A DNA stretch of 64,000 bases from Martelella endophytica (GTDB taxonomy: Bacteria > Pseudomonadota > Alphaproteobacteria > Rhizobiales > Rhizobiaceae): assembly GCF_000960975.1 (NCBI RefSeq), contig NZ_CP010803.1, forward strand, positions 961,001 through 1,025,000, read 5' to 3'. The notes below the pieces were generated by a model, which searched no databases, had not been told where the DNA came from, and saw nothing but the letters and a program-made list of their open reading frames with translations. This document shows, in pieces, positions 1-64,000 of the stretch (position 1 is its first letter; every line of letters begins with the position of its first letter). The position numbers and the translations under genes were made by a program.

Positions 1-963
1 GCGACCTTCGTGCCGTTCACGGCGCAGAGCCGCATGTCGGGCGTCGACATTGACGGATCATCGATCCGCAAGGGCGCCGTCGACGCCGTTCTCAAATATG
101 TCGAACAGGCATCGGCCGCAAATGGGTCGACACGCGCCAGCGCCGAAAGCAAACGCGAACTCGAGACGATCGCCAACGACATCGCCAAGACAGGCGGCAC
201 GCCGCTTGCCGTGGTCAGGGACGGCAAACTGCTCGGCGTCGTCCATCTCAAGGATATCGTGAAGGGGGGTATTCGCGAGCGTTTTAACGAACTGCGCCGC
301 ATGGGCATCCGCACGGTGATGATCACCGGCGACAACCCGATGACGGCGGCGGCGATCGCGGCGGAAGCCGGCGTCGACGATTTCCTGGCCGAAGCCACGC
401 CGGAAAACAAGCTGACTCTGATCCGCGAGGAACAGGCCAAGGGCAAGCTCGTCGCCATGTGCGGCGACGGCACCAACGACGCTCCTGCCCTCGCCCAGGC
501 CGATGTCGGCGTCGCCATGAACACCGGCACGGTCGCAGCCCGCGAGGCCGGCAACATGGTGGATCTGGATTCCGATCCGACCAAGCTGATCGAGATCGTC
601 GAGATCGGCAAGCAACTGCTGATGACCCGCGGGGCGCTGACCACGTTCTCGATCGCCAACGACGTCGCGAAGTATTTCGCGATTGTGCCGGCCATGTTCA
701 TCGCGCTCTATCCGAAACTCGGCGTGCTCAACATCATGGGGCTCGCAACGCCGCAAAGCGCGATCCTGTCGGCGATCATCTTCAACGCGCTGATCATCAT
801 CGCCCTCATCCCGCTTTCGCTCAAAGGCGTTGCCTACAAGGCCATCGGCGCGGACGGGCTCCTGAGGCGCAATCTTCTCATCTACGGGCTTGGCGGCCTG
901 ATCGTGCCGTTCATCGGCATCAAGGCGATCGACCTCGTCATCACCGCCATCGGCCTCGCCTGA
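1..963 (+). CDS. kdpB: Potassium-transporting P-type ATPase subunit B, 3' part (KdpB)
   Basis: Catalytic subunit of the high-affinity K+ pump KdpFABC; it hydrolyses ATP to energise uptake through KdpA in the inner membrane. The gene is cut by the window start: the frame is open from base 1, and 320 C-terminal residues are visible. Seen: the nucleotide-binding segment [14 protein letters not shown], the P-domain motifs MITGDNP and [10 protein letters not shown], and the C-terminal membrane helices ending in ITAIGLA. The phosphorylation motif DKTGT lies upstream of the window. It is followed after 18 bases by a kdpF-like ORF and then by kdpA, so kdpB precedes kdpA here, whereas the usual order is F-A-B-C. 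Identification is secure; the gene order is the odd part. Confidence 0.97.
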
Positions 964-981
964 CCACAAGGAACGCGACAC

Positions 982-1062
982 ATGACCATCCTCTATCTCG
1001 TTCTCGGACTGGCGGTCTTCGGGCTTCTGCTCGTCATGACCGACGCCGTCGACCGCGCCTGA
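982..1062 (+). CDS. kdpF: KdpF, 26-residue membrane peptide of the Kdp complex
   Basis: A 26-codon ORF between kdpB and kdpA encoding MTILYLVLGLAVFGLLLVMT followed by DAVDRA: one hydrophobic helix with a short polar tail, as expected for KdpF, the small subunit that stabilises the KdpFABC complex in the inner membrane. It starts 18 bases after the kdpB stop and ends 27 bases before kdpA. Family KdpF peptides are about 25-30 residues and lie immediately 5' of kdpA, which is the case here. No catalytic role is expected. Confidence 0.85.
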   Translation: MTILYLVLGLAVFGLLLVMTDAVDRA

Positions 1063-1089
1063 TCTTCCAACGATGTCGGAGACTTCTCG

Positions 1090-2763
1090 ATGTTCATTCA
1101 ATCCATATTCTTCGTCGTCCTCGTCGTTGGCGGCACGGCGCTCATCTCCTGGCCGCTCGGCCGCTACATGAAATGGGCCATGGACCCGAACAGGGGCGAG
1201 GCCGGCGGCTTCACCCGCCTGTTCCAGTCGATCGGCGGCGCCACATGCATGCAGGACCAGAACTGGAAGCGCTACATGGTCGCCATGCTGGCCTTCAACA
1301 TCGTCATGTTCGTGGTCACCTTCGGGTTTCTCGCCCTGCAACAGGCCCTGCCGCTCAATCCCGACGGCAAGGGCGCATTGGAGGGCAGCCTGATCTTCAA
1401 CACGGCGGCCTCGTTCACCTCCAACACCAATCTGCAGCATTATTCGGGTGAGGTATCGCTCAGCTACCTGTCGCAGCTCGGCGGGCTGATGTGGTTGCAG
1501 TTTGTGTCTGCGGCCACCGGCATCGCGGCGCTTGCCGCGCTCGCCCGCGGTCTTGCCGGCAAGCCGCTTGGCAATTTCTTCGTTGACCTGCAGCGCGCCA
1601 CCTTCCTCGTCCTGCTGCCGGTCGCCTTCGTATTCGCCATCCTGCTCGTTCTCGGCGGCGTGCCGATGACCTTCGATGGAGCGGCGGTCGCGATCACGCT
1701 GGAAGGCGTGCAGCAAACCATTGCCCGTGGTCCGGTCGCCGCCTTCGTGTCGATCAAGCAGCTCGGCACCAATGGCGGCGGCTTCTTCGGTCCCAACTCG
1801 ACCCATCCGCTGGAGAACCCCAGCTTCTGGACCAATATCATCGAAATGGTCGCCATCATCCTGATCCCGATGGCCTGCGTATGGATGTTCGGCCGGATCT
1901 TCGAGCGCAAGCGCCACGCCATGGTGATCTTCGCGGTCATGCTGGGCTTCATCGCGGTCAAGATCGCTGGCGCGGTCTATTTCGAATCCGCGCCGACCGA
2001 AGCCTTCGCCAACCTGTCGATCGAGCAGACCGTCGGCAATCTCGAGGGCAAGGAACTGCGCTTCGGCGCGACCGGCGGCCCTCTATGGTCGGTGCTGACG
2101 ACCTCGACTTCGAACGGTTCGGTCGGGGCCATGCATGACAGCCTCAACCCGATGACAGGCCTGATGCCGATGATCGGCATGTGGCTCAATTCCACCTTCG
2201 GCGGCGTCGGCGTCGGCATGATCAACATGTTCCTCTATATCGTCGTCGGCGTCTTCATTGCCGGGATGATGATCGGCCGCACGCCGGAATATCTCGGCTG
2301 GCGCGTGGAAGCGCGGGAGGTGAAGTTCGCGCTGTTCGCCCTGTTGGCGCACGGCCTCTTCATCCTGGGAGGAACAGCAATCTTCGCCGCAACACCGTGG
2401 GGCGCCGACACGCTCAACAATGTCGGACCGCACGGCTTCTCCGAAATGCTCTACGAGTTTACGTCGGCCAGCGCCAACAACGGCTCCGGCTTCGAGGGGC
2501 TCGGCGATGGCACCGTTCCGTGGAACATCGCGACCGGGATCGTGATGCTGCTCGCGCGGTTCATTCCGATCATCCTGCCGCTCGCGATCGTCGGCTCGCT
2601 CTCGGCCAAACGTCGGAGTGTCGAATCGAGCGGAACGCTCAGCGTCGAAAGCGGCGTCTTCGCGACCATGCTCGCCTCGACGATTTTCGTCATCGGCGCA
2701 CTTACCTTCTTCCCGGCGGCGACGCTCGGCCCGATTGCCGAACACGTCATGTTCATGAACTGA
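1090..2763 (+). CDS. kdpA: Potassium-transporting ATPase subunit A (KdpA)
   Basis: K+-channel-like subunit of KdpFABC, carrying K+ across the inner membrane. The protein is 557 residues, the normal length, with about ten hydrophobic segments. Pore-loop signatures are visible, including SFTSNTNLQHY near residue 115 and GTNGGGFFGPNSTHPLENP near residue 225, which form the selectivity filter in the family. The start is ATG 1090 with a GGAG ribosome-binding sequence shortly upstream. It is followed 16 bases later by kdpC. Assignment is secure. Confidence 0.97.
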   Translation: MFIQSIFFVVLVVGGTALISWPLGRYMKWAMDPNRGEAGGFTRLFQSIGGATCMQDQNWKRYMVAMLAFNIVMFVVTFGFLALQQALPLNPDGKGALEGSLIFNTAASFTSNTNLQHYSGEVSLSYLSQLGGLMWLQFVSAATGIAALAALARGLAGKPLGNFFVDLQRATFLVLLPVAFVFAILLVLGGVPMTFDGAAVAITLEGVQQTIARGPVAAFVSIKQLGTNGGGFFGPNSTHPLENPSFWTNIIEMVAIILIPMACVWMFGRIFERKRHAMVIFAVMLGFIAVKIAGAVYFESAPTEAFANLSIEQTVGNLEGKELRFGATGGPLWSVLTTSTSNGSVGAMHDSLNPMTGLMPMIGMWLNSTFGGVGVGMINMFLYIVVGVFIAGMMIGRTPEYLGWRVEAREVKFALFALLAHGLFILGGTAIFAATPWGADTLNNVGPHGFSEMLYEFTSASANNGSGFEGLGDGTVPWNIATGIVMLLARFIPIILPLAIVGSLSAKRRSVESSGTLSVESGVFATMLASTIFVIGALTFFPAATLGPIAEHVMFMN

Positions 2764-2779
2764 TCCGGAGATCCGAAAG

Positions 2780-3334
2780 ATGCAACTTTTTCTCTCGAGT
2801 ATTCGCATTGCCGCGGCGACCATGGTGATATGCGTCGCGGGCTATGCAACAGCCGTCTGGGCCGTGGCCCGGGCGATCGCCCCCGACACGGCCAATGGTT
2901 CGCTGATCATCGGCGAAAGCGGCGCGGTCATCGGCAGCCGCCAGGTGGCGCAGGCCTTCACCGAACCCCGCTATTTCTGGCCGCGGCCATCGGCCGTCGA
3001 TTATAACGGCGCGGGCGCCGGCGGCAGCAACAAGTCGCCGACGAGCGCCGATGTCGAAGATCGCGGTCGCGCGATGGTGGAACGCTACGGCGCGACCCCG
3101 GACAACCCGTTGCCTGCCGATCTCGCAGCCGCATCCGGAGCGGGTCTCGATCCGCACATTTCCGAAGAGGGCGCGCTCTATCAGGCCGGACGCGTGGCGG
3201 CCGCGCGTGGACTGGAGAGGGCACAGATCGAGGAACTCGTCCGCCAGGCGTCGTTTTCGCCCGGCGGATTCCTCAGCACGGACCGCATCGTCAACGTCCT
3301 TGAGCTCAACATCGCATTGGACGCAGTGGATTGA
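2780..3334 (+). CDS. kdpC: Potassium-transporting ATPase subunit C (KdpC)
   Basis: Accessory subunit of the KdpFABC pump: one N-terminal membrane helix (residues about 8-30) and a periplasmic domain. The 184 residues match the family length. Visible motifs are GSNKSPTS and SGAGLDPHIS, both typical of KdpC. It starts 16 bases after kdpA and is followed by a 187-base gap before kdpD, in which I see no gene. The kdpDE genes may therefore be co-transcribed or have their own promoter. Confidence 0.96.
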   Translation: MQLFLSSIRIAAATMVICVAGYATAVWAVARAIAPDTANGSLIIGESGAVIGSRQVAQAFTEPRYFWPRPSAVDYNGAGAGGSNKSPTSADVEDRGRAMVERYGATPDNPLPADLAAASGAGLDPHISEEGALYQAGRVAAARGLERAQIEELVRQASFSPGGFLSTDRIVNVLELNIALDAVD

Positions 3335-3521
3335 GCGTGATTGTCCGCAGACCAAAAGCGCCATACCTATGCGATGACATGTCCATCGAAGCCGTCTCCG
3401 GGATCGACGGTTCGCAGACCCGGAGGCGGCATCATGGAAAGTGGAACGGCGGACGGCTCGACAAGCGGCTGCACGATCGGGTGGTTGCATTTGATGGCCT
3501 CAACGTGGCGGGAATAGCGAG

Positions 3522-6242
3522 ATGGGATCGGAAGAGTCAACGCGCGATACAACACGGCCTTCTCCTGACGCGCTGCTGGAAAAGGCGGAGCAGGAAACAC
3601 GCGGTCGCCTGAAGATCTTTCTGGGCGCCGCGCCCGGCGTCGGCAAGACCTACGAAATGTTGCTGTCCGGCCGCGCCCGCAAGTCCGATGGCGACGATGT
3701 CGTCATCGGCGTGGTCGAAACCCATGGCCGGAAGGAAACCGAGGCCCTGGTTCGCGGTTTCGAGATCATTCCAAGGACAAAGATCGAATATAAGGGCCGG
3801 ATCCTTGAGGAAATGGATCTGGATGCGGTGCTGGAACGCGGTCCGGCCCTGGTGCTTGTCGATGAACTGGCGCACACGAACGCGCCGGGCAGCCGTCATC
3901 CCAAGCGGTATCTCGATGTTCTCGAACTCCTCGACCATGGTATCGACGTCTATACGACGCTCAATATCCAGCATCTGGAGAGCCTGAATGATGTGGTCGC
4001 GCAGATCACGCGGATTCGGGTCCGGGAGACGCTTCCCGATTCCATTCTCCAAAAGGCCGATGACGTCGAGATCATCGACATTACCCCCGACGACCTGATC
4101 AAGCGGCTGAATGAAGGCAAGGTCTATGTTCCGAGGACCGCCAAGCGCGCGATCGAGAACTATTTCTCGCCGCGGAACCTGACGGCGCTGCGCGAACTGG
4201 CCTTGCGCCAGACGGCCCAGCGGGTCGACCAGCAACTCCTCTCCCAAATGCGCCAGAGCGCGATCGAGGGGCCGTGGCCGGCCGGCGAGCGGATTCTTGT
4301 TTGCGTCAACGAGGATCCATGCTCGTCAGGGCTTGTGCGTTACGCCAAAAGGCTCGCGGACCGGCTGCACGCGCCATGGGTCGCGCTCCATGTCGAAGGG
4401 CGGCGCACGCAGAGCCTGGACGATGATGGTCGGGATCGGATCGCCGCGGCGCTGCGTCTGGCCCAGAGCCTCGAAGGGGATGCGGTGACCGTTCCCGGTG
4501 GAGGCGGTCGTGTCGCCGCCGATATCGTCGCCTATGCCCGCGCCAACAACATCACCCATATCGTCATCGGCAAGAGCGAGCGGTCTCGATGGTTCGAGAT
4601 CCTGCACGGTTCCGTCGTTCACGAACTTGTCCGTCATGCTGGCGACATCAGCGTCGATGTGGTGGCCGGAAGCAAGCCTGGCGGCGTGCCGGCGTCCAGA
4701 GCCTCCGTCGCGGTCGCGGAACCGCGTTCGCGCCCGGACTGGAAGGCCTATCTGAAAGCAACGATGGTCGTTGCGATGGCGGTCGGCTTCGGCTTGGCGC
4801 TCTGGCCCTGGCTCGGCGTCGAACACATCGCGCTGATATTCCTGACCGGCGTGGTCACCGTCGCCGTCTGGTTCGGCCTGTTACCATCGCTTTACGCCAG
4901 CGTTTTGTCGGCCGCCTGCTACAATTTCTTCTTCACCAATCCCTATCATACATTCCTGATTTCGCGACCGCGCGAGATCGTATCCGTCGTGTTTTTCACG
5001 ATCGTGGCCGTGATCGTGTCGAATGTCGCCGCGCGCGCCAGGGCGCAGACGATCGCCGCCAAGGCCCGGGCCCGAACGACGGAAGCGCTCTATTCATTCA
5101 GCCGGAAACTGGCCGGAGCAAGTACGCTGGATGACGTGCTGTGGGCATCGGCCCATCAGATGGCCTCCATGCTCAAGGCGCGCATCATCATCCTTCTGCC
5201 GGAAAACGGCACGGTGGCGGTCAGGGCGGGCGTGCCTCCGGATGATACGCTTGTCGATGCCGACATCGCGGCGGCACGCTGGGCGTTGGAACATAACCGA
5301 CCGGCCGGACGGGGGGCGGACACCTTGCCGGGCGCCGCCCGCCTCTATGTCCCCCTCACCACAGGCGAGACGCCGGTGGGCGTGGTCGGCCTGGACAGTG
5401 ACAGGCAAGGACCGCTGCTTACGCCTGAAGAGCAGCGGCTGCTGGATGCGCTGGCCGACCAGGCAGCGGTTGCCATCGAGCGCATCCAGTTGGTCGCGGA
5501 CGTCGACAAGGCAAGGCTGGCCGCGGAAGCCGACAAACTGCGCTCCGCATTGCTGGCATCGATATCGCACGACCTCAAGACCCCGCTGGCGGCCATTCTG
5601 GGTGCTGCCGGAAACCTCCGTGACTATTCGGCGGCGCTGAGCGAACAGGATCGCAATGACATGCTTTCCACGATCGTCGACGAGTCCGAGCGGTTGAACA
5701 GGTTCATTGCCAATCTCCTCGACATGTCGCGGATCGAAACCGGCGCGATGGAGCCGAACGCTTCGCTGCAATATCTCGACGACATGGTGGGATCAGCGCT
5801 CCGCCGGGCGCAAAAGATGTTGTCGCGGCATCATGTTCGCACCGAACTGCCGGCAGATCTTCCCATGCTCAAGGTTGATCCCGTCCTGTTCGAGCAGGTG
5901 ATCTTCAATCTTCTGGACAATGCGGCGAAATACGCGCCACCGCAGACCGCGATCCGGATGCGAGCGTGGAAGGATGGAAATTGGGTGATGATCCAGATAC
6001 TGGACGAGGGACCGGGCATTCCGCCGGCCGACCTGGAAAGGGTCTTCGACAGCTTCCATCGCGCGCGCAAGCGCGACCATGTTCTCGCCGGCACGGGTCT
6101 GGGCCTTTCGATATGCAGGGGGTTCGTCGAGGCGATGGGGGGCACGATCACATCCGCCAACAGGACGGATCGCAGCGGCGCCGTCTTCACGATCCGGATG
6201 CCGACGCCGGCGAACCCGCCGAGAGTGGGAGATGCATCATGA
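3522..6242 (+). CDS. kdpD: Sensor histidine kinase KdpD
   Basis: Membrane sensor kinase controlling kdp transcription in response to K+ limitation and ionic stress. Domain order over 906 residues: N-terminal KdpD domain with Walker A (GAAPGVGKT, residues 35-43) and VDELAHTNAPGSRH, a universal-stress-like domain (about 250-370), four membrane helices (about 405-505), a GAF-like region, a HisKA domain with phospho-acceptor His683 in ASISHDLKTPL, and an HATPase domain with DNAAKYAP and GTGLGLSI. The stop overlaps the kdpE start (ATGA), so the two are translationally coupled. Start ATG 3522 is preceded by GGCGGGAATAGCGAG. Confidence 0.96.
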   Translation: MGSEESTRDTTRPSPDALLEKAEQETRGRLKIFLGAAPGVGKTYEMLLSGRARKSDGDDVVIGVVETHGRKETEALVRGFEIIPRTKIEYKGRILEEMDLDAVLERGPALVLVDELAHTNAPGSRHPKRYLDVLELLDHGIDVYTTLNIQHLESLNDVVAQITRIRVRETLPDSILQKADDVEIIDITPDDLIKRLNEGKVYVPRTAKRAIENYFSPRNLTALRELALRQTAQRVDQQLLSQMRQSAIEGPWPAGERILVCVNEDPCSSGLVRYAKRLADRLHAPWVALHVEGRRTQSLDDDGRDRIAAALRLAQSLEGDAVTVPGGGGRVAADIVAYARANNITHIVIGKSERSRWFEILHGSVVHELVRHAGDISVDVVAGSKPGGVPASRASVAVAEPRSRPDWKAYLKATMVVAMAVGFGLALWPWLGVEHIALIFLTGVVTVAVWFGLLPSLYASVLSAACYNFFFTNPYHTFLISRPREIVSVVFFTIVAVIVSNVAARARAQTIAAKARARTTEALYSFSRKLAGASTLDDVLWASAHQMASMLKARIIILLPENGTVAVRAGVPPDDTLVDADIAAARWALEHNRPAGRGADTLPGAARLYVPLTTGETPVGVVGLDSDRQGPLLTPEEQRLLDALADQAAVAIERIQLVADVDKARLAAEADKLRSALLASISHDLKTPLAAILGAAGNLRDYSAALSEQDRNDMLSTIVDESERLNRFIANLLDMSRIETGAMEPNASLQYLDDMVGSALRRAQKMLSRHHVRTELPADLPMLKVDPVLFEQVIFNLLDNAAKYAPPQTAIRMRAWKDGNWVMIQILDEGPGIPPADLERVFDSFHRARKRDHVLAGTGLGLSICRGFVEAMGGTITSANRTDRSGAVFTIRMPTPANPPRVGDAS

Positions 6243-6931
6243 CCAATCCAACCATCCGGATACTCATCGTCGACGATGAAGTGCCGATCCGCAAACTGCT
6301 GCGCGTCGGTCTGTCGGTCGAAGGCTACAAGGTCGTCGAAGCGATGAATGCCAGGGAGGCGACGGAGAGCGTCGCCGCAGGCGAGCCCGACCTGATCATC
6401 CTGGACCTCGGCCTTCCCGATATGCCAGGACATGACCTCCTGGCCAAGTGGCGCAACGAAGGCGTCGAACTGCCGATCATCATCCTATCGAGCCGGACGG
6501 ACGAAGCCGGCATCGTCAGGGCGCTGGAACTCGGCGCCGACGACTATGTCACCAAGCCCTTCGGCACCAAGGAACTGGCGGCGCGCATCCGCGTCGCCTT
6601 GCGTCACAAGCTCCAGCAACAGGGCGAACGTCCGGTCTTCCAGACCGGCGCGCTCTCCGTCGATCTCGTCAAGCGGATCGTCAGGGTCGGCGAAAAGGAG
6701 ATCAAGCTGTCGCCGAAGGAATACGACATCCTGCGCGTTCTCGTGCAACACGCCGGCAAGGTCATCACCCATCGGCACTTGCTCGAGGCGGTCTGGGGCG
6801 GCTCCGCCGACGTCCAGTATCTCCGCGTCTATGTCCGGCAGCTTCGACAGAAGATCGAGCTGAGCCCGGACGAGCCGCAATACATCACGACGGAAACGGG
6901 CGTCGGTTACCGGCTGCGCGAAGCCGACTGA
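6239..6931 (+). CDS. kdpE: Response regulator KdpE
   Basis: OmpR/PhoB-type DNA-binding response regulator, partner of KdpD. The 230 residues comprise a receiver domain with acidic pocket DDE near residue 12, phospho-acceptor Asp56 in ILDLGLPD and the conserved Lys in YVTKPF, followed by a winged-helix output domain ending GVGYRLRE. I chose ATG 6239, which overlaps the kdpD stop; an upstream extension in this frame would lie inside kdpD. It would activate the kdp promoter, which is outside this window. Confidence 0.96.
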   Translation: MTNPTIRILIVDDEVPIRKLLRVGLSVEGYKVVEAMNAREATESVAAGEPDLIILDLGLPDMPGHDLLAKWRNEGVELPIIILSSRTDEAGIVRALELGADDYVTKPFGTKELAARIRVALRHKLQQQGERPVFQTGALSVDLVKRIVRVGEKEIKLSPKEYDILRVLVQHAGKVITHRHLLEAVWGGSADVQYLRVYVRQLRQKIELSPDEPQYITTETGVGYRLREAD

Positions 6932-6993
6932 TATCGACCTGGAAGCGCCCGCGAGCGCAGCCCACGGGGTCAAGCACTGGAAGTGAGTAGCAT

Positions 6994-7446
6994 ATGAAAA
7001 TCTCCGAAGTCATGCGGCCGGACGATGTCCTGATCGATGTATCTGCCGCCTCCAAAGCCAACCTGCTGCAGCTGATGTCCAATCGGGGGGCACAGGTCCT
7101 TGGCGCTGATCGATCGGACATTGTTGGCGCGTTGGAGCATCGCGAGAAGCTGGGATCAACAGGTTTCGGCGCCGGGATCGCCATTCCTCACGCGCCGGTT
7201 GAAGGCGTAGCCGCGCCGTTTGCGCTCCTGATCCGGCTTGCGAGGCCGATCGCGTTTGAAGCGATCGACGATCGACCCGTGGATGTCATTTGTCTGATCC
7301 TCACGCCGCCCGGCGACCAGGCGGAGTACCTGAAGCTTCTATCGACGATATCCCGCAAATTGCGGTCTTCCGAAACACTCAAGACCATCAGATCCGCCAC
7401 CGACGCCGGGCAGATCTACGCCGCGATCGCGATGTGCGAAGACTGA
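6994..7446 (+). CDS. ptsN: PTS EIIA-Ntr-type protein (PtsN-like)
   Basis: A 150-residue type-2 EIIA domain like nitrogen-PTS PtsN, which takes a phosphate from NPr on a histidine. His66 in GIAIPHAPVEG is the expected phosphorylation site. It lies 62 bases after kdpE on the same strand, with an AAGTGAG sequence before ATG 6994. In enterobacteria and rhizobia dephosphorylated PtsN modulates KdpD and K+ uptake (family knowledge), so the position beside kdpDE fits a role in potassium control. This is probably a paralogue of the usual ptsN beside rpoN, which I cannot verify here. Confidence 0.85.
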   Translation: MKISEVMRPDDVLIDVSAASKANLLQLMSNRGAQVLGADRSDIVGALEHREKLGSTGFGAGIAIPHAPVEGVAAPFALLIRLARPIAFEAIDDRPVDVICLILTPPGDQAEYLKLLSTISRKLRSSETLKTIRSATDAGQIYAAIAMCED

Positions 7447-7464
7447 CTGATGTCGCTCGACCTG

Positions 7465-7608
7465 TTGGAGCAATCGATCTTGCCATTGTTCGAGCTGTTT
7501 GGCGTGGAGATCGAACTGCCACAAGAGCCCGGCCATCGTTTTCCTGCCCTTGATCGCGACGGCGAAGACGCCGAAGAAGTCTCCAGGATTAAACCATCCA
7601 GCTTTCAC
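7465..7608 (-). pseudogene. Relic of an IS3-family OrfA (transposase N-terminus)
   Basis: On the minus strand a stretch of about 48 residues reads MKAGWFNPGDFFGVFAVAIK and then GRKTMAGLLWQFDLHAKQLE, QWQDRLLQQ. This resembles the helix-turn-helix start of IS3 OrfA proteins (pattern F..E.K..VALAAIKG.KT..EL...F.VH..QI..WK..LLE). After this the frame runs into antisense of ptsN, and no OrfB is present. I infer a decayed insertion-sequence fragment in the gap between ptsN and the autotransporter gene. The rest of 7447-7740 shows no gene. Confidence 0.45.
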
Positions 7609-7740
7609 GGGCAGAGCACTCCCTTTCGGGTCTTTGCCCGGATATTGGAATGAGACAGCCCTTAGCGATGGCCGGCATCAAAGGTCTCGAAGGGATTCGA
7701 ACCAGCGATCCGGCAGGGATGACGTCCTCTCAGCAAGGAA

Positions 7741-10700
7741 TTAAAATTGCATGGAAAATCTCAGCGTCGCTTCCTGGCTCCGGAAGTTTTCCGCAAATTG
7801 GCCCCGATACTCACCGCGAAGCTCGTACTTGTCATTGGCCATGAACTGCAGTCCAGCGGTCACATCAAGCAGGGTGTCTGGCATTGCTGCCGTTGAAGTA
7901 AAATCGAAGGCTTTCTGGCCGCGATAATAAGCCGTTACATCCGTAGCGATGCCATCGTTGGACTGATAGGTTAATCCGACGGAGGAATAAGGCCGCAGCC
8001 AGCTGCTTTGGCCGAGATCGAACCGCGCGCCCGTTTCGATCGCCGGATGGGCGGCAAAGGTCCATTGATCGATGCCGCTGACCGCCATGTTCAGGATCGT
8101 GCCATTCAACTGGTAGTCCGACATATGGGTATAAACGAGATCGAGGTCCACGAGCGGACGCAGATACCAGTCCGAGAACGAAAACTCGTAGGCCGCGCGG
8201 GCGCGCAGACCGGCGGTGAAGACGTTCGGCGAGGCCGAACTCGTCCAGACGTCATCGCCTATGTCGAATGTATTGGTTATCTCATTGCCGGCATAGCCGA
8301 TTTGCGCCGCACCGGCGAACAGCCATCCACCGGACTGATGCTTCAGCGCAAGCGCGGCATCGCCGCTGTTTGCGCTGGTTTTCGTGAATTGATCGGCGCT
8401 GTTGCCCCAGGAATTGGTGTAGCCGAGTGTTCCGCCGAGATACCAATTGTCCCCGATTTCCCATTGCGCACCCACGCGCCAAGTCTGGTCATGATCAACG
8501 AAACCGTCGCTCTTTCCGGAATCGCCCGTCTCGGAACGGCGCGTACCGACCTTGCCCCAAACGCAGGCGCTTTCAACAACCATGGTTCCATCGCCAAGGA
8601 AGGTCGGGCAACTCAACGCCGAAGACAGGGACAACTGGCTTGAAAGCGTCATCGCCGCCGCATCCTGCATGGTGCTCTCCGGCGAAAGGCTGTCGATCGC
8701 CTCGTCGTAGTCGCCCCTCGTGTCCGCATTGGCGATCGCGCCAAATGCGTAGGCCGCATCCCCGTCGGATTGATCCCATGCACGCTGGAGCGCGTCGAGC
8801 ATCGATGCTTCCGTGGGCGTCAACTGTCGCGGCGCCGAGGCAAGGAAGGTTGCGCTCGTCGCCGTCGCTGAAAGCGCCCCGTCCGAACCGCCGGAGTACT
8901 TCCATCTTATAGGAGAGCCATCCTTGATCGTCACCGGCGAGCCGACCAGTGTACCCATCGCCTTGGCGATCTTAAAAGTGTCACCGGGAAGCAGCTTGCC
9001 GACGACATGGGGATCGACGCCGCCGCCGCTCTGGAACTTTATGTCGCGAGTCGAGGTGACCATATCGGCGCTGTATTGATCGCTGTCGTCACGCAGCAAG
9101 TCTACGAGAAGGCTGCCGCCCGAGCGGACGACCAGATTGCCGTCAACCATGGTCGACGTGACGTTCTCCGTTCCGCCGACGTCGAAAACCCCTGAATTAT
9201 AGAAAAAATGCCCCGAACTTGTTCCAAGGTCGACGATCCCGTTTGCAGCGGAACGATACGTCGCGCCGGTCTCGTTGTAGAAAAAGTTGCGCTCCTTCGC
9301 GCGGCCGCCATTAACCTCGATATTACCGATAATTGTACCGCGATTGTAGATCGTTTCGTTGCCGTAGGTTCCTTTGATCGCAACGCCTGAGCCGGCGCTG
9401 ACGATAGCGTTGCGTCCGAAATTGATCGTGTTGCTCTCCGTTCCGCCTTCGATGAAGAGAGCAGCGCCGCTACCCGTGCCGCCGGTCAGAACCCCGTTAT
9501 GGGTGATCGAGATGGACCCGCCTTTGCTGGTCTTCTGATCCAGAATGCCGCTCGTTTCCTGAAAGCCGCTCTGGGCGTAAATACCGTAGGAATCCTCGCC
9601 TGTCGCTGAAATGCTCCCGACCGTATCGATCGTGATCGCGCCACCCCTGCCCTTGGATTCAAAGCGTTCTTTGCTCGATGAGGCATCGGGAGCAGCGCCC
9701 GGTGCTGCGCCAAGCGCATTGAGAACGGTAAGGGCGCCGCCACCGCCGCCGAGCGATTGCGCCCATATGCCGTGGGACTGCTCGCCCGTCGTCGTGATCG
9801 CCATTCCGGGTTCGGCGCCTGACATCGCAATGTCGATCGCGCCGCCGTCGCCTATCGAACCGGTATCTCCGACAAAACCTTCATTCTTGTACGCACCGTA
9901 AACGCCGTTGGTCGTGCCGATGCCGCCATAGCCACCGCCACCGCCCACAGTCTGGGCGAAGATAGCATGGGAGGCGGTGCCCGCAGTTGTGATCACACTG
10001 CGATCGCCAAGTGTCAGCTTGATATTGCCCCCGTTTCCGGACGAGGCGCCATCGCCGCCGAAGCTGAGGTCATTCACAATGATGACACTGCCGCCGCTGG
10101 TTGCGTTCTTGCCAAACCCGCCGCCCCCACCGATCGTCTGCGCGAATATCCCCAACGCGCTGTCGCCCTCGGTCGAGACCTTGCCTTCGTTGACAAGATC
10201 GATGTCGCCGCCATGGCCGGACGCACCGCCATCGCCTCCCACCGTGACGGTCACTTTCGACAAAACCGGAAGCAGGTTCGTCGAAGAATCATATGTCGCC
10301 GTTCCGGCATCGGGCAGGACGCTAGCTGCCTGCTGCGTCTCGAACGCAAGATCCGAGATCAGCGTTTTGGTTTCCCGGATGCGTTTTGCAACGTCCGCCG
10401 AAACATTGTCCGCGTCGTTCAGCGCGGCGAGCGCAGCGTCGAGTTCACCAAGTTCCTCAGCGACGCTTTGCTGCGTAACGGAGGATGCCGCATCATCGAG
10501 ATTGACATAAAACGCGCCGCCGCCACCCCCAATGGATTGCGCGACAATAGCGTGAGAGGAAGCGCCCGAGGTATGGACCGAGCCGGTATTGTTCACCGTA
10601 ACCTTGCCGCCGTGGCCCTGCGCGCCCTCGTTACCTCCAACCGTCACGCCCACCGCTATGCTCAGCGCGTTATCGGAGGACGATGCGCCCCCAACGCCGC

Positions 10701-13700
10701 CGCCGCCGCCCACGGACTGCGCCCACATGCCATAGGAGCCGTCGCCCTCGGTGAGAATCGCGCCTGCATTGCTCGCGGCAACGCGACCGCCATCGCCGCC
10801 ATCGCCGCCCGATCCGCCAACGGCAACCGTTACATTGAGCTTCTGCGTGCCGCTTGCATAGGCAGTTCCTCCGGCGCCACCGCCACCGCCGATCGACTGG
10901 GCGAACATGCCATAGGCGTTGCTGCCCGCTGTCGAAATGATCGCGCTTTCGTCGTTCGTCGCGGCGATATCTCCGCCTCGTCCGCCCCTGCCGCCGGAAC
11001 CGCCAACGCCGACATTCACGGAGGCGTCGATCAAATCGAAGTCTTCATCGTAACCGAGCAACGAGGTTTTGAGCTTCTTCTGGAAACTTTCCAGGGCCTC
11101 CGCCTTCATCACCTTCAGATAGGTTGTGGCGGCGATGGCTGTGACCTTGAAGAGGTCGGCGGTTACCTCGGCATTGTCCATCCGGTCAATGGTCTCGTGG
11201 ATCTCGTAGATTTCGCTGACCGCGGCGCTCAATTCCTTCGCTTTACCCAGAAACTTTGTAGACTTGCTGTCTTTATCGATCAGCTTGGAAATCGTCGACG
11301 CTTCCGAAAACGCCTCGGTCACAATCGAGAGCGCCCCATCGACGCTGGAAATATCGGAGAGGGAATAGGAATGACGTTTCTCGCCGGTAAACGAACCGCC
11401 ATTGCCGCCACCACCGCCGACGGACTGGGCAAAGATACCGTGCGAACCCGCCCCCTCGGTTGTCACGGAGCCGGTATTGCCGGCGGTTATCGCCCCGCCC
11501 GAGCCGCCGCCGCCGCCCGATCCCCCAACGGATACATTGACGGAAATCGCCGTATCGCCGCTGCCCTGGAAGCCGCCACCATCGCCGCCGCCGCCGCCGA
11601 TGGAACGGACAACAATCGCACTCGCATTGCTGCCAAGCGTGGAAATCGAACCGCGATTTGACACGGAAACCCGGCCGCCATCGCCGCCGTCGCCACCGGC
11701 GCCGCCAACCGCGACATTGGTCGAGATGAAGTCACCTTCCAGACCGAGAAGATCGAGATATTTGTCCAGCCCGTAATCGACGAACCAGTCGGCGGAAATA
11801 CCGGAGCCGGACGCCGCGTCCGCCGATCCGCCATTGCCGCCACCGCCGCCGACGCTGCTCGCATCGATCGCATAGGCAAAGTTTCTGGCCGTGGAGATCG
11901 TACCTTCGTTCTCGACGCCGACGGTCCCGCCATTGCCGCCGCCGCCGCCCGAGCCGCCGACCGCGGTGGAGACCGACACACTGTTGAAATAACTGATCAG
12001 ATCGCCGACCGAATCGGAATCGCCGCCATTGCCGCCACCGCCGCCAACGCTGCGGGCAATGATCGCCGTGGCGTTCGATCCTAATGTCGCCAGCGAACCG
12101 TAATTCGTGACAGCAACATTGCCGCCTTGACCACCGCCGCCGCCTGAGCCGCCGACAGCAACGCTGACATCCACGGCAGGCGCGTCCTTCAACTGCGCGG
12201 CCAGCGCATATGACGACGCATCGCCTGCATCGCCACCGCCGCCGCCAACGCTTTGCGCGGCAATCGCCGATGAATCGGCCCCGGCTGTCGTGATCGCACC
12301 GCGGTTGACGAGCGTGACCGTACCGCCAGAACCGCCATCTCCACCGGATCCGCCAACAGAAACGGGGAGCGATATGGCAGGAATCATTTCTGCCGAGATC
12401 GCCACCGAAGATGCATCGGCTCTACCACCTGTGCCGCCGCCCCCGCCGATGCTCTGGGCAAAAAGCGCGATCGCTGAATCGCCATAGGTGACCAGGTCGG
12501 AGACATTACCGACATTGACCGCTCCGCCAGCCCCGCCGCCCCCACCCGAACCGCCGACTGCAATGCTGATTGAGGGAAGGATTCCCGCGCTGTTCGAGGA
12601 CGCCGCCCCGCCAGCGCCGCCGCCCCCGCCAATGCTCTGAGCCAGGATTGCGAAAGATGCCTCATCCAGGGTCACGATTGATCCGCGCGCACTCGTTTGC
12701 TGTCTGGCATCCCGAAGATTGCCGACCGTGACCGTTCCGCCATCGCCACCGTTGCCTCCGCTGCCGCCAATCGCCACCGATAGAAGGAATGAATAGTTTT
12801 TCGAGGCGCCTCCGTCCCCCCCGTCGCCACCGATGGACTGCGCCTGAATGCCGTTGGCGGCGATCCCTTCGGTCCTGATCGTTCCGGTATTCGAGACCCT
12901 GACGGTATTGCCCGCGCCGCCATTTCCGCCGCTGGCGGCTCCACCACCGAGAAACGAAAGAAAGCCGGCGCCACCGCCATCGCCGCCGCCGCCGCGCACG
13001 TAAAGGCCGGCGGTGGAATCGAACGCATTCATAGGATCGCCGCCACCGATTGACTGCGCGACGATTGCCGTTGAGCCATCGCCCAAGGTGAGGATTGTGC
13101 CTGCATTGTCGACGTCGACGCTGCCGGCAAGGCCGGAAGCGCCGCCATCCGCGCTGAAGACCGTGCCGCCGCGACCGTTCCCGCCTGAACCCGACACCGA
13201 CTGCGCAACAATTCCGAAAGAAAACGCGCCGAGCGTGTTGATCTTACCCGCGTTGGTGGCCGAGACATTGCCTGCATCGCCACCGCGGCCGCCGTTTACG
13301 TCCTCCCCAAGGGCGGAGCCGCCCTTGCCGCCGACGCTTTGCAGCACGACAGCCGTCGAAGCGCTTCCCTTTGTGGTGATATTGCCACTATTGCTGAAGT
13401 CCACAGCGCCCGCATCGCCGCCGAACGCCGCGGTTATCGAGAAATGCTCTCTCCTCCATTTGTCGCTTGAACCACCTTCGCCGCCGGCAGACAGCAATAT
13501 CAGTGCGGGCGCGTTCCGCCCGTCTGTCTCGACCAACGAGGTTATGGTGGCTTTCACGTTTCCACCATTGCCACCCCGCGCGTCGCCAGAATGCTTCGTC
13601 TCTCTTCCGCCGTTTCCACCTCTGGAGACAAGTTTGGCAATAGCATATCGGTCGCCGCGCACTGTCGTCGGTGAATGGATCCCAAGTTTGACTTCAGAGC

Positions 13701-14223
13701 CATTGCCGCCGAGCCCGCCTGTCGAAACAGCATAATAGTTGCGCTCACCATCCGCTCCGTTACCACCTGTTGAACTCAGAAGAATCAAGGGTGTGGCGGA
13801 ACTCTGATTGCGGGAAAGCGTGACGATCGTTCCATGCTGGTAGAAATCGACCGCGCTTCCATCACCGCCGGAGTAGGAGTTCACGTTGTAACCGAACGAA
13901 CTGGTCGGCGGATCTCCCCTGCCACCATTTCCACCGACCGATTCCAGCTTGATCTGCGCGCCGGTTTGTCCAGCCTCGCCCATCGTGCCGAAATTGCGGT
14001 CATAGATGTCGGAGGGGCGTTCGCCGTTGGTTGGAAATGTACTGGAGCCGAAGAAGCTGTATCTGTAGTCTTGTCCGTTGTTCCCGCGATTGTAGACGTG
14101 CAATGTTCCGTATTGCCCACGATAATCGTGGGCCTCGGCAATAGTTGAACACAAGCAAATTGCGATGATCAGCGTGCTGGCACTGTGACGAAATGACGAT
14201 GAGGAGAGACGATTGTCGGGCAC
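7741..14223 (-). CDS. Giant autotransporter with glycine-rich beta-helix passenger
   Basis: A 2160-residue type Va secreted or surface protein. Seen: an N-terminal signal peptide (STLIIAICLCSTIAEA, about residues 17-32); a passenger built of about 18 glycine-rich units that each close with a motif like AIFAQSIGGGGGxGG, with GGSGGxGGxGG and N.G.I.T.G between them; and a C-terminal beta-barrel of about 280 residues (from about base 8600 down) ending in RFSMQF with the terminal Phe typical of autotransporters. Two non-repetitive, helix-prone inserts interrupt the repeats (about bases 10270-10500 and 11030-11390). No protease triad was recognised. Probable adhesin or matrix protein; the ligand is unknown. 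The codon pattern is strongly Gly-biased. The gene stands alone. Confidence 0.9.
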   Translation of the reverse strand: MPDNRLSSSSFRHSASTLIIAICLCSTIAEAHDYRGQYGTLHVYNRGNNGQDYRYSFFGSSTFPTNGERPSDIYDRNFGTMGEAGQTGAQIKLESVGGNGGRGDPPTSSFGYNVNSYSGGDGSAVDFYQHGTIVTLSRNQSSATPLILLSSTGGNGADGERNYYAVSTGGLGGNGSEVKLGIHSPTTVRGDRYAIAKLVSRGGNGGRETKHSGDARGGNGGNVKATITSLVETDGRNAPALILLSAGGEGGSSDKWRREHFSITAAFGGDAGAVDFSNSGNITTKGSASTAVVLQSVGGKGGSALGEDVNGGRGGDAGNVSATNAGKINTLGAFSFGIVAQSVSGSGGNGRGGTVFSADGGASGLAGSVDVDNAGTILTLGDGSTAIVAQSIGGGDPMNAFDSTAGLYVRGGGGDGGGAGFLSFLGGGAASGGNGGAGNTVRVSNTGTIRTEGIAANGIQAQSIGGDGGDGGASKNYSFLLSVAIGGSGGNGGDGGTVTVGNLRDARQQTSARGSIVTLDEASFAILAQSIGGGGGAGGAASSNSAGILPSISIAVGGSGGGGGAGGAVNVGNVSDLVTYGDSAIALFAQSIGGGGGTGGRADASSVAISAEMIPAISLPVSVGGSGGDGGSGGTVTLVNRGAITTAGADSSAIAAQSVGGGGGDAGDASSYALAAQLKDAPAVDVSVAVGGSGGGGGQGGNVAVTNYGSLATLGSNATAIIARSVGGGGGNGGDSDSVGDLISYFNSVSVSTAVGGSGGGGGNGGTVGVENEGTISTARNFAYAIDASSVGGGGGNGGSADAASGSGISADWFVDYGLDKYLDLLGLEGDFISTNVAVGGAGGDGGDGGRVSVSNRGSISTLGSNASAIVVRSIGGGGGDGGGFQGSGDTAISVNVSVGGSGGGGGSGGAITAGNTGSVTTEGAGSHGIFAQSVGGGGGNGGSFTGEKRHSYSLSDISSVDGALSIVTEAFSEASTISKLIDKDSKSTKFLGKAKELSAAVSEIYEIHETIDRMDNAEVTADLFKVTAIAATTYLKVMKAEALESFQKKLKTSLLGYDEDFDLIDASVNVGVGGSGGRGGRGGDIAATNDESAIISTAGSNAYGMFAQSIGGGGGAGGTAYASGTQKLNVTVAVGGSGGDGGDGGRVAASNAGAILTEGDGSYGMWAQSVGGGGGVGGASSSDNALSIAVGVTVGGNEGAQGHGGKVTVNNTGSVHTSGASSHAIVAQSIGGGGGAFYVNLDDAASSVTQQSVAEELGELDAALAALNDADNVSADVAKRIRETKTLISDLAFETQQAASVLPDAGTATYDSSTNLLPVLSKVTVTVGGDGGASGHGGDIDLVNEGKVSTEGDSALGIFAQTIGGGGGFGKNATSGGSVIIVNDLSFGGDGASSGNGGNIKLTLGDRSVITTAGTASHAIFAQTVGGGGGYGGIGTTNGVYGAYKNEGFVGDTGSIGDGGAIDIAMSGAEPGMAITTTGEQSHGIWAQSLGGGGGALTVLNALGAAPGAAPDASSSKERFESKGRGGAITIDTVGSISATGEDSYGIYAQSGFQETSGILDQKTSKGGSISITHNGVLTGGTGSGAALFIEGGTESNTINFGRNAIVSAGSGVAIKGTYGNETIYNRGTIIGNIEVNGGRAKERNFFYNETGATYRSAANGIVDLGTSSGHFFYNSGVFDVGGTENVTSTMVDGNLVVRSGGSLLVDLLRDDSDQYSADMVTSTRDIKFQSGGGVDPHVVGKLLPGDTFKIAKAMGTLVGSPVTIKDGSPIRWKYSGGSDGALSATATSATFLASAPRQLTPTEASMLDALQRAWDQSDGDAAYAFGAIANADTRGDYDEAIDSLSPESTMQDAAAMTLSSQLSLSSALSCPTFLGDGTMVVESACVWGKVGTRRSETGDSGKSDGFVDHDQTWRVGAQWEIGDNWYLGGTLGYTNSWGNSADQFTKTSANSGDAALALKHQSGGWLFAGAAQIGYAGNEITNTFDIGDDVWTSSASPNVFTAGLRARAAYEFSFSDWYLRPLVDLDLVYTHMSDYQLNGTILNMAVSGIDQWTFAAHPAIETGARFDLGQSSWLRPYSSVGLTYQSNDGIATDVTAYYRGQKAFDFTSTAAMPDTLLDVTAGLQFMANDKYELRGEYRGQFAENFRSQEATLRFSMQF

Positions 14224-14689
14224 AGACGGACTTCCATATTGTTCATAAATGCGGCTTCGCTTGCCAAGCCTTACATTCAGTCGGCGATCGAGAAGCGGAA
14301 GTCAAATCTAACCGCGATAAAATCAATGCAGGACCGAGACCATTTCTGGTAATACTTTGAACTGCACTGCCCCCTTGAAAACCGGACCGTTCACTGAAGT
14401 CGCCCGAACATTTCGCTTTATGTGAGCGGAATGCTGCTCTGGAGCTCGACAAGAAGGCTTGCCCTCAAGGCAATGTCGCTCCCCACCTTGATGCCCACGA
14501 CACGCACGACCGTCGAAACCTCATCCCGTTTCAACAATCGCGACACGCCCGCTTTCGAACTGTTCAGGGAAGCGCTTCGCGCAAACAAAGTTGCATGACG
14601 GCTTGCCATGACGCAGGGCATACCGATCAAGGCGGCCGCCGTCGGGCGTGTCCCGACAGATGCGATGGACATGAGGATACCGGCTGTCT
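14224..14689. other. Intergenic stretch with a possible IS3-type terminus
   Basis: There are 466 bases between the autotransporter start and the end of the SGNH hydrolase gene. Around 14358-14390 the sequence TGAACTGCACTGCCCCC, then AAAACCGGAC, resembles an IS3-family terminal repeat. Minus-strand frames at 14243-14452 and 14418-14672 are open but match nothing I recognise and lack good ribosome-binding sequences. The autotransporter promoter presumably lies just above 14223. I see no other gene. Confidence 0.3.
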
Positions 14690-15979
14690 CTAGACGCCGG
14701 ACGACAGAAGCGGGGACAATACCGGCCGCAATTCCACAGCGCTCACCTTAAGCGCGGCGTCGCCTTGACCATCGGCAAGACGGGTCCTGAGCGTCAGCCG
14801 TACACGGTCACCACTCGCGGCCATCCGGATTGGCGGGGTCCGCAAGACCCCGGTCCATGTTTCGGTCGGATAAAGGAACGGGAAGCTCTCGGCCGGAGGG
14901 GCCATCGCCGTCGCCGTCAGACCCGTTTCCGACGGGTCGACCAGTTCCAGTGAAATCTGACGCCAGCAGGAACTGGCCGAGACTTCCACCTGGCATGCGG
15001 CCTCGACCCACGTACCCGCACTCAATGACTGGGGTGTGTCAAAAACAACTCTGCCCTCCCCGACACCGACCGCGAGGCGCTGCCAGTTTCCAGAGCCGTC
15101 ATTGCGCCGGCACAGACCCGCAGGCATGATGCTTCCCTCAAGCGATACGCATTTGCCGCTGCTGCCCTCTCCGTCCAGAAACGGGTTGGGGAAGAGACAA
15201 CCCAGAGGATTGTCAACCGGATCGTAACGGTCATCCCGGGAATGAAGCGATACGGGCAGCGGAGGCAGGATCTGTTGTAGCCGGCCTGCCAGCCACTTGC
15301 CGACATGGTAGCCCCCCAGAATCGAGAAATGCGTTCCGTCGTTGGAATATCCGTCCCGAGGAGAGCCGTCGGGGCTCATCGGGTCAACCCACGCTTCGTT
15401 CCAGTCGAGCACGTGGCAATTGACGTGCGCGTCCGCAAAGGCGAGGCCCATGCGATTGATCCAGTGCGCCTTGGCCCGCGGCGCGCTGCCGGCAACCCAC
15501 TTCTCGGTTCCCCGCGCGAGGACCGGCAGAAGCAGAACGGTCTTTCCGGCATCGAGCAGGCGGCGGCAGATGCGTTCGCGGATGGCAAGGATGGTTTCCT
15601 TGGTTTCGACCATCATGTCGTTGGTGCCGGCGTCGACGATGATGATGTCGAAATCGGCGGCCAAAACCCGGTCCAGCCGGCGCTCGATCTCGATCGCTTT
15701 TTGTCCGGAGACGCCGAAATTGAACCCGGAGAATCCGCGCGTTCTTCCGGGCTGGCCGCTCGGTTCCCAACCGGGGATCACCCGCGGGTCATGAAACACC
15801 GGCGTCCGGAAGCGACCGCCGGACAGAACCTCCGCCCAGCTCATCCAGCCGCGCGCCGAGGTCTGGATATTGCGTGCATCGGCCCAATGATTCTGCTGCA
15901 CCAACGAGGTGCCGATCAGGGCAACCCTCCCACTTCGTGGAAGGATTGCAGGGACATGCCTTTGGCTCTCAATCGACAT
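14690..15979 (-). CDS. SGNH/GDSL-family hydrolase (probable carbohydrate esterase)
   Basis: Last gene of the alginate operon. The 429 residues show the SGNH blocks: Ser25 in ALIGTSL (block I), the Gly of FNFGVSG near 90 (block II), GTND at 118-121 (block III), and Asp214 with His217 in SNDGTHFS (block V). A C-terminal region of about 190 residues looks like a beta-sandwich, possibly carbohydrate-binding. There is no clear signal peptide, so it probably acts in the cytoplasm. It starts 21 bases after the SDR gene. Given the operon, removal of acetyl esters from imported oligouronides is my inference; other esters are possible. Confidence 0.8.
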   Translation of the reverse strand: MSIESQRHVPAILPRSGRVALIGTSLVQQNHWADARNIQTSARGWMSWAEVLSGGRFRTPVFHDPRVIPGWEPSGQPGRTRGFSGFNFGVSGQKAIEIERRLDRVLAADFDIIIVDAGTNDMMVETKETILAIRERICRRLLDAGKTVLLLPVLARGTEKWVAGSAPRAKAHWINRMGLAFADAHVNCHVLDWNEAWVDPMSPDGSPRDGYSNDGTHFSILGGYHVGKWLAGRLQQILPPLPVSLHSRDDRYDPVDNPLGCLFPNPFLDGEGSSGKCVSLEGSIMPAGLCRRNDGSGNWQRLAVGVGEGRVVFDTPQSLSAGTWVEAACQVEVSASSCWRQISLELVDPSETGLTATAMAPPAESFPFLYPTETWTGVLRTPPIRMAASGDRVRLTLRTRLADGQGDAALKVSAVELRPVLSPLLSSGV

Positions 15980-16000
15980 GATGGGGAAGGTCCTTTTGTT

Positions 16001-16750
16001 CTAGAGAAAATCCTGGCCGCCGTTCACCTGGATGATCTCACCGGTCAGGAAGGAGGCTTTGTCGCTCACCAGAAACTCGATGACCGAGGCAACTTCCTCG
16101 GGCTGGCCAAGCCGCTTCATCAGAATGTTGTCCTTCCAGCTCGCGAACACCTCGGGCTTGCTCGCCTTGATGTTGGCGTGGAAGTCCGTGTCGATCGTGC
16201 CGGGAGAGACGGCGTTGACCCGGATGCCGTATTCCGCGAGGTCCTTCGCGAGCGCCCGGGTGAGCGTGGTGACCGCCGCCTTCGAGGTTCCATAGACGCC
16301 GGCACCCGGACCGCCGGCATTCCAGCCCGCGTTGGAGGTGAAGTTGACGATCGAGGCGCCCCCGGCCTTCTTGAGAAGCGGGATCGCCGAACGGGTGACG
16401 AAGAACACGCTGTCGAGATTGAGCGCCATCACCTTGCGGAAGAAATCCGTTTCCATGCCCTCGAACCGGCTCCGACCGCCAAGCCCGCCGGCATTGTTGA
16501 CCAGCACATCGAGATCCTGAAATCTCGCCCCGATCTCATCAAAGGCGGCAAGGACGGCGTTCTCGTCGGTCACGTCGAAGAGGTAGAGATCGACACCGAT
16601 CCCCTCGGACTTCAGCGCCGCAACCGCCGCCTTGCCCTGCTCCTCGTCGATGCCGTTGAGGACGATGTGATAGCCCTGACGTCCGAGAACCTTTGCCGTG
16701 GCAAGGCCGATGCCGGCGGTACCGCCGGTGATCATTGCAATCTTGTTCAT
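16001..16750 (-). CDS. SDR oxidoreductase, probable DEH reductase
   Basis: Short-chain dehydrogenase of 249 residues with a Rossmann motif TGGTAGIG (8-15), NNAG (85-88), and catalytic Ser139, Tyr153, Lys157 (YGTSK). I chose ATG 16750, not the upstream ATG 16771, because GGAG sits seven bases before it. In alginate-using Agrobacterium and Sphingomonas an SDR reduces 4-deoxy-L-erythro-5-hexoseulose uronate (DEH) to 2-keto-3-deoxygluconate using NAD(P)H. Being next to kdgF and in the same operon as a PL15 lyase makes that the likeliest role. Cofactor preference cannot be read with confidence. Confidence 0.78.
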   Translation of the reverse strand: MNKIAMITGGTAGIGLATAKVLGRQGYHIVLNGIDEEQGKAAVAALKSEGIGVDLYLFDVTDENAVLAAFDEIGARFQDLDVLVNNAGGLGGRSRFEGMETDFFRKVMALNLDSVFFVTRSAIPLLKKAGGASIVNFTSNAGWNAGGPGAGVYGTSKAAVTTLTRALAKDLAEYGIRVNAVSPGTIDTDFHANIKASKPEVFASWKDNILMKRLGQPEEVASVIEFLVSDKASFLTGEIIQVNGGQDFL

Positions 16751-16767
16751 TTCAAAACTCCGTTCTG

Positions 16768-17103
16768 TCACTTGAGAAAATCAGCCCGGCAGGGCGTGAA
16801 GATATCGAGAAGCGTGCCGGCCTCCAGGCAGACGGCGCCATGCTCGATGTCGGGCTGCTTGTAGGTGGCATCCCCGGCGGACAGGATTTTCTTCGTCCCG
16901 CCGATGTTGAATTCGAACCGACCCGACAGGATGTAGGTGATCTGCTCGTGCGGATGGCTGTGCAGCGCGCCGACCGCGCCGGTTTCGAAATGCACCTCGA
17001 CGCACATCAGATTGTCGGCATAGGCGGTGACCCTGCGCTTGATGCCGCCGCCGATATCCTCGAGTTCGCTTCCCGCTGCAGGGAAATAGTTCTGGACTGT
17101 CAT
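16768..17103 (-). CDS. kdgF: KdgF, cupin converting unsaturated uronate to DEH/DKI
   Basis: Small metal-dependent cupin of 111 residues. KdgF enzymes speed the linearisation of 4,5-unsaturated uronic acid monomers, released from alginate or pectin, to the 5-keto sugar acids. Metal ligands visible: His48 and His50 in ALHSHPHEQ, the following Glu/Gln, and His88 in IEHG; the C-terminus LLDIFTPCRADFL is characteristic of the family. Start ATG 17103 is preceded by AGGAG; the 25 residues encoded upstream in the frame look non-coding. It lies between the second AlgQ-like gene and the SDR. Confidence 0.85.
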   Translation of the reverse strand: MTVQNYFPAAGSELEDIGGGIKRRVTAYADNLMCVEVHFETGAVGALHSHPHEQITYILSGRFEFNIGGTKKILSAGDATYKQPDIEHGAVCLEAGTLLDIFTPCRADFLK

Positions 17104-17138
17104 CGCTGGTCTCCTGAAGATCCGTGATGGGATTCCGG

Positions 17139-17160
17139 TCTGCCTCCGGCGGAGGGCAGA
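17139..17160 (-). other. Intercistronic hairpin between algQ-like and kdgF
   Basis: TCTGCCTCC, loop GGC, then GGAGGGCAGA: a nine-pair stem with one bulged G in the 146-base gap upstream of kdgF. There is no T-run on either side. It may protect the 3' end of the binding-protein message, as hairpins after binding-protein genes often do. Function inferred. Confidence 0.5.
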
Positions 17161-17249
17161 AACCGGTTGGCTGAACAATTATTTCGCTTCGTTCCGACGC
17201 GCGGAGCGATCATGTGGTCGCAGCGCGCGCCGGCTGATCCGGGCTCTCC

Positions 17250-18806
17250 CTACTCCCCGTACTGGCGGTCATAGGCCTGCTGCATCACCGCGAGGACGTC
17301 GCCGTAGCCAAGCGTGTCCAGCCGCTTCAGATAGCCCTCCCAATCGGCATCGACATCCGCCGAGCCGAGCAGCCAGACCTGCTGCTTTTCCAGCATGCAA
17401 TCGAGGATCGGCGGCCACTTCTTGTCGTAGACGGCCTGTTCCTCCGGGCTCAGCGCCACGCCGGGGAAGAGGTCGATCAGGTAGTCGCCCTGGTCATAAA
17501 GCGCGATGCCGTCGAGCGCGGCCTGGTTGGTCCACTGCCGCTCCTGCTCGTAGTCGCGGGGATAGCCGCGCGTCTGCAGGCCGGCGCCGATCGCGATCAT
17601 CTGCATGTTGACGGGCTGGGTGCTTTCGAGAACGTCGGGGCGCAGTTTCGCCTTGCCGTCGACCATGTCCCATTGCACGCCCTCGACGCCGAAATTGACG
17701 AGATTCTTGCCCTCGGGCGAGAAGTAGAAATCGAAGTACTTCATCGTCTCTACAGGATGCTCGTTGGCATAGGTTATCGCCCAGCCATCCGGACGGACAG
17801 GGCTGCGCCGGGTCTCCTCCATGCGCACGCCGGAAACCGAGGCGGGCGGCGGGAAGGCGCGGAAGTCGAAGCCTTCGACCTTGGCACCAATGGAATCATT
17901 GTAGCCGGCCGTCGAAGCGAACCAGTCGTGGGTCATGCCGCCGAGGTTTTCCGACAGCAGATATTCGCGCGACGACGAGCCACGGGTGAAGATTTCCGGA
18001 TCGATCAGCCCTTCGCTATACCACTGGGCAAGGTTGCGGATACCGACATGATAGCCCTCGCCGGCAAAGCCATGGGCGATCTTCCCGTCATCGACGTAGA
18101 AGTCGTAATAGGTATCGGAACCGGAGGTTCGTCCGTCCCACAGGGTGACGAGGCGCGGGAATTCCTGCCAGGCCCGGTCGAAGAACGGGATCTCGTCCTT
18201 CAGGCCGTTGCCGTTCGGATCGCCGTTGCGGAAGGCGAGCAGCACCTCGTGCAGCTCGTCGACCGTCTGGGGCACGTCGAGGCCGAGCTTGTCCAGCCAG
18301 TCGTAGCGGATGAAGTAGCCCATCGTGTACTTGCCGTCGGGCATGTCGGGAATGAAATAGATATTGCCATCCGAGGATGTTATCGCCGACCGTATGTTCG
18401 GGTTCTCATCGAGGATCGCCTTGATGTTCGGCGCATACTGGTCGATCAGGTCGTTCAGCGGCTGGAACGCACCCTCGGGCCCGTATTTGTTGACCACGTC
18501 GCGAATGCCCATCATGCCGACGATATCGGGCATGGTGCCGGAGGCAAGCAACAGATTGAAGGCCTCCTTGTCGTCCTCGGTGTTGGAGCCGACCGTGGCG
18601 TTCTTCAGGCAGATATTGGTGCGCCTGCACGCCTCGATCTCCACCGGCCAGCTTTCGTCGTAGCGCGGATAGCGCTTGTTGTGCATGTGGATCGTGAGCG
18701 CCAGCGGCTCCTCCACGATCGGCCGCGTGGCCGTGTTGTCGTCCGCATAGGCGGGTCCACCCGCCGCCGCGAGGGCGAGAAGCCCCAATATCAAAGTTCT
18801 TCGCAT
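17250..18806 (-). CDS. ABC transporter substrate-binding protein, AlgQ-like (alginate oligosaccharides), copy 1
   Basis: Periplasmic binding protein of 518 residues with a signal peptide cleaved near AYADD (residue 22). It closely follows the AlgQ1/AlgQ2 pattern known from Sphingomonas alginate import: LTIHMHNKRY, ASGTMPDIVG, GPEGAFQPLNDLID, SSDGNIYFIP, the calcium-binding loop DPNGNGLKDE (196-205), QWYSEGLIDPEIFTR, GGMTHDWFAST and RPDGWAITYAN. The ribosome-binding sequence CGGGAGGATGAC precedes ATG 18806. It is separated from the lyase gene by 148 bases carrying a hairpin. Paralogous to the gene at 21431. It should deliver oligoalginates to AlgM1M2S. Confidence 0.88.
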   Translation of the reverse strand: MRRTLILGLLALAAAGGPAYADDNTATRPIVEEPLALTIHMHNKRYPRYDESWPVEIEACRRTNICLKNATVGSNTEDDKEAFNLLLASGTMPDIVGMMGIRDVVNKYGPEGAFQPLNDLIDQYAPNIKAILDENPNIRSAITSSDGNIYFIPDMPDGKYTMGYFIRYDWLDKLGLDVPQTVDELHEVLLAFRNGDPNGNGLKDEIPFFDRAWQEFPRLVTLWDGRTSGSDTYYDFYVDDGKIAHGFAGEGYHVGIRNLAQWYSEGLIDPEIFTRGSSSREYLLSENLGGMTHDWFASTAGYNDSIGAKVEGFDFRAFPPPASVSGVRMEETRRSPVRPDGWAITYANEHPVETMKYFDFYFSPEGKNLVNFGVEGVQWDMVDGKAKLRPDVLESTQPVNMQMIAIGAGLQTRGYPRDYEQERQWTNQAALDGIALYDQGDYLIDLFPGVALSPEEQAVYDKKWPPILDCMLEKQQVWLLGSADVDADWEGYLKRLDTLGYGDVLAVMQQAYDRQYGE

Positions 18807-18841
18807 GTCATCCTCCCGAAATTTTGCAAAAGCTCTCCCTG

Positions 18842-18865
18842 CCGGCCCCGCGCGCGCGGGGCCGG
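18842..18865 (-). other. Intercistronic hairpin between the lyase and algQ-like copy 1
   Basis: CCGGCCCCGC, loop GCGC, GCGGGGCCGG: a perfect ten-pair GC stem 36 bases before the start of the downstream binding-protein gene. It has no strong T-run, so mRNA processing or stabilisation is as likely as termination. Confidence 0.6.
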
Positions 18866-18954
18866 GTCTTGCCGTTTCGTCTGCCTACGCTCTGACCTGT
18901 CGGAGCGGCGCATTGTGCTATCCGAAAATCGATTTTGACTTTCGGGCCGTTCCG

Positions 18955-21288
18955 CTAGGCGCGGGCTTTTTTCTTCACCACGACGCGGAAACTGTTTTCA
19001 CCGGCGTCGGTGAAATAGAGGTCGCAGTCGTATCCCTGGTCATCGAGGAAGGAGAACACGCGGCGCGGGCTCGCCGCCGGATAGGGCACGATCAGGGTTG
19101 CAATCCTGTGGCGCGTCGCCGCGGCGAAATGCGCCTTCAGATGGGTCGAGACCGGCAGGCCCTCGATCTCCTTCGGATCGACATCGCCATAGCCTTCATG
19201 CTGGGAAAGTTCGGGCGCACCGGATTCGGAAAACAGGAACTTGCCGTAGAAGCCGGCCTTCTCGCCGGTATAGCGGAAGGTATCGCGGCCGAGTTCGAAG
19301 CCATGATTGGCATGCAGCAGGAAATCGACCGTGACCGGCGTCTCCGCGTCGATGCTGTCGACGATAACGAAATAGCTGTCATGGATGAAGTAGACCTCGC
19401 GCATGGCTCCGGTCACCTCCGGCGTCAGACTGCGATAGGCCGCGGTGGCATCGCCCTTGATGTAGACGTGATCGCCCCTGTCGACGGCTTCGACGAGCCG
19501 GCCGGTCGCCTGCATCGCGCGCGCCTTGTCGCGGTCGGCATATTGGCCCTTGCCGTTGATCAGGATGGCGTTCTTGGAGTGCGTCTGCCGGCGCCAGTTG
19601 CGGTGCATGGTCGAGCCGAAGGCGACGTAGTGGCCGGACTGGATGGCCAGATCCTCGCCGAAGGCGGACAGGCAGAAGGCGTTCTGATCGCCATGGCTGT
19701 GGCTGATCGAACCATAGGGCGACGACTTGAACACAAAGGAGATGTGCTCGTCCGGGTCGCCCATGCGATGCTGGATCGCGGCCCAGCCGATGCCGTGGAA
19801 GGCATGCAGGCGGTCGCCGTCGGCGGGCGGCGCCCCTTCGATGATCGGATAGTCATGGCGGTAGCACATCTCGTCGAAGTTGAGGTCCCACCAGCCGTAA
19901 TTGTAGAAGGCCATCTCCGTGCCCGGATCCTGGGCCTTCAGCCGGTCGTAATACCACTGATAGGCCGGATTGCCGGTGACGCCGGCATACTGGCGCAGGT
20001 TGTAGCCGACCTTGAGGCAGGGCAGATCGCCCATGGTGCTGTCATCGCCGAAAGTTCCGCGACGCGTATCCGGCGCCTTGGTGTAGAGCGGAAAGTCACC
20101 GGTCTTCTGGAAGAACGGCCGGCGATAGAGGTCGAGCCCGGTGTATTTCTTCAGGAGATTGGCGGCATCGATCAGATAGGCCATGCCGGTCATCCAGTAA
20201 TGCGGGCCTTCCGCCCAGCCGCCATCCTCGTCGCCCCAGGGCGAATAGACGGTGAACAGGAACTCGATCGCGTAGTCGAGCCAGTCCGCCGCCTCCGCCG
20301 CATCGTCGTAAAGCGCGATCGCCGCCGGCACCAACACGGCCGAAACGGCGCGCACGGCGTGGCTGTCATAGGGGAAGAGGTGGATATTGGCGTGATTGAT
20401 GATGTGATCGGCCACCTCTTTCGTACGCGTCACAAGGACGTCGCGCACAGTGACGCGCTCCTCCTCGCTCAACTCGTCGAACAGCCAGTCATAGCCCCAG
20501 GCAAGCGCGACAGTGACGCGGAAGGCCCATTCATCGGTATAGGCGCGCGACGTGGTGCCATCGGGGTCCCAGGCGGCGATGGCAAGGAGGAAGCTCTTGG
20601 CGCGATCGAGCATGGCCTGATCGGCGAGCACATGACCGGCGATCGCCAGATGACGGATCGCGTAGATCAGTTCCTGGCACTCGATATAGGTGCTGCGCCA
20701 GATATCGGCGGTCCGGGTGTTGTTGGGATAGGGCGGCGGCTCGTCGATGATGCCGCGCTCGAGCCAGGGTGCAACGCTCTTTTCGAAAAAGGTCGACCAG
20801 GTGCAGGTGTCGGCATCGTCCGTGACCGCCACGCGGAAAGCCGCGAGCTCATCCGGGGAGAGCCAGAGACGCGGATGGGCCCTGTTGACGCTCCGGTAGC
20901 GATCGGCGCGCGACGGCAGCGGCGTTTCCGGCAGGCCCTCGACAATGGTGAAGTCCCGCACGGTGCTCCACCCGGTTGCCGGCCGCTTCGCAGTCGGGTC
21001 CCACACCGCGTAGGCCCAGTGCCAGTGGCCCGGTTCGAGCACCCTGTCCGGGGTGAAGACGTTGAGCGGAAGATCGGCAAAGACCAGCGTCGCGTCGGCG
21101 GGAAAGGCCGGATCGCGTGAAAGCCGCAGCACGTAATGCGCCTCCTCCTCGATGACCGGCAGGAACGTGAAACGCGGCGGGTTCTCGATGACGACCTTGT
21201 TGTCGGACGGGGCATACTGAACGGTGAGGCGGCCGGCCCGCGGCTCGTCCAGCGCGGCGCGGGTCTTGGAAGAAGCGGTCGTTGTCAT
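18955..21288 (-). CDS. Polysaccharide lyase family 15 oligoalginate lyase
   Basis: Exo-type alginate lyase releasing unsaturated monosaccharide from oligoalginates. The 777 residues match the Agrobacterium PL15 enzyme Atu3025 (about 776) over the whole length as I recall it: N-terminal beta domain (ENPPRFTFLP, DLPLNVFTPD), central alpha/alpha barrel (AWGYDWLFDELSEEE, PYDSHAVRAVSAV, GGWAEGPHYWMTGMAYL) and C-terminal heparinase-like beta domain (SSPYGSISHSHGDQNAF, RRQTHSKNAIL). Catalytic His and Tyr are expected in the YDSHAVR and GPHYWMTG regions. There is no signal peptide, so it is cytoplasmic, as in the Agrobacterium and Sphingomonas systems. Start ATG 21288 has AAGGAA upstream; the longer frame from 21369 lacks support. 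Confidence 0.92.
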   Translation of the reverse strand: MTTTASSKTRAALDEPRAGRLTVQYAPSDNKVVIENPPRFTFLPVIEEEAHYVLRLSRDPAFPADATLVFADLPLNVFTPDRVLEPGHWHWAYAVWDPTAKRPATGWSTVRDFTIVEGLPETPLPSRADRYRSVNRAHPRLWLSPDELAAFRVAVTDDADTCTWSTFFEKSVAPWLERGIIDEPPPYPNNTRTADIWRSTYIECQELIYAIRHLAIAGHVLADQAMLDRAKSFLLAIAAWDPDGTTSRAYTDEWAFRVTVALAWGYDWLFDELSEEERVTVRDVLVTRTKEVADHIINHANIHLFPYDSHAVRAVSAVLVPAAIALYDDAAEAADWLDYAIEFLFTVYSPWGDEDGGWAEGPHYWMTGMAYLIDAANLLKKYTGLDLYRRPFFQKTGDFPLYTKAPDTRRGTFGDDSTMGDLPCLKVGYNLRQYAGVTGNPAYQWYYDRLKAQDPGTEMAFYNYGWWDLNFDEMCYRHDYPIIEGAPPADGDRLHAFHGIGWAAIQHRMGDPDEHISFVFKSSPYGSISHSHGDQNAFCLSAFGEDLAIQSGHYVAFGSTMHRNWRRQTHSKNAILINGKGQYADRDKARAMQATGRLVEAVDRGDHVYIKGDATAAYRSLTPEVTGAMREVYFIHDSYFVIVDSIDAETPVTVDFLLHANHGFELGRDTFRYTGEKAGFYGKFLFSESGAPELSQHEGYGDVDPKEIEGLPVSTHLKAHFAAATRHRIATLIVPYPAASPRRVFSFLDDQGYDCDLYFTDAGENSFRVVVKKKARA

Positions 21289-21389
21289 CGACAAAATTCC
21301 TTGGATCGACAGGCCGGGGGCATCCCTTCCGGCTTTCTCGGTTGGCTGCGGCCGGGTGCACCGGCGCATGCTTTATGGAGGACTTGTCG

Positions 21390-21419
21390 TCGCCCGCGGC
21401 GGATGGACCCCGCGGGCGA
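21390..21419 (-). other. Intercistronic hairpin between algQ-like copy 2 and the lyase
   Basis: TCGCCCGCGG, ten-base loop, CCGCGGGCGA: a perfect ten-pair stem 12 bases beyond the stop of the binding-protein gene, in a 142-base gap. It is placed like a message-stabilising or partial-terminator hairpin. Confidence 0.6.
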
Positions 21420-21430
21420 CAAGCGCGTCG

Positions 21431-23014
21431 TCAGTTGCTCTTCTTGTACTGGCGGTCGTAGGCTTCCTGCATGGCGGCGATCACCTTCCAGTAGCCCATC
21501 TTGTCGACCTGGTTCAGATAGCCTTCCCAGTCGTCGTCGACACTGGCGGAGCCGAGGATCCAGGCCTGCTGTTTTTCCAGCATGTAGGTGCGCACGGCCG
21601 GCCAATACTTGTCGTAGACCGCCTGTTCCTGCTCGTTCATCGAAACGCCGAGGAACTGGTCGATCAGGTAGTTGCCCTCGTCATAAAGGGCGATACCGTC
21701 GAGCGCGGTCTGGTTGGTCCACTGTTCCTCATAGGCATAGTCCTGCGGATAGCCACGGGCCTGGAGCTGCGCGCCGACGGCATAGAGCTGGTTGTTGACC
21801 GGCTGGCCATTGGTGAGGATTTCCGTCTTGAACTGCGGATGACCGTCGACCATGTCCCAGTACTGGCCCTCGACGCCGAAATTGGCGAGATCCCTGCCCT
21901 CCGGCGTGAACCAGAAGTCGAAATATTTCATGGTCTCTTCCGGATGCTTGTTGGCATAGCCCATCGCCCAGCCGTCGGGCTTGACCGGAATCCGGCGATG
22001 TTCCTCCATCCTCACACCCGAGATCGAGGCGGGCGGGGCCATGGCTCCCCAGTCGAAACCGGCGATCCTGTCCTTGAGGCTGTCGTTGAAGCCGGCGGTC
22101 GAGGCGAACCAGTCATGGGTCATCCCGCCGAGGTTCTGGCCGAGCAGCGTCTCGCGGGAATTATTGCCACGGGTGAAGATTTCCGGATCGATCAGCCCTT
22201 CCCGATACCACTGGGCGAGGTTGCTGATGCCCTCATGATAACCGTTCTCGACGAAGCCGTGGTGGATTTCCCCGTCCTTGACGTAGAAATCGAACTGGGT
22301 GTCGGAACCGGAGGAACGGCCGTCCCAGAGCGTCACCAGCCGGATCAGCTCGTTGAACTGGGTCGCGAAATAGGGAACCTCGTCCTTCAGCCCGTTGCCG
22401 TTCGGATCGCCATTGCGGAAGGCGAGCAGCACTTCGTGAAGCGCTTCGACATCCTGCGGCACGTCGAGGCCGAGCTTGTTCAGCCAGTCATAGCGGATGA
22501 AGTAGCCGCGCCCGTATTTGCCGTCCGGCAGGTAGGGAATGTAATAGATATTGCCGTCCGACGAGGTGATGGCATCCCTGACCTCCGGATGGTTGTCGAA
22601 GAAGGCCTTGATGTCGGGCGCATACTCGTCGATCAGGTCGTTGAGCGGCAGGAAGGCGCCTTCCGGTCCGTATTTATCGACCTGCGGCTTGATCCCGGCC
22701 ATGGCGACGATGTCGGGTATCTTGCCGGATGCGAGCAGCAGGTTCAGCGCCTCGTCCGAATTGTCCGAATTCGAGCCGACGGTGGCGTTTTTCAGGTAGA
22801 TATTGGTGATCTCCCGCGCCGCCTGCTCGACCGGCCAGTTCTCGTTGTAGCTGGTGTAGCGCTTGTGGTGCATGTGGATCGTGAGCTCGAGCGGCGTCTC
22901 GACGATCGGCAGTTGCAAGAGGCCGGAGTCGGCCGTGTCCTCTGCATGAGCCGTGATGGCGCCGAGACCAAGGCCCAGGCTGAGCGCCGTCGTTGCCAGT
23001 ATCAGTTTTCGCAT
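21431..23014 (-). CDS. ABC transporter substrate-binding protein, AlgQ-like (alginate oligosaccharides), copy 2
   Basis: Periplasmic binding protein of 527 residues; signal peptide cleaved near AHAED (residue 24). Same AlgQ signatures as the copy at 17250: LTIHMHHKRY, GPEGAFLPLNDLID, SSDGNIYYIPYLPDGKY, the calcium-loop motif DPNGNGLKDE (203-212), QWYREGLIDPEIFTR, GGMTHDWFAST, QWTNQTALDGIALYDEGNY. It follows algM2 by 32 bases. In Sphingomonas two such proteins, AlgQ1 and AlgQ2, share one transporter; the same arrangement is inferred here, perhaps with different oligomer preference. Confidence 0.9.
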   Translation of the reverse strand: MRKLILATTALSLGLGLGAITAHAEDTADSGLLQLPIVETPLELTIHMHHKRYTSYNENWPVEQAAREITNIYLKNATVGSNSDNSDEALNLLLASGKIPDIVAMAGIKPQVDKYGPEGAFLPLNDLIDEYAPDIKAFFDNHPEVRDAITSSDGNIYYIPYLPDGKYGRGYFIRYDWLNKLGLDVPQDVEALHEVLLAFRNGDPNGNGLKDEVPYFATQFNELIRLVTLWDGRSSGSDTQFDFYVKDGEIHHGFVENGYHEGISNLAQWYREGLIDPEIFTRGNNSRETLLGQNLGGMTHDWFASTAGFNDSLKDRIAGFDWGAMAPPASISGVRMEEHRRIPVKPDGWAMGYANKHPEETMKYFDFWFTPEGRDLANFGVEGQYWDMVDGHPQFKTEILTNGQPVNNQLYAVGAQLQARGYPQDYAYEEQWTNQTALDGIALYDEGNYLIDQFLGVSMNEQEQAVYDKYWPAVRTYMLEKQQAWILGSASVDDDWEGYLNQVDKMGYWKVIAAMQEAYDRQYKKSN

Positions 23015-23046
23015 GAAATCCTCCCATGGCTCTCGCGAAATCAGGG

Positions 23047-23931
23047 CTATTCCTTCACACCCCCGAGAAGGATGCCCTTGTTGAAGTACTTCTGGATGAA
23101 GGGGTAGAAAATCAGGATCGGGATGATCGAGCAGACGATGATCGCCGCCGTGACCGTCTCGACCGAATAGGGCGCCGTCATCAGCGTCGCGGTGAACTGA
23201 TCGTCATCGGCGATGGTGGCGATCGTCTGGCGCAGGTAGACCTGCAGCGGCACCTTGCCCTCGTCGGTCAAAAGCACCATCGCCCAGAAGAACCCGTTCC
23301 AGCGCGCAACGACGCAGAACAGCGTGACGGTGGCGATCGCCGGCTTCGAAAGCGGGATGAACACCTTCCAGAGGATCTGGAATTCATTCGCCCCGTCCAT
23401 CTTCGCCGCCTCCTCGAAGGATTGCGGAATGCTCTCGAAGAAGTTGCGCAGCAGGATGACGTTGAAGGCGGAGACGGCAAAGCCGATGATGATGCCGAAA
23501 TAGCTGTCGAGCAGACTGAGGTCGCGCATGTTCAGGAAGAACGGGATCATGCCGGCATGGAACCACATGGTGAACGCCACCAGCAGGTTGAAGAAGCGCC
23601 GGCCGAACAGCTTGCGCCGCGACAGCGCATAGGCGCCCGGAATGATGATCAGAAGCGACATCGCCGTGCCGCCGATCGTGTAGATGAAGGTGTTGAGATA
23701 GGAGAGCCAGAATTGCGGCTCGGAAAGCACCCGGCCATAGGCGGCAAGTGTGACGTTGACCGGGGTGAGCACCACCTCGCCGGCGCGGGCGGCAAAGCCC
23801 GAGGAAAACGACAGCGCGGCAATATAGATGAACGGGTAGAGCGTCGAGAGCGTGAACAGGCCGATCAGGACAATGTTGATCCAGACGAACAGCTTGTCGC
23901 CGCGCGAATAGAGGTTCATGTTTTGCGACAT
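23047..23931 (-). CDS. algM2: ABC transporter permease, AlgM2-like
   Basis: Inner-membrane permease of the CUT1 type, 294 residues, six predicted helices. The ATPase-contact loop EEAAKMDGANEFQILWKV (about residues 185-205) is clear, and the C-terminus IQKYFNKGILLGGVKE is typical of the YtcP/LplC/AlgM2 group. ATG 23931 was chosen over 23976 because GAGGAGG lies just before it. It sits ten bases after algM1. It forms the membrane channel with AlgM1, driven by AlgS. Confidence 0.88.
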   Translation of the reverse strand: MSQNMNLYSRGDKLFVWINIVLIGLFTLSTLYPFIYIAALSFSSGFAARAGEVVLTPVNVTLAAYGRVLSEPQFWLSYLNTFIYTIGGTAMSLLIIIPGAYALSRRKLFGRRFFNLLVAFTMWFHAGMIPFFLNMRDLSLLDSYFGIIIGFAVSAFNVILLRNFFESIPQSFEEAAKMDGANEFQILWKVFIPLSKPAIATVTLFCVVARWNGFFWAMVLLTDEGKVPLQVYLRQTIATIADDDQFTATLMTAPYSVETVTAAIIVCSIIPILIFYPFIQKYFNKGILLGGVKE

Positions 23932-23941
23932 CTTGTCCTCC

Positions 23942-24856
23942 TCACCACAGCGACGTGCCGGAACGGCGCTTGGCAATCGTATTGGCCGTCATCACGAGCA
24001 CGAAGGCGACGACCGCGTTGAAGAGGCCCGCGGCGGCGGCGAGATCGTACTGGCCCTGCTGCAGGCCCTGCCGATAGATGAAGGTGTTGATGACGTCGGC
24101 CGTCTCGTAGGTGGCCGGCTGATAGAGCAGCAAAACCTTTTCGAACGAGACCTCAAGCAGGTTGCCGATGCGGATGATCAGCATGATGACGATGGTCGGC
24201 ATGATGCAGGGAATGGTGATCCGCCACATCATCTGCCAGCGCGAGGCGCCGTCGACCACCGCGCTTTCATAGAGCGAGGGCGAGACTCCGGCTATCGCCG
24301 CCAGGAACACGATCGAGCCGAAACCCGCCTCCTGCCAGATACCGGAGGTGATGAAGATGGTGCGGAACCATTCGGGCCGGGTGAGGAAGTAGATCGGCTC
24401 GACGCCGAACCAGCCGATAACGGTGTTGACGATGCCGGCCGACGGCGACAGCGCCGTGATGATGATGCCGGCGATGATCACGGTCGAGATGAAGTGCGGC
24501 AGGTAGACGATCGTCTGGGCCGTGCGCTTGAAGCTCTGGTGCAGGATCTCGTTGAACATCAGCGCGAGAATGATCGGCATCGGAAAGCCGAAGACGAGGC
24601 TTTCGAACGAGATGATCACCGTGTTCTTGAAGGCCCGCATGAACTGCGGACTGTCGAACAGCGCCTGGAAATGCTCGAAGCCGACCCAGGGGGAGCCCGA
24701 GATACCCCGGAAGACGCTGTAGTCCTTGAAGGCGATCTGCAGGCCGTACATCGGCTTGTAGAGGAAGACGACGAGCCAGATGACCATCGGCGCGAGCATA
24801 AGATAGAGCTGCCATTCGGCGCGCAGATGGTCGACGATGCGTTGGGAGCGTGTCAT
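23942..24856 (-). CDS. algM1: ABC transporter permease, AlgM1-like
   Basis: Partner permease of the alginate-oligosaccharide importer, 304 residues with about six membrane helices, an N-terminal helix LYLMLAPMVIWLVVFLY, the YKPMYGLQIAFKDY segment typical of LplB/YtcQ-associated permeases, and the EAA-type loop YESAVVDGASRWQMMWRIT near residue 195. It starts nine bases after algS and ends ten before algM2. Confidence 0.88.
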   Translation of the reverse strand: MTRSQRIVDHLRAEWQLYLMLAPMVIWLVVFLYKPMYGLQIAFKDYSVFRGISGSPWVGFEHFQALFDSPQFMRAFKNTVIISFESLVFGFPMPIILALMFNEILHQSFKRTAQTIVYLPHFISTVIIAGIIITALSPSAGIVNTVIGWFGVEPIYFLTRPEWFRTIFITSGIWQEAGFGSIVFLAAIAGVSPSLYESAVVDGASRWQMMWRITIPCIMPTIVIMLIIRIGNLLEVSFEKVLLLYQPATYETADVINTFIYRQGLQQGQYDLAAAAGLFNAVVAFVLVMTANTIAKRRSGTSLW

Positions 24857-24865
24857 GGCCGTGCC

Positions 24866-25969
24866 TCACGCGCTGACCAGGGCCGGCGCGTCGAAGGCGC
24901 GACCGGTCTCGGCATCGAAGACCTTGATCAGGTCGGGCGGGAACTGAAAGGCGGTGACGCCCTTCAAATGATCGATCCGGCCGTGGGTCTCCACCTTGGC
25001 AACAAACGGCACGCCGCCGACATGGGTATGAAGCAGCGCCTCCGAACCGAGCGTCTCGATCAGGTCGAGTTCCACCGGCACGGGTCGTCCGCCCTCGCCA
25101 AGGATGACATGCTCGGGCCGGACACCGATAACGACCTTCCGGCCCTCGAAATGGCGAAGCGCCTCGAGCGGCGGCAGCGCCACCCGTGTGCCGTCGGCGA
25201 TCACGCCCACCGGCCCCTCCGGCGTAAGCGCGACGGTCGCATCCATCTGGTTCATCGGCGGCGAGCCGATGAAGCCGGCGACGAAGGTGTTTGCGGGATT
25301 GTTGAACAAGTCCATCGGCGCGCCGATCTGCTCGATCATGCCGTTGTTCATCACCACGATCCGGTCGGCGAGCGTCATCGCCTCGACCTGGTCATGGGTG
25401 ACGTAGATGGAGGTGACGCCGAGCCGGTTGTGCAGGCGTTTGACCTCGGCGCGCATCTGGGTGCGCAGCTTGGCATCGAGGTTCGACAGGGGTTCGTCGA
25501 ACAGGAACACGTCCGGCCGCCGCACGATCGCGCGGCCCATGGCCACGCGCTGGCGCTGGCCGCCGGAAAGATCGGAGGGCCGGCGTTCGAGATAGGGCGT
25601 GAGCCCCAGAACCTCGGCGACATCGGCGACCGATTTCTTGATCTCGTCCTTCGGCGTGCGCCGGATCCGGAGCCCGAAGGCGATGTTCTCGGCGACGCTC
25701 AAGTGCGGATAGAGCGCATAGTTCTGGAACACCATCGCTACGTCGCGATCCTTCGGGGCGACGCGGTTGACGACGCGCTCTCCGATTTTCAGCGTGCCTC
25801 CCGAGATCTCCTCGAGCCCCGCAATCATGCGAAGCGTGGTCGACTTGCCGCAGCCCGACGGGCCGACAAGCACCACGAATTCCTTCTCACGCACCTCGAG
25901 ATCGATACCGCGAACGACCTCCAATGCCCCGTAGAACTTAACGATGCCTTCAAGACATACGCCAGACAT
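24866..25969 (-). CDS. algS: ABC transporter ATP-binding protein, AlgS-like (UgpC/MsmX family)
   Basis: Cytoplasmic ATPase of 367 residues energising the AlgM1M2 importer. Walker [10 protein letters not shown] (36-44), signature [19 protein letters not shown] (about 133-151), Walker [14 protein letters not shown] (about 152-164), switch His in VTHDQVEAM, and a C-terminal OB/TOBE domain (about 240-365). First gene of the minus-strand operon; its upstream gap of 178 bases is shared with the divergent gntR gene and holds two operator-like sites. Confidence 0.9.
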
Positions 25970-26038
25970 GCACTACCTCCCTTTTGCCAAGCGCTTCCCC
26001 AACGCAGCAATACGAGCGATCGAGTCGCTTCGTCGCCA

Positions 26039-26052
26039 ACTGGTATACTAGT
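26039..26052. promoter_or_regulatory. GntR operator-like site 1
   Basis: ACTGGTATACTAGT, a near-palindrome centred on GTATAC, in the algS/gntR divergent gap. GntR-FCD regulators of uronate metabolism (UxuR/ExuR type) bind sites of the form TTGGTATACCAA, so this is the likely site for the adjacent regulator. Confidence 0.6.
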
Positions 26053-26058
26053 CATTAG

Positions 26059-26072
26059 ACTGGTATACAAGA
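26059..26072. promoter_or_regulatory. GntR operator-like site 2
   Basis: ACTGGTATACAAGA repeats site 1 exactly over its first ten bases, displaced by 20 bp, about two helical turns, so two dimers could bind the same face of the DNA. Confidence 0.6.
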
Positions 26073-26147
26073 TAAATTTCGTGTAGCGTTGAAAACAGCG
26101 AAAACCTGAATAGATTCGGAAACCGAGGGTAAGACGGAGATGACGCA

Positions 26148-26834
26148 GTGGCAGAGGCAGTAGATACGAGCGGGCGGCGTCCGCGGGTCGATGACATTTT
26201 CGAGTATCTCGAAAAGGAAATCATGACGCTTCGGCTCCGTCCCGGCGACAAGATATCGGAAGCGGAGGTCGCGGCGCGCTTCGGCGTGTCGCGCCAACCG
26301 GTGCGCGACGCCTTCAGCCGCCTTGCCAACATGGAACTTCTGCTGATCCGCCCACAGCGCGCGACGGAGGTGAAGCGGTTTTCCTCGCGCGAGATCGAGA
26401 AGGCGCGCTTCCTGCGCGCCGCCGTCGAGAGCGAGGTCCTGCGCCGGGCAGCCGAACACTGCGACGCGCAAGGTGCGGCCATGCTTGACGAAGCCCTCGC
26501 CAGACAGGACGAAGCACTGGAAAACAAAAGTGTCGATGACTTTGGAGCGCTCGACTACCAATTTCATCAGACACTTTGTCAGATCGCCAAGGTCGACTAT
26601 GCTTTCGATATCATCCTGGCGGAAAAGGCGAAGGTTGACAGGCTTTGCATGTTGGGCCTTTCGAAAGAAGACCGCATGCCCGACCTGATTGAGGACCATC
26701 GGGCGATAGCCGATGCGGTAAAGGCCCATTCTCCTCAGCTGGCGGTGAGCAGGGGCATGCTCCACCTTTCCCGTCTCGATGAGACGATTGCCCACCTTTC
26801 GCAAGCCGGAGCAAACTACTTTGATCCGGAGTGA
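26148..26834 (+). CDS. GntR-family (FCD/FadR subfamily) transcriptional regulator
   Basis: DNA-binding regulator of 228 residues: winged helix (about 15-80, with SEAEVAARFGVSRQPVRDAF as the recognition region) and an all-helical FCD effector domain. Candidate metal ligands of the FCD fold are present: Asp/His in DYQFHQ, His in EDHRAI and His in MLHLSR. It is divergent from the alginate operon. Most likely it represses that operon until a uronate intermediate such as KDG or DEH binds (inference from family and position). Confidence 0.85.
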   Translation: MAEAVDTSGRRPRVDDIFEYLEKEIMTLRLRPGDKISEAEVAARFGVSRQPVRDAFSRLANMELLLIRPQRATEVKRFSSREIEKARFLRAAVESEVLRRAAEHCDAQGAAMLDEALARQDEALENKSVDDFGALDYQFHQTLCQIAKVDYAFDIILAEKAKVDRLCMLGLSKEDRMPDLIEDHRAIADAVKAHSPQLAVSRGMLHLSRLDETIAHLSQAGANYFDPE

Positions 26835-27161
26835 CCCGAACACCGAACCTTGTCTGGATTGGGTTTAGTTCGCCGCAGCCTTGCAGTCGCCCATTGGTCG
26901 GACCGCCGGCGGCTGCGATCCGCTTAACGCTGGGTTGCCTGACAATCGAGGGCGCGGCGACGCCGCCCGGCCGGTGGTTTCCGATAGCTGGCAAGACATG
27001 ACAGGCAAGGTCATGACCCTTGCCGATCTCCATTGCGTCGCCGCAACGATCCACACCCGGCATTTGCGGGCAGGACAGCTTTCAGCAACCATCGATCCGG
27101 TCCTTTATTCGCCTCGCGGGTGGGCGGGAAGTCGGCTGAACCCAGCGCGCGTCAAAAGGGA
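26835..27161. other. Intergenic gap after gntR
   Basis: There is no recognisable gene. A 94-codon open frame (26881-27165) encodes a protein with no family resemblance I can name and a poor start context; it includes VMTLADLHCVAATIHTRHLR, which could be an eroded coding relic. The right end leads into the regulatory box of the next operon. Confidence 0.4.
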
Positions 27162-27207
27162 ATGAAATTTTCTTTCATATTGAGAATATTTTTTCATACT
27201 GCATAAT
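27162..27207 (+). promoter_or_regulatory. Regulatory box A upstream of the TRAP binding-protein gene
   Basis: ATGAAATTTTCTTTCAT (27162-27178), an ATGAAA-N5-TTTCAT inverted repeat, followed by TTTTTTCATACTGCAT about 12 bases on. The same block occurs at 29267 and 34886. A possible promoter is TTGAGA (27180) with CATAAT (27202). The nearby LacI is the likely binder. Confidence 0.65.
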
Positions 27208-27283
27208 GAATTCCATCACGAGCGTTCATTTGCGTTTTGAACGCCAGATGAGCGGACGACAATGTGCCACAGGGAGTGAGACA

Positions 27284-28261
27284 ATGAAGAAAATGACATC
27301 TGCACTGGCTGTATTGGCCGCAGGCATGACGCTTGCAGCCGGTTCCGCCAACGCCACCGTGCGCCTGAAGCTGGCCGACGCGCTGGCCGCCGACCATCCG
27401 ACAAGCGTGATTCTGGAACAGTTTGCCGACGAGGTTGAAGAAAAGACCGACGGCGAGGTCAAGATCCGGCTCTACATGAACGGCGTTCTCGGCTCCGAGC
27501 GCGAGGTTCTGGAACAGGTGCAGAATGGCGCCGTGGACATCACCCGCGTCAGCGCTGCCAATCTCGAGAACTTCAATCCGATCTACCAGGCCTTTACACT
27601 GCCCTACCTGTTCAACAGCCAGGAGCATTTCTACGAGGTCATGGATGGTCCGATCGTCGACCCGGTCTACCAGGCTTCGCTCGACAGCGGCTTCATGGGC
27701 CTGACCTATTTCGACAGCGGCGCCCGCTCGTTCTACACCAAGTCGAAATGCGTCGAGACGCCCGACGACCTCAATGGCCAGAAGCTGCGCGTCATCAACT
27801 CGCATACCTCGATCCGGATGGTCGAACTGATGGGCGGCATTCCCACGCCCCTGCCCTATGGCGAAATCTACACCGCCCTGCAGCAGGGCGTGATTGACGG
27901 CGCGGAAAACAACCCGACAGCGCTGACGCTCGGCCGTCACGGCGAAGTGGTCAAATGCTATTCGCTGGACGAACACCTGCGCATTCCGGATTTCCTGGTG
28001 ATCTCCAAGACCGCGTTGGACAAGCTGACGGATGAGCAGGTCGCCATCATCAAGGAGGCCGCCGTGAAAGCCACGCAGGCGCAGAAGCAGGTCTGGAACG
28101 AGGCCGTCGACGAGGCCATGCAGCAGATCAAGGAAATGGGCGTCACCATCGTGACCCCCGACAAGGCGCCTTTCCAGGAAAAAGTTGCCCCTCTGATCGA
28201 GGAATACAAGAAGGATCCGGCAATCGGCCAGCTGGTCGATGCCATTCAGAACGCTCAGTAA
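27284..28261 (+). CDS. TRAP transporter substrate-binding protein (DctP family)
   Basis: Periplasmic solute receptor of 325 residues with signal peptide MKKMTSALAVLAAGMTLAAG and cleavage near ANA. DctP family features: LKLADALAADHP at the mature N-terminus, NGVLGSEREVLEQVQNGAVDI, LRVINSHTSIRMVELMGG with the conserved carboxylate-binding Arg, and GEIYTALQQGVIDGAENN. ATG 27284 was chosen because GGGAGTGAGACA precedes it; the upstream frame to 27206 is leader. The membrane subunits lie separately at 35043-36870, under the same regulatory box. Given the neighbours the ligand is probably an unsaturated galacturonide or other uronate (inference). Confidence 0.88.
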   Translation: MKKMTSALAVLAAGMTLAAGSANATVRLKLADALAADHPTSVILEQFADEVEEKTDGEVKIRLYMNGVLGSEREVLEQVQNGAVDITRVSAANLENFNPIYQAFTLPYLFNSQEHFYEVMDGPIVDPVYQASLDSGFMGLTYFDSGARSFYTKSKCVETPDDLNGQKLRVINSHTSIRMVELMGGIPTPLPYGEIYTALQQGVIDGAENNPTALTLGRHGEVVKCYSLDEHLRIPDFLVISKTALDKLTDEQVAIIKEAAVKATQAQKQVWNEAVDEAMQQIKEMGVTIVTPDKAPFQEKVAPLIEEYKKDPAIGQLVDAIQNAQ

Positions 28262-28283
28262 AATCCTCCCGGATTTGACCGCT

Positions 28284-28327
28284 AAGGCGCTTCTTGTCTC
28301 ATCAAGCAGGGAGCGCCTTTTCTTTTC
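28284..28327 (+). terminator. Hairpin terminator or attenuator after the TRAP receptor gene
   Basis: AAGGCGCT (28284-28291) pairs with AGCGCCTT (28312-28319), with a smaller CTTG/CAAG stem in the loop, then TTCTTTT. It lies 22 bases after the receptor stop and 50 before kduD, consistent with partial termination that gives more receptor than enzyme. Confidence 0.65.
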
Positions 28328-28376
28328 CAGACGTTGCCGCGGCAACGTTCCCCCATCAAAAGACTGGAAGAAACCC

Positions 28377-29138
28377 ATGATCACCGATGATTTTCACCTT
28401 TCCGGAAAAACGGCCATCGTCACCGGCTGCGATACCGGCCTTGGCCAGGGCATGGCCGTCGCGCTGGCCGAAGCGGGTGCGGACATTGTCGGCGTCAATA
28501 TCGTCGCTCCGACGGAAACCATTGCCAAGGTCGAGGCGCTTGGACGCCGTTTCGTGTCGATCGAGGCCAATCTGATGAAGCAGGATGACATCCCTCAGAT
28601 CGTGGAAACGGCCGTCCGCGCATTCGGAAAAGTCGATATTCTGGTCAACAATGCCGGGATTATCCGCCGCGAGGATGCCGTTGCCTTTTCCGAAAAGGAC
28701 TGGGACGACGTCATGAACATCAACATCAAGAGCGTCTTCTTCCTTTCGCAGGCCGTTGCCCGCCGGTTCATCGAACAGGGGCATGGCGGCAAGATCATCA
28801 ATGTCGCGTCGATGCTGTCGTTCCAGGGCGGCATCCGGGTACCCTCCTACACCGCCTCGAAGAGCGGCGTCATGGGCATCACCAAGCTGCTTGCCAATGA
28901 ATGGGCGCATCATGGCATCAACGTCAACGCCATCGCTCCCGGCTACATGGCCACCAACAACACCGCGGCGCTCAGGGCCGACGAAGAACGCAGCAACGAG
29001 ATCCTCGGCCGCATTCCGGCCGCGCGCTGGGGTCTGCCGCGCGATCTTGCCGGACCGGTGGTGTTTCTTGCCAGTGACGCCTCCTCTTATGTGAACGGCT
29101 ATACCCTCGCGGTCGATGGCGGCTGGCTCGCCCGGTGA
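28377..29138 (+). CDS. kduD: 2-deoxy-D-gluconate 3-dehydrogenase type SDR (KduD)
   Basis: SDR of 253 residues, the KduD length. In pectin breakdown KduD reduces 3-deoxy-D-glycero-2,5-hexodiulosonate to 2-keto-3-deoxygluconate using NAD(P)H. Motifs: VTGCDTGLGQG, NNAGIIRRED, the catalytic SYTASKSGV (Tyr-x3-Lys) and PGYMATNNTAALRAD, characteristic of KduD. Start ATG 28377 has GGAAGAA before it; the frame open from 28239 overlaps the terminator and is not used. KduI is encoded 1.3 kb downstream in the next unit. Confidence 0.9.
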   Translation: MITDDFHLSGKTAIVTGCDTGLGQGMAVALAEAGADIVGVNIVAPTETIAKVEALGRRFVSIEANLMKQDDIPQIVETAVRAFGKVDILVNNAGIIRREDAVAFSEKDWDDVMNINIKSVFFLSQAVARRFIEQGHGGKIINVASMLSFQGGIRVPSYTASKSGVMGITKLLANEWAHHGINVNAIAPGYMATNNTAALRADEERSNEILGRIPAARWGLPRDLAGPVVFLASDASSYVNGYTLAVDGGWLAR

Positions 29139-29266
29139 TCATACTGCGGCCTGCCGATAACCGGCGGTCAGTCTGCAGGACAGAATCTGAACAAGGCGGT
29201 TGCGCGCAAGCTCAGCCGCTTTTGTGTATTGGCCGCTGCAAACGGTCGCGCGCCAAACACTCCGGT

Positions 29267-29312
29267 ATGAAATTTTCTTTCATGTTTCGCAAACATTTTT
29301 CATGATGCATAT
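29267..29312 (+). promoter_or_regulatory. Regulatory box B upstream of the GH105-kduI operon
   Basis: ATGAAATTTTCTTTCAT (29267-29283), identical to box A over 17 bases, then TTTTTCATGATGCAT. The GTG start of the GH105 gene lies 64 bases beyond the inverted repeat. Same orientation relative to the downstream gene as boxes A and C. Confidence 0.7.
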
Positions 29313-29347
29313 TACTGCCATCACAATCATGCACCGGAGGAAAAGCC

Positions 29348-30439
29348 GTGCTTTCCAAAAAGCAACTGAAACAGAAGATCGAACTCCTGGTCGCGGGCCT
29401 GAAGTCACTGCGGGATGAAGGCAAGTTCAACGAACCGAATCTCGACGGGACTGCCGGCGACTATGTCAGCTTCAACGCCTGGGAATGGCCGCAGGGCGTC
29501 GGGCTCTACGGTCTCGCCCAGATGTGGCTGAAGACGGGTGATGCCGATGTGAAGACCCTGCTGGAGGACTGGTATTCCGCCCATATCGAAAAGGGTCTGC
29601 CGCCGCAAAACGTCAACACCACCGCGCCGATGCTGGCGCTTTCGCTGCTGTGGCGCGAAACCCGCGATCCCCGCTTCGAAGCGCCGATGAAGGACTGGGC
29701 GGACAGGATCCTGACCGAAATGCCGCGCACGCGCTGCGGCGGTTTCCAGCACAATGTCTCGGACAAAATCAATGACGACGAATTGTGGGACGACACGCTG
29801 TTCATGGTGGCGCTGTTTCTGGCAAGCTATGGCGAGGGCGCGGGACGCCGCGACCTCGTGAGCGAGGCCGCCTTCCAGTTTCTGGTGCACACGCATTATC
29901 TGGCGGAGCCGGAAACCGGGCTGTGGTTCCACGGCTGGACCTTTGACGGCAACCACAATTTCGCCCGCGCCCGCTGGGCGCGCGGCAATTCCTGGATTTC
30001 CGCCGGCGTTCTTGACCTTCTCGAGCTTGCCGAACTCGATGACGCCACCAAGCGCTACCTCACGGAAGTGGTCAAGGCCCAGCTTGAAACGCTGATCGGC
30101 TATCAGGCTAAAAGCGGCGCCTGGCACACGCTGGTGGACGACCCGTCTTCCTATGAGGAAATCTCCGCCACCGCCGCCATCGGCTACGCGCTTCTGAAAG
30201 GCGCGCGGCTCGGCATCGGCCCGGAAAGCTGGCGCGAGGCAGGTCTGAAGGCGCTTGCCGTCACGCTCGACAATATCGGCGAGGACGGCATCGTCGACAA
30301 TGTGTCCTATGGCACCCGCATGGGCCACGATCTCCAGTTCTACAAGGACATTCCGATCCAGCCGACCGGCTATGGCCAGTCCATGGCCCTGCTGCTGCTG
30401 GTCGAGGCCCTCAATATTGCCAAAGCGGAGGAAGAATGA
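29348..30439 (+). CDS. GH105 unsaturated rhamnogalacturonyl/galacturonyl hydrolase
   Basis: Cytoplasmic hydrolase of 363 residues, an alpha6/alpha6 barrel of the YteR/YesR type that removes the unsaturated galacturonyl residue left by pectate or rhamnogalacturonan lyases. Seen: AWEWPQGVGLYGL, the catalytic-Asp region LWDDTLFMVALFLA, FHGWTF and RARWARGNSW, and GYGQSMALLLL near the end. There is no signal peptide. It starts with GTG 29348 behind a strong GGAGGAAAA. Its stop overlaps the kduI start by four bases. The product 5-keto-4-deoxyuronate feeds KduI and KduD. Confidence 0.88.
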   Translation: MLSKKQLKQKIELLVAGLKSLRDEGKFNEPNLDGTAGDYVSFNAWEWPQGVGLYGLAQMWLKTGDADVKTLLEDWYSAHIEKGLPPQNVNTTAPMLALSLLWRETRDPRFEAPMKDWADRILTEMPRTRCGGFQHNVSDKINDDELWDDTLFMVALFLASYGEGAGRRDLVSEAAFQFLVHTHYLAEPETGLWFHGWTFDGNHNFARARWARGNSWISAGVLDLLELAELDDATKRYLTEVVKAQLETLIGYQAKSGAWHTLVDDPSSYEEISATAAIGYALLKGARLGIGPESWREAGLKALAVTLDNIGEDGIVDNVSYGTRMGHDLQFYKDIPIQPTGYGQSMALLLLVEALNIAKAEEE

Positions 30440-31275
30440 TGTTTGAAGACACACGCTATTCCGTTTCCCCGAAAGACGTTCGCGGCTACAGCAACGAACG
30501 CCTGCGGGAGGAATTCCTCATCGACAACCTGTTCGTCGCCGACACGCTGCAGATGGTCTACACCCATGTCGACCGGATGATCATCGGCGGCTTTCTGGCG
30601 GTGGACGGCGAAGCCGAAATCGCTGACGGCGCCGCGGTTGGCACGCCCGGCTTCTTCGATGCCCGCGAGATGGGCATCGTCAATCTCGGCGGCACGGGAA
30701 CCGTGACGGTCGACGGTACGGTCCATACGGTCGAGCACCGCGATATCGTCTATGTCGGACGCGACACGAAATCCGTCCGCATGACCTCCGAGGACCCGGC
30801 CAACCCTGCCGCGTTCTACATGAACTCGGTTCCCGCCGGTTACGCCGTGCCGTCGGCGCTGATCCGCAAGGCCGATTCCAAGCCCGTCACCATGGGCGAC
30901 GAGGCGCATGCCAACAAGCGCACGCTGCGCATGTATATCCATCCGGAAGTGTCGCCGAGCTGCCTGCTGTTGATGGGCATCACCGAACCCGCGCCCGGCA
31001 GCATCTGGAACACCGAGCCGCCGCATGTCCACGAACGCCGCATGGAAGCCTATGTCTATTTCAACATGTCGCCCGAAGACCGGGTCATGCATTTCATGGG
31101 CGAGCCGAAACAGGTGCGCAATATCGTGGTCGCCGACCGGCAGGGCATTCTTTCGCCCGCATGGTCGATCCATATGGGTGCCGGCACTGGACCCTACTGC
31201 TTCGTCTGGGGCATGACCGGTGAAAACAAAGCCTATAATGATGTGACGCCCGTTGCCGTGAAAGATCTTCTGTGA
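30436..31275 (+). CDS. kduI: 5-keto-4-deoxyuronate isomerase (KduI)
   Basis: Isomerase of 279 residues converting 4-deoxy-L-threo-5-hexosulose uronate to 3-deoxy-D-glycero-2,5-hexodiulosonate, the substrate of KduD. Zinc ligands are visible in PPHVHERRMEAY (His-x-His and Glu) and in WSIHMGAGT. Other KduI signatures are FLIDNLF and VYTHVDRMIIGG. ATG 30436 overlaps the GH105 stop and follows GGAGGAA; ATG 30439 is an alternative. The downstream gene begins at its stop. Confidence 0.95.
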   Translation: MMFEDTRYSVSPKDVRGYSNERLREEFLIDNLFVADTLQMVYTHVDRMIIGGFLAVDGEAEIADGAAVGTPGFFDAREMGIVNLGGTGTVTVDGTVHTVEHRDIVYVGRDTKSVRMTSEDPANPAAFYMNSVPAGYAVPSALIRKADSKPVTMGDEAHANKRTLRMYIHPEVSPSCLLLMGITEPAPGSIWNTEPPHVHERRMEAYVYFNMSPEDRVMHFMGEPKQVRNIVVADRQGILSPAWSIHMGAGTGPYCFVWGMTGENKAYNDVTPVAVKDLL

Positions 31276-33770
31276 TGGCCCAACAACCAAAAAATGGCGC
31301 AATGCGCCGGCCGCTGCCGAACGGCACGCCGGTCTGCTACTGGCATGTATCGGCCATTGCGCAAGAAGAATACAACGTGCCCGACGCCACCATGTCGGGC
31401 CATATGGATGCCCAGTTCTTCCTCACCAAGGAAAAGAACTTCATCCCGCACGAATATCCCTGCCGCACGCAGTTCGTCAGCGAACGGCGCGGCAAGCGCC
31501 CTTTGATCGTCGAAAAACAGAGGCCCGGGCGGATCTGGACGCCGTTCGGCTCGCCGCGCGTCGACCTGTCCGGCTTCTGGTTCCGCGCCACCGCGGTTTC
31601 CGCTTGGGCGGAAACGCGCATCGAGGCTAAAACCGCCGGAACGGCGACGCTGAAACTCAGCTGCTGCGGCGGCGCCATCCTCTTCGTCAACGGCGAAGAG
31701 GCGGGGTTCATGAGCGTCTATCAGCGCAATTTCGAAACCGATCAGGCATTCGAAGTGGAGCTGAAAGCCGGACTGAACGAGATTGCCGTATTCTTCGATG
31801 ATCTCGCCGAACGCGACGCCCGCTATTTCTTCGAGCTCGACTACTGCGACGGGCCGGAAGCCGTCGTTTCTCTAGATGTCCCTTGCGAAAGCGGACTTGC
31901 CGACGAGATCGAAAGCATGCTGGAAACCATGCATTTCGAGCAGCCGGCCTATTCCTCGGGAACCGTCGCCTTTCATTGCCCGCAGACCGTCAGCCGCGAC
32001 CTCGATGTCGAGATCCTCGTCGCGGGCGATTTCCTCGCCGAGGAACACGACACATTTACGACCCGCCTACCCGCCGGTTCCGAGCGGCTGGTCGTCGGCG
32101 ACGTGTCGTCGTTTCACAGCGACTTCCGCCATTTCGAGGTGCGCCTCAGCGCCGGCGGCCTGACCCTGTCGCGGCCGTTCACGGTTGAGATCGCGCGCTG
32201 CGAGGACCAGGGCGCACCACCCGAAAGCCTCGACGGTCGCATCGACGAAGCGCTCCGCCATGTCGCCGAGAATGGCTATGCGGATGCGATTTCGGCGCTG
32301 GCGCGGCTCGGACTCGGTCTTGGCGACGCAGAGACCGAGGCGATGATCGAGGCTTCTCTGCCGAAAATCGAGAACTGCCACGACTGCGCCGATTTTCATC
32401 TCGTGCCGCTGCTGTTCGGGCGGATCCGCTACGGCGATCTTATTTCGGAGGCCATTCGCGCGCGGATTGATGCCGCCACGCTCAACTTCCGCTACTGGCT
32501 GGACGAGCCCGGCAATGACGTGCAGTGGTATTATTCGGAAAACCACGCGCTGCTGTTCCACACCGCCGCCTATCTGGCGGGGCATTTCCATGCGGACAAG
32601 ATGTTCGTTCGCGCCAATGTGACGGGGGCCGAACAGTCAGAACGCGGCGCGGCGCGGCTTAGGGACTGGTTCGACCATTTCGAAAAATGGGAGATGGCCG
32701 AGTTCAACTCGGTTCCCTATTTCCCGATCGACCTCAAGGGCCTGACGACGCTCTACGCCCTTGCCCATGACGAGGATATCCGCGAGCGCGCCGGCAAGGC
32801 GATCCTGCGGCTGATCTCGGTGGTTGCCGCCTCCGCCCATCACGGCACGCTGACCGCCGCACAGGGCCGCTCCTACGAGCATACGCTGATGGCCGCACGC
32901 ACCAGCGAACTGTCGGCAATGGCCCGCGTTCTCTGGGGGCTCGGCAATTACGGCCGCACCTTCCAGACGCTACCGCAATTCCTGCTGTGCCTGCGCGATT
33001 TCGGCCTTTCGATCCCTGAAAGCGATCGCGACAAGGCCCGGCTTGCCGGTGGCGCACACCAGGAATGGACGTTCTCGCAGGGCGAAAACCGGTTCGCTCA
33101 CCTTTACCACTACAAGACCGCGGAAACGGCGATGGGCTCGCTGGCCCGCTATCGCTGGGGCGAATGGGGCTATCAGGAAACCGTGCTGCAACTGCGGATC
33201 GGCCGCAATCCCGATGCCCAGATCTGGGTGAACCATCCCGGCGAGGTGATCCATTGCGGTTTCGGCAGGCCCTCCTACTGGGGTGGTTGCGGCGCGCTGC
33301 CACGTGTGCACCAGTACCGCAACCTTGCCGTGGTTCTGTTCGAAACCCATGAGGGACAACCGGATTTCAGCCATATCTGGTTCCCCGCAAGGGCCTTCGA
33401 CGAAACCGTCGCAGCGCCCAGCCTTGCCTGCGCGCGTTCGGGTGACGGATTTGTCATGGTCAGCGGTACGGCCCCTCTCGAGCCGATCGAGAACGGCCCG
33501 ACCGCCGGAATGGAAATCCGCCAGACCGGCCGCAGGACCGCATGGCTGTTCCGGCTGGCGGAAAGCGGAGAGGTGGAAGGCGGGCTCGCCGACTTCCGCC
33601 AGCGTTTCGAAGCCTTGGCCTACGCCCTCGCCGAAGACGGGACCATCACCGTCGACGATCCGGACTATGGCGCCGTCGCCTTCGGAACGGATGGCACGAT
33701 TGCGGCGGAGGGCCGCAGCCTCAACCCCGCCGACTGGACGATCGAGGGCACGATCCGCAGCTTCGACTAG
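31275..33770 (+). CDS. Large putative polysaccharide-active enzyme of unassigned family
   Basis: A protein of 831 residues translationally coupled to kduI (ATG shares the A of the kduI TGA; GTG 31272 is an alternative start). I do not recognise the family. Visible layout: a beta-rich N-terminal third with a jelly-roll-like stretch (GFWFRATAVSAWAETRIEA then LKLSCCGGAILFVNG), a helical middle (about 330-700) with RYWLDEPGNDVQWYYSENHA and YEHTLMAARTSELSAMARVL, and a beta-rich end with SYWGGCGALPRVHQY and HIWFPARAFDE. This resembles the build of alpha/alpha-toroid lyases and hydrolases. There is no signal peptide. The context (GH105, KduI, box B) suggests action on imported uronate-containing oligosaccharides; catalysis is not proven. 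Confidence 0.6.
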   Translation: MAQQPKNGAMRRPLPNGTPVCYWHVSAIAQEEYNVPDATMSGHMDAQFFLTKEKNFIPHEYPCRTQFVSERRGKRPLIVEKQRPGRIWTPFGSPRVDLSGFWFRATAVSAWAETRIEAKTAGTATLKLSCCGGAILFVNGEEAGFMSVYQRNFETDQAFEVELKAGLNEIAVFFDDLAERDARYFFELDYCDGPEAVVSLDVPCESGLADEIESMLETMHFEQPAYSSGTVAFHCPQTVSRDLDVEILVAGDFLAEEHDTFTTRLPAGSERLVVGDVSSFHSDFRHFEVRLSAGGLTLSRPFTVEIARCEDQGAPPESLDGRIDEALRHVAENGYADAISALARLGLGLGDAETEAMIEASLPKIENCHDCADFHLVPLLFGRIRYGDLISEAIRARIDAATLNFRYWLDEPGNDVQWYYSENHALLFHTAAYLAGHFHADKMFVRANVTGAEQSERGAARLRDWFDHFEKWEMAEFNSVPYFPIDLKGLTTLYALAHDEDIRERAGKAILRLISVVAASAHHGTLTAAQGRSYEHTLMAARTSELSAMARVLWGLGNYGRTFQTLPQFLLCLRDFGLSIPESDRDKARLAGGAHQEWTFSQGENRFAHLYHYKTAETAMGSLARYRWGEWGYQETVLQLRIGRNPDAQIWVNHPGEVIHCGFGRPSYWGGCGALPRVHQYRNLAVVLFETHEGQPDFSHIWFPARAFDETVAAPSLACARSGDGFVMVSGTAPLEPIENGPTAGMEIRQTGRRTAWLFRLAESGEVEGGLADFRQRFEALAYALAEDGTITVDDPDYGAVAFGTDGTIAAEGRSLNPADWTIEGTIRSFD

Positions 33771-33784
33771 GCGGTTCGAACAAT

Positions 33785-33824
33785 GCCGGCGGGCGGCGCC
33801 CTGGGCCTCCGCCGGCGTGTTCTT
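33785..33824. terminator. Probable bidirectional terminator between convergent genes
   Basis: GCCGGCGG (33785-33792) and CCGCCGGC (33809-33816) form a perfect eight-pair stem with a 16-base loop, followed by GTGTTCTT on the plus strand. It lies in the 59-base gap between the convergent large-enzyme and lacI-type genes. Confidence 0.5.
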
Positions 33825-33829
33825 CTCGC

Positions 33830-34861
33830 TCAGCCCTTGCCACCCTTCGCCCGCGCCGTCGACCCGCGTTCGGTCAGCGAGCAGGACAGTTCCGTGCGGC
33901 GCGACAGGAAGGGTTCGTTGTCGAGAAGGTCGCGGATCATGTCCAGCGCAGCCGCCCCCATCTCGCGCATCGGGATCTGAACCGTGGTCAGCGGCGGATC
34001 AAGGAAGTCGCTTTGCGGCAGGCCGTCTATCCCCATCACCGAAACATCGCCGGGAACCGACAGGCCAAGTTCGCGCAAACCGAAAATGGCGCCGGCCGCA
34101 AGGCTGTCGCCGGCCGCGAGAACGGCCGTGAAGGCGTTGCCCTTTTCCCCGACATGACGGCGTATCGCCTCGATCGCGGCCTCGGGTGTCCAGTCGGTCG
34201 CATCGACCACGAGATCACGCCAGTGGACGCCCTCGATCGTCTCGATCTCGTCGCGCCAGCCTTCGAGGCGCCGCAGAATGGTGCGCCGGCCGGGGCGGGC
34301 AAGAAACAGGATGCGGGAATGGCCAAGCGATTTCAGGTAGCGTGTGGCAAGGGCTGCGGCCGCGCGATTGTGGGGCGCGATGCTCGACAGCCGCATCAGC
34401 GGATCGTCGCCATTGACCAGCAGAACGGGCTTGCGGAACGCGCGGGCCGGCACCAGCATCTCATCCTCATCGATGGTCAGCATCAGCACACCGGCGATTT
34501 CGGGATCACCGGCAGCCTCGTCCAGCATGCGGCGCTCGTCCTCCGCGTTCGAAATCGCCTTTGTCGCCAGCGACAGGCCGAGAATCTCGGCGCGCTCGCG
34601 CATGCCCTCCAGAACGAAGGCGGTGAACTGGTTCCGCTGATAGTCGAGCATGGCGCTGGCGCTGGCCGCGACGATGACCTTCAGGCCCGCGATCGACATC
34701 GGCACATGGTAGTTCTGCGACTTGGCCGCCTGCAGGATCTTTTCCCTGAGCTCCGGCCGCACCCCCGGCGTACCCGACAGCGCGCGCGAGGCGGTTGACG
34801 GCGAGACGCCGCAATAGCGCGCCAGATCGCTCAGCCGGACCCGCCTGCTTTCCTTTTTCAT
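33830..34861 (-). CDS. LacI-family transcriptional regulator
   Basis: Regulator of 343 residues: N-terminal LacI helix-turn-helix (VRLSDLARYCGVSPSTASRALSG) and a periplasmic-binding-protein-like effector domain with GDVSVMGIDGLP and DPPLTTVQIPMREMG. ATG 34861 is preferred over 34867 because GGAGGG lies six bases before it. It is divergent from the TRAP permease genes, with box C in the shared gap. It probably represses the whole pectin block through boxes A-C in the absence of a uronate inducer (inference). Confidence 0.88.
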   Translation of the reverse strand: MKKESRRVRLSDLARYCGVSPSTASRALSGTPGVRPELREKILQAAKSQNYHVPMSIAGLKVIVAASASAMLDYQRNQFTAFVLEGMRERAEILGLSLATKAISNAEDERRMLDEAAGDPEIAGVLMLTIDEDEMLVPARAFRKPVLLVNGDDPLMRLSSIAPHNRAAAALATRYLKSLGHSRILFLARPGRRTILRRLEGWRDEIETIEGVHWRDLVVDATDWTPEAAIEAIRRHVGEKGNAFTAVLAAGDSLAAGAIFGLRELGLSVPGDVSVMGIDGLPQSDFLDPPLTTVQIPMREMGAAALDMIRDLLDNEPFLSRRTELSCSLTERGSTARAKGGKG

Positions 34862-34885
34862 GTGCATCCCTCCGTTTCCAACAGC

Positions 34886-34931
34886 ATGAAATATTCTTTC
34901 ATATAGCGCAATCTTTTTTCATGATGCATGA
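34886..34931 (+). promoter_or_regulatory. Regulatory box C between the LacI gene and the TRAP QM operon
   Basis: ATGAAATATTCTTTCAT (34886-34902), one base different from boxes A and B, then TTTTTTCATGATGCAT. It is 24 bases before the lacI-type start on the minus strand, so the regulator probably controls itself as well as the permease genes. Confidence 0.7.
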
Positions 34932-35042
34932 TATCATCAAAATCGGTAGCCCAGGGAGGAAACCTTCGCTGCCGCATCAAACTGTCCCGGACGACATCGC
35001 GCCAGTGCCCGCGCTCCTTCGTTCGCGACATGGAGGACGCTC

Positions 35043-35546
35043 ATGATAGATAAAACAAAACACGCGCTGGAAAGCCTGCTGTTGTACCTGACCTCCGCCA
35101 TGCTTGCGATCATGGTCGGTCTGATGCTGTGGCAGGTCTTCACCCGCTACGTACTCGCCGCGCCGGCGCTCTACACCGAAGAGCTTCTCCGGTTCATGAT
35201 GATCTGGATGGCCTTTCTGGGGTCGGCCTATGCCTTCGGCACGCGCCAGCATCTCTCGCTGGTCTTTGCCATCGAGGCGCTGTCCGGGCGCAAGAAGCTG
35301 ATCCTGATGCTGATCAACGACACCGTCATCCTGGTATTCTCGGTGCTGATCATGTTCCTCGGCGGCATCAAGGCGGTGACCTCCTCGATGACGCAGTTTT
35401 CCCCGATCATGCGCATCCCCATCGGCGACGTCTACCTGATCATGCCGATCGCCGCCGTTCTGATCTTCATCCTTCAGTCGCTGAACATGATCATTCTCGT
35501 CCGCGACAGCAACCGGGCACCGCTGGAACCGGTGGGGAGCCTCTGA
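35043..35546 (+). CDS. TRAP transporter small permease (DctQ family)
   Basis: Small membrane subunit of 167 residues with four predicted helices; typical DctQ features are FTRYVLAAPALYTEELLRFMMIWMAFLGSAYAF and the conserved charged KRK-like loop after helix two. It follows GGAGGACGCTC. It is one base from the large permease gene and works with it and the receptor encoded at 27284 to take up an acidic sugar using the sodium or proton gradient. Confidence 0.88.
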   Translation: MIDKTKHALESLLLYLTSAMLAIMVGLMLWQVFTRYVLAAPALYTEELLRFMMIWMAFLGSAYAFGTRQHLSLVFAIEALSGRKKLILMLINDTVILVFSVLIMFLGGIKAVTSSMTQFSPIMRIPIGDVYLIMPIAAVLIFILQSLNMIILVRDSNRAPLEPVGSL

Positions 35547-35547
35547 C

Positions 35548-36870
35548 ATGGACTTTATCTTCGACTATGTGGACGAGACCATTTTCGCGTCCATCCTGCT
35601 CTTCGGCCTGTTCTTCCTGATGCTGGCCCAGGGCATCGCCATCTCGGTCGCGATCGCGGTGTCATCGATCCTGACCGGCCTGTTCTTCCTGCCGCCGAGC
35701 GTCGCCTTCTTCGTCGCAACGCAGAAGATGTTTGCGGGCGTCGATTCATTCACCCTGCTGGCAATCCCCTTTTTCATCCTCGCCGGCAACATCATGAACA
35801 AGGGCGGCATCGCCATCCGGCTGGTGAACCTCGCCAAGCTGATCGGCGGACGCCTGCCGGGCTCGCTTGCCCATACCAACGTGATCGCCAACATGCTGTT
35901 CGGCTCGATCTCGGGCTCGGCGATCGCGGCGGCCGCCGCCGTCGGCGGCACCATGGCGCCCCTGCAGAAGAAGGAAGGCTACGACCCGACCTTCTCCGCC
36001 GCCGTCAACATCGCCTCGGCGCCCTCCGGCATCCTGATCCCGCCGAGCGGTCCGCTGATCCTGTTCTCGCTGGTTTCGGGCGGCACCTCGATCTCCGCGC
36101 TCTTCATCGGCGGCTACGTGCCCGGCCTGCTGATGGGCCTTTCGGTGATGATCGTCGCCGGCGTCATTGCCAAACGGCGGAAGTTTCCGGTCTCGGAAAT
36201 CCCCGGCTTCGGCGAAGCCGCGAAGATCGTCTGGCAGGCCCTGCCGCCACTGCTGATGGTGGTGGTCGTGATCGGCGGCATCGTCATCGGCGCCTTCACG
36301 GCGACCGAGGGCGCGGCCGTGGCCGTCCTCTACTCCTTCGTCCTGTCGCTGATCTACCGGCTTGCAACCTGGCGCGAATATGTCGATGTGCTGAAAAGCT
36401 CGATGGTCACCAGCGCCGTCATCCTGTTCCTGATCGCGGCGTCAGGGGTGATGTCCTATGTCATGACCATCACCGGCATTCCGGACGCGATCGCTGATGC
36501 GCTTCTGACCTTCAAGAACCCGATCGTCATCTTGCTGATCATGAATATCTGCCTGCTGATCATCGGCTTCTTCATGGACCTGACTCCGGCGGTGCTGATC
36601 TTCACCCCGATCTTCCTGCCGATCGCGCGGGAAGTGGGCATGGACCCGGTCCAGTTCGGCCTGATGATGATCTTCAACCTCGGCATCGGCTCGATGACGC
36701 CGCCGGTGGGCTCGGTCCTGTTCGTCGGCTGCAGCATTGCCGGCGTCAGCATCGAGAAGGTGGCAAAGCCGCTGCTGCCCTTCTTCATCACGCTGGTGAT
36801 CGCCCTCCTGATGATCACATACATCCCGGCGCTCACGCTCGGCCTGCCGCGCCTGCTGGGTCTGATGTAG
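35548..36870 (+). CDS. TRAP transporter large permease (DctM family)
   Basis: Main transport subunit of 440 residues with about 11-12 helices. DctM signatures: FFILAGNIMNKGGIA, NMLFGSISGSAIAAAAAVGG, IPPSGPLILFSLVSGGTS and GIGSMTPPVGSVLFVGC. It follows the small permease gene directly. A GC hairpin (36896-36912) lies in the 70-base gap to the GH31 gene, so readthrough into GH31 may be partial. Confidence 0.92.
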   Translation: MDFIFDYVDETIFASILLFGLFFLMLAQGIAISVAIAVSSILTGLFFLPPSVAFFVATQKMFAGVDSFTLLAIPFFILAGNIMNKGGIAIRLVNLAKLIGGRLPGSLAHTNVIANMLFGSISGSAIAAAAAVGGTMAPLQKKEGYDPTFSAAVNIASAPSGILIPPSGPLILFSLVSGGTSISALFIGGYVPGLLMGLSVMIVAGVIAKRRKFPVSEIPGFGEAAKIVWQALPPLLMVVVVIGGIVIGAFTATEGAAVAVLYSFVLSLIYRLATWREYVDVLKSSMVTSAVILFLIAASGVMSYVMTITGIPDAIADALLTFKNPIVILLIMNICLLIIGFFMDLTPAVLIFTPIFLPIAREVGMDPVQFGLMMIFNLGIGSMTPPVGSVLFVGCSIAGVSIEKVAKPLLPFFITLVIALLMITYIPALTLGLPRLLGLM

Positions 36871-36895
36871 GGCGCTGCCCTCTGCTACACCGGCT

Positions 36896-36912
36896 GCGGC
36901 GCCCTGCGCCGC
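36896..36912 (+). other. GC hairpin after the TRAP large permease gene
   Basis: GCGGCGC, loop CCT, GCGCCGC: a seven-pair stem 25 bases after the permease stop. The following CGCCTTTC is only weakly T-rich, so terminator function is uncertain. Confidence 0.4.
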
Positions 36913-36940
36913 GCCTTTCACTAAAATCCGGAACATTGTC

Positions 36941-39346
36941 ATGCGCACCCTGAAAAACTGGAAACTTGCCGAGCAGAACGACCACGCCGTAAGGCTCATC
37001 GTCGATGACCGCCACAGCCTGGACATCTCCGTTCTCGAGGAGACGCTGTTCAGGGTAGCGTTGCGCAAGGATGGGACGTGGCGGCTCGACCGCACCTGGT
37101 CGATCGCGCCGACGGAAGACGTCCCCGCCGAAGGCCGCTCCCGCGACGACCTTGCCGGGTTTTCGCGCCCCCGGGCCGAGGTCAAGATCGACACGGACGC
37201 ATGTCGGCTGACGATCGCCACCGCCACGCTGCGCGTGACGGTCGAACGGCCGCTGACCCTGCGCTGGGAACATCGCACGGCAGAAGGAAACTGGGCCCTC
37301 GTGGCCGAGGAGCGGCCGACCGGCGCCTACATGCTGGGTATCGGCGACCACCGCAACAGCCACTTCCTGCTGCGCAAGCCGGGCGAGCGGGTTTACGGCC
37401 TCGGCGAGAAAGCGGGTGACCTCGAGCGTTCCGGACGCCGCTTCGAGATGCGCAATCTCGATGCGATGGGCTACGATGCCCGCACCACCGACCCGCTCTA
37501 CAAGCACCTGCCGGTAACATTTACCGTGACGCCCGAGGCCGGCGCGTTCTCGCTGTTTTACGACAACCTGTCGTCGTGCTGGTTCGATATCGGCAACGAG
37601 TTCGACAATTATCACAAGCCGTTTCGCGCCTATCGCGCCACCGATGGCGACCTCGACTATTATTTCGCCTGGGCGACGAAACTGCTCGACCTCGTCCGCA
37701 ACCACACCCGCCTGACCGGCGGGACCGCCTTCATGCCGCGCTGGGCGCTCGGCTATTCGGGCTCCACCATGGCCTATACCGACCGACCGAACGCGCAGCA
37801 GGAACTCGAAGGCTTTCTGGCGCAGCTCGCCGAGTACGATATTCCCTGTGACAGCTTCCAGATGTCGTCGGGCTATACATCCATCGACGGCAAGCGCTAT
37901 GTCTTCAACTGGAACGAAGACAAGTTTCCCGATGTCGAAGGCATGACGCGCCACTATGCGGCCGCAGACGTCACGCTGATTGCCAACATCAAGCCCGCTT
38001 TGCTGCAGGACCATCCACGCTTCCGCGAAGCGCTGGAGGCCGGCCTGTTCATCCGCGACAGCGAGAGCGAAGGCTACGCAGACGCCGTCTTCTGGGACGA
38101 TTCCGGCGCCCATCTGGACTTCACCAATCCCGCCGCCGTGGCGTGGTGGAAGGACGGCGTGACCACGCAGCTTCTTGAACGCGGCATCGCCTGCACCTGG
38201 AACGACAACAATGAATATGAAATCTGGGACGACGGCGCCCGGTGCCACGGCTTCGGCCGCGAAATTCCGATCGCCCTGATCCGGCCGCTGCATTCCATGC
38301 TGATGAGCCGGGCGTCCCGCGACGCCCAGCAGGCATTCGCGCCTGAGAGCCGCCCCTATCTCATTTCCAGGGCCGGATGCCCCGGCATCCAGCGCTACGC
38401 CCAGACATGGACCGGCGACAACTACACCCGCTGGGAAACCCTGCGCTACAATATCCGCATGGGCCTCGGGCTCTCGCTGTCCGGCATCTATAATATAGGT
38501 CACGATGTCGGCGGTTTTTCCGGTCCGAAGCCCGAGCCGGAGCTGTTCGTGCGCTGGGTCCAGAACGGCATCTTCCATCCCCGTTTCACCATTCACTCAT
38601 GGAACGACGACGGAACCGCGAACGAGCCGTGGATGTACCCGGACGTCCTGCCGCTGATCCGGCAGGCGATCAGGTTGCGCTACCGGCTGCTGCCCTATCT
38701 CTACACCCAGACCTGGATGGCGACGTGCGCGCACGAGCCGATCCTGCGCCCGACCTTCCTCGATCATCCCGACGATCAGCGCACCTACGACGAAACCGAC
38801 GACTTCATGCTCGGAAGAGACATTCTGGTTGCCAATGTCGTCGACAAGGCGGCCACCGAACGGGACGTCTACCTGCCCGAAAACGCCACCGGGTGGTGGG
38901 ACGCGCGAAGCGGTCAGTATCACGCGCCGGGCACGTCCGTGACCGTTCCGGTCGCGCTTGACAGCATTCCCCTGTTCATTCGCGCCGGCGCGGTCATTCC
39001 CCTCTGCGACGAAACCTCCCGTGCTCATGAGGATGCCGACCGCGGCAGAACGATCGCGCTGTTTCCGGTGCCTGATCGGTTCGAGAGCGAACGCGTTCAT
39101 TACGACGATGACGGGCAAACGACCGGATGGCAGTCCCCCGAGGCCCATGCGATCACCACGTTCCGGTTTTCCGGCGACGGGGATGCACTCTCCCTTTCCC
39201 GTGCGGTTTCGGGTCAATATCAGCCCGGCTTCCGGCACCATCATGTATGGCTGCCGCAAGCAGAGACACGGCGACTGCGCTGCAATGGCTTCGACGCGAC
39301 GCCCGGGCAGGCGCCGCGCGATGAACTCTCCGGATATCTGGGCTGA
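36941..39346 (+). CDS. Glycoside hydrolase family 31 enzyme (alpha-glucosidase/alpha-xylosidase type)
   Basis: An 801-residue retaining alpha-glycosidase with no signal peptide. Seen: the N-terminal beta domain ending FLLRKPGERVYGLGEKAGDL, FMPRWALGYSGS at the start of the barrel, nucleophile region TWNDNNEYEIWDD (the WxDxNE motif), acid/base region TWTGDNYTRWETL, GLSLSGIYNIGHDVGGF and a C-terminal beta domain with YDDDGQT. It is last in the TRAP QM operon, 70 bases after dctM. The substrate cannot be read from sequence; in this context an alpha-linked side sugar of a plant or algal polysaccharide is plausible. Confidence 0.88.
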   Translation: MRTLKNWKLAEQNDHAVRLIVDDRHSLDISVLEETLFRVALRKDGTWRLDRTWSIAPTEDVPAEGRSRDDLAGFSRPRAEVKIDTDACRLTIATATLRVTVERPLTLRWEHRTAEGNWALVAEERPTGAYMLGIGDHRNSHFLLRKPGERVYGLGEKAGDLERSGRRFEMRNLDAMGYDARTTDPLYKHLPVTFTVTPEAGAFSLFYDNLSSCWFDIGNEFDNYHKPFRAYRATDGDLDYYFAWATKLLDLVRNHTRLTGGTAFMPRWALGYSGSTMAYTDRPNAQQELEGFLAQLAEYDIPCDSFQMSSGYTSIDGKRYVFNWNEDKFPDVEGMTRHYAAADVTLIANIKPALLQDHPRFREALEAGLFIRDSESEGYADAVFWDDSGAHLDFTNPAAVAWWKDGVTTQLLERGIACTWNDNNEYEIWDDGARCHGFGREIPIALIRPLHSMLMSRASRDAQQAFAPESRPYLISRAGCPGIQRYAQTWTGDNYTRWETLRYNIRMGLGLSLSGIYNIGHDVGGFSGPKPEPELFVRWVQNGIFHPRFTIHSWNDDGTANEPWMYPDVLPLIRQAIRLRYRLLPYLYTQTWMATCAHEPILRPTFLDHPDDQRTYDETDDFMLGRDILVANVVDKAATERDVYLPENATGWWDARSGQYHAPGTSVTVPVALDSIPLFIRAGAVIPLCDETSRAHEDADRGRTIALFPVPDRFESERVHYDDDGQTTGWQSPEAHAITTFRFSGDGDALSLSRAVSGQYQPGFRHHHVWLPQAETRRLRCNGFDATPGQAPRDELSGYLG

Positions 39347-39396
39347 CGCGCGCCGCACACGCCGATGTGGCTGGCGACAGGGATATAGCCACGCGT

Positions 39397-39655
39397 GACG
39401 TCCAGCGTTTCCTCCTAATCCTGGACTATTGCAGCAATTTGGCTCTCTATCCCGCCATTGAGCCCTGTTTCCGCGACCAGCAGCCCCCGTTCCCGGCTGT
39501 CTGGGGCAAGCACGATCCGGCCTCCATAACGCCGGCCGCTGGGCGCTTCATCCGCGATTTCCCAGACGCGAAAATCCATCTTGTTGACGGGGCCATTTCG
39601 CCCCGGAAGCCAACCACGCAGAAATCGCGGGTTATGGGCGCGACGTTCCGGGGTC
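39397..39655 (+). pseudogene. Frameshifted C-terminal relic of an alpha/beta hydrolase
   Basis: The frame reads DYCSNLALYPAIEPCFRDQQ, then PPFPAVWGKHDPASITPAAG and RFIRDFPDAKIHLVD, matching the C-terminal third of epoxide-hydrolase or dehalogenase-like proteins (YRTN..LYP..Q..FR..QPP.L..WGK.D). After HLVD the family sequence GHFAPEANHAEIAG continues in another frame, so a frameshift separates the Asp and the catalytic His regions. No N-terminal part exists in the window. It lies between the convergent GH31 and M20 genes; the rest of 39347-39697 shows nothing. Confidence 0.6.
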
Positions 39656-39697
39656 GTTCGACCTTGGCGTTACGCGGGAACAGGGCGTATTACGCCG

Positions 39698-41110
39698 TTA
39701 ACGCATTTCGCCAAGGCGCTTCCGTCCGGTCTTTTCGCTCCACTCGGCCCATGTTTTGTCGATGAGCGCCGGATCGGCGACGGCCTTGAGGCCGGTGGCG
39801 GCGATGGTTTTGGCGGCGTGCACGAAGGCCTTGTGGGCGGCCGGGCTCTTGCCTTGGGCGACCACCTGCCAGGTGTGGGGATTGGTGCCGATTGCCCAGG
39901 CCGGCGTCCAGCACTGCGCGGTTGGAATAACCCAGCTGACATCACCGACATCGGTGGAACCGGCGCGGAAATGCGACTTGCCCTCAAAGGCCCTCAGCCC
40001 CCGGTGGAGAGGCTGAGACCCGTCGACCCGGCTGTTGGAAAGCGCATCCTCCCGAACCTGATAGAGCCGGACGCTGCTGTCGATCGCCTCCTGCGAAAAC
40101 GTCGCCTGAATGTCCTTCGCGAAAGCCTCGTCGGCCTCATCGAAGGGCACGGGCCCGAGCGCCGTCATCTGCTCGTGCATCGCCGTTTCGAGCGTGATGT
40201 TGGGCAGCAGGCTGTTGGTCGCCTTGCCGAGCCCCAGCTCGACGCTGGTCTCCGTCATCATGGCGGCACCTTCGGCAATCTTCTTCACCCGTTCGGCGAG
40301 CGCCCGCGCGCCGCCGATTTCCGGAGCTCTGATCATGTAGCGGCCGGCCGCGTGCGCCTGCACGACGTTGGCCGCGACGCCGCCGGTCTCGGTGATCGCG
40401 TAATGGATCCGGCAATCGGACGGGATATGCTCGCGCAGGAAATTGATACCGATATTGGTGAGCTCCAGCGCATCGAGCGCGGAACGGCCGAGATGGGCGG
40501 CGTTGGAGGCGTGGGCGGCCACGCCCTTGAAGCGGATATCGTATTCGATGACGGCGAGATTATTGGTGGAGCGCACGCCATTGAAGGGCGCGGGATGCCA
40601 GGTCAGCGCGAGATCGACATCGTCGAACACGCCGGCCTCGGCCATGATCGTCTTGGCGCCGCCGCCCTCTTCCGCCGGGCAGCCATAATAGCGCACGGTC
40701 GCGGCAACGCCGTTCTTTTCCAGATGTCGGGCAAGCCCCACCGCCGCCAGAAGCGAGCCCGCGCCAAGCAGGTTGTGGCCGCAGCCATGGCCGCTTGCGC
40801 CCGGATTGTCGGATTTTTCCTCGGCGATACCGGCGACCTGGTTCATGCCGGCCAGCGCATCAAATTCGCCGAGGATCGCGATCACCGGCCTGCCGCCGCC
40901 ATACTCCCCGCAAAAGGCAGTCTCGATGCCGGCGACGCCGCGCGTGACGGAAAACCCGTATTTCTCCAGAAGTGCGGCCTGGAGCTTCGCCGATTCGAAT
41001 TCCTCGAATTTCAGTTCGGCAAGCTCCCATATCCGGTCGGAGAGTTCGATGAATTCCGGCTTCAATGCCTCGATTTCATTCGCGAGTTGTTCGATCGCCT
41101 GCTGCGTCAT
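39698..41110 (-). CDS. M20-family amidohydrolase (AbgB-like)
   Basis: Metallo-amidohydrolase of 470 residues in the M20D / p-aminobenzoyl-glutamate hydrolase subunit B group. Metal ligands are visible: ASGHGCGHNLLG (His), GCPAEEGGGAK (Glu-Glu) and LTWHPAP (His); the dimerisation domain carries VAAHASNAAHLGRSALDAL. There is no signal peptide. It is last in the ABC-transporter operon and probably cleaves an N-acyl or peptide-like bond in an imported compound. AbgB normally pairs with AbgA, which is absent, so the exact substrate is open. Confidence 0.82.
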   Translation of the reverse strand: MTQQAIEQLANEIEALKPEFIELSDRIWELAELKFEEFESAKLQAALLEKYGFSVTRGVAGIETAFCGEYGGGRPVIAILGEFDALAGMNQVAGIAEEKSDNPGASGHGCGHNLLGAGSLLAAVGLARHLEKNGVAATVRYYGCPAEEGGGAKTIMAEAGVFDDVDLALTWHPAPFNGVRSTNNLAVIEYDIRFKGVAAHASNAAHLGRSALDALELTNIGINFLREHIPSDCRIHYAITETGGVAANVVQAHAAGRYMIRAPEIGGARALAERVKKIAEGAAMMTETSVELGLGKATNSLLPNITLETAMHEQMTALGPVPFDEADEAFAKDIQATFSQEAIDSSVRLYQVREDALSNSRVDGSQPLHRGLRAFEGKSHFRAGSTDVGDVSWVIPTAQCWTPAWAIGTNPHTWQVVAQGKSPAAHKAFVHAAKTIAATGLKAVADPALIDKTWAEWSEKTGRKRLGEMR

Positions 41111-41162
41111 GGGGAGGTCCTGTTTGCTGCCGCGGCAGCGGGTCTGGGGTCATGAAAGGTCG

Positions 41163-41186
41163 CGCGGCCCATGTCGACGGGCCGCG
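41163..41186 (-). other. Intercistronic hairpin between the binding-protein and M20 genes
   Basis: CGCGGCCC, loop ATGTCGAC, GGGCCGCG: a perfect eight-pair stem in the 134-base gap. A second palindrome, GCTGCCGCGGCAGC (41126-41139), follows nearer to the M20 start. The placement resembles the hairpins flanking the AlgQ-like genes. Confidence 0.5.
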
Positions 41187-41244
41187 GGATAAGGGTGTTT
41201 GAGGAGAAACGCCGCGCCGCAGATGCAGCGCGGCGACGAGCCGG

Positions 41245-42786
41245 TCAGTCGACCGAGACTTCCCATACGCGGGGATTGCCCTGCCATACGGGGGAGCCTT
41301 CAAGGCTCGCGGTCGCGGCCCAGATGTCGACCATGTCGTACATGAACAGGCCCGGCATATCCTCAAGCATCAGCGTGTGGAAATCGTCGAAGATCTGCTG
41401 GCGCATTTCCTGATCGGTTTCGCGATAGGCGGCGTCGAGCAGTTCTACGGCCTCCGGATTCTCCCACATCAGCGAGGTGTTCTCATCCTTGTCGCCGACA
41501 TAGAAGCTCATCATCAGCGCCGGGTCGAGACGCGGCGAGACCGACTGCGAGATCACCTGGTAATTGCCCGAACGGCGGCGTTCAACCTGGGTGGCGTAGT
41601 CGAGCACCTCGATCTGAACGTTGAGGCCGGCCTGCTGCATCATCGCCTGGGCAATGATTGCCGCCGGATAGCTTGGCACATTGCCGCGACGGTTGGCGAT
41701 GATCGAGATCGGCTCGCCGTTATAGCCGGCGTCCTGCAGCCCCTTCTTCGCAGCCTCGATATCGTAGGGCAGGCACTCTTGCTGGGTCTCGCTGTAATAG
41801 ATCGAGTTGGTCGCGATCATCGAGCAGTTGGGCGTGCCGGTTCCGTTGGAGGCGGCGGCAACAAGCTGCGGCAGATCGAGCGCCATGGCCATGGCGCGGC
41901 GAACGCCCGGATTGGACAGAACCGGATCGCGGGTCTGCATGTAGAACAGGTTCTTGCCGTTGTTGACGGCGACGATGAGCTTGCTGTCATCGCGATCCTC
42001 GAATTCCGGCATCAGGTCCGGCGAGACTTCGGCGAGATCGAGCGCGCCGGACTGGATGCCGGCCTTCACCGTCGAGGCATCCGGAACCACCATGAACTTG
42101 ACGCCATCGGCGAGCGGGTTCTTGGCCCCGACCGTGCCGTCCGGTTCGCCGTCGTTCGGCGGCGAGACATAGGCGTCATTCTTGGCGAGATGGACATATT
42201 CGCCCTTCTTCCACTCGTCCCACTTGAACGGGCCCGTGCCGATCGGCGCGACGAAGCTGCCGTCCTCGCCCACGGATTTCGGCGAGATGATGCCGGTGAA
42301 GCCGCATTCCGGGCGGGCCATCAGGCCGAGGAAGACCGCCGAGGGCTCGGCAATCGTCATCGTCACGGTCGCATCATCGACCTTCTCGACGCCGGTCAGC
42401 TTGACCACGCGGCTGCCGTCGAAATCCGGCAGGCAGCGCCACTTGCTGTCGGCGTCCATGTAGCGGTTCATGGACCAGACCACGTCGTCGGCGGTCATCT
42501 TGTCGCCATTGTGGAAGGTGACGTCATCGCGCAGCGTGAAGGTATAGGTCAGCGCGTCATCGGACATCGAGACCGACTTTGCGAGAAGCGGCTTAACCGC
42601 GCCATCCTCGGTATAGCCGACCAGACCTTCGAGAATGTGCATCATGATCGCGTCGGTATTGCCGTCACGATTGACGCCCGGATCGTTGGAGCGGAGGTCG
42701 GAAGAGAGCGCGACGACGATATCGCGCGCGGCCGCCGTCTGGGTAAGCGCCGCCAGCATCACGCCGGCCAGGAGTAGTTTCTTCAT
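41245..42786 (-). CDS. ABC transporter substrate-binding protein, family 5 (dipeptide/oligopeptide type)
   Basis: Periplasmic receptor of 513 residues with signal peptide MKKLLLAGVMLAALTQTAAA. Family 5 features: LRSNDPGVNRDGNTDAIMMH, FTLRDDVTFHNGDKMTADDV, GTGPFKWDEWKKGEYVHL, NPGVRRAMAMALD and the late NRRGNVPSYPAAIIAQAMMQ. It follows AGAGGGATAAAC. It delivers peptides or related amides to the DppBC-like permeases encoded upstream in the same operon. Confidence 0.9.
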   Translation of the reverse strand: MKKLLLAGVMLAALTQTAAARDIVVALSSDLRSNDPGVNRDGNTDAIMMHILEGLVGYTEDGAVKPLLAKSVSMSDDALTYTFTLRDDVTFHNGDKMTADDVVWSMNRYMDADSKWRCLPDFDGSRVVKLTGVEKVDDATVTMTIAEPSAVFLGLMARPECGFTGIISPKSVGEDGSFVAPIGTGPFKWDEWKKGEYVHLAKNDAYVSPPNDGEPDGTVGAKNPLADGVKFMVVPDASTVKAGIQSGALDLAEVSPDLMPEFEDRDDSKLIVAVNNGKNLFYMQTRDPVLSNPGVRRAMAMALDLPQLVAAASNGTGTPNCSMIATNSIYYSETQQECLPYDIEAAKKGLQDAGYNGEPISIIANRRGNVPSYPAAIIAQAMMQQAGLNVQIEVLDYATQVERRRSGNYQVISQSVSPRLDPALMMSFYVGDKDENTSLMWENPEAVELLDAAYRETDQEMRQQIFDDFHTLMLEDMPGLFMYDMVDIWAATASLEGSPVWQGNPRVWEVSVD

Positions 42787-42818
42787 GTTTATCCCTCTTT
42801 GGTTCTGTTTTCAGGCCT

Positions 42819-43679
42819 TCAAAGTCCGGTGAAACAGGCGCGGGCGAGCCGGCCGATCGTCTCGAGTGCCACCGTATAGCCGGGAAGCCCGTCCGGCATG
42901 GTGAGCGGTACCCCGTCCGTGTAGGCGGCGAGGATGAAGAGCGGCGCGCCGTCGCGATAGACGATGCCCGCATCCATGCGTCCGCGCTTTCCCCTTCCAC
43001 CCTTGCTGGCGATCACCGTGTCGAAGGGAAGGCGCGCGTGAATTCCGTAGCGCAGGACCTGCGATTTCAGCATTTTCAGCGCGAAGGCCGACAGCTCCTG
43101 CGAGATGCCGAGCCGCGCCGAGGCCGCGGCATCGGTCTGGGCGGCCAGGATCATGTCGAGCAGCATCACCTGGTCGGCGGCCGTCGTCACCGTCACCGCG
43201 TCGAGCGGATGGTCGTGGGGCAGCGCGATCGGCGGGATCAGGAAGCGGTGATGGGTGCCGGTCATGCCGATTGCCGCGCAATAGGCCTGGACCTCTTCCA
43301 GCGTCAGCCGTTCGAACACCATATGGGTGCAAACATTGTCGGAAAGCGTGATCATGCCGGCAATCGCATCGCGCAGCGACAGCACCATGCCGGGCGTCAT
43401 GTGGCGCAGCACGCCGCTTGCCACCTGTTCGGCGTGGCGCGGCTCATAGACGATCTTCTCGTCGAAGCTGAGCCGCCCCTCCCCGATCGCCTGCAGCGCG
43501 GCCATCATGATCGAGATCTTGCGGGTCGAGGCCGACGGGGTCTCCTCGGTCGCGCCGCGCTCGATGGTTTCGCCTGTCAGCAGGTTCTTGACCTTGAAGC
43601 GGACGGTGAAATCCTGCGCATCGCAGATTTTGGCGAGTTCGGCGGCCGTCGCTTCGGTCTTTTCGGTTGTGTCAGTCAT
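42819..43679 (-). CDS. Class A beta-lactamase-fold serine hydrolase
   Basis: A 286-residue protein of the serine beta-lactamase/DD-peptidase fold. Catalytic motifs: Ser51-x-x-Lys54 (STRK), Ser113-Asp-Asn (SDN) and Lys226-Gly-Gly (KGG in place of KTG). I see no Glu equivalent to Glu166 of class A lactamases in the expected loop, and there is no signal peptide, so antibiotic hydrolysis is unlikely. Its start overlaps the end of the ABC ATPase gene by eight bases and is preceded by GGAGGAACACG. Being inside a peptide-uptake operon suggests a cytoplasmic amidase or esterase on the imported compound. Confidence 0.78.
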   Translation of the reverse strand: MTDTTEKTEATAAELAKICDAQDFTVRFKVKNLLTGETIERGATEETPSASTRKISIMMAALQAIGEGRLSFDEKIVYEPRHAEQVASGVLRHMTPGMVLSLRDAIAGMITLSDNVCTHMVFERLTLEEVQAYCAAIGMTGTHHRFLIPPIALPHDHPLDAVTVTTAADQVMLLDMILAAQTDAAASARLGISQELSAFALKMLKSQVLRYGIHARLPFDTVIASKGGRGKRGRMDAGIVYRDGAPLFILAAYTDGVPLTMPDGLPGYTVALETIGRLARACFTGL

Positions 43680-45306
43680 CGTGTTCCTCCAGACGCCATT
43701 TGAGCTTCACGCCACCGCTCTCGTTGAAATCGAGGGCCGGAATGGCCGAAAGCAGACGTTGCGTATAGGCATGCTGCGGCCGGTCGAAGATCTCGTCGCG
43801 CGGGCCTTCCTCGACGATTCTACCGTGCTGCATCACGATCACCCGGTCGGCAATCTGCTCGACCACGGAAAGGTCGTGGCTGATGAACAGGCAGGAAAAG
43901 CCGTGCTTCTTCTGCAGGTCGGCGAACAGCGCCAGCACTTGCGCCCTGACCGTCACGTCGAGCGCGGACACCGGCTCGTCGGCGATCAGCAGTTTCGGCT
44001 CGCGCACAACGGCACGGGCGATTGCAACGCGCTGGCGCTGGCCGCCGGAGAGCTCGTGCGGCAGGCGGTCGGCGAATTCGCCGGGCAGGCCCACTTCGGC
44101 AAGGGTCGCGAGCGCCCGCCTGCGCCGTTCGGCGGAGCTCAGCCCCGGCATGGTGCGCAGTGCCTCTTCGACGAGCTTCACAATGGTCATGCGCGGGTCG
44201 AGCGAGGAATACGGGTCCTGAAACACCATCTGGCAATTCTGCCGATAGTGCGCCCAGTCCTGTTCCCGCGGCTTGCCGTTGAACAGGATATCGCCCTCAG
44301 TCTGGTGAATGAGGCCGGCGATGGTGCGGCCGAGCGTGGTCTTGCCGGAACCCGAGCCGCCGACCAGCGCCACCACCTCGCCCTGGCGGATATCGACCGA
44401 GACCCCGTGTAGCGCACGCTTGGCCTGCCCCTTGCGAAACAGCGCACCGGCCTTGTGGTAGTCGACGATCACGTTTTCGACGGAAAGCACCGGCGTATCG
44501 TCCGGCGGGAATGTCCGCGTTTCACCGCGCCCCGGCAGCGACGACAGCAGCTTGCGGGTATAGGCATGTTGCGGGTTGGTCAGGATGTCGTCGGTGGTGC
44601 CGGTCTCGACGACGACGCCCTTTTCCATCACCGCGATCCGGCTGGTATAGCGCGCGACCATCGGCAGGTCGTGGCTGATCAGCAGAACCGCCGTACCTTC
44701 GGCGCGAGTCAACTCTACCATCAGCTCCATCACGTCGCGCTGGATCACCGCGTCGAGCGCCGTGGTCGGCTCGTCGGCGATCAGCAGCGCCGGCTTCAGC
44801 AGCATCACCGAGGCCAGCATGATGCGCTGGCGCATGCCGCCGGAAAACTCGTGCGGATAGGCTGACAGCGCGCCCTTCGGATCGACGATGCCGACCCTTT
44901 CCAGCATGGCAAGGATCGCATCCCGGCGTTTTTCTCGGGAAAGCCCGGTATGGAGCTTCAGCCCCTCTTCCAGCTGCCGCCCGATGGTCATCGACGGGTT
45001 GAGCGAGGTCATCGGCTCCTGGAACACCATGCCGATCCGCGCGCCGCGCAGCGATCGAAGATCACGCGGGCTCATGGTCAGCGTATCGCGGCCCTCGAAC
45101 ACCGTCTCGCCGCTCACGGGCGTGATGCCGGCGGGCAGAAGCGACATCAGCGCGCGGGTCGCCAGCGTCTTGCCGGAGCCGGATTCGCCGACAATGCCGA
45201 AGATCTCGCCGGGACGGACATCGAAAGAGACATTGTCGACGAGCTTGACGCCATTGCCGAGGGAAAGCGTCAGCTCGCGAACGGAAAGGAGAATATCCTT
45301 CATCAT
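43672..45306 (-). CDS. Fused dipeptide-type ABC transporter ATPase (DppD-DppF fusion)
   Basis: A 544-residue protein with two complete ABC domains. First half: GESGSGKT, EFSGGMRQRIMLASVML, LLIADEPTTALD. Second half: [39 protein letters not shown]. Each domain has an oligopeptide-type C-terminal segment (NPQHAYTRKLLSSLPG and RPQHAYTQRLLSAIP). It corresponds to the usual DppD and DppF as one polypeptide. ATG 45306 overlaps the preceding permease stop by four bases; the long frame upstream is antisense-free noise inside the permease gene. Confidence 0.92.
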   Translation of the reverse strand: MMKDILLSVRELTLSLGNGVKLVDNVSFDVRPGEIFGIVGESGSGKTLATRALMSLLPAGITPVSGETVFEGRDTLTMSPRDLRSLRGARIGMVFQEPMTSLNPSMTIGRQLEEGLKLHTGLSREKRRDAILAMLERVGIVDPKGALSAYPHEFSGGMRQRIMLASVMLLKPALLIADEPTTALDAVIQRDVMELMVELTRAEGTAVLLISHDLPMVARYTSRIAVMEKGVVVETGTTDDILTNPQHAYTRKLLSSLPGRGETRTFPPDDTPVLSVENVIVDYHKAGALFRKGQAKRALHGVSVDIRQGEVVALVGGSGSGKTTLGRTIAGLIHQTEGDILFNGKPREQDWAHYRQNCQMVFQDPYSSLDPRMTIVKLVEEALRTMPGLSSAERRRRALATLAEVGLPGEFADRLPHELSGGQRQRVAIARAVVREPKLLIADEPVSALDVTVRAQVLALFADLQKKHGFSCLFISHDLSVVEQIADRVIVMQHGRIVEEGPRDEIFDRPQHAYTQRLLSAIPALDFNESGGVKLKWRLEEHDD

Positions 45307-46121
45307 TTCAGCCCCCTCATGCGCGGGTCGAGCCGGTCGCGCAACGCGTCGCCCAGAAGATTGATGCCGAGCAGCGTGAGCGCGATGCAGAGGCCGGGGA
45401 AAACGCCGAGCCAGACGGCCTGCTCGATGAACGGCCGGCCGGCGGCCAGCATGTTCCCCCAGGTGGGCGCCGGCGGCGGCACGCCGAGGCCGAGGAAGGA
45501 GAGCGCGCTTTCCGAAAGAATGGCCCAGCCGAACATGGTGGTCGCCAGCACCGACATCGGGGCCAGGCAATTGGGCAAGATATGGCGGAACACCGTGTAG
45601 AACTCGCTATTGCCCATCAGCTTAGAGGCTTCGATGAATTCCGCTTCGCGCAGCGTCAGCACCACGCCGCGCACCAGCCGCGCCATCGACGGCGTGTAGG
45701 CAATGCCGAGCGCGAAGATGATGCCGTACTGGTTGGCCCCGAAAACGGCGAGCAGGCCGAGCGCCAACAGGATACCCGGAAAGGCGAGCAGCGCATTGTT
45801 GACGGCCATGATCAGCCCGTCGGTGAGGCCGCGCGTATAGCCGCTGACGAGGCCGATCAGCGTGCCCATGACAATGGTGAAGGTGACGGTGAGCGTGCCG
45901 ATCCACACGCTGGCGCCGGCGCCGACCATGATCCGGCTGAGCACGTCGCGGCCGAATTCGTCGGTGCCCATCCAATGGGCAAAGCTCGGCGGCTTCAGCC
46001 GGGCGACGAAATCGAGTTTGAGCGGGTCGTAGGGCGTCCAGAACGCGCCGAGAAGCGCGACAACGAGCAGGAGACCGATCAGGAAACCGCCGATCGCGGC
46101 ATTATAGGAAAGTTTTCTCAT
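45303..46121 (-). CDS. Dipeptide-type ABC transporter permease (DppC-like)
   Basis: Permease of 272 residues with an N-terminal helix (NAAIGGFLIGLLLVVALLGAF) and five further helices. The motif HWMGTDEFGRDVLSRIMVGA is diagnostic of DppC/OppC, and the EAA loop is REAEFIEASKLMGNSEF. It overlaps both neighbours by four bases, showing tight translational coupling. Confidence 0.92.
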   Translation of the reverse strand: MRKLSYNAAIGGFLIGLLLVVALLGAFWTPYDPLKLDFVARLKPPSFAHWMGTDEFGRDVLSRIMVGAGASVWIGTLTVTFTIVMGTLIGLVSGYTRGLTDGLIMAVNNALLAFPGILLALGLLAVFGANQYGIIFALGIAYTPSMARLVRGVVLTLREAEFIEASKLMGNSEFYTVFRHILPNCLAPMSVLATTMFGWAILSESALSFLGLGVPPPAPTWGNMLAAGRPFIEQAVWLGVFPGLCIALTLLGINLLGDALRDRLDPRMRGLK

Positions 46122-47062
46122 TGTGCCGTCACCCGGGGATCGAACAGCGGATAGAACAGGTCGATGATCAGGTTGACGACGACATAGGAGAGCGCGACGA
46201 ACAGCAGGCAGCCCTGAATGACCGGGTAATCACGCTGGAAAATGCTGTCGACCATCAGCCGGCCGAGCCCGGGGATCGAGAACACGGTCTCGATCACCGC
46301 AATGCCGCCGAGCAGGTTGCCGAGGATCAGGCCGATCATCGTCCAGGTCGGGCCGAAGGCGTTCTTGAAGGCGTGACGCCATAGAACGGCCATTTCGGAA
46401 AGCCCCTTGGCGCGGGCATGGGTGATGTAATCGAGGCGCAGGACTTCGAGCGTCGAGGCGCGGGACATGCGCAGCAGTACGCCCATCTCATGCATCACAA
46501 GCGTGGCGACCGGCAGGATGATATAGATCAGCCCCTCGGTGAGATTGTCGCGCAGCGACACGTAGCCGAGCACCGGAAGCCAGCCAAGCTCGAGACCGAA
46601 CAGCAGGAGAAGCAGAAGGCCGAGCCAGAAGGTCGGGATCGAAAGAAGCAGCGTCGCCGTTCCGACAAGCGCGAGGTCCGTCACCGAATTCTGCCGCCAC
46701 GCCGCGATAATGCCCGCGGGCACGGCCAGAATGGCGGCCAGCACCACCGCGATCAGCACGATCTCGCCGCTGATGACGAAGCGCGCGGCGACCAGCGGCA
46801 ACACCGGCTCGTCATTGATGATCGAGCGGCCAAGATCGCCGGAGAGCGCGTTCTCGCTCCAGATCAGAAATTGCTGCGGCAGCGGTTTGTCGAGGCCAAG
46901 CTCGGTCTCGAGCGCGGCGATCTGTCGGTCATCGGCCATTTCGCCGAGCAACAGTTCCGCCGGATTGCCGGGAATGAGACGGATCAGGCCGAACACCGTG
47001 ATCGATACGATGATCACCGTCGGTATCGCCATCGCGACGCGATGGAGGAAAAATCTGAGCAT
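46118..47062 (-). CDS. Dipeptide-type ABC transporter permease (DppB-like)
   Basis: Permease of 314 residues with six helices. DppB/OppB features: MLRFFLHRVAMAIPTVIIVS at the start, RLIPGNPAELLLG, the EAA loop YITHARAKGLSEMAVLWRHA and FSIPGLGRLMVDSIFQRDYP. I chose ATG 47062, with AGAGGGGTTCTG before it, over the longer frame from 47161, which would run through the promoter region. First structural gene of the ABC operon. Confidence 0.9.
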   Translation of the reverse strand: MLRFFLHRVAMAIPTVIIVSITVFGLIRLIPGNPAELLLGEMADDRQIAALETELGLDKPLPQQFLIWSENALSGDLGRSIINDEPVLPLVAARFVISGEIVLIAVVLAAILAVPAGIIAAWRQNSVTDLALVGTATLLLSIPTFWLGLLLLLLFGLELGWLPVLGYVSLRDNLTEGLIYIILPVATLVMHEMGVLLRMSRASTLEVLRLDYITHARAKGLSEMAVLWRHAFKNAFGPTWTMIGLILGNLLGGIAVIETVFSIPGLGRLMVDSIFQRDYPVIQGCLLFVALSYVVVNLIIDLFYPLFDPRVTAQ

Positions 47063-47145
47063 CAGAACCCCTCTGAGCCCTGCCCTTGCGGCGGCAGGTT
47101 TGTTTATTGTCAAAAGTATGACGAAGCGAAAAAGATACCGCAACA

Positions 47146-47163
47146 CTATGATAATCTTCATAG
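47146..47163. promoter_or_regulatory. Inverted repeat, probable LysR-type operator
   Basis: CTATGA, six bases, TCATAG: a perfect inverted repeat in the 166-base gap between the LysR gene and dppB, about 84 bases before the dppB start. It contains a T-N11-A-like core, as LysR regulators require. Confidence 0.5.
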
Positions 47164-47228
47164 GAATATGCAGTCGTGCTCACCGTCCAAGGACATGTTT
47201 CATCAGGGAAACCGGCAAAGGGGCCGGT

Positions 47229-48134
47229 CTACTCGTCCACCTGAGAGCGTTCGATCTGGCGCTTCAAAGCCGCCATCAGCCCCTTCGCGGCAAGCGACAT
47301 CGGTACGCCCTCGGCAGTCGCGATCCCGAAGCGCTGCGTCAGCCTGGGCTCGAACGGCCGTTGCACCACGGGCAGGTGCTTGTAGAGATTGGCGTAGAAA
47401 CTGCTCGCAAGCGCAATCCCCAACCCCTCGGCGGCATAGGCGCAGGCGGAGGAGTTGGAATGCGTTTCGATGCGCACGTCGGCACGCACGGCCTCGTTCT
47501 GCAACAGCCGGTCGAGCATCACCCGATGGGCGCGCAGCCGGCCGAGCATGATCAGCGGTTCGCCGCGCAGATCCTCCGGCCGGATGACGTCGCGGGCAGC
47601 GAGCGGGTGGTCCCGTTGCATGACGGCCACGCTTCGCCCCTCGGCAACGATCTCGAGCCGGATGCCGGGACTGATTTCGCCCTCGTGGCGCAGGAAGCCG
47701 AAATCGATCACACGCTGGTCGATCATCCGCTGAATGGTCATGGTTGTCTCGAAAAAGGTCTCGACCCTGACGCCGGGAAAACCCTCGCGATAATCCTTCA
47801 GCATGGCGGGCGCGAAATTTTCCCACATGCTGCTCGGCAGGCCGATGCGCACCGCCTCGGTTTCCGACGCGCCGGTGCGGATCTCATCGGCAAGCTGGCT
47901 GAAGCGGGCCAGGTTCAGCAAAACGGTCTTCGCCTCCGCCTCCAGCGTGCGCGCCTCCGGCGTCGGCACCAGCCTTCCCTTGACGCGCTGAAACAGCGTC
48001 AGATTGAGATCGGATTCCAGGTGCTGGATCATGCGGCTGACGCCCGACTGGCTGAGCCCTGTGCTCTTGGCAGCCCCCATCGTAGAGCCCGTCGAAAGCA
48101 CCGCGCGGAAAACTTCGAGCTGTTTTATATTCAT
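47229..48134 (-). CDS. LysR-family transcriptional regulator
   Basis: Regulator of 301 residues: N-terminal helix-turn-helix (MNIKQLEVFRAVLSTGSTMG, then AAKSTGLSQSGVSRMIQHLE) and a LysR substrate-binding domain. ATG 48134 gives the canonical MNIKQLEVF start; ATG 48155 is an alternative. It lies upstream of and in the same direction as the ABC operon, not divergent, so it could be co-transcribed with it or control it through the inverted repeat at 47146. The effector is unknown. Confidence 0.88.
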   Translation of the reverse strand: MNIKQLEVFRAVLSTGSTMGAAKSTGLSQSGVSRMIQHLESDLNLTLFQRVKGRLVPTPEARTLEAEAKTVLLNLARFSQLADEIRTGASETEAVRIGLPSSMWENFAPAMLKDYREGFPGVRVETFFETTMTIQRMIDQRVIDFGFLRHEGEISPGIRLEIVAEGRSVAVMQRDHPLAARDVIRPEDLRGEPLIMLGRLRAHRVMLDRLLQNEAVRADVRIETHSNSSACAYAAEGLGIALASSFYANLYKHLPVVQRPFEPRLTQRFGIATAEGVPMSLAAKGLMAALKRQIERSQVDE

Positions 48135-48155
48135 GGCATCCGTCGCTGCTTGCAT

Positions 48156-48453
48156 TGCGCTACTATCAAGCGTTACGCCATCTTCTCGGTCCTGTCGCGC
48201 ACCATTTCCGTTGCTGGCTTAACGCGGCCACCGTCGATCTCAAGTCGCCAATCGGTTTCTGTTATCCTGAATAACCCCGGGAACTGTAGACACCTTACGG
48301 CTACCGCAAACTGCATGATAACCTGCTGGATCAGCGGGAGACGTGCTGCCCGAAGGCCTCACTTCGAAGTGATTTGCCTACCTTGCCGCAATTGCTATCT
48401 GGCCCGATGAATGTCGTTTCGTCCTAGGAGGAACAAGCCCTTCCGGGGTGAGT
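48156..48453. other. Intergenic gap between the LysR and GGDEF-EAL genes
   Basis: No gene is recognisable. A perfect 14-base palindrome, TCACTTCGAAGTGA, occurs at 48359-48372; its role is unknown. The LysR promoter should lie in the low-numbered part. Confidence 0.4.
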
Positions 48454-50643
48454 TCATTCCTGTTCGGCAGAGCCTGCAAGAAACCGAGCCTCGAATTCGC
48501 CGGCCGGAACGGGATGGCCGAACAGATAGCCCTGCACCTCGCCGCAGCCGTGCTTGCGCAGAAGCGCTAGCTGCGAGTTGGTCTCGACCCCTTCCGCGAT
48601 TACCTCCATCCCGAAGCTCCGTCCAAGATAGAGGATTGCTCTGACCACGGCCTCGTCTTCCGGGTCGCTGTCCACATCACGTACAAATGTGCGGTCAATC
48701 TTGAGGCGCGATACCGGGTAGCGCTTTAGAAAGCTGAGGGAAGCGAAGCCCGTGCCATAATCGTCAAAGGCGAGGCCGACACCAAGCGTCCTGAGAGCGT
48801 TCAGAAGCCTCAGTGTATCGCGGTCGTTATGGAGCAGGATGTTTTCGACGAGTTCCAGTTCAAGCGCCTCCGCGGGTAGGTCGGCTTCTGAAAGGATGGC
48901 CCTGACGTTCTCGAGAAGATTTCCTTGCCGGAATTGGACTTCAAACAGGTTTACGCCGATTTTGAAACCCGTTTGCCTCTCGCGCCACTTCGCCGCCTGG
49001 CGGCAAGCTGTGCGCAGGATCCAGTCTCCGATCTCCGGGGCTGTCTGTTTCTGACCGAGAATGTCGATGAAAGAGGCCGGGCTCAGAAGGCCTCTCTCCG
49101 GGTGGTTCCAGCGGATAAGCGCTTCTGCTCCAGTCAGTCGGAGAGAATCCGCTGAGAACTGCGGCTGATAGAAAAGTTCGAACTCCTGCCTGATGAAAGC
49201 GCGTCTGAGCTCCTCTTCAAATGCTCGTCGCGCCACCGCAACGTCCCTGAGCGCCGGTTCGAAGATTTTAAACTGGCCTTTGCCCGCTGCCTTTGCGCGA
49301 TACAGTGCAAGATCTGCGGCACCCATGAGTTCGTCGGGGCACTGGCTGTGGCGGGGCGCAAAAGCGATACCGATACTCACCCCGATTTCTGCCTTCTGCC
49401 CAGAAAACGCATATGGTTCGCAAATGGCTGACAGGATTTGCGCTGCGATCATCCGAGCATGGCGATCCTCGCTGCCATCGTAGAGGATGACAAATTCATC
49501 GCCGCCAAGCCTGGCGACCATTTTTGCATCGCTGCAGGTCGACAACAGCCGCGCGGCGACCTCCTTGAGCACAGCGTCGCCGACAGAATGTCCGTGTGTA
49601 TCGTTGGTTTCCTTGAAACGATCGAGGTCCAGCAGCAGCACGGTGCAAGGCTTTCCCGCATCGAGCGTTTCGCCAATCTGCTCTCGCCATGCGCCCCGGT
49701 TGGGCAGGTCCGTCAAGGGATCAAGGGAAGCAAGCCGGAACAGTCGATCTTCGTGTTCCTTTCGTTCGGTTATGTCGCGGATGATAGCCCCGACATTGCT
49801 TTTTGCGCCCTCTCTCCAGACCGAGAGAGAAAACTCGGCCGGAAATTCCGTACCGTCTTTCCTGAGGCCGGAAAGCTCGACAATGCGGTCGGCGAGCTGC
49901 AACTGCTCGCCCTGCCTCAGTCTTTCCACCTCTGCCTTGTATAATGGCAGCCAGCTGTCGGGAACAAGAAGCTCGGTCGAGCGGTTCAAAATCTCCGCTT
50001 CCTGATAACCGAAAATCCGTTCCGCCGAACGGTTCCAGAACGTGATCAGGCTCTGACTGTTCGAAAACAGAATCGCATCTGCCGATGTGCGGGCAATGCT
50101 TTCAAAGCGGGCCTGATTGATGGATCGAATGAAATCGAGCCTTCTCGTTTCCATGTGTTCCATCACCAGTGATGCGATATCGCTCAGGTGCTCGCGATCC
50201 TGTTCAGTGAACGAGAAGCGCGGCTTGGTATCAATCAGACAGACCGTGCCCAGTTTTTCGCCCGACGGGGTAGCAAGCGGTTTGCCCGCATAGAATCGAA
50301 TGAAAGGCGGGCCGAGCACCAGGGGATTGCTCGAAAATCTCGGGTCTTTTGTCGCGTCCGGGACCACCAGGATATCGTCCCGCATGATGGCATGGGTGCA
50401 AAACGAGACCTCCCGGCTGGTCTCGCAGATGTCGAGGCCGACATGTGACTTGAAGAACTGGCGATCCCGCTCGATAAGCGAGATCAACACAATCGGAACG
50501 TTGAACAGCCGGGAAGCAAGTCCCGTCAGTCGCTCGAAGCTTTGTTCGGGAGGCGTATCCAGCAAGTGATATTCTTCCAGCGCAAGGAGCCGATCTTCTT
50601 CGTTCTCAGGAATCGGGTATGGCCTGGCTCTGTCGTCACACAT
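48454..50643 (-). CDS. GAF-PAS-GGDEF-EAL cyclic-di-GMP signalling protein
   Basis: Soluble protein of 729 residues. Order: GAF (about 20-165), PAS (about 185-310, ending [14 protein letters not shown]), GGDEF (about 320-475, intact [14 protein letters not shown]), EAL (about 490-725, intact [13 protein letters not shown], with [24 protein letters not shown] and IAEGVET). Both the cyclase and the phosphodiesterase motifs look intact, so the net activity is undecided. The RxxD inhibitory site is not seen at the usual place. There are no membrane segments. ATG 50643 has TATGGAG six bases upstream; the longer frame starts inside that leader. It stands alone. Confidence 0.92.
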
Positions 50644-51060
50644 GGGAAACTCCATAAAATGAACTCTCTGAGATCTTGCTAAATTTATATATGGTGTAGC
50701 AAGCTGATGAAATTGGCGCAAAACTGTTCATCTGGGATCTTCGGTGATCTGGGCCTTCCATCTGCTCAGCAAGTTCTATGAGCGCACCAGCGTCGTCATC
50801 ACGACAATACTGAGCACAGAGACATACCTTCAAAGTGCGTCAGTTCTCGACGGTAAACCAACGGCACGTCTCGGTGGAAAACAACAACCATGGCATGACC
50901 CGCGCCGCCGAGACCGAGATCATCGGGATGATCACGGGCGTCAATTAAGTCGACGGGGCGAGCGACCCATGGCCCTGCTACGCAGGTTTTGCCGCAAAAA
51001 TGCCACATTTCGCAGTCCGCCCCTTGACCTCGCATCCGGGTTTTCTCAAAAATCTGCGCC
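50644..51060. other. Intergenic gap with insertion-sequence debris
   Basis: Holds the istB fragment described separately. Beyond it, the frame ending at 50948 (ENNNHGMTRAAETEIIGMIT before the stop) looks like the tail of a lost gene that I cannot place. No intact gene is present. Confidence 0.4.
50744..50815 (+). pseudogene. Relic of IstB (IS21-family helper ATPase)
   Basis: The frame reads IWAFHLLSKFYERTSVVITT, then ILST, matching the C-terminal segment of IstB proteins (FHLISKLYERTSVVITTNL). Neither the upstream ATPase motifs nor the downstream LTHHCDIV block is present. It is a short scrap of an IS21-family element. Confidence 0.6.
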
Positions 51061-52683
51061 ATGACCGCGTCTCGCGCAGCACTCCGACGGCAGATCGCAA
51101 GGCTTGCCGAAATTCCCCAGATTTTCAAACCGTCCGTACTGCCGGCGCGGTGGGATGGGGATGCCCCGGAAATCCGCGACGCCCGCCGGCAGATCGCGAT
51201 CCAGGATTTCTTCTACAAAACCCTGCCCCCATTCGATCTGCCGGTCTGCCTGCTTGATCGCGACGGCACGGTTATCCTGAGCGACGGAGAAGCCGATGCG
51301 CTGCCGCGTCGTTTCGACCTGCCGCCGGGCGACCAACAAGGCTTCGCCTTCAGAGAACATGAAAACCTGCTGCAGGTCATTCTGGCGGTCAGACACTACT
51401 GGCCGCAAGCGCCGGAGGGGGCCGAGTGGCTTGCGCTGGAAATCGACCGCACATTCTTCGAAAAACATACGCCGCTCGATGTCGCGCCGCTGACCGCCAG
51501 CGAATATCAGTTGATCGCGCAGCTTCTGGCCGGTCACGAACTGAAGGACGCGGCCGAAAGGCTTGGCGCTTCCTACGGTACCAAGCGCAAGCAGCTGCAG
51601 GTCATCTTCCAGAAATTCGGCGTCACCAATCAGGCAGCACTGGCCCGCTCGATCTCCGCAAGCCTGATGAGCTATTTCATCGCCACCTTTTCCGGCACCC
51701 GGGACCATAGTCCGGAGCGCGAGCTTCTGGCCTGCCATTTCGCAGGCAGGGTGACGGTCCATTCCGTTGCGCTTCAAAACGGCGCCGAACTGCCGATCTG
51801 GGAATTCGGCGCGCGCAGCGGCAAGCCATGTCTGTTTTTCCACGGCCTGTTATCACCGACGCTCTACTGCGAAGACAAGGTCGATATTTTGCGACGCCAT
51901 GGCCTGCGCTTTCTGGCGGCGCCCCGGTTTTTCGTCGATGGGATCGACCATTCGGATCCGTTGCGTTTTCTCGAGACCTATACCGAGGCGGTTGCCGAAA
52001 TGGTGCATCACCTCATCGGCGGACCGGTGACATGCGTCGCGGTCAATTCCGGGGTCTCGTGGGCCACGCATTTCGCTGCCCGCCACCCCGGCCTTGTCGA
52101 GAACCTGGTGATTGCCGGCGCGCCGTTTCCGCCATCGAAATCCGCGCCGGCATCGGAACGCAGCATGCAGGCCGCCCTGACGAGCGCCGTCCGCCAGCGA
52201 CCGATCGTGATCGGCGCCATCGTCAAGGCCTATGCAGCACTGGCGCGCTCCCCTGCCCTTGCCGCGCGCGCCTACCGTCACGCCTATCGCGAAAGCCCTG
52301 CCGATCTGGCCGTGATCGACCAATCCATCGAGGCCGGCTGGGCGCTTTCGTGGTTGCGGCTGATCGGCGAACGGTCATCGGCAAGCGTGGTCGCCGATCT
52401 CGCCGTCAATCAACGCGGCTGGGATCAGGATATCGGCGGGCTGGAGATGCCGGTCCTGTTTCTTCAGGGCGCCGACGACAAGATGTCGCCCCCCGCGCCC
52501 ATTGCGGCTTTGGCCGAGACCAATCCGAATGCAGATTGCAGGATCATTCCAGAGGTCGGCCATCACGTCGCCGCCAGTCGTTTCGAAATGCTGGCCAGCA
52601 CCCTTGCCGAAGTCTCCTGTTCGGAAAAGAAGTCCGCACAGGCCGGCAGGGAAGCACGCGCCGCCGCGCCGCCGATGCGCTAA
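51061..52683 (+). CDS. LuxR-type HTH protein fused to an alpha/beta hydrolase
   Basis: A 540-residue protein. Residues about 50-130 form an unassigned, possibly PAS-like region; about 142-205 is a LuxR-type helix-turn-helix (LTASEYQLIAQLLAGHELKD, then AAERLGASYGTKRKQLQVIF, QKFGV); about 230-520 is an alpha/beta hydrolase. The hydrolase has an oxyanion HG (FFHGLLSP), the nucleophile elbow VAVNSGVSWA with Ser330, Asp in QGADDKMSP and His in PEVGHHVA, so the triad seems complete although the elbow departs from GxSxG. It may be a regulator that senses or cleaves a ligand. Its 3' end overlaps the convergent outer-membrane-protein gene by four bases. Confidence 0.8.
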   Translation: MTASRAALRRQIARLAEIPQIFKPSVLPARWDGDAPEIRDARRQIAIQDFFYKTLPPFDLPVCLLDRDGTVILSDGEADALPRRFDLPPGDQQGFAFREHENLLQVILAVRHYWPQAPEGAEWLALEIDRTFFEKHTPLDVAPLTASEYQLIAQLLAGHELKDAAERLGASYGTKRKQLQVIFQKFGVTNQAALARSISASLMSYFIATFSGTRDHSPERELLACHFAGRVTVHSVALQNGAELPIWEFGARSGKPCLFFHGLLSPTLYCEDKVDILRRHGLRFLAAPRFFVDGIDHSDPLRFLETYTEAVAEMVHHLIGGPVTCVAVNSGVSWATHFAARHPGLVENLVIAGAPFPPSKSAPASERSMQAALTSAVRQRPIVIGAIVKAYAALARSPALAARAYRHAYRESPADLAVIDQSIEAGWALSWLRLIGERSSASVVADLAVNQRGWDQDIGGLEMPVLFLQGADDKMSPPAPIAALAETNPNADCRIIPEVGHHVAASRFEMLASTLAEVSCSEKKSAQAGREARAAAPPMR

Positions 52684-54023
52684 CCCTCAGGCGGGTCCTG
52701 AGCTTCCGGCAGCGGCGCGCACATCAGCGTTTGCCGGCCGCGCGCCATCTCGATTGCAAACAACGCCTCGGCACGCTCCAGCCGCGCTTTCGCCAGCGCC
52801 GTTTCGGCGGCGCATTGCTCGGCATCGGGCGCTGCGGAAAGGGATATCCGCGCCGTCGCAATGGCGGCATCGGCCGCGGCGAGCGCGCGACGGGCAGCGG
52901 CCGTGTTCAGCACGGTTTCGTTGTAGCGGTTCAGAAATTCACGGTGGTTTTCGCGCGCCGCCAGGATCGTCTCCAGCAGGCGGATGCGCGCACGATCGGT
53001 CAGCCGCAGGCTGTCGCCCTGATCGATCAGCGGCAACACATAACCAACCAGGAACTGAAGGCTGAGACCGCCATCCTCGCTCATAAAGGTCGGGAGCGCC
53101 GCCGTCAGCTTGGTAAAGCGCGATTTCCTGGCGAGATCGAGCTGGGCGCCGGCAGCTTCGACCAGAAGATTTTCCAGCGCCTGGCTGCCGGAAGCCGAAA
53201 AACAGCTTTCGCCGTTCTCCGCAACAGATTTCGGCAGGCTCGCCAGCGCCGGCAGGACGGATCTTGACGCCGCAACCGGCGCACCGCCTGCCTTCAGGCC
53301 GGCCAGCGCCAGAACCTTGCTTTCTTCCGTCTCCATCGCCATGGCAATGGCGTTCGCTTCGCTCCGCACCGCGGCAATCCGCGCACTCATCGCGTCAACC
53401 TCCACCACCGAGACCGTGCCGAGTTTCTGTTCGGCACGCATCGATTTCGCCTGGCAGGAAAGCGCATCCGCCTCCAGCAGCGTGTGTCGGCGCTTGAAAT
53501 CCATCTCGCTCAACGAAGCATAGGCGGCAAGCAACGCCCCCAGCGCGTTGCGGTAGGAAAGCTGATACTGGACCGGAATGAGTTCTTCGGCGATGGCGAT
53601 ATTGCGGCTGTCGAGCCCGAGCAGCGCATAGGCGATATCCCAGTTGACGCCGAGCACGACATTGGCGTTGTCGGTCATCCCGTTGCGCCGATCATAGGTG
53701 ACGAAGTCGCGCGCTTCCACCGAAAGGCGCGGAAACCGGCGCGAGCGGGTTTCGTCGAGCGCCAGTTCCGCTTCGGCGCGCTTCAGCCGCGCCTTCATCA
53801 CATCATGCCCGCGCCGATCGGCGGAAGCGACGAGCGCGACCGGGCCAAGGGGACCTTCGGACGCAGACAGAGGCGACGGAGCATCAATCTGGCGCTGGAG
53901 CGCATCGATATCGGCGCTGGTCTGCTTCAGCGCGGGCGAGGCGCAGGCGGCGAGAACGAGCGGAAGCGCCAGCGCCGCCAGTCGCCGGAGCGGTGAAAGG
54001 CGGCTATTCGACAACGATGTCAC
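52680..54023 (-). CDS. TolC-family outer-membrane efflux lipoprotein
   Basis: Outer-membrane factor of 447 residues with a lipoprotein signal (LPLVLAACAS, lipobox Cys near residue 27) and two long coiled-coil halves rich in Ala, Glu and Arg (about 75-240 and 280-440), as in TolC/NodT-like proteins. Its start lies within the 3' end of the membrane-fusion gene (20-base overlap). It completes a tripartite exporter with the proteins encoded at 54004-57097. Homology is weak at the residue level; context and architecture carry the call. Confidence 0.75.
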   Translation of the reverse strand: MTSLSNSRLSPLRRLAALALPLVLAACASPALKQTSADIDALQRQIDAPSPLSASEGPLGPVALVASADRRGHDVMKARLKRAEAELALDETRSRRFPRLSVEARDFVTYDRRNGMTDNANVVLGVNWDIAYALLGLDSRNIAIAEELIPVQYQLSYRNALGALLAAYASLSEMDFKRRHTLLEADALSCQAKSMRAEQKLGTVSVVEVDAMSARIAAVRSEANAIAMAMETEESKVLALAGLKAGGAPVAASRSVLPALASLPKSVAENGESCFSASGSQALENLLVEAAGAQLDLARKSRFTKLTAALPTFMSEDGGLSLQFLVGYVLPLIDQGDSLRLTDRARIRLLETILAARENHREFLNRYNETVLNTAAARRALAAADAAIATARISLSAAPDAEQCAAETALAKARLERAEALFAIEMARGRQTLMCAPLPEAQDPPEG

Positions 54024-55209
54024 CGCTTTTCAGACCGGCGAGGACGCGGACATAACCATCCGCCACCTCGCCGAGTTCAAGTTCGACAAGGCCGGTCTTG
54101 CCGTCTTCAAGCTTCATCGCATAGACGCGGCCGGACTGAAACCGGAGCGCGCTAGCCGGTATCGCAGCCGATGGGGTCGCGACGGGCCGGCTGAAGCTGC
54201 ACAGCGCCTGACTGTGCAACATTGTCTCATCGCCCTTAAAAACAATGGCGACGTCATAGGCGTAGCGCCCCCGCTTCTGTTCGATGGGGTCATCGACCAG
54301 CCGTTTCGAAACGATCTCGGCCCTGACGGGCTGCCGCCCATCTTCGAAGCCGACACTCACCGTCGCGCCCTCAATGACGCCCATGTCGCTGTCGCCGAAG
54401 CGAACGACCGCGCCGTAGCGGCCGGGCGTGACCAGGGAGGCGATCGGCGTGCCGCGGCGCAACTCGCCGCCGCCTGCTTCGGCAAGCTGCGGATCGCGCC
54501 AGATCACCACGCCGTTTTCAGGCGCCGCCAGAGCGCTGCGGTCCTTCTCGCGCCCGATATCTTCAAGCCTTGCCTCGGCGACAGTCAGATCATGCTCCAT
54601 CTGACCGATATCGAGCTTCATCTGGGCGCGGTCGAGAGTGCGCTGATGGGAAAGCCGGGCATACTCGGCATCCGCCTCCTCCAGTCGCAGCCGGGTTTCT
54701 TCCAGCCGCTGCGGCGCAATCTGGCCATTCGCCTCCAGCCTCTCCATCTCCTCGAGTTTCGCGCGAATCCGGGCGCGGCTGCCCTCCTGCGTTTCGCGCT
54801 CGATCTGCCAGATCGCCTCGGTTTCGGTGCGATAGGGACCGGATTTGAAGGCGATCCGTGAACGCAGGCTTTCAATGTCTGCCGCCAGGCTCCGCTCCTC
54901 GCTTTCGAGCGTGTCGATCGCGTAACGCGCAATGATATCGCCCTTCTTGACTGCAGCGCCGTCTGCGACAAGCAGTTCCAGCAAACCATCGGCCGGCGCC
55001 GAAAGCGCGCGCGGCGCGCCATATTCGATATGGCATTGCCGCACGACGCGCTCTGTGAAGGCGCGGTCGGCAATACGCCATTCCGTCCGGTTCGGCGCCT
55101 GATCAGCCGCCTGTTCCCGCGGCCAGACACCGCCCTGCACCGCCCATGCAGCAGCACCAACACCCATCACGACGCCAAAGGCTATAACGGAGGTTCTAAC
55201 CAGCGACAT
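54004..55209 (-). CDS. HlyD/MacA-type membrane-fusion protein
   Basis: Periplasmic adaptor of 401 residues: an N-terminal membrane anchor (residues about 5-25), a biotinyl-lipoyl half-motif SAPADGLLELLVADGAAVKKGD, a long coiled coil (about 110-220), the second half-motif LAAPENGVVIWRD and beta domains with the closing sequence VRVLAGLKSGDIVVE. It links the inner-membrane permease at 55243 to the outer-membrane protein at 52680. It starts 33 bases after the permease gene. Confidence 0.85.
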   Translation of the reverse strand: MSLVRTSVIAFGVVMGVGAAAWAVQGGVWPREQAADQAPNRTEWRIADRAFTERVVRQCHIEYGAPRALSAPADGLLELLVADGAAVKKGDIIARYAIDTLESEERSLAADIESLRSRIAFKSGPYRTETEAIWQIERETQEGSRARIRAKLEEMERLEANGQIAPQRLEETRLRLEEADAEYARLSHQRTLDRAQMKLDIGQMEHDLTVAEARLEDIGREKDRSALAAPENGVVIWRDPQLAEAGGGELRRGTPIASLVTPGRYGAVVRFGDSDMGVIEGATVSVGFEDGRQPVRAEIVSKRLVDDPIEQKRGRYAYDVAIVFKGDETMLHSQALCSFSRPVATPSAAIPASALRFQSGRVYAMKLEDGKTGLVELELGEVADGYVRVLAGLKSGDIVVE

Positions 55210-55242
55210 GATGCCCCCTTTCCATGCAGAGTTCCCTCGCCA

Positions 55243-56430
55243 TCAGCTTTCCCTCAGCACGGTTGCCGGATCGGTGCGCGCGGCGTTCAGTGCCGGCACG
55301 ATGCCGGCGAGAAGCGTGACCACGAAAAAACCAGCGACGGCGCGGGCAATCGGCCCGATGGCAACACCCGAACCGGCGATGCTGCCCGCCACGAAATAGC
55401 GGCTGAGCGGCTGCTGCAAGACCTCTGCAAGAATTAGACCGCCCACGATACCGACGATCAGTGCAAGTGCTGCGATCAGGGCTGTTTCCTGCACGATCTC
55501 AACAACTATTCGCCCCCGCGTTGCTCCCAGCGTGCGACGGATGGCGATTTCACGCCGGCGCTCCGTCACCGAAAACGACATCAGCGCCGCTATCGACACG
55601 CCGCCGATCATCAGGATGATCGCGCTCAGCCCCACCGATATGGCGAGCGCGATGAATTTCAGTTCGCGCGCCTGTTCGATGATCGGCGCGCTCGACCAGA
55701 AGGTCAGCCGCGAAACATCGAACGCGAGCGACAACAGGCCTTTCAGGCGCGGCTCCGGGAGGCTTTCCGCGGGCCCGGTCACGAGAAAGTTGAAATTTCC
55801 GGCATCGACGCCCTCGAAGGAATCTTCCCCTTGAGGGATCAGCAGCGATCGCGAGAGTTCGGCAAAAGGGGGACGTACCGGCGCATCGAAGAAGCCGGCC
55901 ACCTGGCAGGCCTTGCCCTCCACCCAAACGATCGAGGCGCCGTCGAGGCTTTCGGCCAACGCGCGCCCGAACAGACAGCTATCCTGCATCAAATCGCCGA
56001 TTGCCGTACCCGGCGGCAGATCCGTGGTCAGTCCGGCCTGCCGGGCGAAACCGTCGCCGACGGCATAGGCCTTGGCGAGTTGCGCAGTGCCACCGCTTTC
56101 CAAAGTCACCGGAAAGGCCCGAAACGGCGTCACGGAAAAGCCGCCGGGCAACAGCCCGGCGATCATATCCGGACCGAGCAGAGCGAGCGCACCGGGGTCG
56201 AATGTGCCGCCGGTCAGCATGCCTACCTCGTAATTGGCGCCGCTGATCACGAAGGTTTCGGCCGCGCCGAGTTCCAGCAACGTTTCGAAGTGGCGCAGCG
56301 CATTGCCGGAAAGCGCGTAGTTGGCAATGGTGCCGGCAAGCGTCATCGACAGCGTGACCACCGCGAAGAACAGCCGCGCGAGGCCAAAGGCCCTGAGCCG
56401 GGCGAGGATCGGTTCAAACGGCAACAGCAT
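55243..56430 (-). CDS. MacB/FtsX-family ABC permease
   Basis: Permease of 395 residues with the MacB layout: one N-terminal helix (LFFAVVTLSMTLAGTIANYAL), a large periplasmic domain (about 45-265) with two Cys residues (SCLFG and GKACQV), then three C-terminal helices, with the family sequence VTERRREIAIRRTLGATRGRI between them and the end PALNAARTDPATVLRES. Its start overlaps the ATPase gene by 17 bases. MacB-type systems push periplasmic substrates out through a TolC partner rather than moving them across the inner membrane. Confidence 0.88.
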   Translation of the reverse strand: MLLPFEPILARLRAFGLARLFFAVVTLSMTLAGTIANYALSGNALRHFETLLELGAAETFVISGANYEVGMLTGGTFDPGALALLGPDMIAGLLPGGFSVTPFRAFPVTLESGGTAQLAKAYAVGDGFARQAGLTTDLPPGTAIGDLMQDSCLFGRALAESLDGASIVWVEGKACQVAGFFDAPVRPPFAELSRSLLIPQGEDSFEGVDAGNFNFLVTGPAESLPEPRLKGLLSLAFDVSRLTFWSSAPIIEQARELKFIALAISVGLSAIILMIGGVSIAALMSFSVTERRREIAIRRTLGATRGRIVVEIVQETALIAALALIVGIVGGLILAEVLQQPLSRYFVAGSIAGSGVAIGPIARAVAGFFVVTLLAGIVPALNAARTDPATVLRES

Positions 56431-57097
56431 GACATTGCCCGCCCGATAATTTCAGCACCCGCTCGAACCTGCGCGCATGATCGAGATTGTGGGTGACCAT
56501 CACCAGCCCGCATCCCTCGCTGCAGTTCTGCAGGAGCAGGTTGAGGACGTATCGGCCGGTCTCCTCGTCGAGATTGCCCGTCGGCTCGTCGGAGAGAATG
56601 AGCGCCGGCCGGGACACCAGCGCTCTCGCCAGCGCAACGCGCTGTTTCTCGCCGCCCGAAAGGCGGCTTGCGCGCGAGCGGGCGCGCCCAGCAAGACCAA
56701 CCCTTTCGAGCTCCTCCTCGGCGCGCCGCATCGCAACGCCCCGCGAAACGCCCTGGTATCGAAGCGGCATCGCCACATTTTCTGCCGCGCTGATATGATC
56801 GATCAGGTTGAAGCCCTGAAATACGAAGCCGATTTGCTGACGCCGGAACCGGGTCTTGCGGGCATCTGAAATCGCCGCGACATCGACGCCGGAAATCGTC
56901 ACGCTGCCCTCATCCGGCGTGGACAGCGTGCCGAGTATTTCAAGCAGCGACGACTTGCCCGAACCGGACGCACCGATGATGCAAAGCCGCCCGCCGGCGT
57001 CGAGCGTCAGGTCGATCTTCTTCAGTATCTCAATGCGATCGCCCGCGGATACAACGGTCTTCCCGACCCCGCGGACATCAAGCAGAGGTTCAGCCAT
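56414..57097 (-). CDS. MacB/LolD-type ABC ATPase
   Basis: ATPase of 227 residues: Walker A GASGSGKSS (about 38-46), FVFQGFNLIDHISAAENVAM, signature RLSGGEKQRVALARALV, Walker B ALILSDEPTGNLDEETG. It is typical of the LolD/MacB/FtsE group that drives FtsX-type permeases by mechanotransmission. ATG 57097 gives the normal family start (MAEPLLDVRGVGK); the upstream frame to 57172 overlaps the lipoprotein gene. The ribosome-binding sequence is weak. Confidence 0.88.
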   Translation of the reverse strand: MAEPLLDVRGVGKTVVSAGDRIEILKKIDLTLDAGGRLCIIGASGSGKSSLLEILGTLSTPDEGSVTISGVDVAAISDARKTRFRRQQIGFVFQGFNLIDHISAAENVAMPLRYQGVSRGVAMRRAEEELERVGLAGRARSRASRLSGGEKQRVALARALVSRPALILSDEPTGNLDEETGRYVLNLLLQNCSEGCGLVMVTHNLDHARRFERVLKLSGGQCHAVAV

Positions 57098-57153
57098 GGC
57101 CGTAACCGCCCGGAAACATCCGAGCCGCCCTGAAGCGGCCCGGATTAAAAGAC

Positions 57154-57516
57154 CTAGTAATCCGCCTTGCAACCGAAGCTGGAATACATTTCATTCGCCA
57201 GGTCCGCCGTCTGCTCATAGGCATCCCAATATTGCTCTGCGCCGGCCGTGCCGTACTGCTGCACGGCGAGTTTGTATTCGTTGTAGTAGCTGCGCGCGGC
57301 GTCGCAGTGGGAGGCCACCTGGATGTTGACGGGCGCGCCGCTGGTGGTGGTGCAGGAACTCGGGCACTGCAGGATCGACGATTTCGGCGTGCCGCCGCCG
57401 GAGGAAGAGCCGCCGGTGTCGTAATCGGAATCCGAAAGCGAATCGAAGGACGAGTCGGTACAGGCCGCCAGAAAAACGATCGGGACCAGGCAAAGAGCTG
57501 TCTTGAAGTTCGGCAT
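57154..57516 (-). CDS. Small cysteine-rich lipoprotein of unknown function
   Basis: A 120-residue protein with a lipoprotein signal (LVPIVFLAACTDS, acylated Cys near residue 19), a Ser/Gly/Asp-rich linker (about 20-47) and a compact C-terminal domain with four cysteines in ILQCPSSCTTTS, ASHCDAARS and SSFGCKADY, which could form two disulfides. I do not recognise a family. It is the first gene of the five-gene MacB-type operon, 56 bases before the ATPase gene, so it may be the exported cargo, a substrate-recognition factor or an accessory protein. Confidence 0.7.
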   Translation of the reverse strand: MPNFKTALCLVPIVFLAACTDSSFDSLSDSDYDTGGSSSGGGTPKSSILQCPSSCTTTSGAPVNIQVASHCDAARSYYNEYKLAVQQYGTAGAEQYWDAYEQTADLANEMYSSFGCKADY

Positions 57517-57770
57517 CTAGAAATTATTCCCTCGTGATCGCGAAGCCTGCCGCTTCGCAAATGGCATATGCATCACCCCTCGCGATGCTGGAGGAAAGGT
57601 TTAAAGACGGCCCGGAAACCGAGCGCCCCCCATTTGGGGGGTGCGGGCGAGAAAAGACCGATTTTGTCAGGCTTCGGCAGCGCTGAACGCGCGGCTTCAT
57701 GAGCAGGCGCTCCCTCAAGCTGGATGCTGCTGCACGCTCAAGACGTCGCCAGAGCCCTGCGGCGACAGCC
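57517..57770. other. Gap with a GC hairpin
   Basis: 254 bases between the lipoprotein start and the scpB-type stop. A stem GCGCCCCCC, loop ATTT, GGGGGGTGC at 57623-57644 (one G-T pair) may end scpB transcription, though there is no T-run. The exporter promoter should lie here too; I cannot place it. Confidence 0.4.
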
Positions 57771-58478
57771 TCATTCTTCCTCATCATCGCCCACGGCCGC
57801 CATCGCCTCCTCCTGCACGGCGGCTCTGCTCAGCAACCCCGCATCCTCCAATGCCTCGATATCCGGCAGGTCGCGGAGTGTTTCCATGTCGAATGCCGAA
57901 AGGAAGTGCTTTGTCGTGACGTAGGTATAGGGCGCGCCGGGCGTCGGGCTGCGGGGGCCGGAGGCGATGAGGGCGGCGTTGCGGAGGGACGCGATGGTGT
58001 CGCGGCTGACCGCCTTGCCGAAGATCTTTGACAGTTCGGCGCGGGTGATGGGCTGGAAATAGCCGATGGCCATCAGAACCATGGATTCGAATTCGGAGAG
58101 TGCCGCGCCTCCGCCCCGCGTTGGCGCAGCGGAGGCGCGGATGGCGTCGGCATAGGCGGGGCGGCTGCGGTGCTGCCAGCCGCCGGCGACCGGGACGATC
58201 TCGTAGGGGCGGCCGGCGAGCTCCTGCTGGAGATCATCAATCAGGAGGTCGATGCTGCAGGCCTTGCCGACGACGCGGGCGAGCGTCTCGCGGGTGACCG
58301 GCTCGGCGGCGGCGAAGATCACCGCCTCGACCCTGAGCATCCATTCGCGCCAGCGCAGGTCTGGCGGCAAAGCCTCGAGCTCACGGTCGAAGAGGCGTTC
58401 GCCTCCCGCGTTTTCGTCTGCGGCATTTGCTTTCTTGCGGCGGGATGGCCTGTTATCGGCTGCACCGGTCATGGTCAC
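57771..58478 (-). CDS. scpB: ScpB-like segregation/condensation protein
   Basis: A 235-residue protein with the tandem winged-helix build of Scp[61 protein letters not shown], and [21 protein letters not shown] (split here for length: the segment begins TYVTTKHFL). ScpB normally binds the kleisin ScpA and SMC to compact chromosomes; no scpA is adjacent, so this is probably an accessory paralogue. It overlaps the DUF1403 gene by four bases. Its charged N-terminal 40 residues are extra. Confidence 0.85.
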
Positions 58479-59428
58479 AACCCGTAAATGCGGAAGAAGG
58501 AACGGCCCGACAATTCGCGCACGGCGCCAAAACCTTCGAGCCGTTCGAACAGGCGGGAGGCGGCCCAGCGAGAGAGATTGCTGCCGGGTGCACTCGCCGG
58601 CATGGCGTCCTCGTCGAGCAACGCCTGAATGACAGGGCCCGCACCCTTGGTCCGCACCTTCGGCGCCACGGCCACAAGAACATCAGCCCGGCGCGCGATC
58701 GTGTCGGCCGAGCGCAGTGCCGCTGCAGCGCCGTCAACCATGGCAAGGCAGACGGCACGGCCAAATCCCGGTTCCCCGGCCCGGACGCGCCCCCTGCCCC
58801 CGAAGGTCCGAAACGCCCGGCCATAACGCTCCGCCATCAGCAGCGGCACGGGCCGGTCCCATTTGAGTTGGGTGGCGATCATCATGTCGGCCATGGCCCA
58901 GGCCAGCGGCTCGGCATCCGGCCGGCCCGCGAGGATTGCGGTCACAAGGTCGGCGACCACGAAGGGCACGGCGCGACCGGACTGCAGCGCGGTGTCTGCC
59001 AGCTCCGGGATGGCGGCGAGGCGGTCGTCCAAGGCGATCCCCATCAGCTCGGCGAGGTCTTCGACCTGCTTTGTGGAAAAACCGGGTTTTCGGGCGGCGA
59101 GCCTTTTGAAGGCCAGAAACATCTTTCCCGCAGGGCCCGGATCGTCACCGGCGGCGGTGAGCAGCACGGCGTCGCGCAGCGTCGCTTCATCCTCGGTGCG
59201 GCCGGTCAGGCGGACGGCGGCAGCGGCACACTTCAGGGCCTGCCGAGAGCGCCAGCATCCAGCCCACGCTGGTTCGGAGCCGACGATATCATCAAGAGAT
59301 TTCAGAGCGATACCGGCCGAGAAGGCGGCATCGGCTTCGGTCACGTCGGGTCCGCGCGGGCGAGCCCAGGCCGGCATGGCGGCGTTGGGCGGAACTGTGC
59401 TGGCAGGTGTGGCGGCGCGCGAATCCAT
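58475..59428 (-). CDS. DUF1403-family protein
   Basis: An Ala- and Arg-rich, probably all-helical protein of 317 residues. The pattern [20 protein letters not shown], then [20 protein letters not shown] and [12 protein letters not shown] matches what I recall of DUF1403, a family restricted to alphaproteobacteria and typically found directly before an ScpB-like gene, as here. Function unknown; it contains no catalytic motif I can see. The gene pair is coupled (ATGA overlap). A 27-base inverted repeat lies about 80-105 bases upstream. Confidence 0.75.
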
Positions 59429-59506
59429 GGCGATGAGGCTACAGAATATGAGCGGTTAATACCAGAGAAATCGATACAAAGCGCACAGCTTGTCTTTTCT
59501 CTATTA

Positions 59507-59533
59507 TGATTGATAATGTTGCAATATCAATCA
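59507..59533 (-). promoter_or_regulatory. Promoter/operator candidate for DUF1403-scpB
   Basis: TGATTGATA, nine bases, TATCAATCA: perfect nine-base arms in an AT-rich stretch. On the minus strand TTGATA in the first arm and CATAAT just past the second arm are 16 bases apart, so the repeat would cover a sigma-70-like promoter. A binding protein here would block transcription. Confidence 0.5.
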
Positions 59534-60169
59534 CTTAAATCTTAAAAGAAGTCGGATTACTATGCGGTGAGCCCACTCAACACTGCCGGCCTCCCGGGTC
59601 TATGAAGCAAGATCTGACATCCGCCATCGGAAGGACGTTCAGAGCCGCTGATGGCGTGATCTCGCCGAAATGGCTCCGAGTTCACCCGGTCGACCGCAAA
59701 AGTCTCCACGCCTCAGCCTCCAGCACTGCAGCCAGATTTCGAGGTTCTGGCGAAACGGACGCCGTAATACAGGGCTACGAATGAGTTCTCCCGGGATGCG
59801 GCGATCCTGAGCTGGCGACGTCCGGCGCGATCCGGGGCACGCCAACGGGTTGGCTTCGGCAACGATGACGATATGGTCGCCAGGATATTCGCCAATCAGG
59901 CTTTTTTGGCGAAAGCGCGTCTGCGGGATGCGCCATAAAGCGAGAGGCATTTGCCCTCACTAAACGATGGACGGGTACAGACGTTTCAGCATAACCAACA
60001 TGCATTCTTGTTATAAGGGGAATCTTTCATAAGATTTCTTTTAGTTATCAACATTTTACGCAGTTTTTCGTATTTTTTGGACTGGATAACATTTTCGCAC
60101 ACCGGGTAAACTGCTCCCATCAACCAAAGCGGAGGCAAGGCCTCCAACGGACTGGAGCACTCGGGGCCT
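59534..60169. other. Gap between DUF1403 and the recombinase module
   Basis: No intact gene. Minus-strand frames at 59640-59950 look like a decayed LysR-type effector domain (listed separately). Bases 60000-60110 are AT-rich and probably hold the promoter of the recombinase module. A hairpin GGAGGC, loop AAG, GCCTCC lies at 60131-60145, just before the small ORF. Confidence 0.4.
59640..59950 (-). pseudogene. Possible LysR-regulator relic, frameshifted
   Basis: One minus-strand frame reads SLIGEYPGDHIVIVAEANPL, like the DHLVVVA..HPLA region of LysR effector domains; the continuation GRRQLRIAASRENSFVALYY is in a second frame and RQNLEIWLQCWR in a third. This would need frameshifts, hence a relic. 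Short and weak evidence. Confidence 0.3.
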
Positions 60170-60346
60170 ATGGCGCGAGAACGGACGAGGCATGTCAAAA
60201 TCAGGAACAAGGCAGCGGGTGCCATCCGCGCCTTGCCTGTTGACAATGCGACTGCTCCTTCAGACCATAAAGAAGACTTCTACAATTTCATCCGCGCTCT
60301 CGCTCGTGATCAGGCACGCAAGGACCATGATCGCGATCGGGGGTGA
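60170..60346 (+). CDS. Small ORF coupled to the serine recombinase
   Basis: A 58-codon ORF, MARERTRHVKIRNKAAGAIR then ALPVDNATAPSDHKEDFYNF and IRALARDQARKDHDRDRG, highly charged, without a membrane segment. Its stop lies 20 bases before the recombinase ATG at 60367 and within the longer GTG-started recombinase frame. Small basic ORFs of this kind often precede large serine recombinases in alphaproteobacteria, so a role in regulating or directing recombination is plausible but unproven. Confidence 0.6.
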   Translation: MARERTRHVKIRNKAAGAIRALPVDNATAPSDHKEDFYNFIRALARDQARKDHDRDRG

Positions 60347-60366
60347 TTGTGATCCGGAGACCAGCG

Positions 60367-62085
<1,719 letters not shown>

Positions 62086-62162
62086 TTATGTTTGAGCGTC
62101 CTGGGTTATGGTTTGAGAGGGTTGGTCTCGTTCCTGCCCGGGCTATTGTTTTGTTACACAGC

Positions 62163-62188
62163 AAAAAGCCGCCTTGACGGCGGCTTTT
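62163..62188 (-). terminator. Terminator-like hairpin between 5S and tRNA-fMet
   Basis: AAAAGCCGCC, loop of five, GGCGGCTTTT(T) on the minus strand: a perfect ten-pair stem with T-run. It is 48 bases after 5S, so rRNA transcription may stop or pause here before the tRNA. Confidence 0.7.
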
Positions 62189-62235
62189 GATCGGCAGTCG
62201 CCGTTTATGAATTGAGAAGATGTGTTGCATTTGGC

Positions 62236-62355
62236 AGACCTGGCAGCGACCTACTCTCCCGTGTCTTGAGACAAAGTACCATTGGCGCTGGGGCATTTCA
62301 CGGCCGTGTTCGGAATGGGAACGGGTGTTGAGGACCCCGCCATAACCACCAGGTC
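62236..62355 (-). rRNA. rrf: 5S ribosomal RNA
   Basis: About 120 bases on the minus strand. The terminal helix pairs GACCTGG (62355-62349) with CCAGGTC (62243-62237); internal landmarks are CCCGTTCCCATTCCGAACAC and GGGAGAGTAGGTCG. Flanking GCATTTGGC/GCCAAATGC arms give a precursor-processing stem. Ends are estimated to within a few bases. Confidence 0.95.
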
Positions 62356-62564
62356 GGCCAAATGCAGCATGTTTTCGAGAAGCTGGTTGTTGTTGAAGCG
62401 CTTCAGTAACGCACATTGGCGAAGACTGTCGAGGGACGACCCTCAGCAGCTTGCCTGCGTCGCGTGAGCAGCGCCGTCCGCAGCGAAGCGATCGAAGATC
62501 GCGACAGCGTGAGGACAAAAGATCGTGTTCATCGGCTATGCCGATGAACATGAACAATGAGAAC
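62356..62564 (-). other. 23S-5S internal transcribed spacer
   Basis: Spacer of about 209 bases between 23S and 5S. It contains a perfect hairpin GTTCATCGGC, loop TAT, GCCGATGAAC at 62527-62549, probably part of the RNase III processing region. No tRNA is present in it. Confidence 0.7.

Positions 62565-64000
<1,436 letters not shown>

What the first reader, a model, noticed from the sequence alone, without database searches (positions are those of the whole stretch)
31275..33770. Unassigned 831-residue protein coupled to kduI
It sits in an operon with GH105 and KduI, has a beta-helical-beta build like toroidal lyases and hydrolases, and contains conserved-looking acidic/His clusters (WYYSENHA, TLMAARTSELS), yet I cannot place it in a known family. 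It is the best candidate here for an undescribed carbohydrate enzyme acting on imported pectin fragments.
Basis: partly seen in the sequence, partly recalled or inferred. Interest (0 to 1): 0.7.

Follow-up and report, generated by a model that had tools for sequence, protein, structure and literature searches.

The report
Unnamed partner enzyme for GH105 hydrolases
A bacterial enzyme family with no place in the family libraries searched sits beside genes that break down unsaturated sugar acids, and its predicted shape suggests that it makes the unsaturated sugar acid those genes need.

Summary
The ORF is real: 31275-33770 (+), 831 aa, overlapping the stop codon of kduI. It has no Pfam or NCBIfam match over cut-off and no PDB sequence match, yet at least 817 relatives exist. 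Three family members lie in this genome, each within 1 kb of a GH105 gene. GH105 lies within 3 kb in 77 of 103 loci examined.

The model (pLDDT 88) has a GH2-like sandwich followed by an (alpha/alpha) toroid and an antiparallel beta-sheet. With the catalytic part alone, all 19 Foldseek PDB chains at E<=0.001 (16 entries) are uronate lyases or dermatan sulfate epimerase. Asn423, Tyr482, Arg532 and Tyr534 never vary in 103 sequences.

A 17-bp motif found only three times in the genome precedes dctP-kduD, GH105-kduI-X and dctQM. No lyase gene was recognised in those units.

Best explanation: a cytoplasmic enzyme that beta-eliminates at a terminal uronate, most likely a dehydratase, making the delta-4,5 end that GH105 hydrolyses for KduI and KduD. 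P29_PDnc and BcGDH work this way. The substrate is unknown; pectin is not shown. Some genomes with a relative lack GH105, the main fact against.

The parts
31275..33770 (+). The finding: 831-aa protein X (alternative GTG start at 31272)
31317..31856 (+). X residues 15-194: beta-sandwich like the N-terminal domain of GH2 beta-glucuronidases (accessory)
32220..33038 (+). X residues 316-588: (alpha/alpha) toroid
33057..33737 (+). X residues 595-821: antiparallel beta-sheet domain, as in toroid lyases
32535..32546 (+). S421-E422-N423-H424 motif: proposed neutralisation of the uronate carboxylate (N423/H424)
   Evidence: E422, N423, H424 invariant in 103 of 103, S421 in 102; role inferred
32718..32720 (+). 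Y482: proposed catalytic base taking the C5 proton
   Evidence: invariant in 103 of 103; role inferred by analogy with Y229 of BcGDH and Y258 of Alg17c (mutant named titles)
32868..32876 (+). R532-S-Y534: proposed counterpart of R285/Y289 of BcGDH (acid on the leaving group)
   Evidence: R532, Y534 invariant in 103 of 103; role inferred
33231..33236 (+). N653-H654 of the beta-sheet domain, possible further active-site residues
   Evidence: N653 in 103 of 103, H654 in 100 of 103; role inferred
30436..31275 (+). kduI, 5-dehydro-4-deoxy-D-glucuronate isomerase
   Evidence: NF002091 1e-107, PF04962 8.6e-23
29348..30439 (+). GH105 unsaturated uronyl hydrolase (NCBIfam calls it 'beta-galactosidase BglB')
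   Evidence: PF07470 2e-82; NF051900; closest PDB chains 3qwt (GH105), 3pmm, 4xuv (GH105)
28365..29138 (+). kduD, 2-dehydro-3-deoxy-D-gluconate 5-dehydrogenase
   Evidence: NF006528 4.2e-146, TIGR01832 4.1e-131
27206..28261 (+). dctP, TRAP substrate-binding protein
   Evidence: PF03480 1.4e-79
33830..34867 (-). LacI-family regulator
   Evidence: PF00356, PF13377
35043..36870 (+). dctQ-dctM, TRAP permeases (35043-35546, 35548-36870)
   Evidence: dctM matches the gene annotated TRAP large permease in L208; dctQ by place beside dctM and by tblastn in 7 loci; neither was scanned against Pfam
27162..27178 (+). Shared 17-bp motif ATGAAATTTTCTTTCAT upstream of dctP-kduD (proposed LacI operator)
29267..29283 (+). 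Same motif upstream of GH105-kduI-X
34886..34902 (+). Same motif (ATGAAATATTCTTTCAT) between lacI and dctQ

Best explanation
X is a cytoplasmic enzyme that beta-eliminates at the terminal uronate of an imported uronic-acid disaccharide or glycoside. A conserved Tyr (Y482) takes the C5 proton, N423/H424 (perhaps H654 and R532) neutralise the carboxylate, and Y534 protonates the leaving group at C4. The leaving group is most likely water, which makes X a uronate dehydratase. The product carries a delta-4,5-unsaturated uronyl end. GH105 hydrolyses it off, and KduI, then KduD, take the freed 4-deoxy-5-keto-uronate towards KDG. Shown: gene, fold of the model, invariant residues, linkage to GH105 and KduI, shared motif. 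Inferred: the reaction, the residue roles, the leaving group, the place in the cell and the substrate.
Confidence: 0.55

Rival explanations
1. X is an intracellular exo- or oligo-lyase: the same beta-elimination, but the leaving group is a sugar at O4 of the uronate (as xanthan lyase acts on xanthan side chains), which also leaves a delta-uronyl end for GH105.
For: Fold neighbours are mostly true lyases, including oligo-alginate lyases and xanthan lyase. Some relatives sit beside GH38 alpha-mannosidase or GH28, which could handle a longer oligosaccharide. It also explains genomes without GH105 if a monosaccharide is released.
Against: The smallest modules show no annotated gene for a released neutral sugar and use TRAP transporters, which as a rule carry small acids (established knowledge). 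Lyases that give monosaccharide delta-uronate would not need the frequent GH105.
Confidence: 0.22
2. X is a glycoside hydrolase of a new family, acting before or after GH105 on the same oligosaccharide.
For: Invariant acidic residues exist (D370, D373, D410, E422, E476, D486, E747). It has a GH2-like accessory domain. One UniRef name is 'Alpha-L-rhamnosidase six-hairpin glycosidase do...' (P0140).
Against: Hydrolases with related barrels (GH146, GH92, GH63) come only at Foldseek E>0.01, below the 19 lyase/epimerase chains. Partner sugars differ between relatives while GH105 is the commonest companion, so the constant substrate part looks like the uronate. GH154 was filed as a hydrolase and two members proved to be dehydratases (PMC12269599, passages).
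Confidence: 0.13
3. X is a uronyl C5-epimerase, like dermatan sulfate epimerase 1, which has the same fold class and abstracts the C5 proton (recalled).
Against: Epimerisation gives no unsaturated substrate for GH105 or KduI, its commonest partners.
Confidence: 0.05

Closest known systems
BcGDH / former GH154 beta-D-glucuronate dehydratases (PMC12269599; 9o4u, 8oi4)
   Same: Expected reaction, pairing with GH88/GH105, (alpha/alpha) toroid, Asn-x / Tyr / Arg...Tyr series of conserved residues
   Different: No sequence match found; X adds a beta-sheet domain and a GH2-like domain, 831 aa against 384-391 residues in the PDB chains
P29_PDnc ulvan oligosaccharide dehydratase (PMC8511951)
   Same: Dehydrates the non-reducing uronate to feed a GH105
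   Different: Sequence not at hand here, so not compared; [quoted passage not shown]
PL17/PL15 alginate lyases, PL35 and PL8 GAG lyases, PL12/PL21 heparinases (PL numbers partly recalled)
   Same: Toroid plus antiparallel beta-sheet; Asn/His ... Tyr spacing of 55-56 where named in titles, 58 here
   Different: No sequence match found; X has no leader-like start and no lyase was recognised beside it
Human dermatan sulfate epimerase 1 (6hzn)
   Same: Best Foldseek match of the catalytic part; acts on uronates
   Different: Different outcome (epimerisation) and no GH105 context

Membership tests
GH154 / BcGDH dehydratases | Sequence similarity to members | tested here: not met
   Profile of 11 family members against PDB sequences (copy of 2026): 4 matches at E<=10, none of them 8oi4 or 9o4u, which were released in 2024 and 2025 (that the sequence file holds them was not checked by name)
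GH154 / BcGDH dehydratases | (alpha/alpha) toroid fold | tested here: met
GH154 / BcGDH dehydratases | Genomic pairing with GH88/GH105 | tested here: met
   77 of 103 loci within 3 kb; three of three in this genome; exceptions
GH154 / BcGDH dehydratases | Dehydration of a terminal uronate | not testable with these tools
   needs the enzyme assay
Heparinase II/III-like families (PF07940, PF16332) | Pfam profile match | tested here: not met
   No such match for P0001 or among the families matched by any of 11 members at E<=1; hhalign against a six-row self-made profile 0.5% probability
Toroid polysaccharide lyases (PL8, 12, 15, 17, 21, 35, 39 as a structural class) | Toroid plus antiparallel beta-sheet | tested here: met
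   (PL numbers partly recalled)
Toroid polysaccharide lyases (PL8, 12, 15, 17, 21, 35, 39 as a structural class) | Sequence similarity to a PL family with a solved member | tested here: not met
Toroid polysaccharide lyases (PL8, 12, 15, 17, 21, 35, 39 as a structural class) | Catalytic Asn/His-Tyr set in the cleft | tested here: inconclusive
   Conserved residues with like spacing, but no superposition or coordinates available
P29_PDnc dehydratases | Sequence similarity | not tested
Uronyl C5-epimerases (DSE1) | Epimerisation without loss of O4 | not testable with these tools
   fold match only

The most novel reading that the evidence does not exclude
X founds a third family of oligosaccharide uronate dehydratases, with no detectable sequence kinship to GH154, spread through Alphaproteobacteria with a haloarchaeal relative. 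It lets cells strip terminal glucuronate or galacturonate from many glycans by dehydration plus GH105 instead of by a uronidase, and explains GH105-kduI operons that have no lyase.
Probability: 0.5. Interest if true: 0.75.

Novelty: new variant of a known kind. Interest (0 to 1): 0.6.

Why it matters
Removing a terminal uronate by dehydration followed by GH88/GH105 hydrolysis rests, in the papers seen, on two unrelated families (PMC8511951, PMC12269599). A third family, large, unannotated and apparently cytoplasmic, would say that this route is common in soil, plant-associated and marine Alphaproteobacteria. It would give a function to hundreds of proteins now called hypothetical, question names such as 'beta-galactosidase' for the partner GH105, and can be tested by one spectrophotometric assay.

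Tried and rejected
Sequence routes gave nothing. Pfam and NCBIfam searches found only a weak PA14-like patch, below the cut-off, in P0001 and scattered weak hits in 11 members. PHROGs and PADLOC were not searched. PDB sequence search with one sequence found nothing, and with a profile four unrelated weak hits. hhalign against a small profile of heparinase-like proteins, and of the window's own heparinase-like protein against the family, gave probability 0.5% and 0.1%. That profile was shallow and badly chosen: 6 of 30 rows, kept by an arbitrary H.H.D filter, and no characterised lyase, so it is weak evidence.

The full-length Foldseek search was led by GH2 enzymes, because of the accessory domain. 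I therefore folded and searched the catalytic part alone.

A first neighbourhood script picked shadow ORFs and found X in only 71 of 80 loci. It was replaced by tblastn. One script label ('GalNAcDeac') was a mistaken placeholder; that gene is a LacI regulator.

A palindrome scan of four gaps (14-20 bp) found no shared palindrome. The shared motif was seen by eye in the same output and then counted.

A pectin-specific role was considered and not adopted, because relatives sit with GH38 or NagB-like genes. Ten paper searches (open-licence PMC papers only, listings read, passages of four papers) showed no description of this family; none of the searches could name it directly. Whether the Agrobacterium picA gene belongs to this family was not tested.

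Full report
What is there. The 831-residue frame at 31275-33770 (+) is real and starts inside the stop codon of kduI (TGATG). Upstream lie kduD (28365-29138), GH105 (29348-30439) and kduI (30436-31275). A LacI-type regulator (33830-34867, minus strand) and TRAP transporter genes flank them: dctP (27206-28261) upstream and dctQM (35043-36870) downstream (dctQM by comparison with annotated loci). The genome is one contig of 4.81 Mb, and the nearest named relatives of X are from Martelella. Neither X nor GH105 begins with a hydrophobic leader (by eye), so both should be cytoplasmic (inference).

One regulon. The gaps upstream of dctP, of GH105 and between lacI and dctQ each hold the 17-mer ATGAAAT(T/A)TTCTTTCAT. 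The window has three sites with up to two mismatches allowed, where 0.02 are expected by shuffling. The whole genome has just these three with up to one mismatch, and the reversed control pattern has none. A looser form (ATGAAA, 5 bases, TTTCAT) occurs in 7 of 80 named loci, the Martelella, 'Marinicella' and Cohaesibacter ones (L048-L054), 1 to 3 times each. It occurs in none of the other 73 (one of them also a Martelella, L055), nor in four plasmid loci. That LacI binds it is inferred. In the units so marked I recognised a transporter, KduD, GH105, KduI and X, and no lyase. A GH31-like gene follows dctM and may belong to the third unit.

A family without a name. P0001 has no NCBIfam match at E<=1 and only a sub-cut-off PA14 patch in Pfam. 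None of 11 diverse members gives a lyase family in Pfam, and a profile of them finds no relative among PDB sequences. 817 of 7995 scored candidates reach E<=0.001; of the 120 listed, those with a source name are called hypothetical or uncharacterised. In 297 genomes of the order 20 have a match, one of them (G243) a marginal 63-residue stretch. Among 61 relatives 14 have one, among them 12 of the 13 genomes of the genus, counting this one. In 299 genomes of the phylum 6 have one, counting this one. In 72,556 plasmid records 199 match, chiefly Rhizobium (123) and Pseudosulfitobacter (40, near-copies among those listed), with 3 from the archaeon Haladaptatus. The archaeal protein I compared has no aligned counterpart of the N-terminal domain but keeps stretches of the catalytic part (33% identity over 206 residues, 28% over 246).

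Active-site residues. In 103 aligned members, including the archaeal one, E422, N423, H424, E476, Y482, R532, Y534, N653, W669 and H700 never vary; H654 is kept in 100. The motifs at 421-424, 532-534 and 660-665 fall in or beside low-confidence loops of the model (418-422, 533-536, 660-664), as mobile active-site loops often do (inference). In BcGDH, alanine at ten positions, N176, N177, Y229, R285 and Y289 among them, left no detectable activity; Y229 is proposed as base and Y289 as acid. The authors add that the assay substrate is poor, so a small loss could look complete (PMC12269599, passages). The order Asn-x / Tyr / Arg...Tyr is the same here. The distance from the second residue of the first pair to the Tyr is 58 here, 52 in BcGDH, 56 in Alg17c (mutants H202L and Y258A, titles) and 55 in heparinase II (H202A/Y257A, title). 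This is a parallel by order and spacing; I had no coordinates to superpose.

Constant and changing partners. Of 80 named loci (the best 80 of 592, and more exist), GH105 is found in 61, KduI in 60, LacI in 78 and KduD in 18 (tblastn; flanks are cut at contig ends in some). I also took a wider set of 103 loci: the window, these 80, 15 regions I chose from the genome search, and 7 plasmid regions I chose from 199. Some come from the same genome. GH105 lies within 3 kb in 77, 6.1 kb away in 2, and is not seen in 24. By best-matching type: window type 66 of 87, L128 type 5 of 7, L129 type 1 of 3, R. etli type 5 of 5, archaeal 0 of 1. A tree of 35 rows chosen from these shows GH105 partners in both main branches, with at least 5 changes of that label (shuffled mean 8.9). 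In this genome three members exist, 839, 8 and 892 bases from a GH105 gene, although only seven PF07470 genes pass the cut-off. The other partners change. L128 has a Dpp-type transporter, an HAD protein and a hydroxyacid dehydrogenase (below NCBIfam cut-offs). L129 has a NagB-like protein (below NCBIfam cut-offs), ROK genes and KduI. Rhizobium etli has GH28 polygalacturonase 'PglB', and other relatives have GH38 alpha-mannosidase. PglB of Agrobacterium is reported to act in polygalacturonate degradation (PMC6683767, passage). In Pseudosulfitobacter and Salipiger plasmids the set TRAP, GH105, kduD, lacI, kduI and X stands together with no lyase annotated in the stretch shown (the gene table of that collection is incomplete).

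Mechanism. GH105 and GH88 need a delta-4,5-unsaturated uronyl end, made by a lyase in the pathway first described (PMC8511951, outline). Here the regulon shows none, but it has X, with a lyase fold and a lyase-like residue set. The simplest reading is that X makes that end inside the cell. Two such enzymes are published: P29_PDnc with a GH105 (PMC8511951, abstract and passages) and BcGDH with a GH88 (PMC12269599, passages). The authors of the latter were led to theirs by the same kind of co-localisation and state that the two are unrelated in primary structure. I therefore favour a dehydratase (0.55), then an exo-lyase with the same chemistry (0.22), then a hydrolase (0.13).

What speaks against. 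Of 12 genomes searched for PF07470, 3 have no match (G005, G291 and the MAG behind L122) and one only a sub-cut-off match (G179); G222, of the same genus, has one modest match of 44 bits. Each has a member of the family. In G005 and G179 the member sits by GH38, and the members of G005, G179 and L122 keep the residues above. There X must work without GH105, or with an unknown hydrolase. Two other L129-type loci (L137, L139) also lack GH105 nearby. Of six genomes tested whose X-locus lacks GH105 among the 80, five have PF07470 elsewhere. KduI-family genes exist in all 11 genomes tested, but the profile also covers IolB.

Novelty. By fold and presumed chemistry this is a known kind; by sequence and domain build it looks like a new family of it. 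Ten searches of open-licence PMC papers showed no description of it, but a nameless family is hard to search for, and subscription papers are mostly not held.

Noticed in passing
window 29348-30439: NCBIfam names this GH105 'beta-galactosidase BglB' (NF051900, 545.7 bits), and the GH105 partners of both paralogues too; context points to unsaturated uronyl hydrolase, so the name may mislead.
   Followed up: partly
window 18955-21369 and 21431-25969 (minus strand): A second, separate heparinase-like protein (DUF4962 + Hepar_II_III_C) with a solute-binding protein, and by eye two permeases and an ABC ATPase: probably another uronate-glycan uptake unit.
   Followed up: partly
window 36941-39346: GH31-like glycosidase (alpha-glucosidase/alpha-xylosidase models, below cut-off; GH31 label recalled) right after dctM; not found in any of 80 related loci, so it may be a local addition.
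   Followed up: no
L129:8892-14185 (own genome): Paralogue beside a NagB-like protein, ROK genes, GH105 and KduI, which suggests a uronate-amino sugar substrate.
   Followed up: partly
L133, L134: Relatives next to GH38 alpha-mannosidase in genomes with no or only a sub-cut-off PF07470 match; how an unsaturated end would be removed there is open.
   Followed up: partly
L210:8791-10776 (Haladaptatus plasmid): Archaeal relative without the GH2-like domain, in a cluster of Gfo/Idh/MocA oxidoreductases and sugar phosphate isomerases, a different context.
   Followed up: partly
L211:8983-13978 (Rhizobium etli p42f): Relative followed by GH105 and PglB-type GH28; the Agrobacterium pgl/picA genes may belong to the same theme (not tested).
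   Followed up: no
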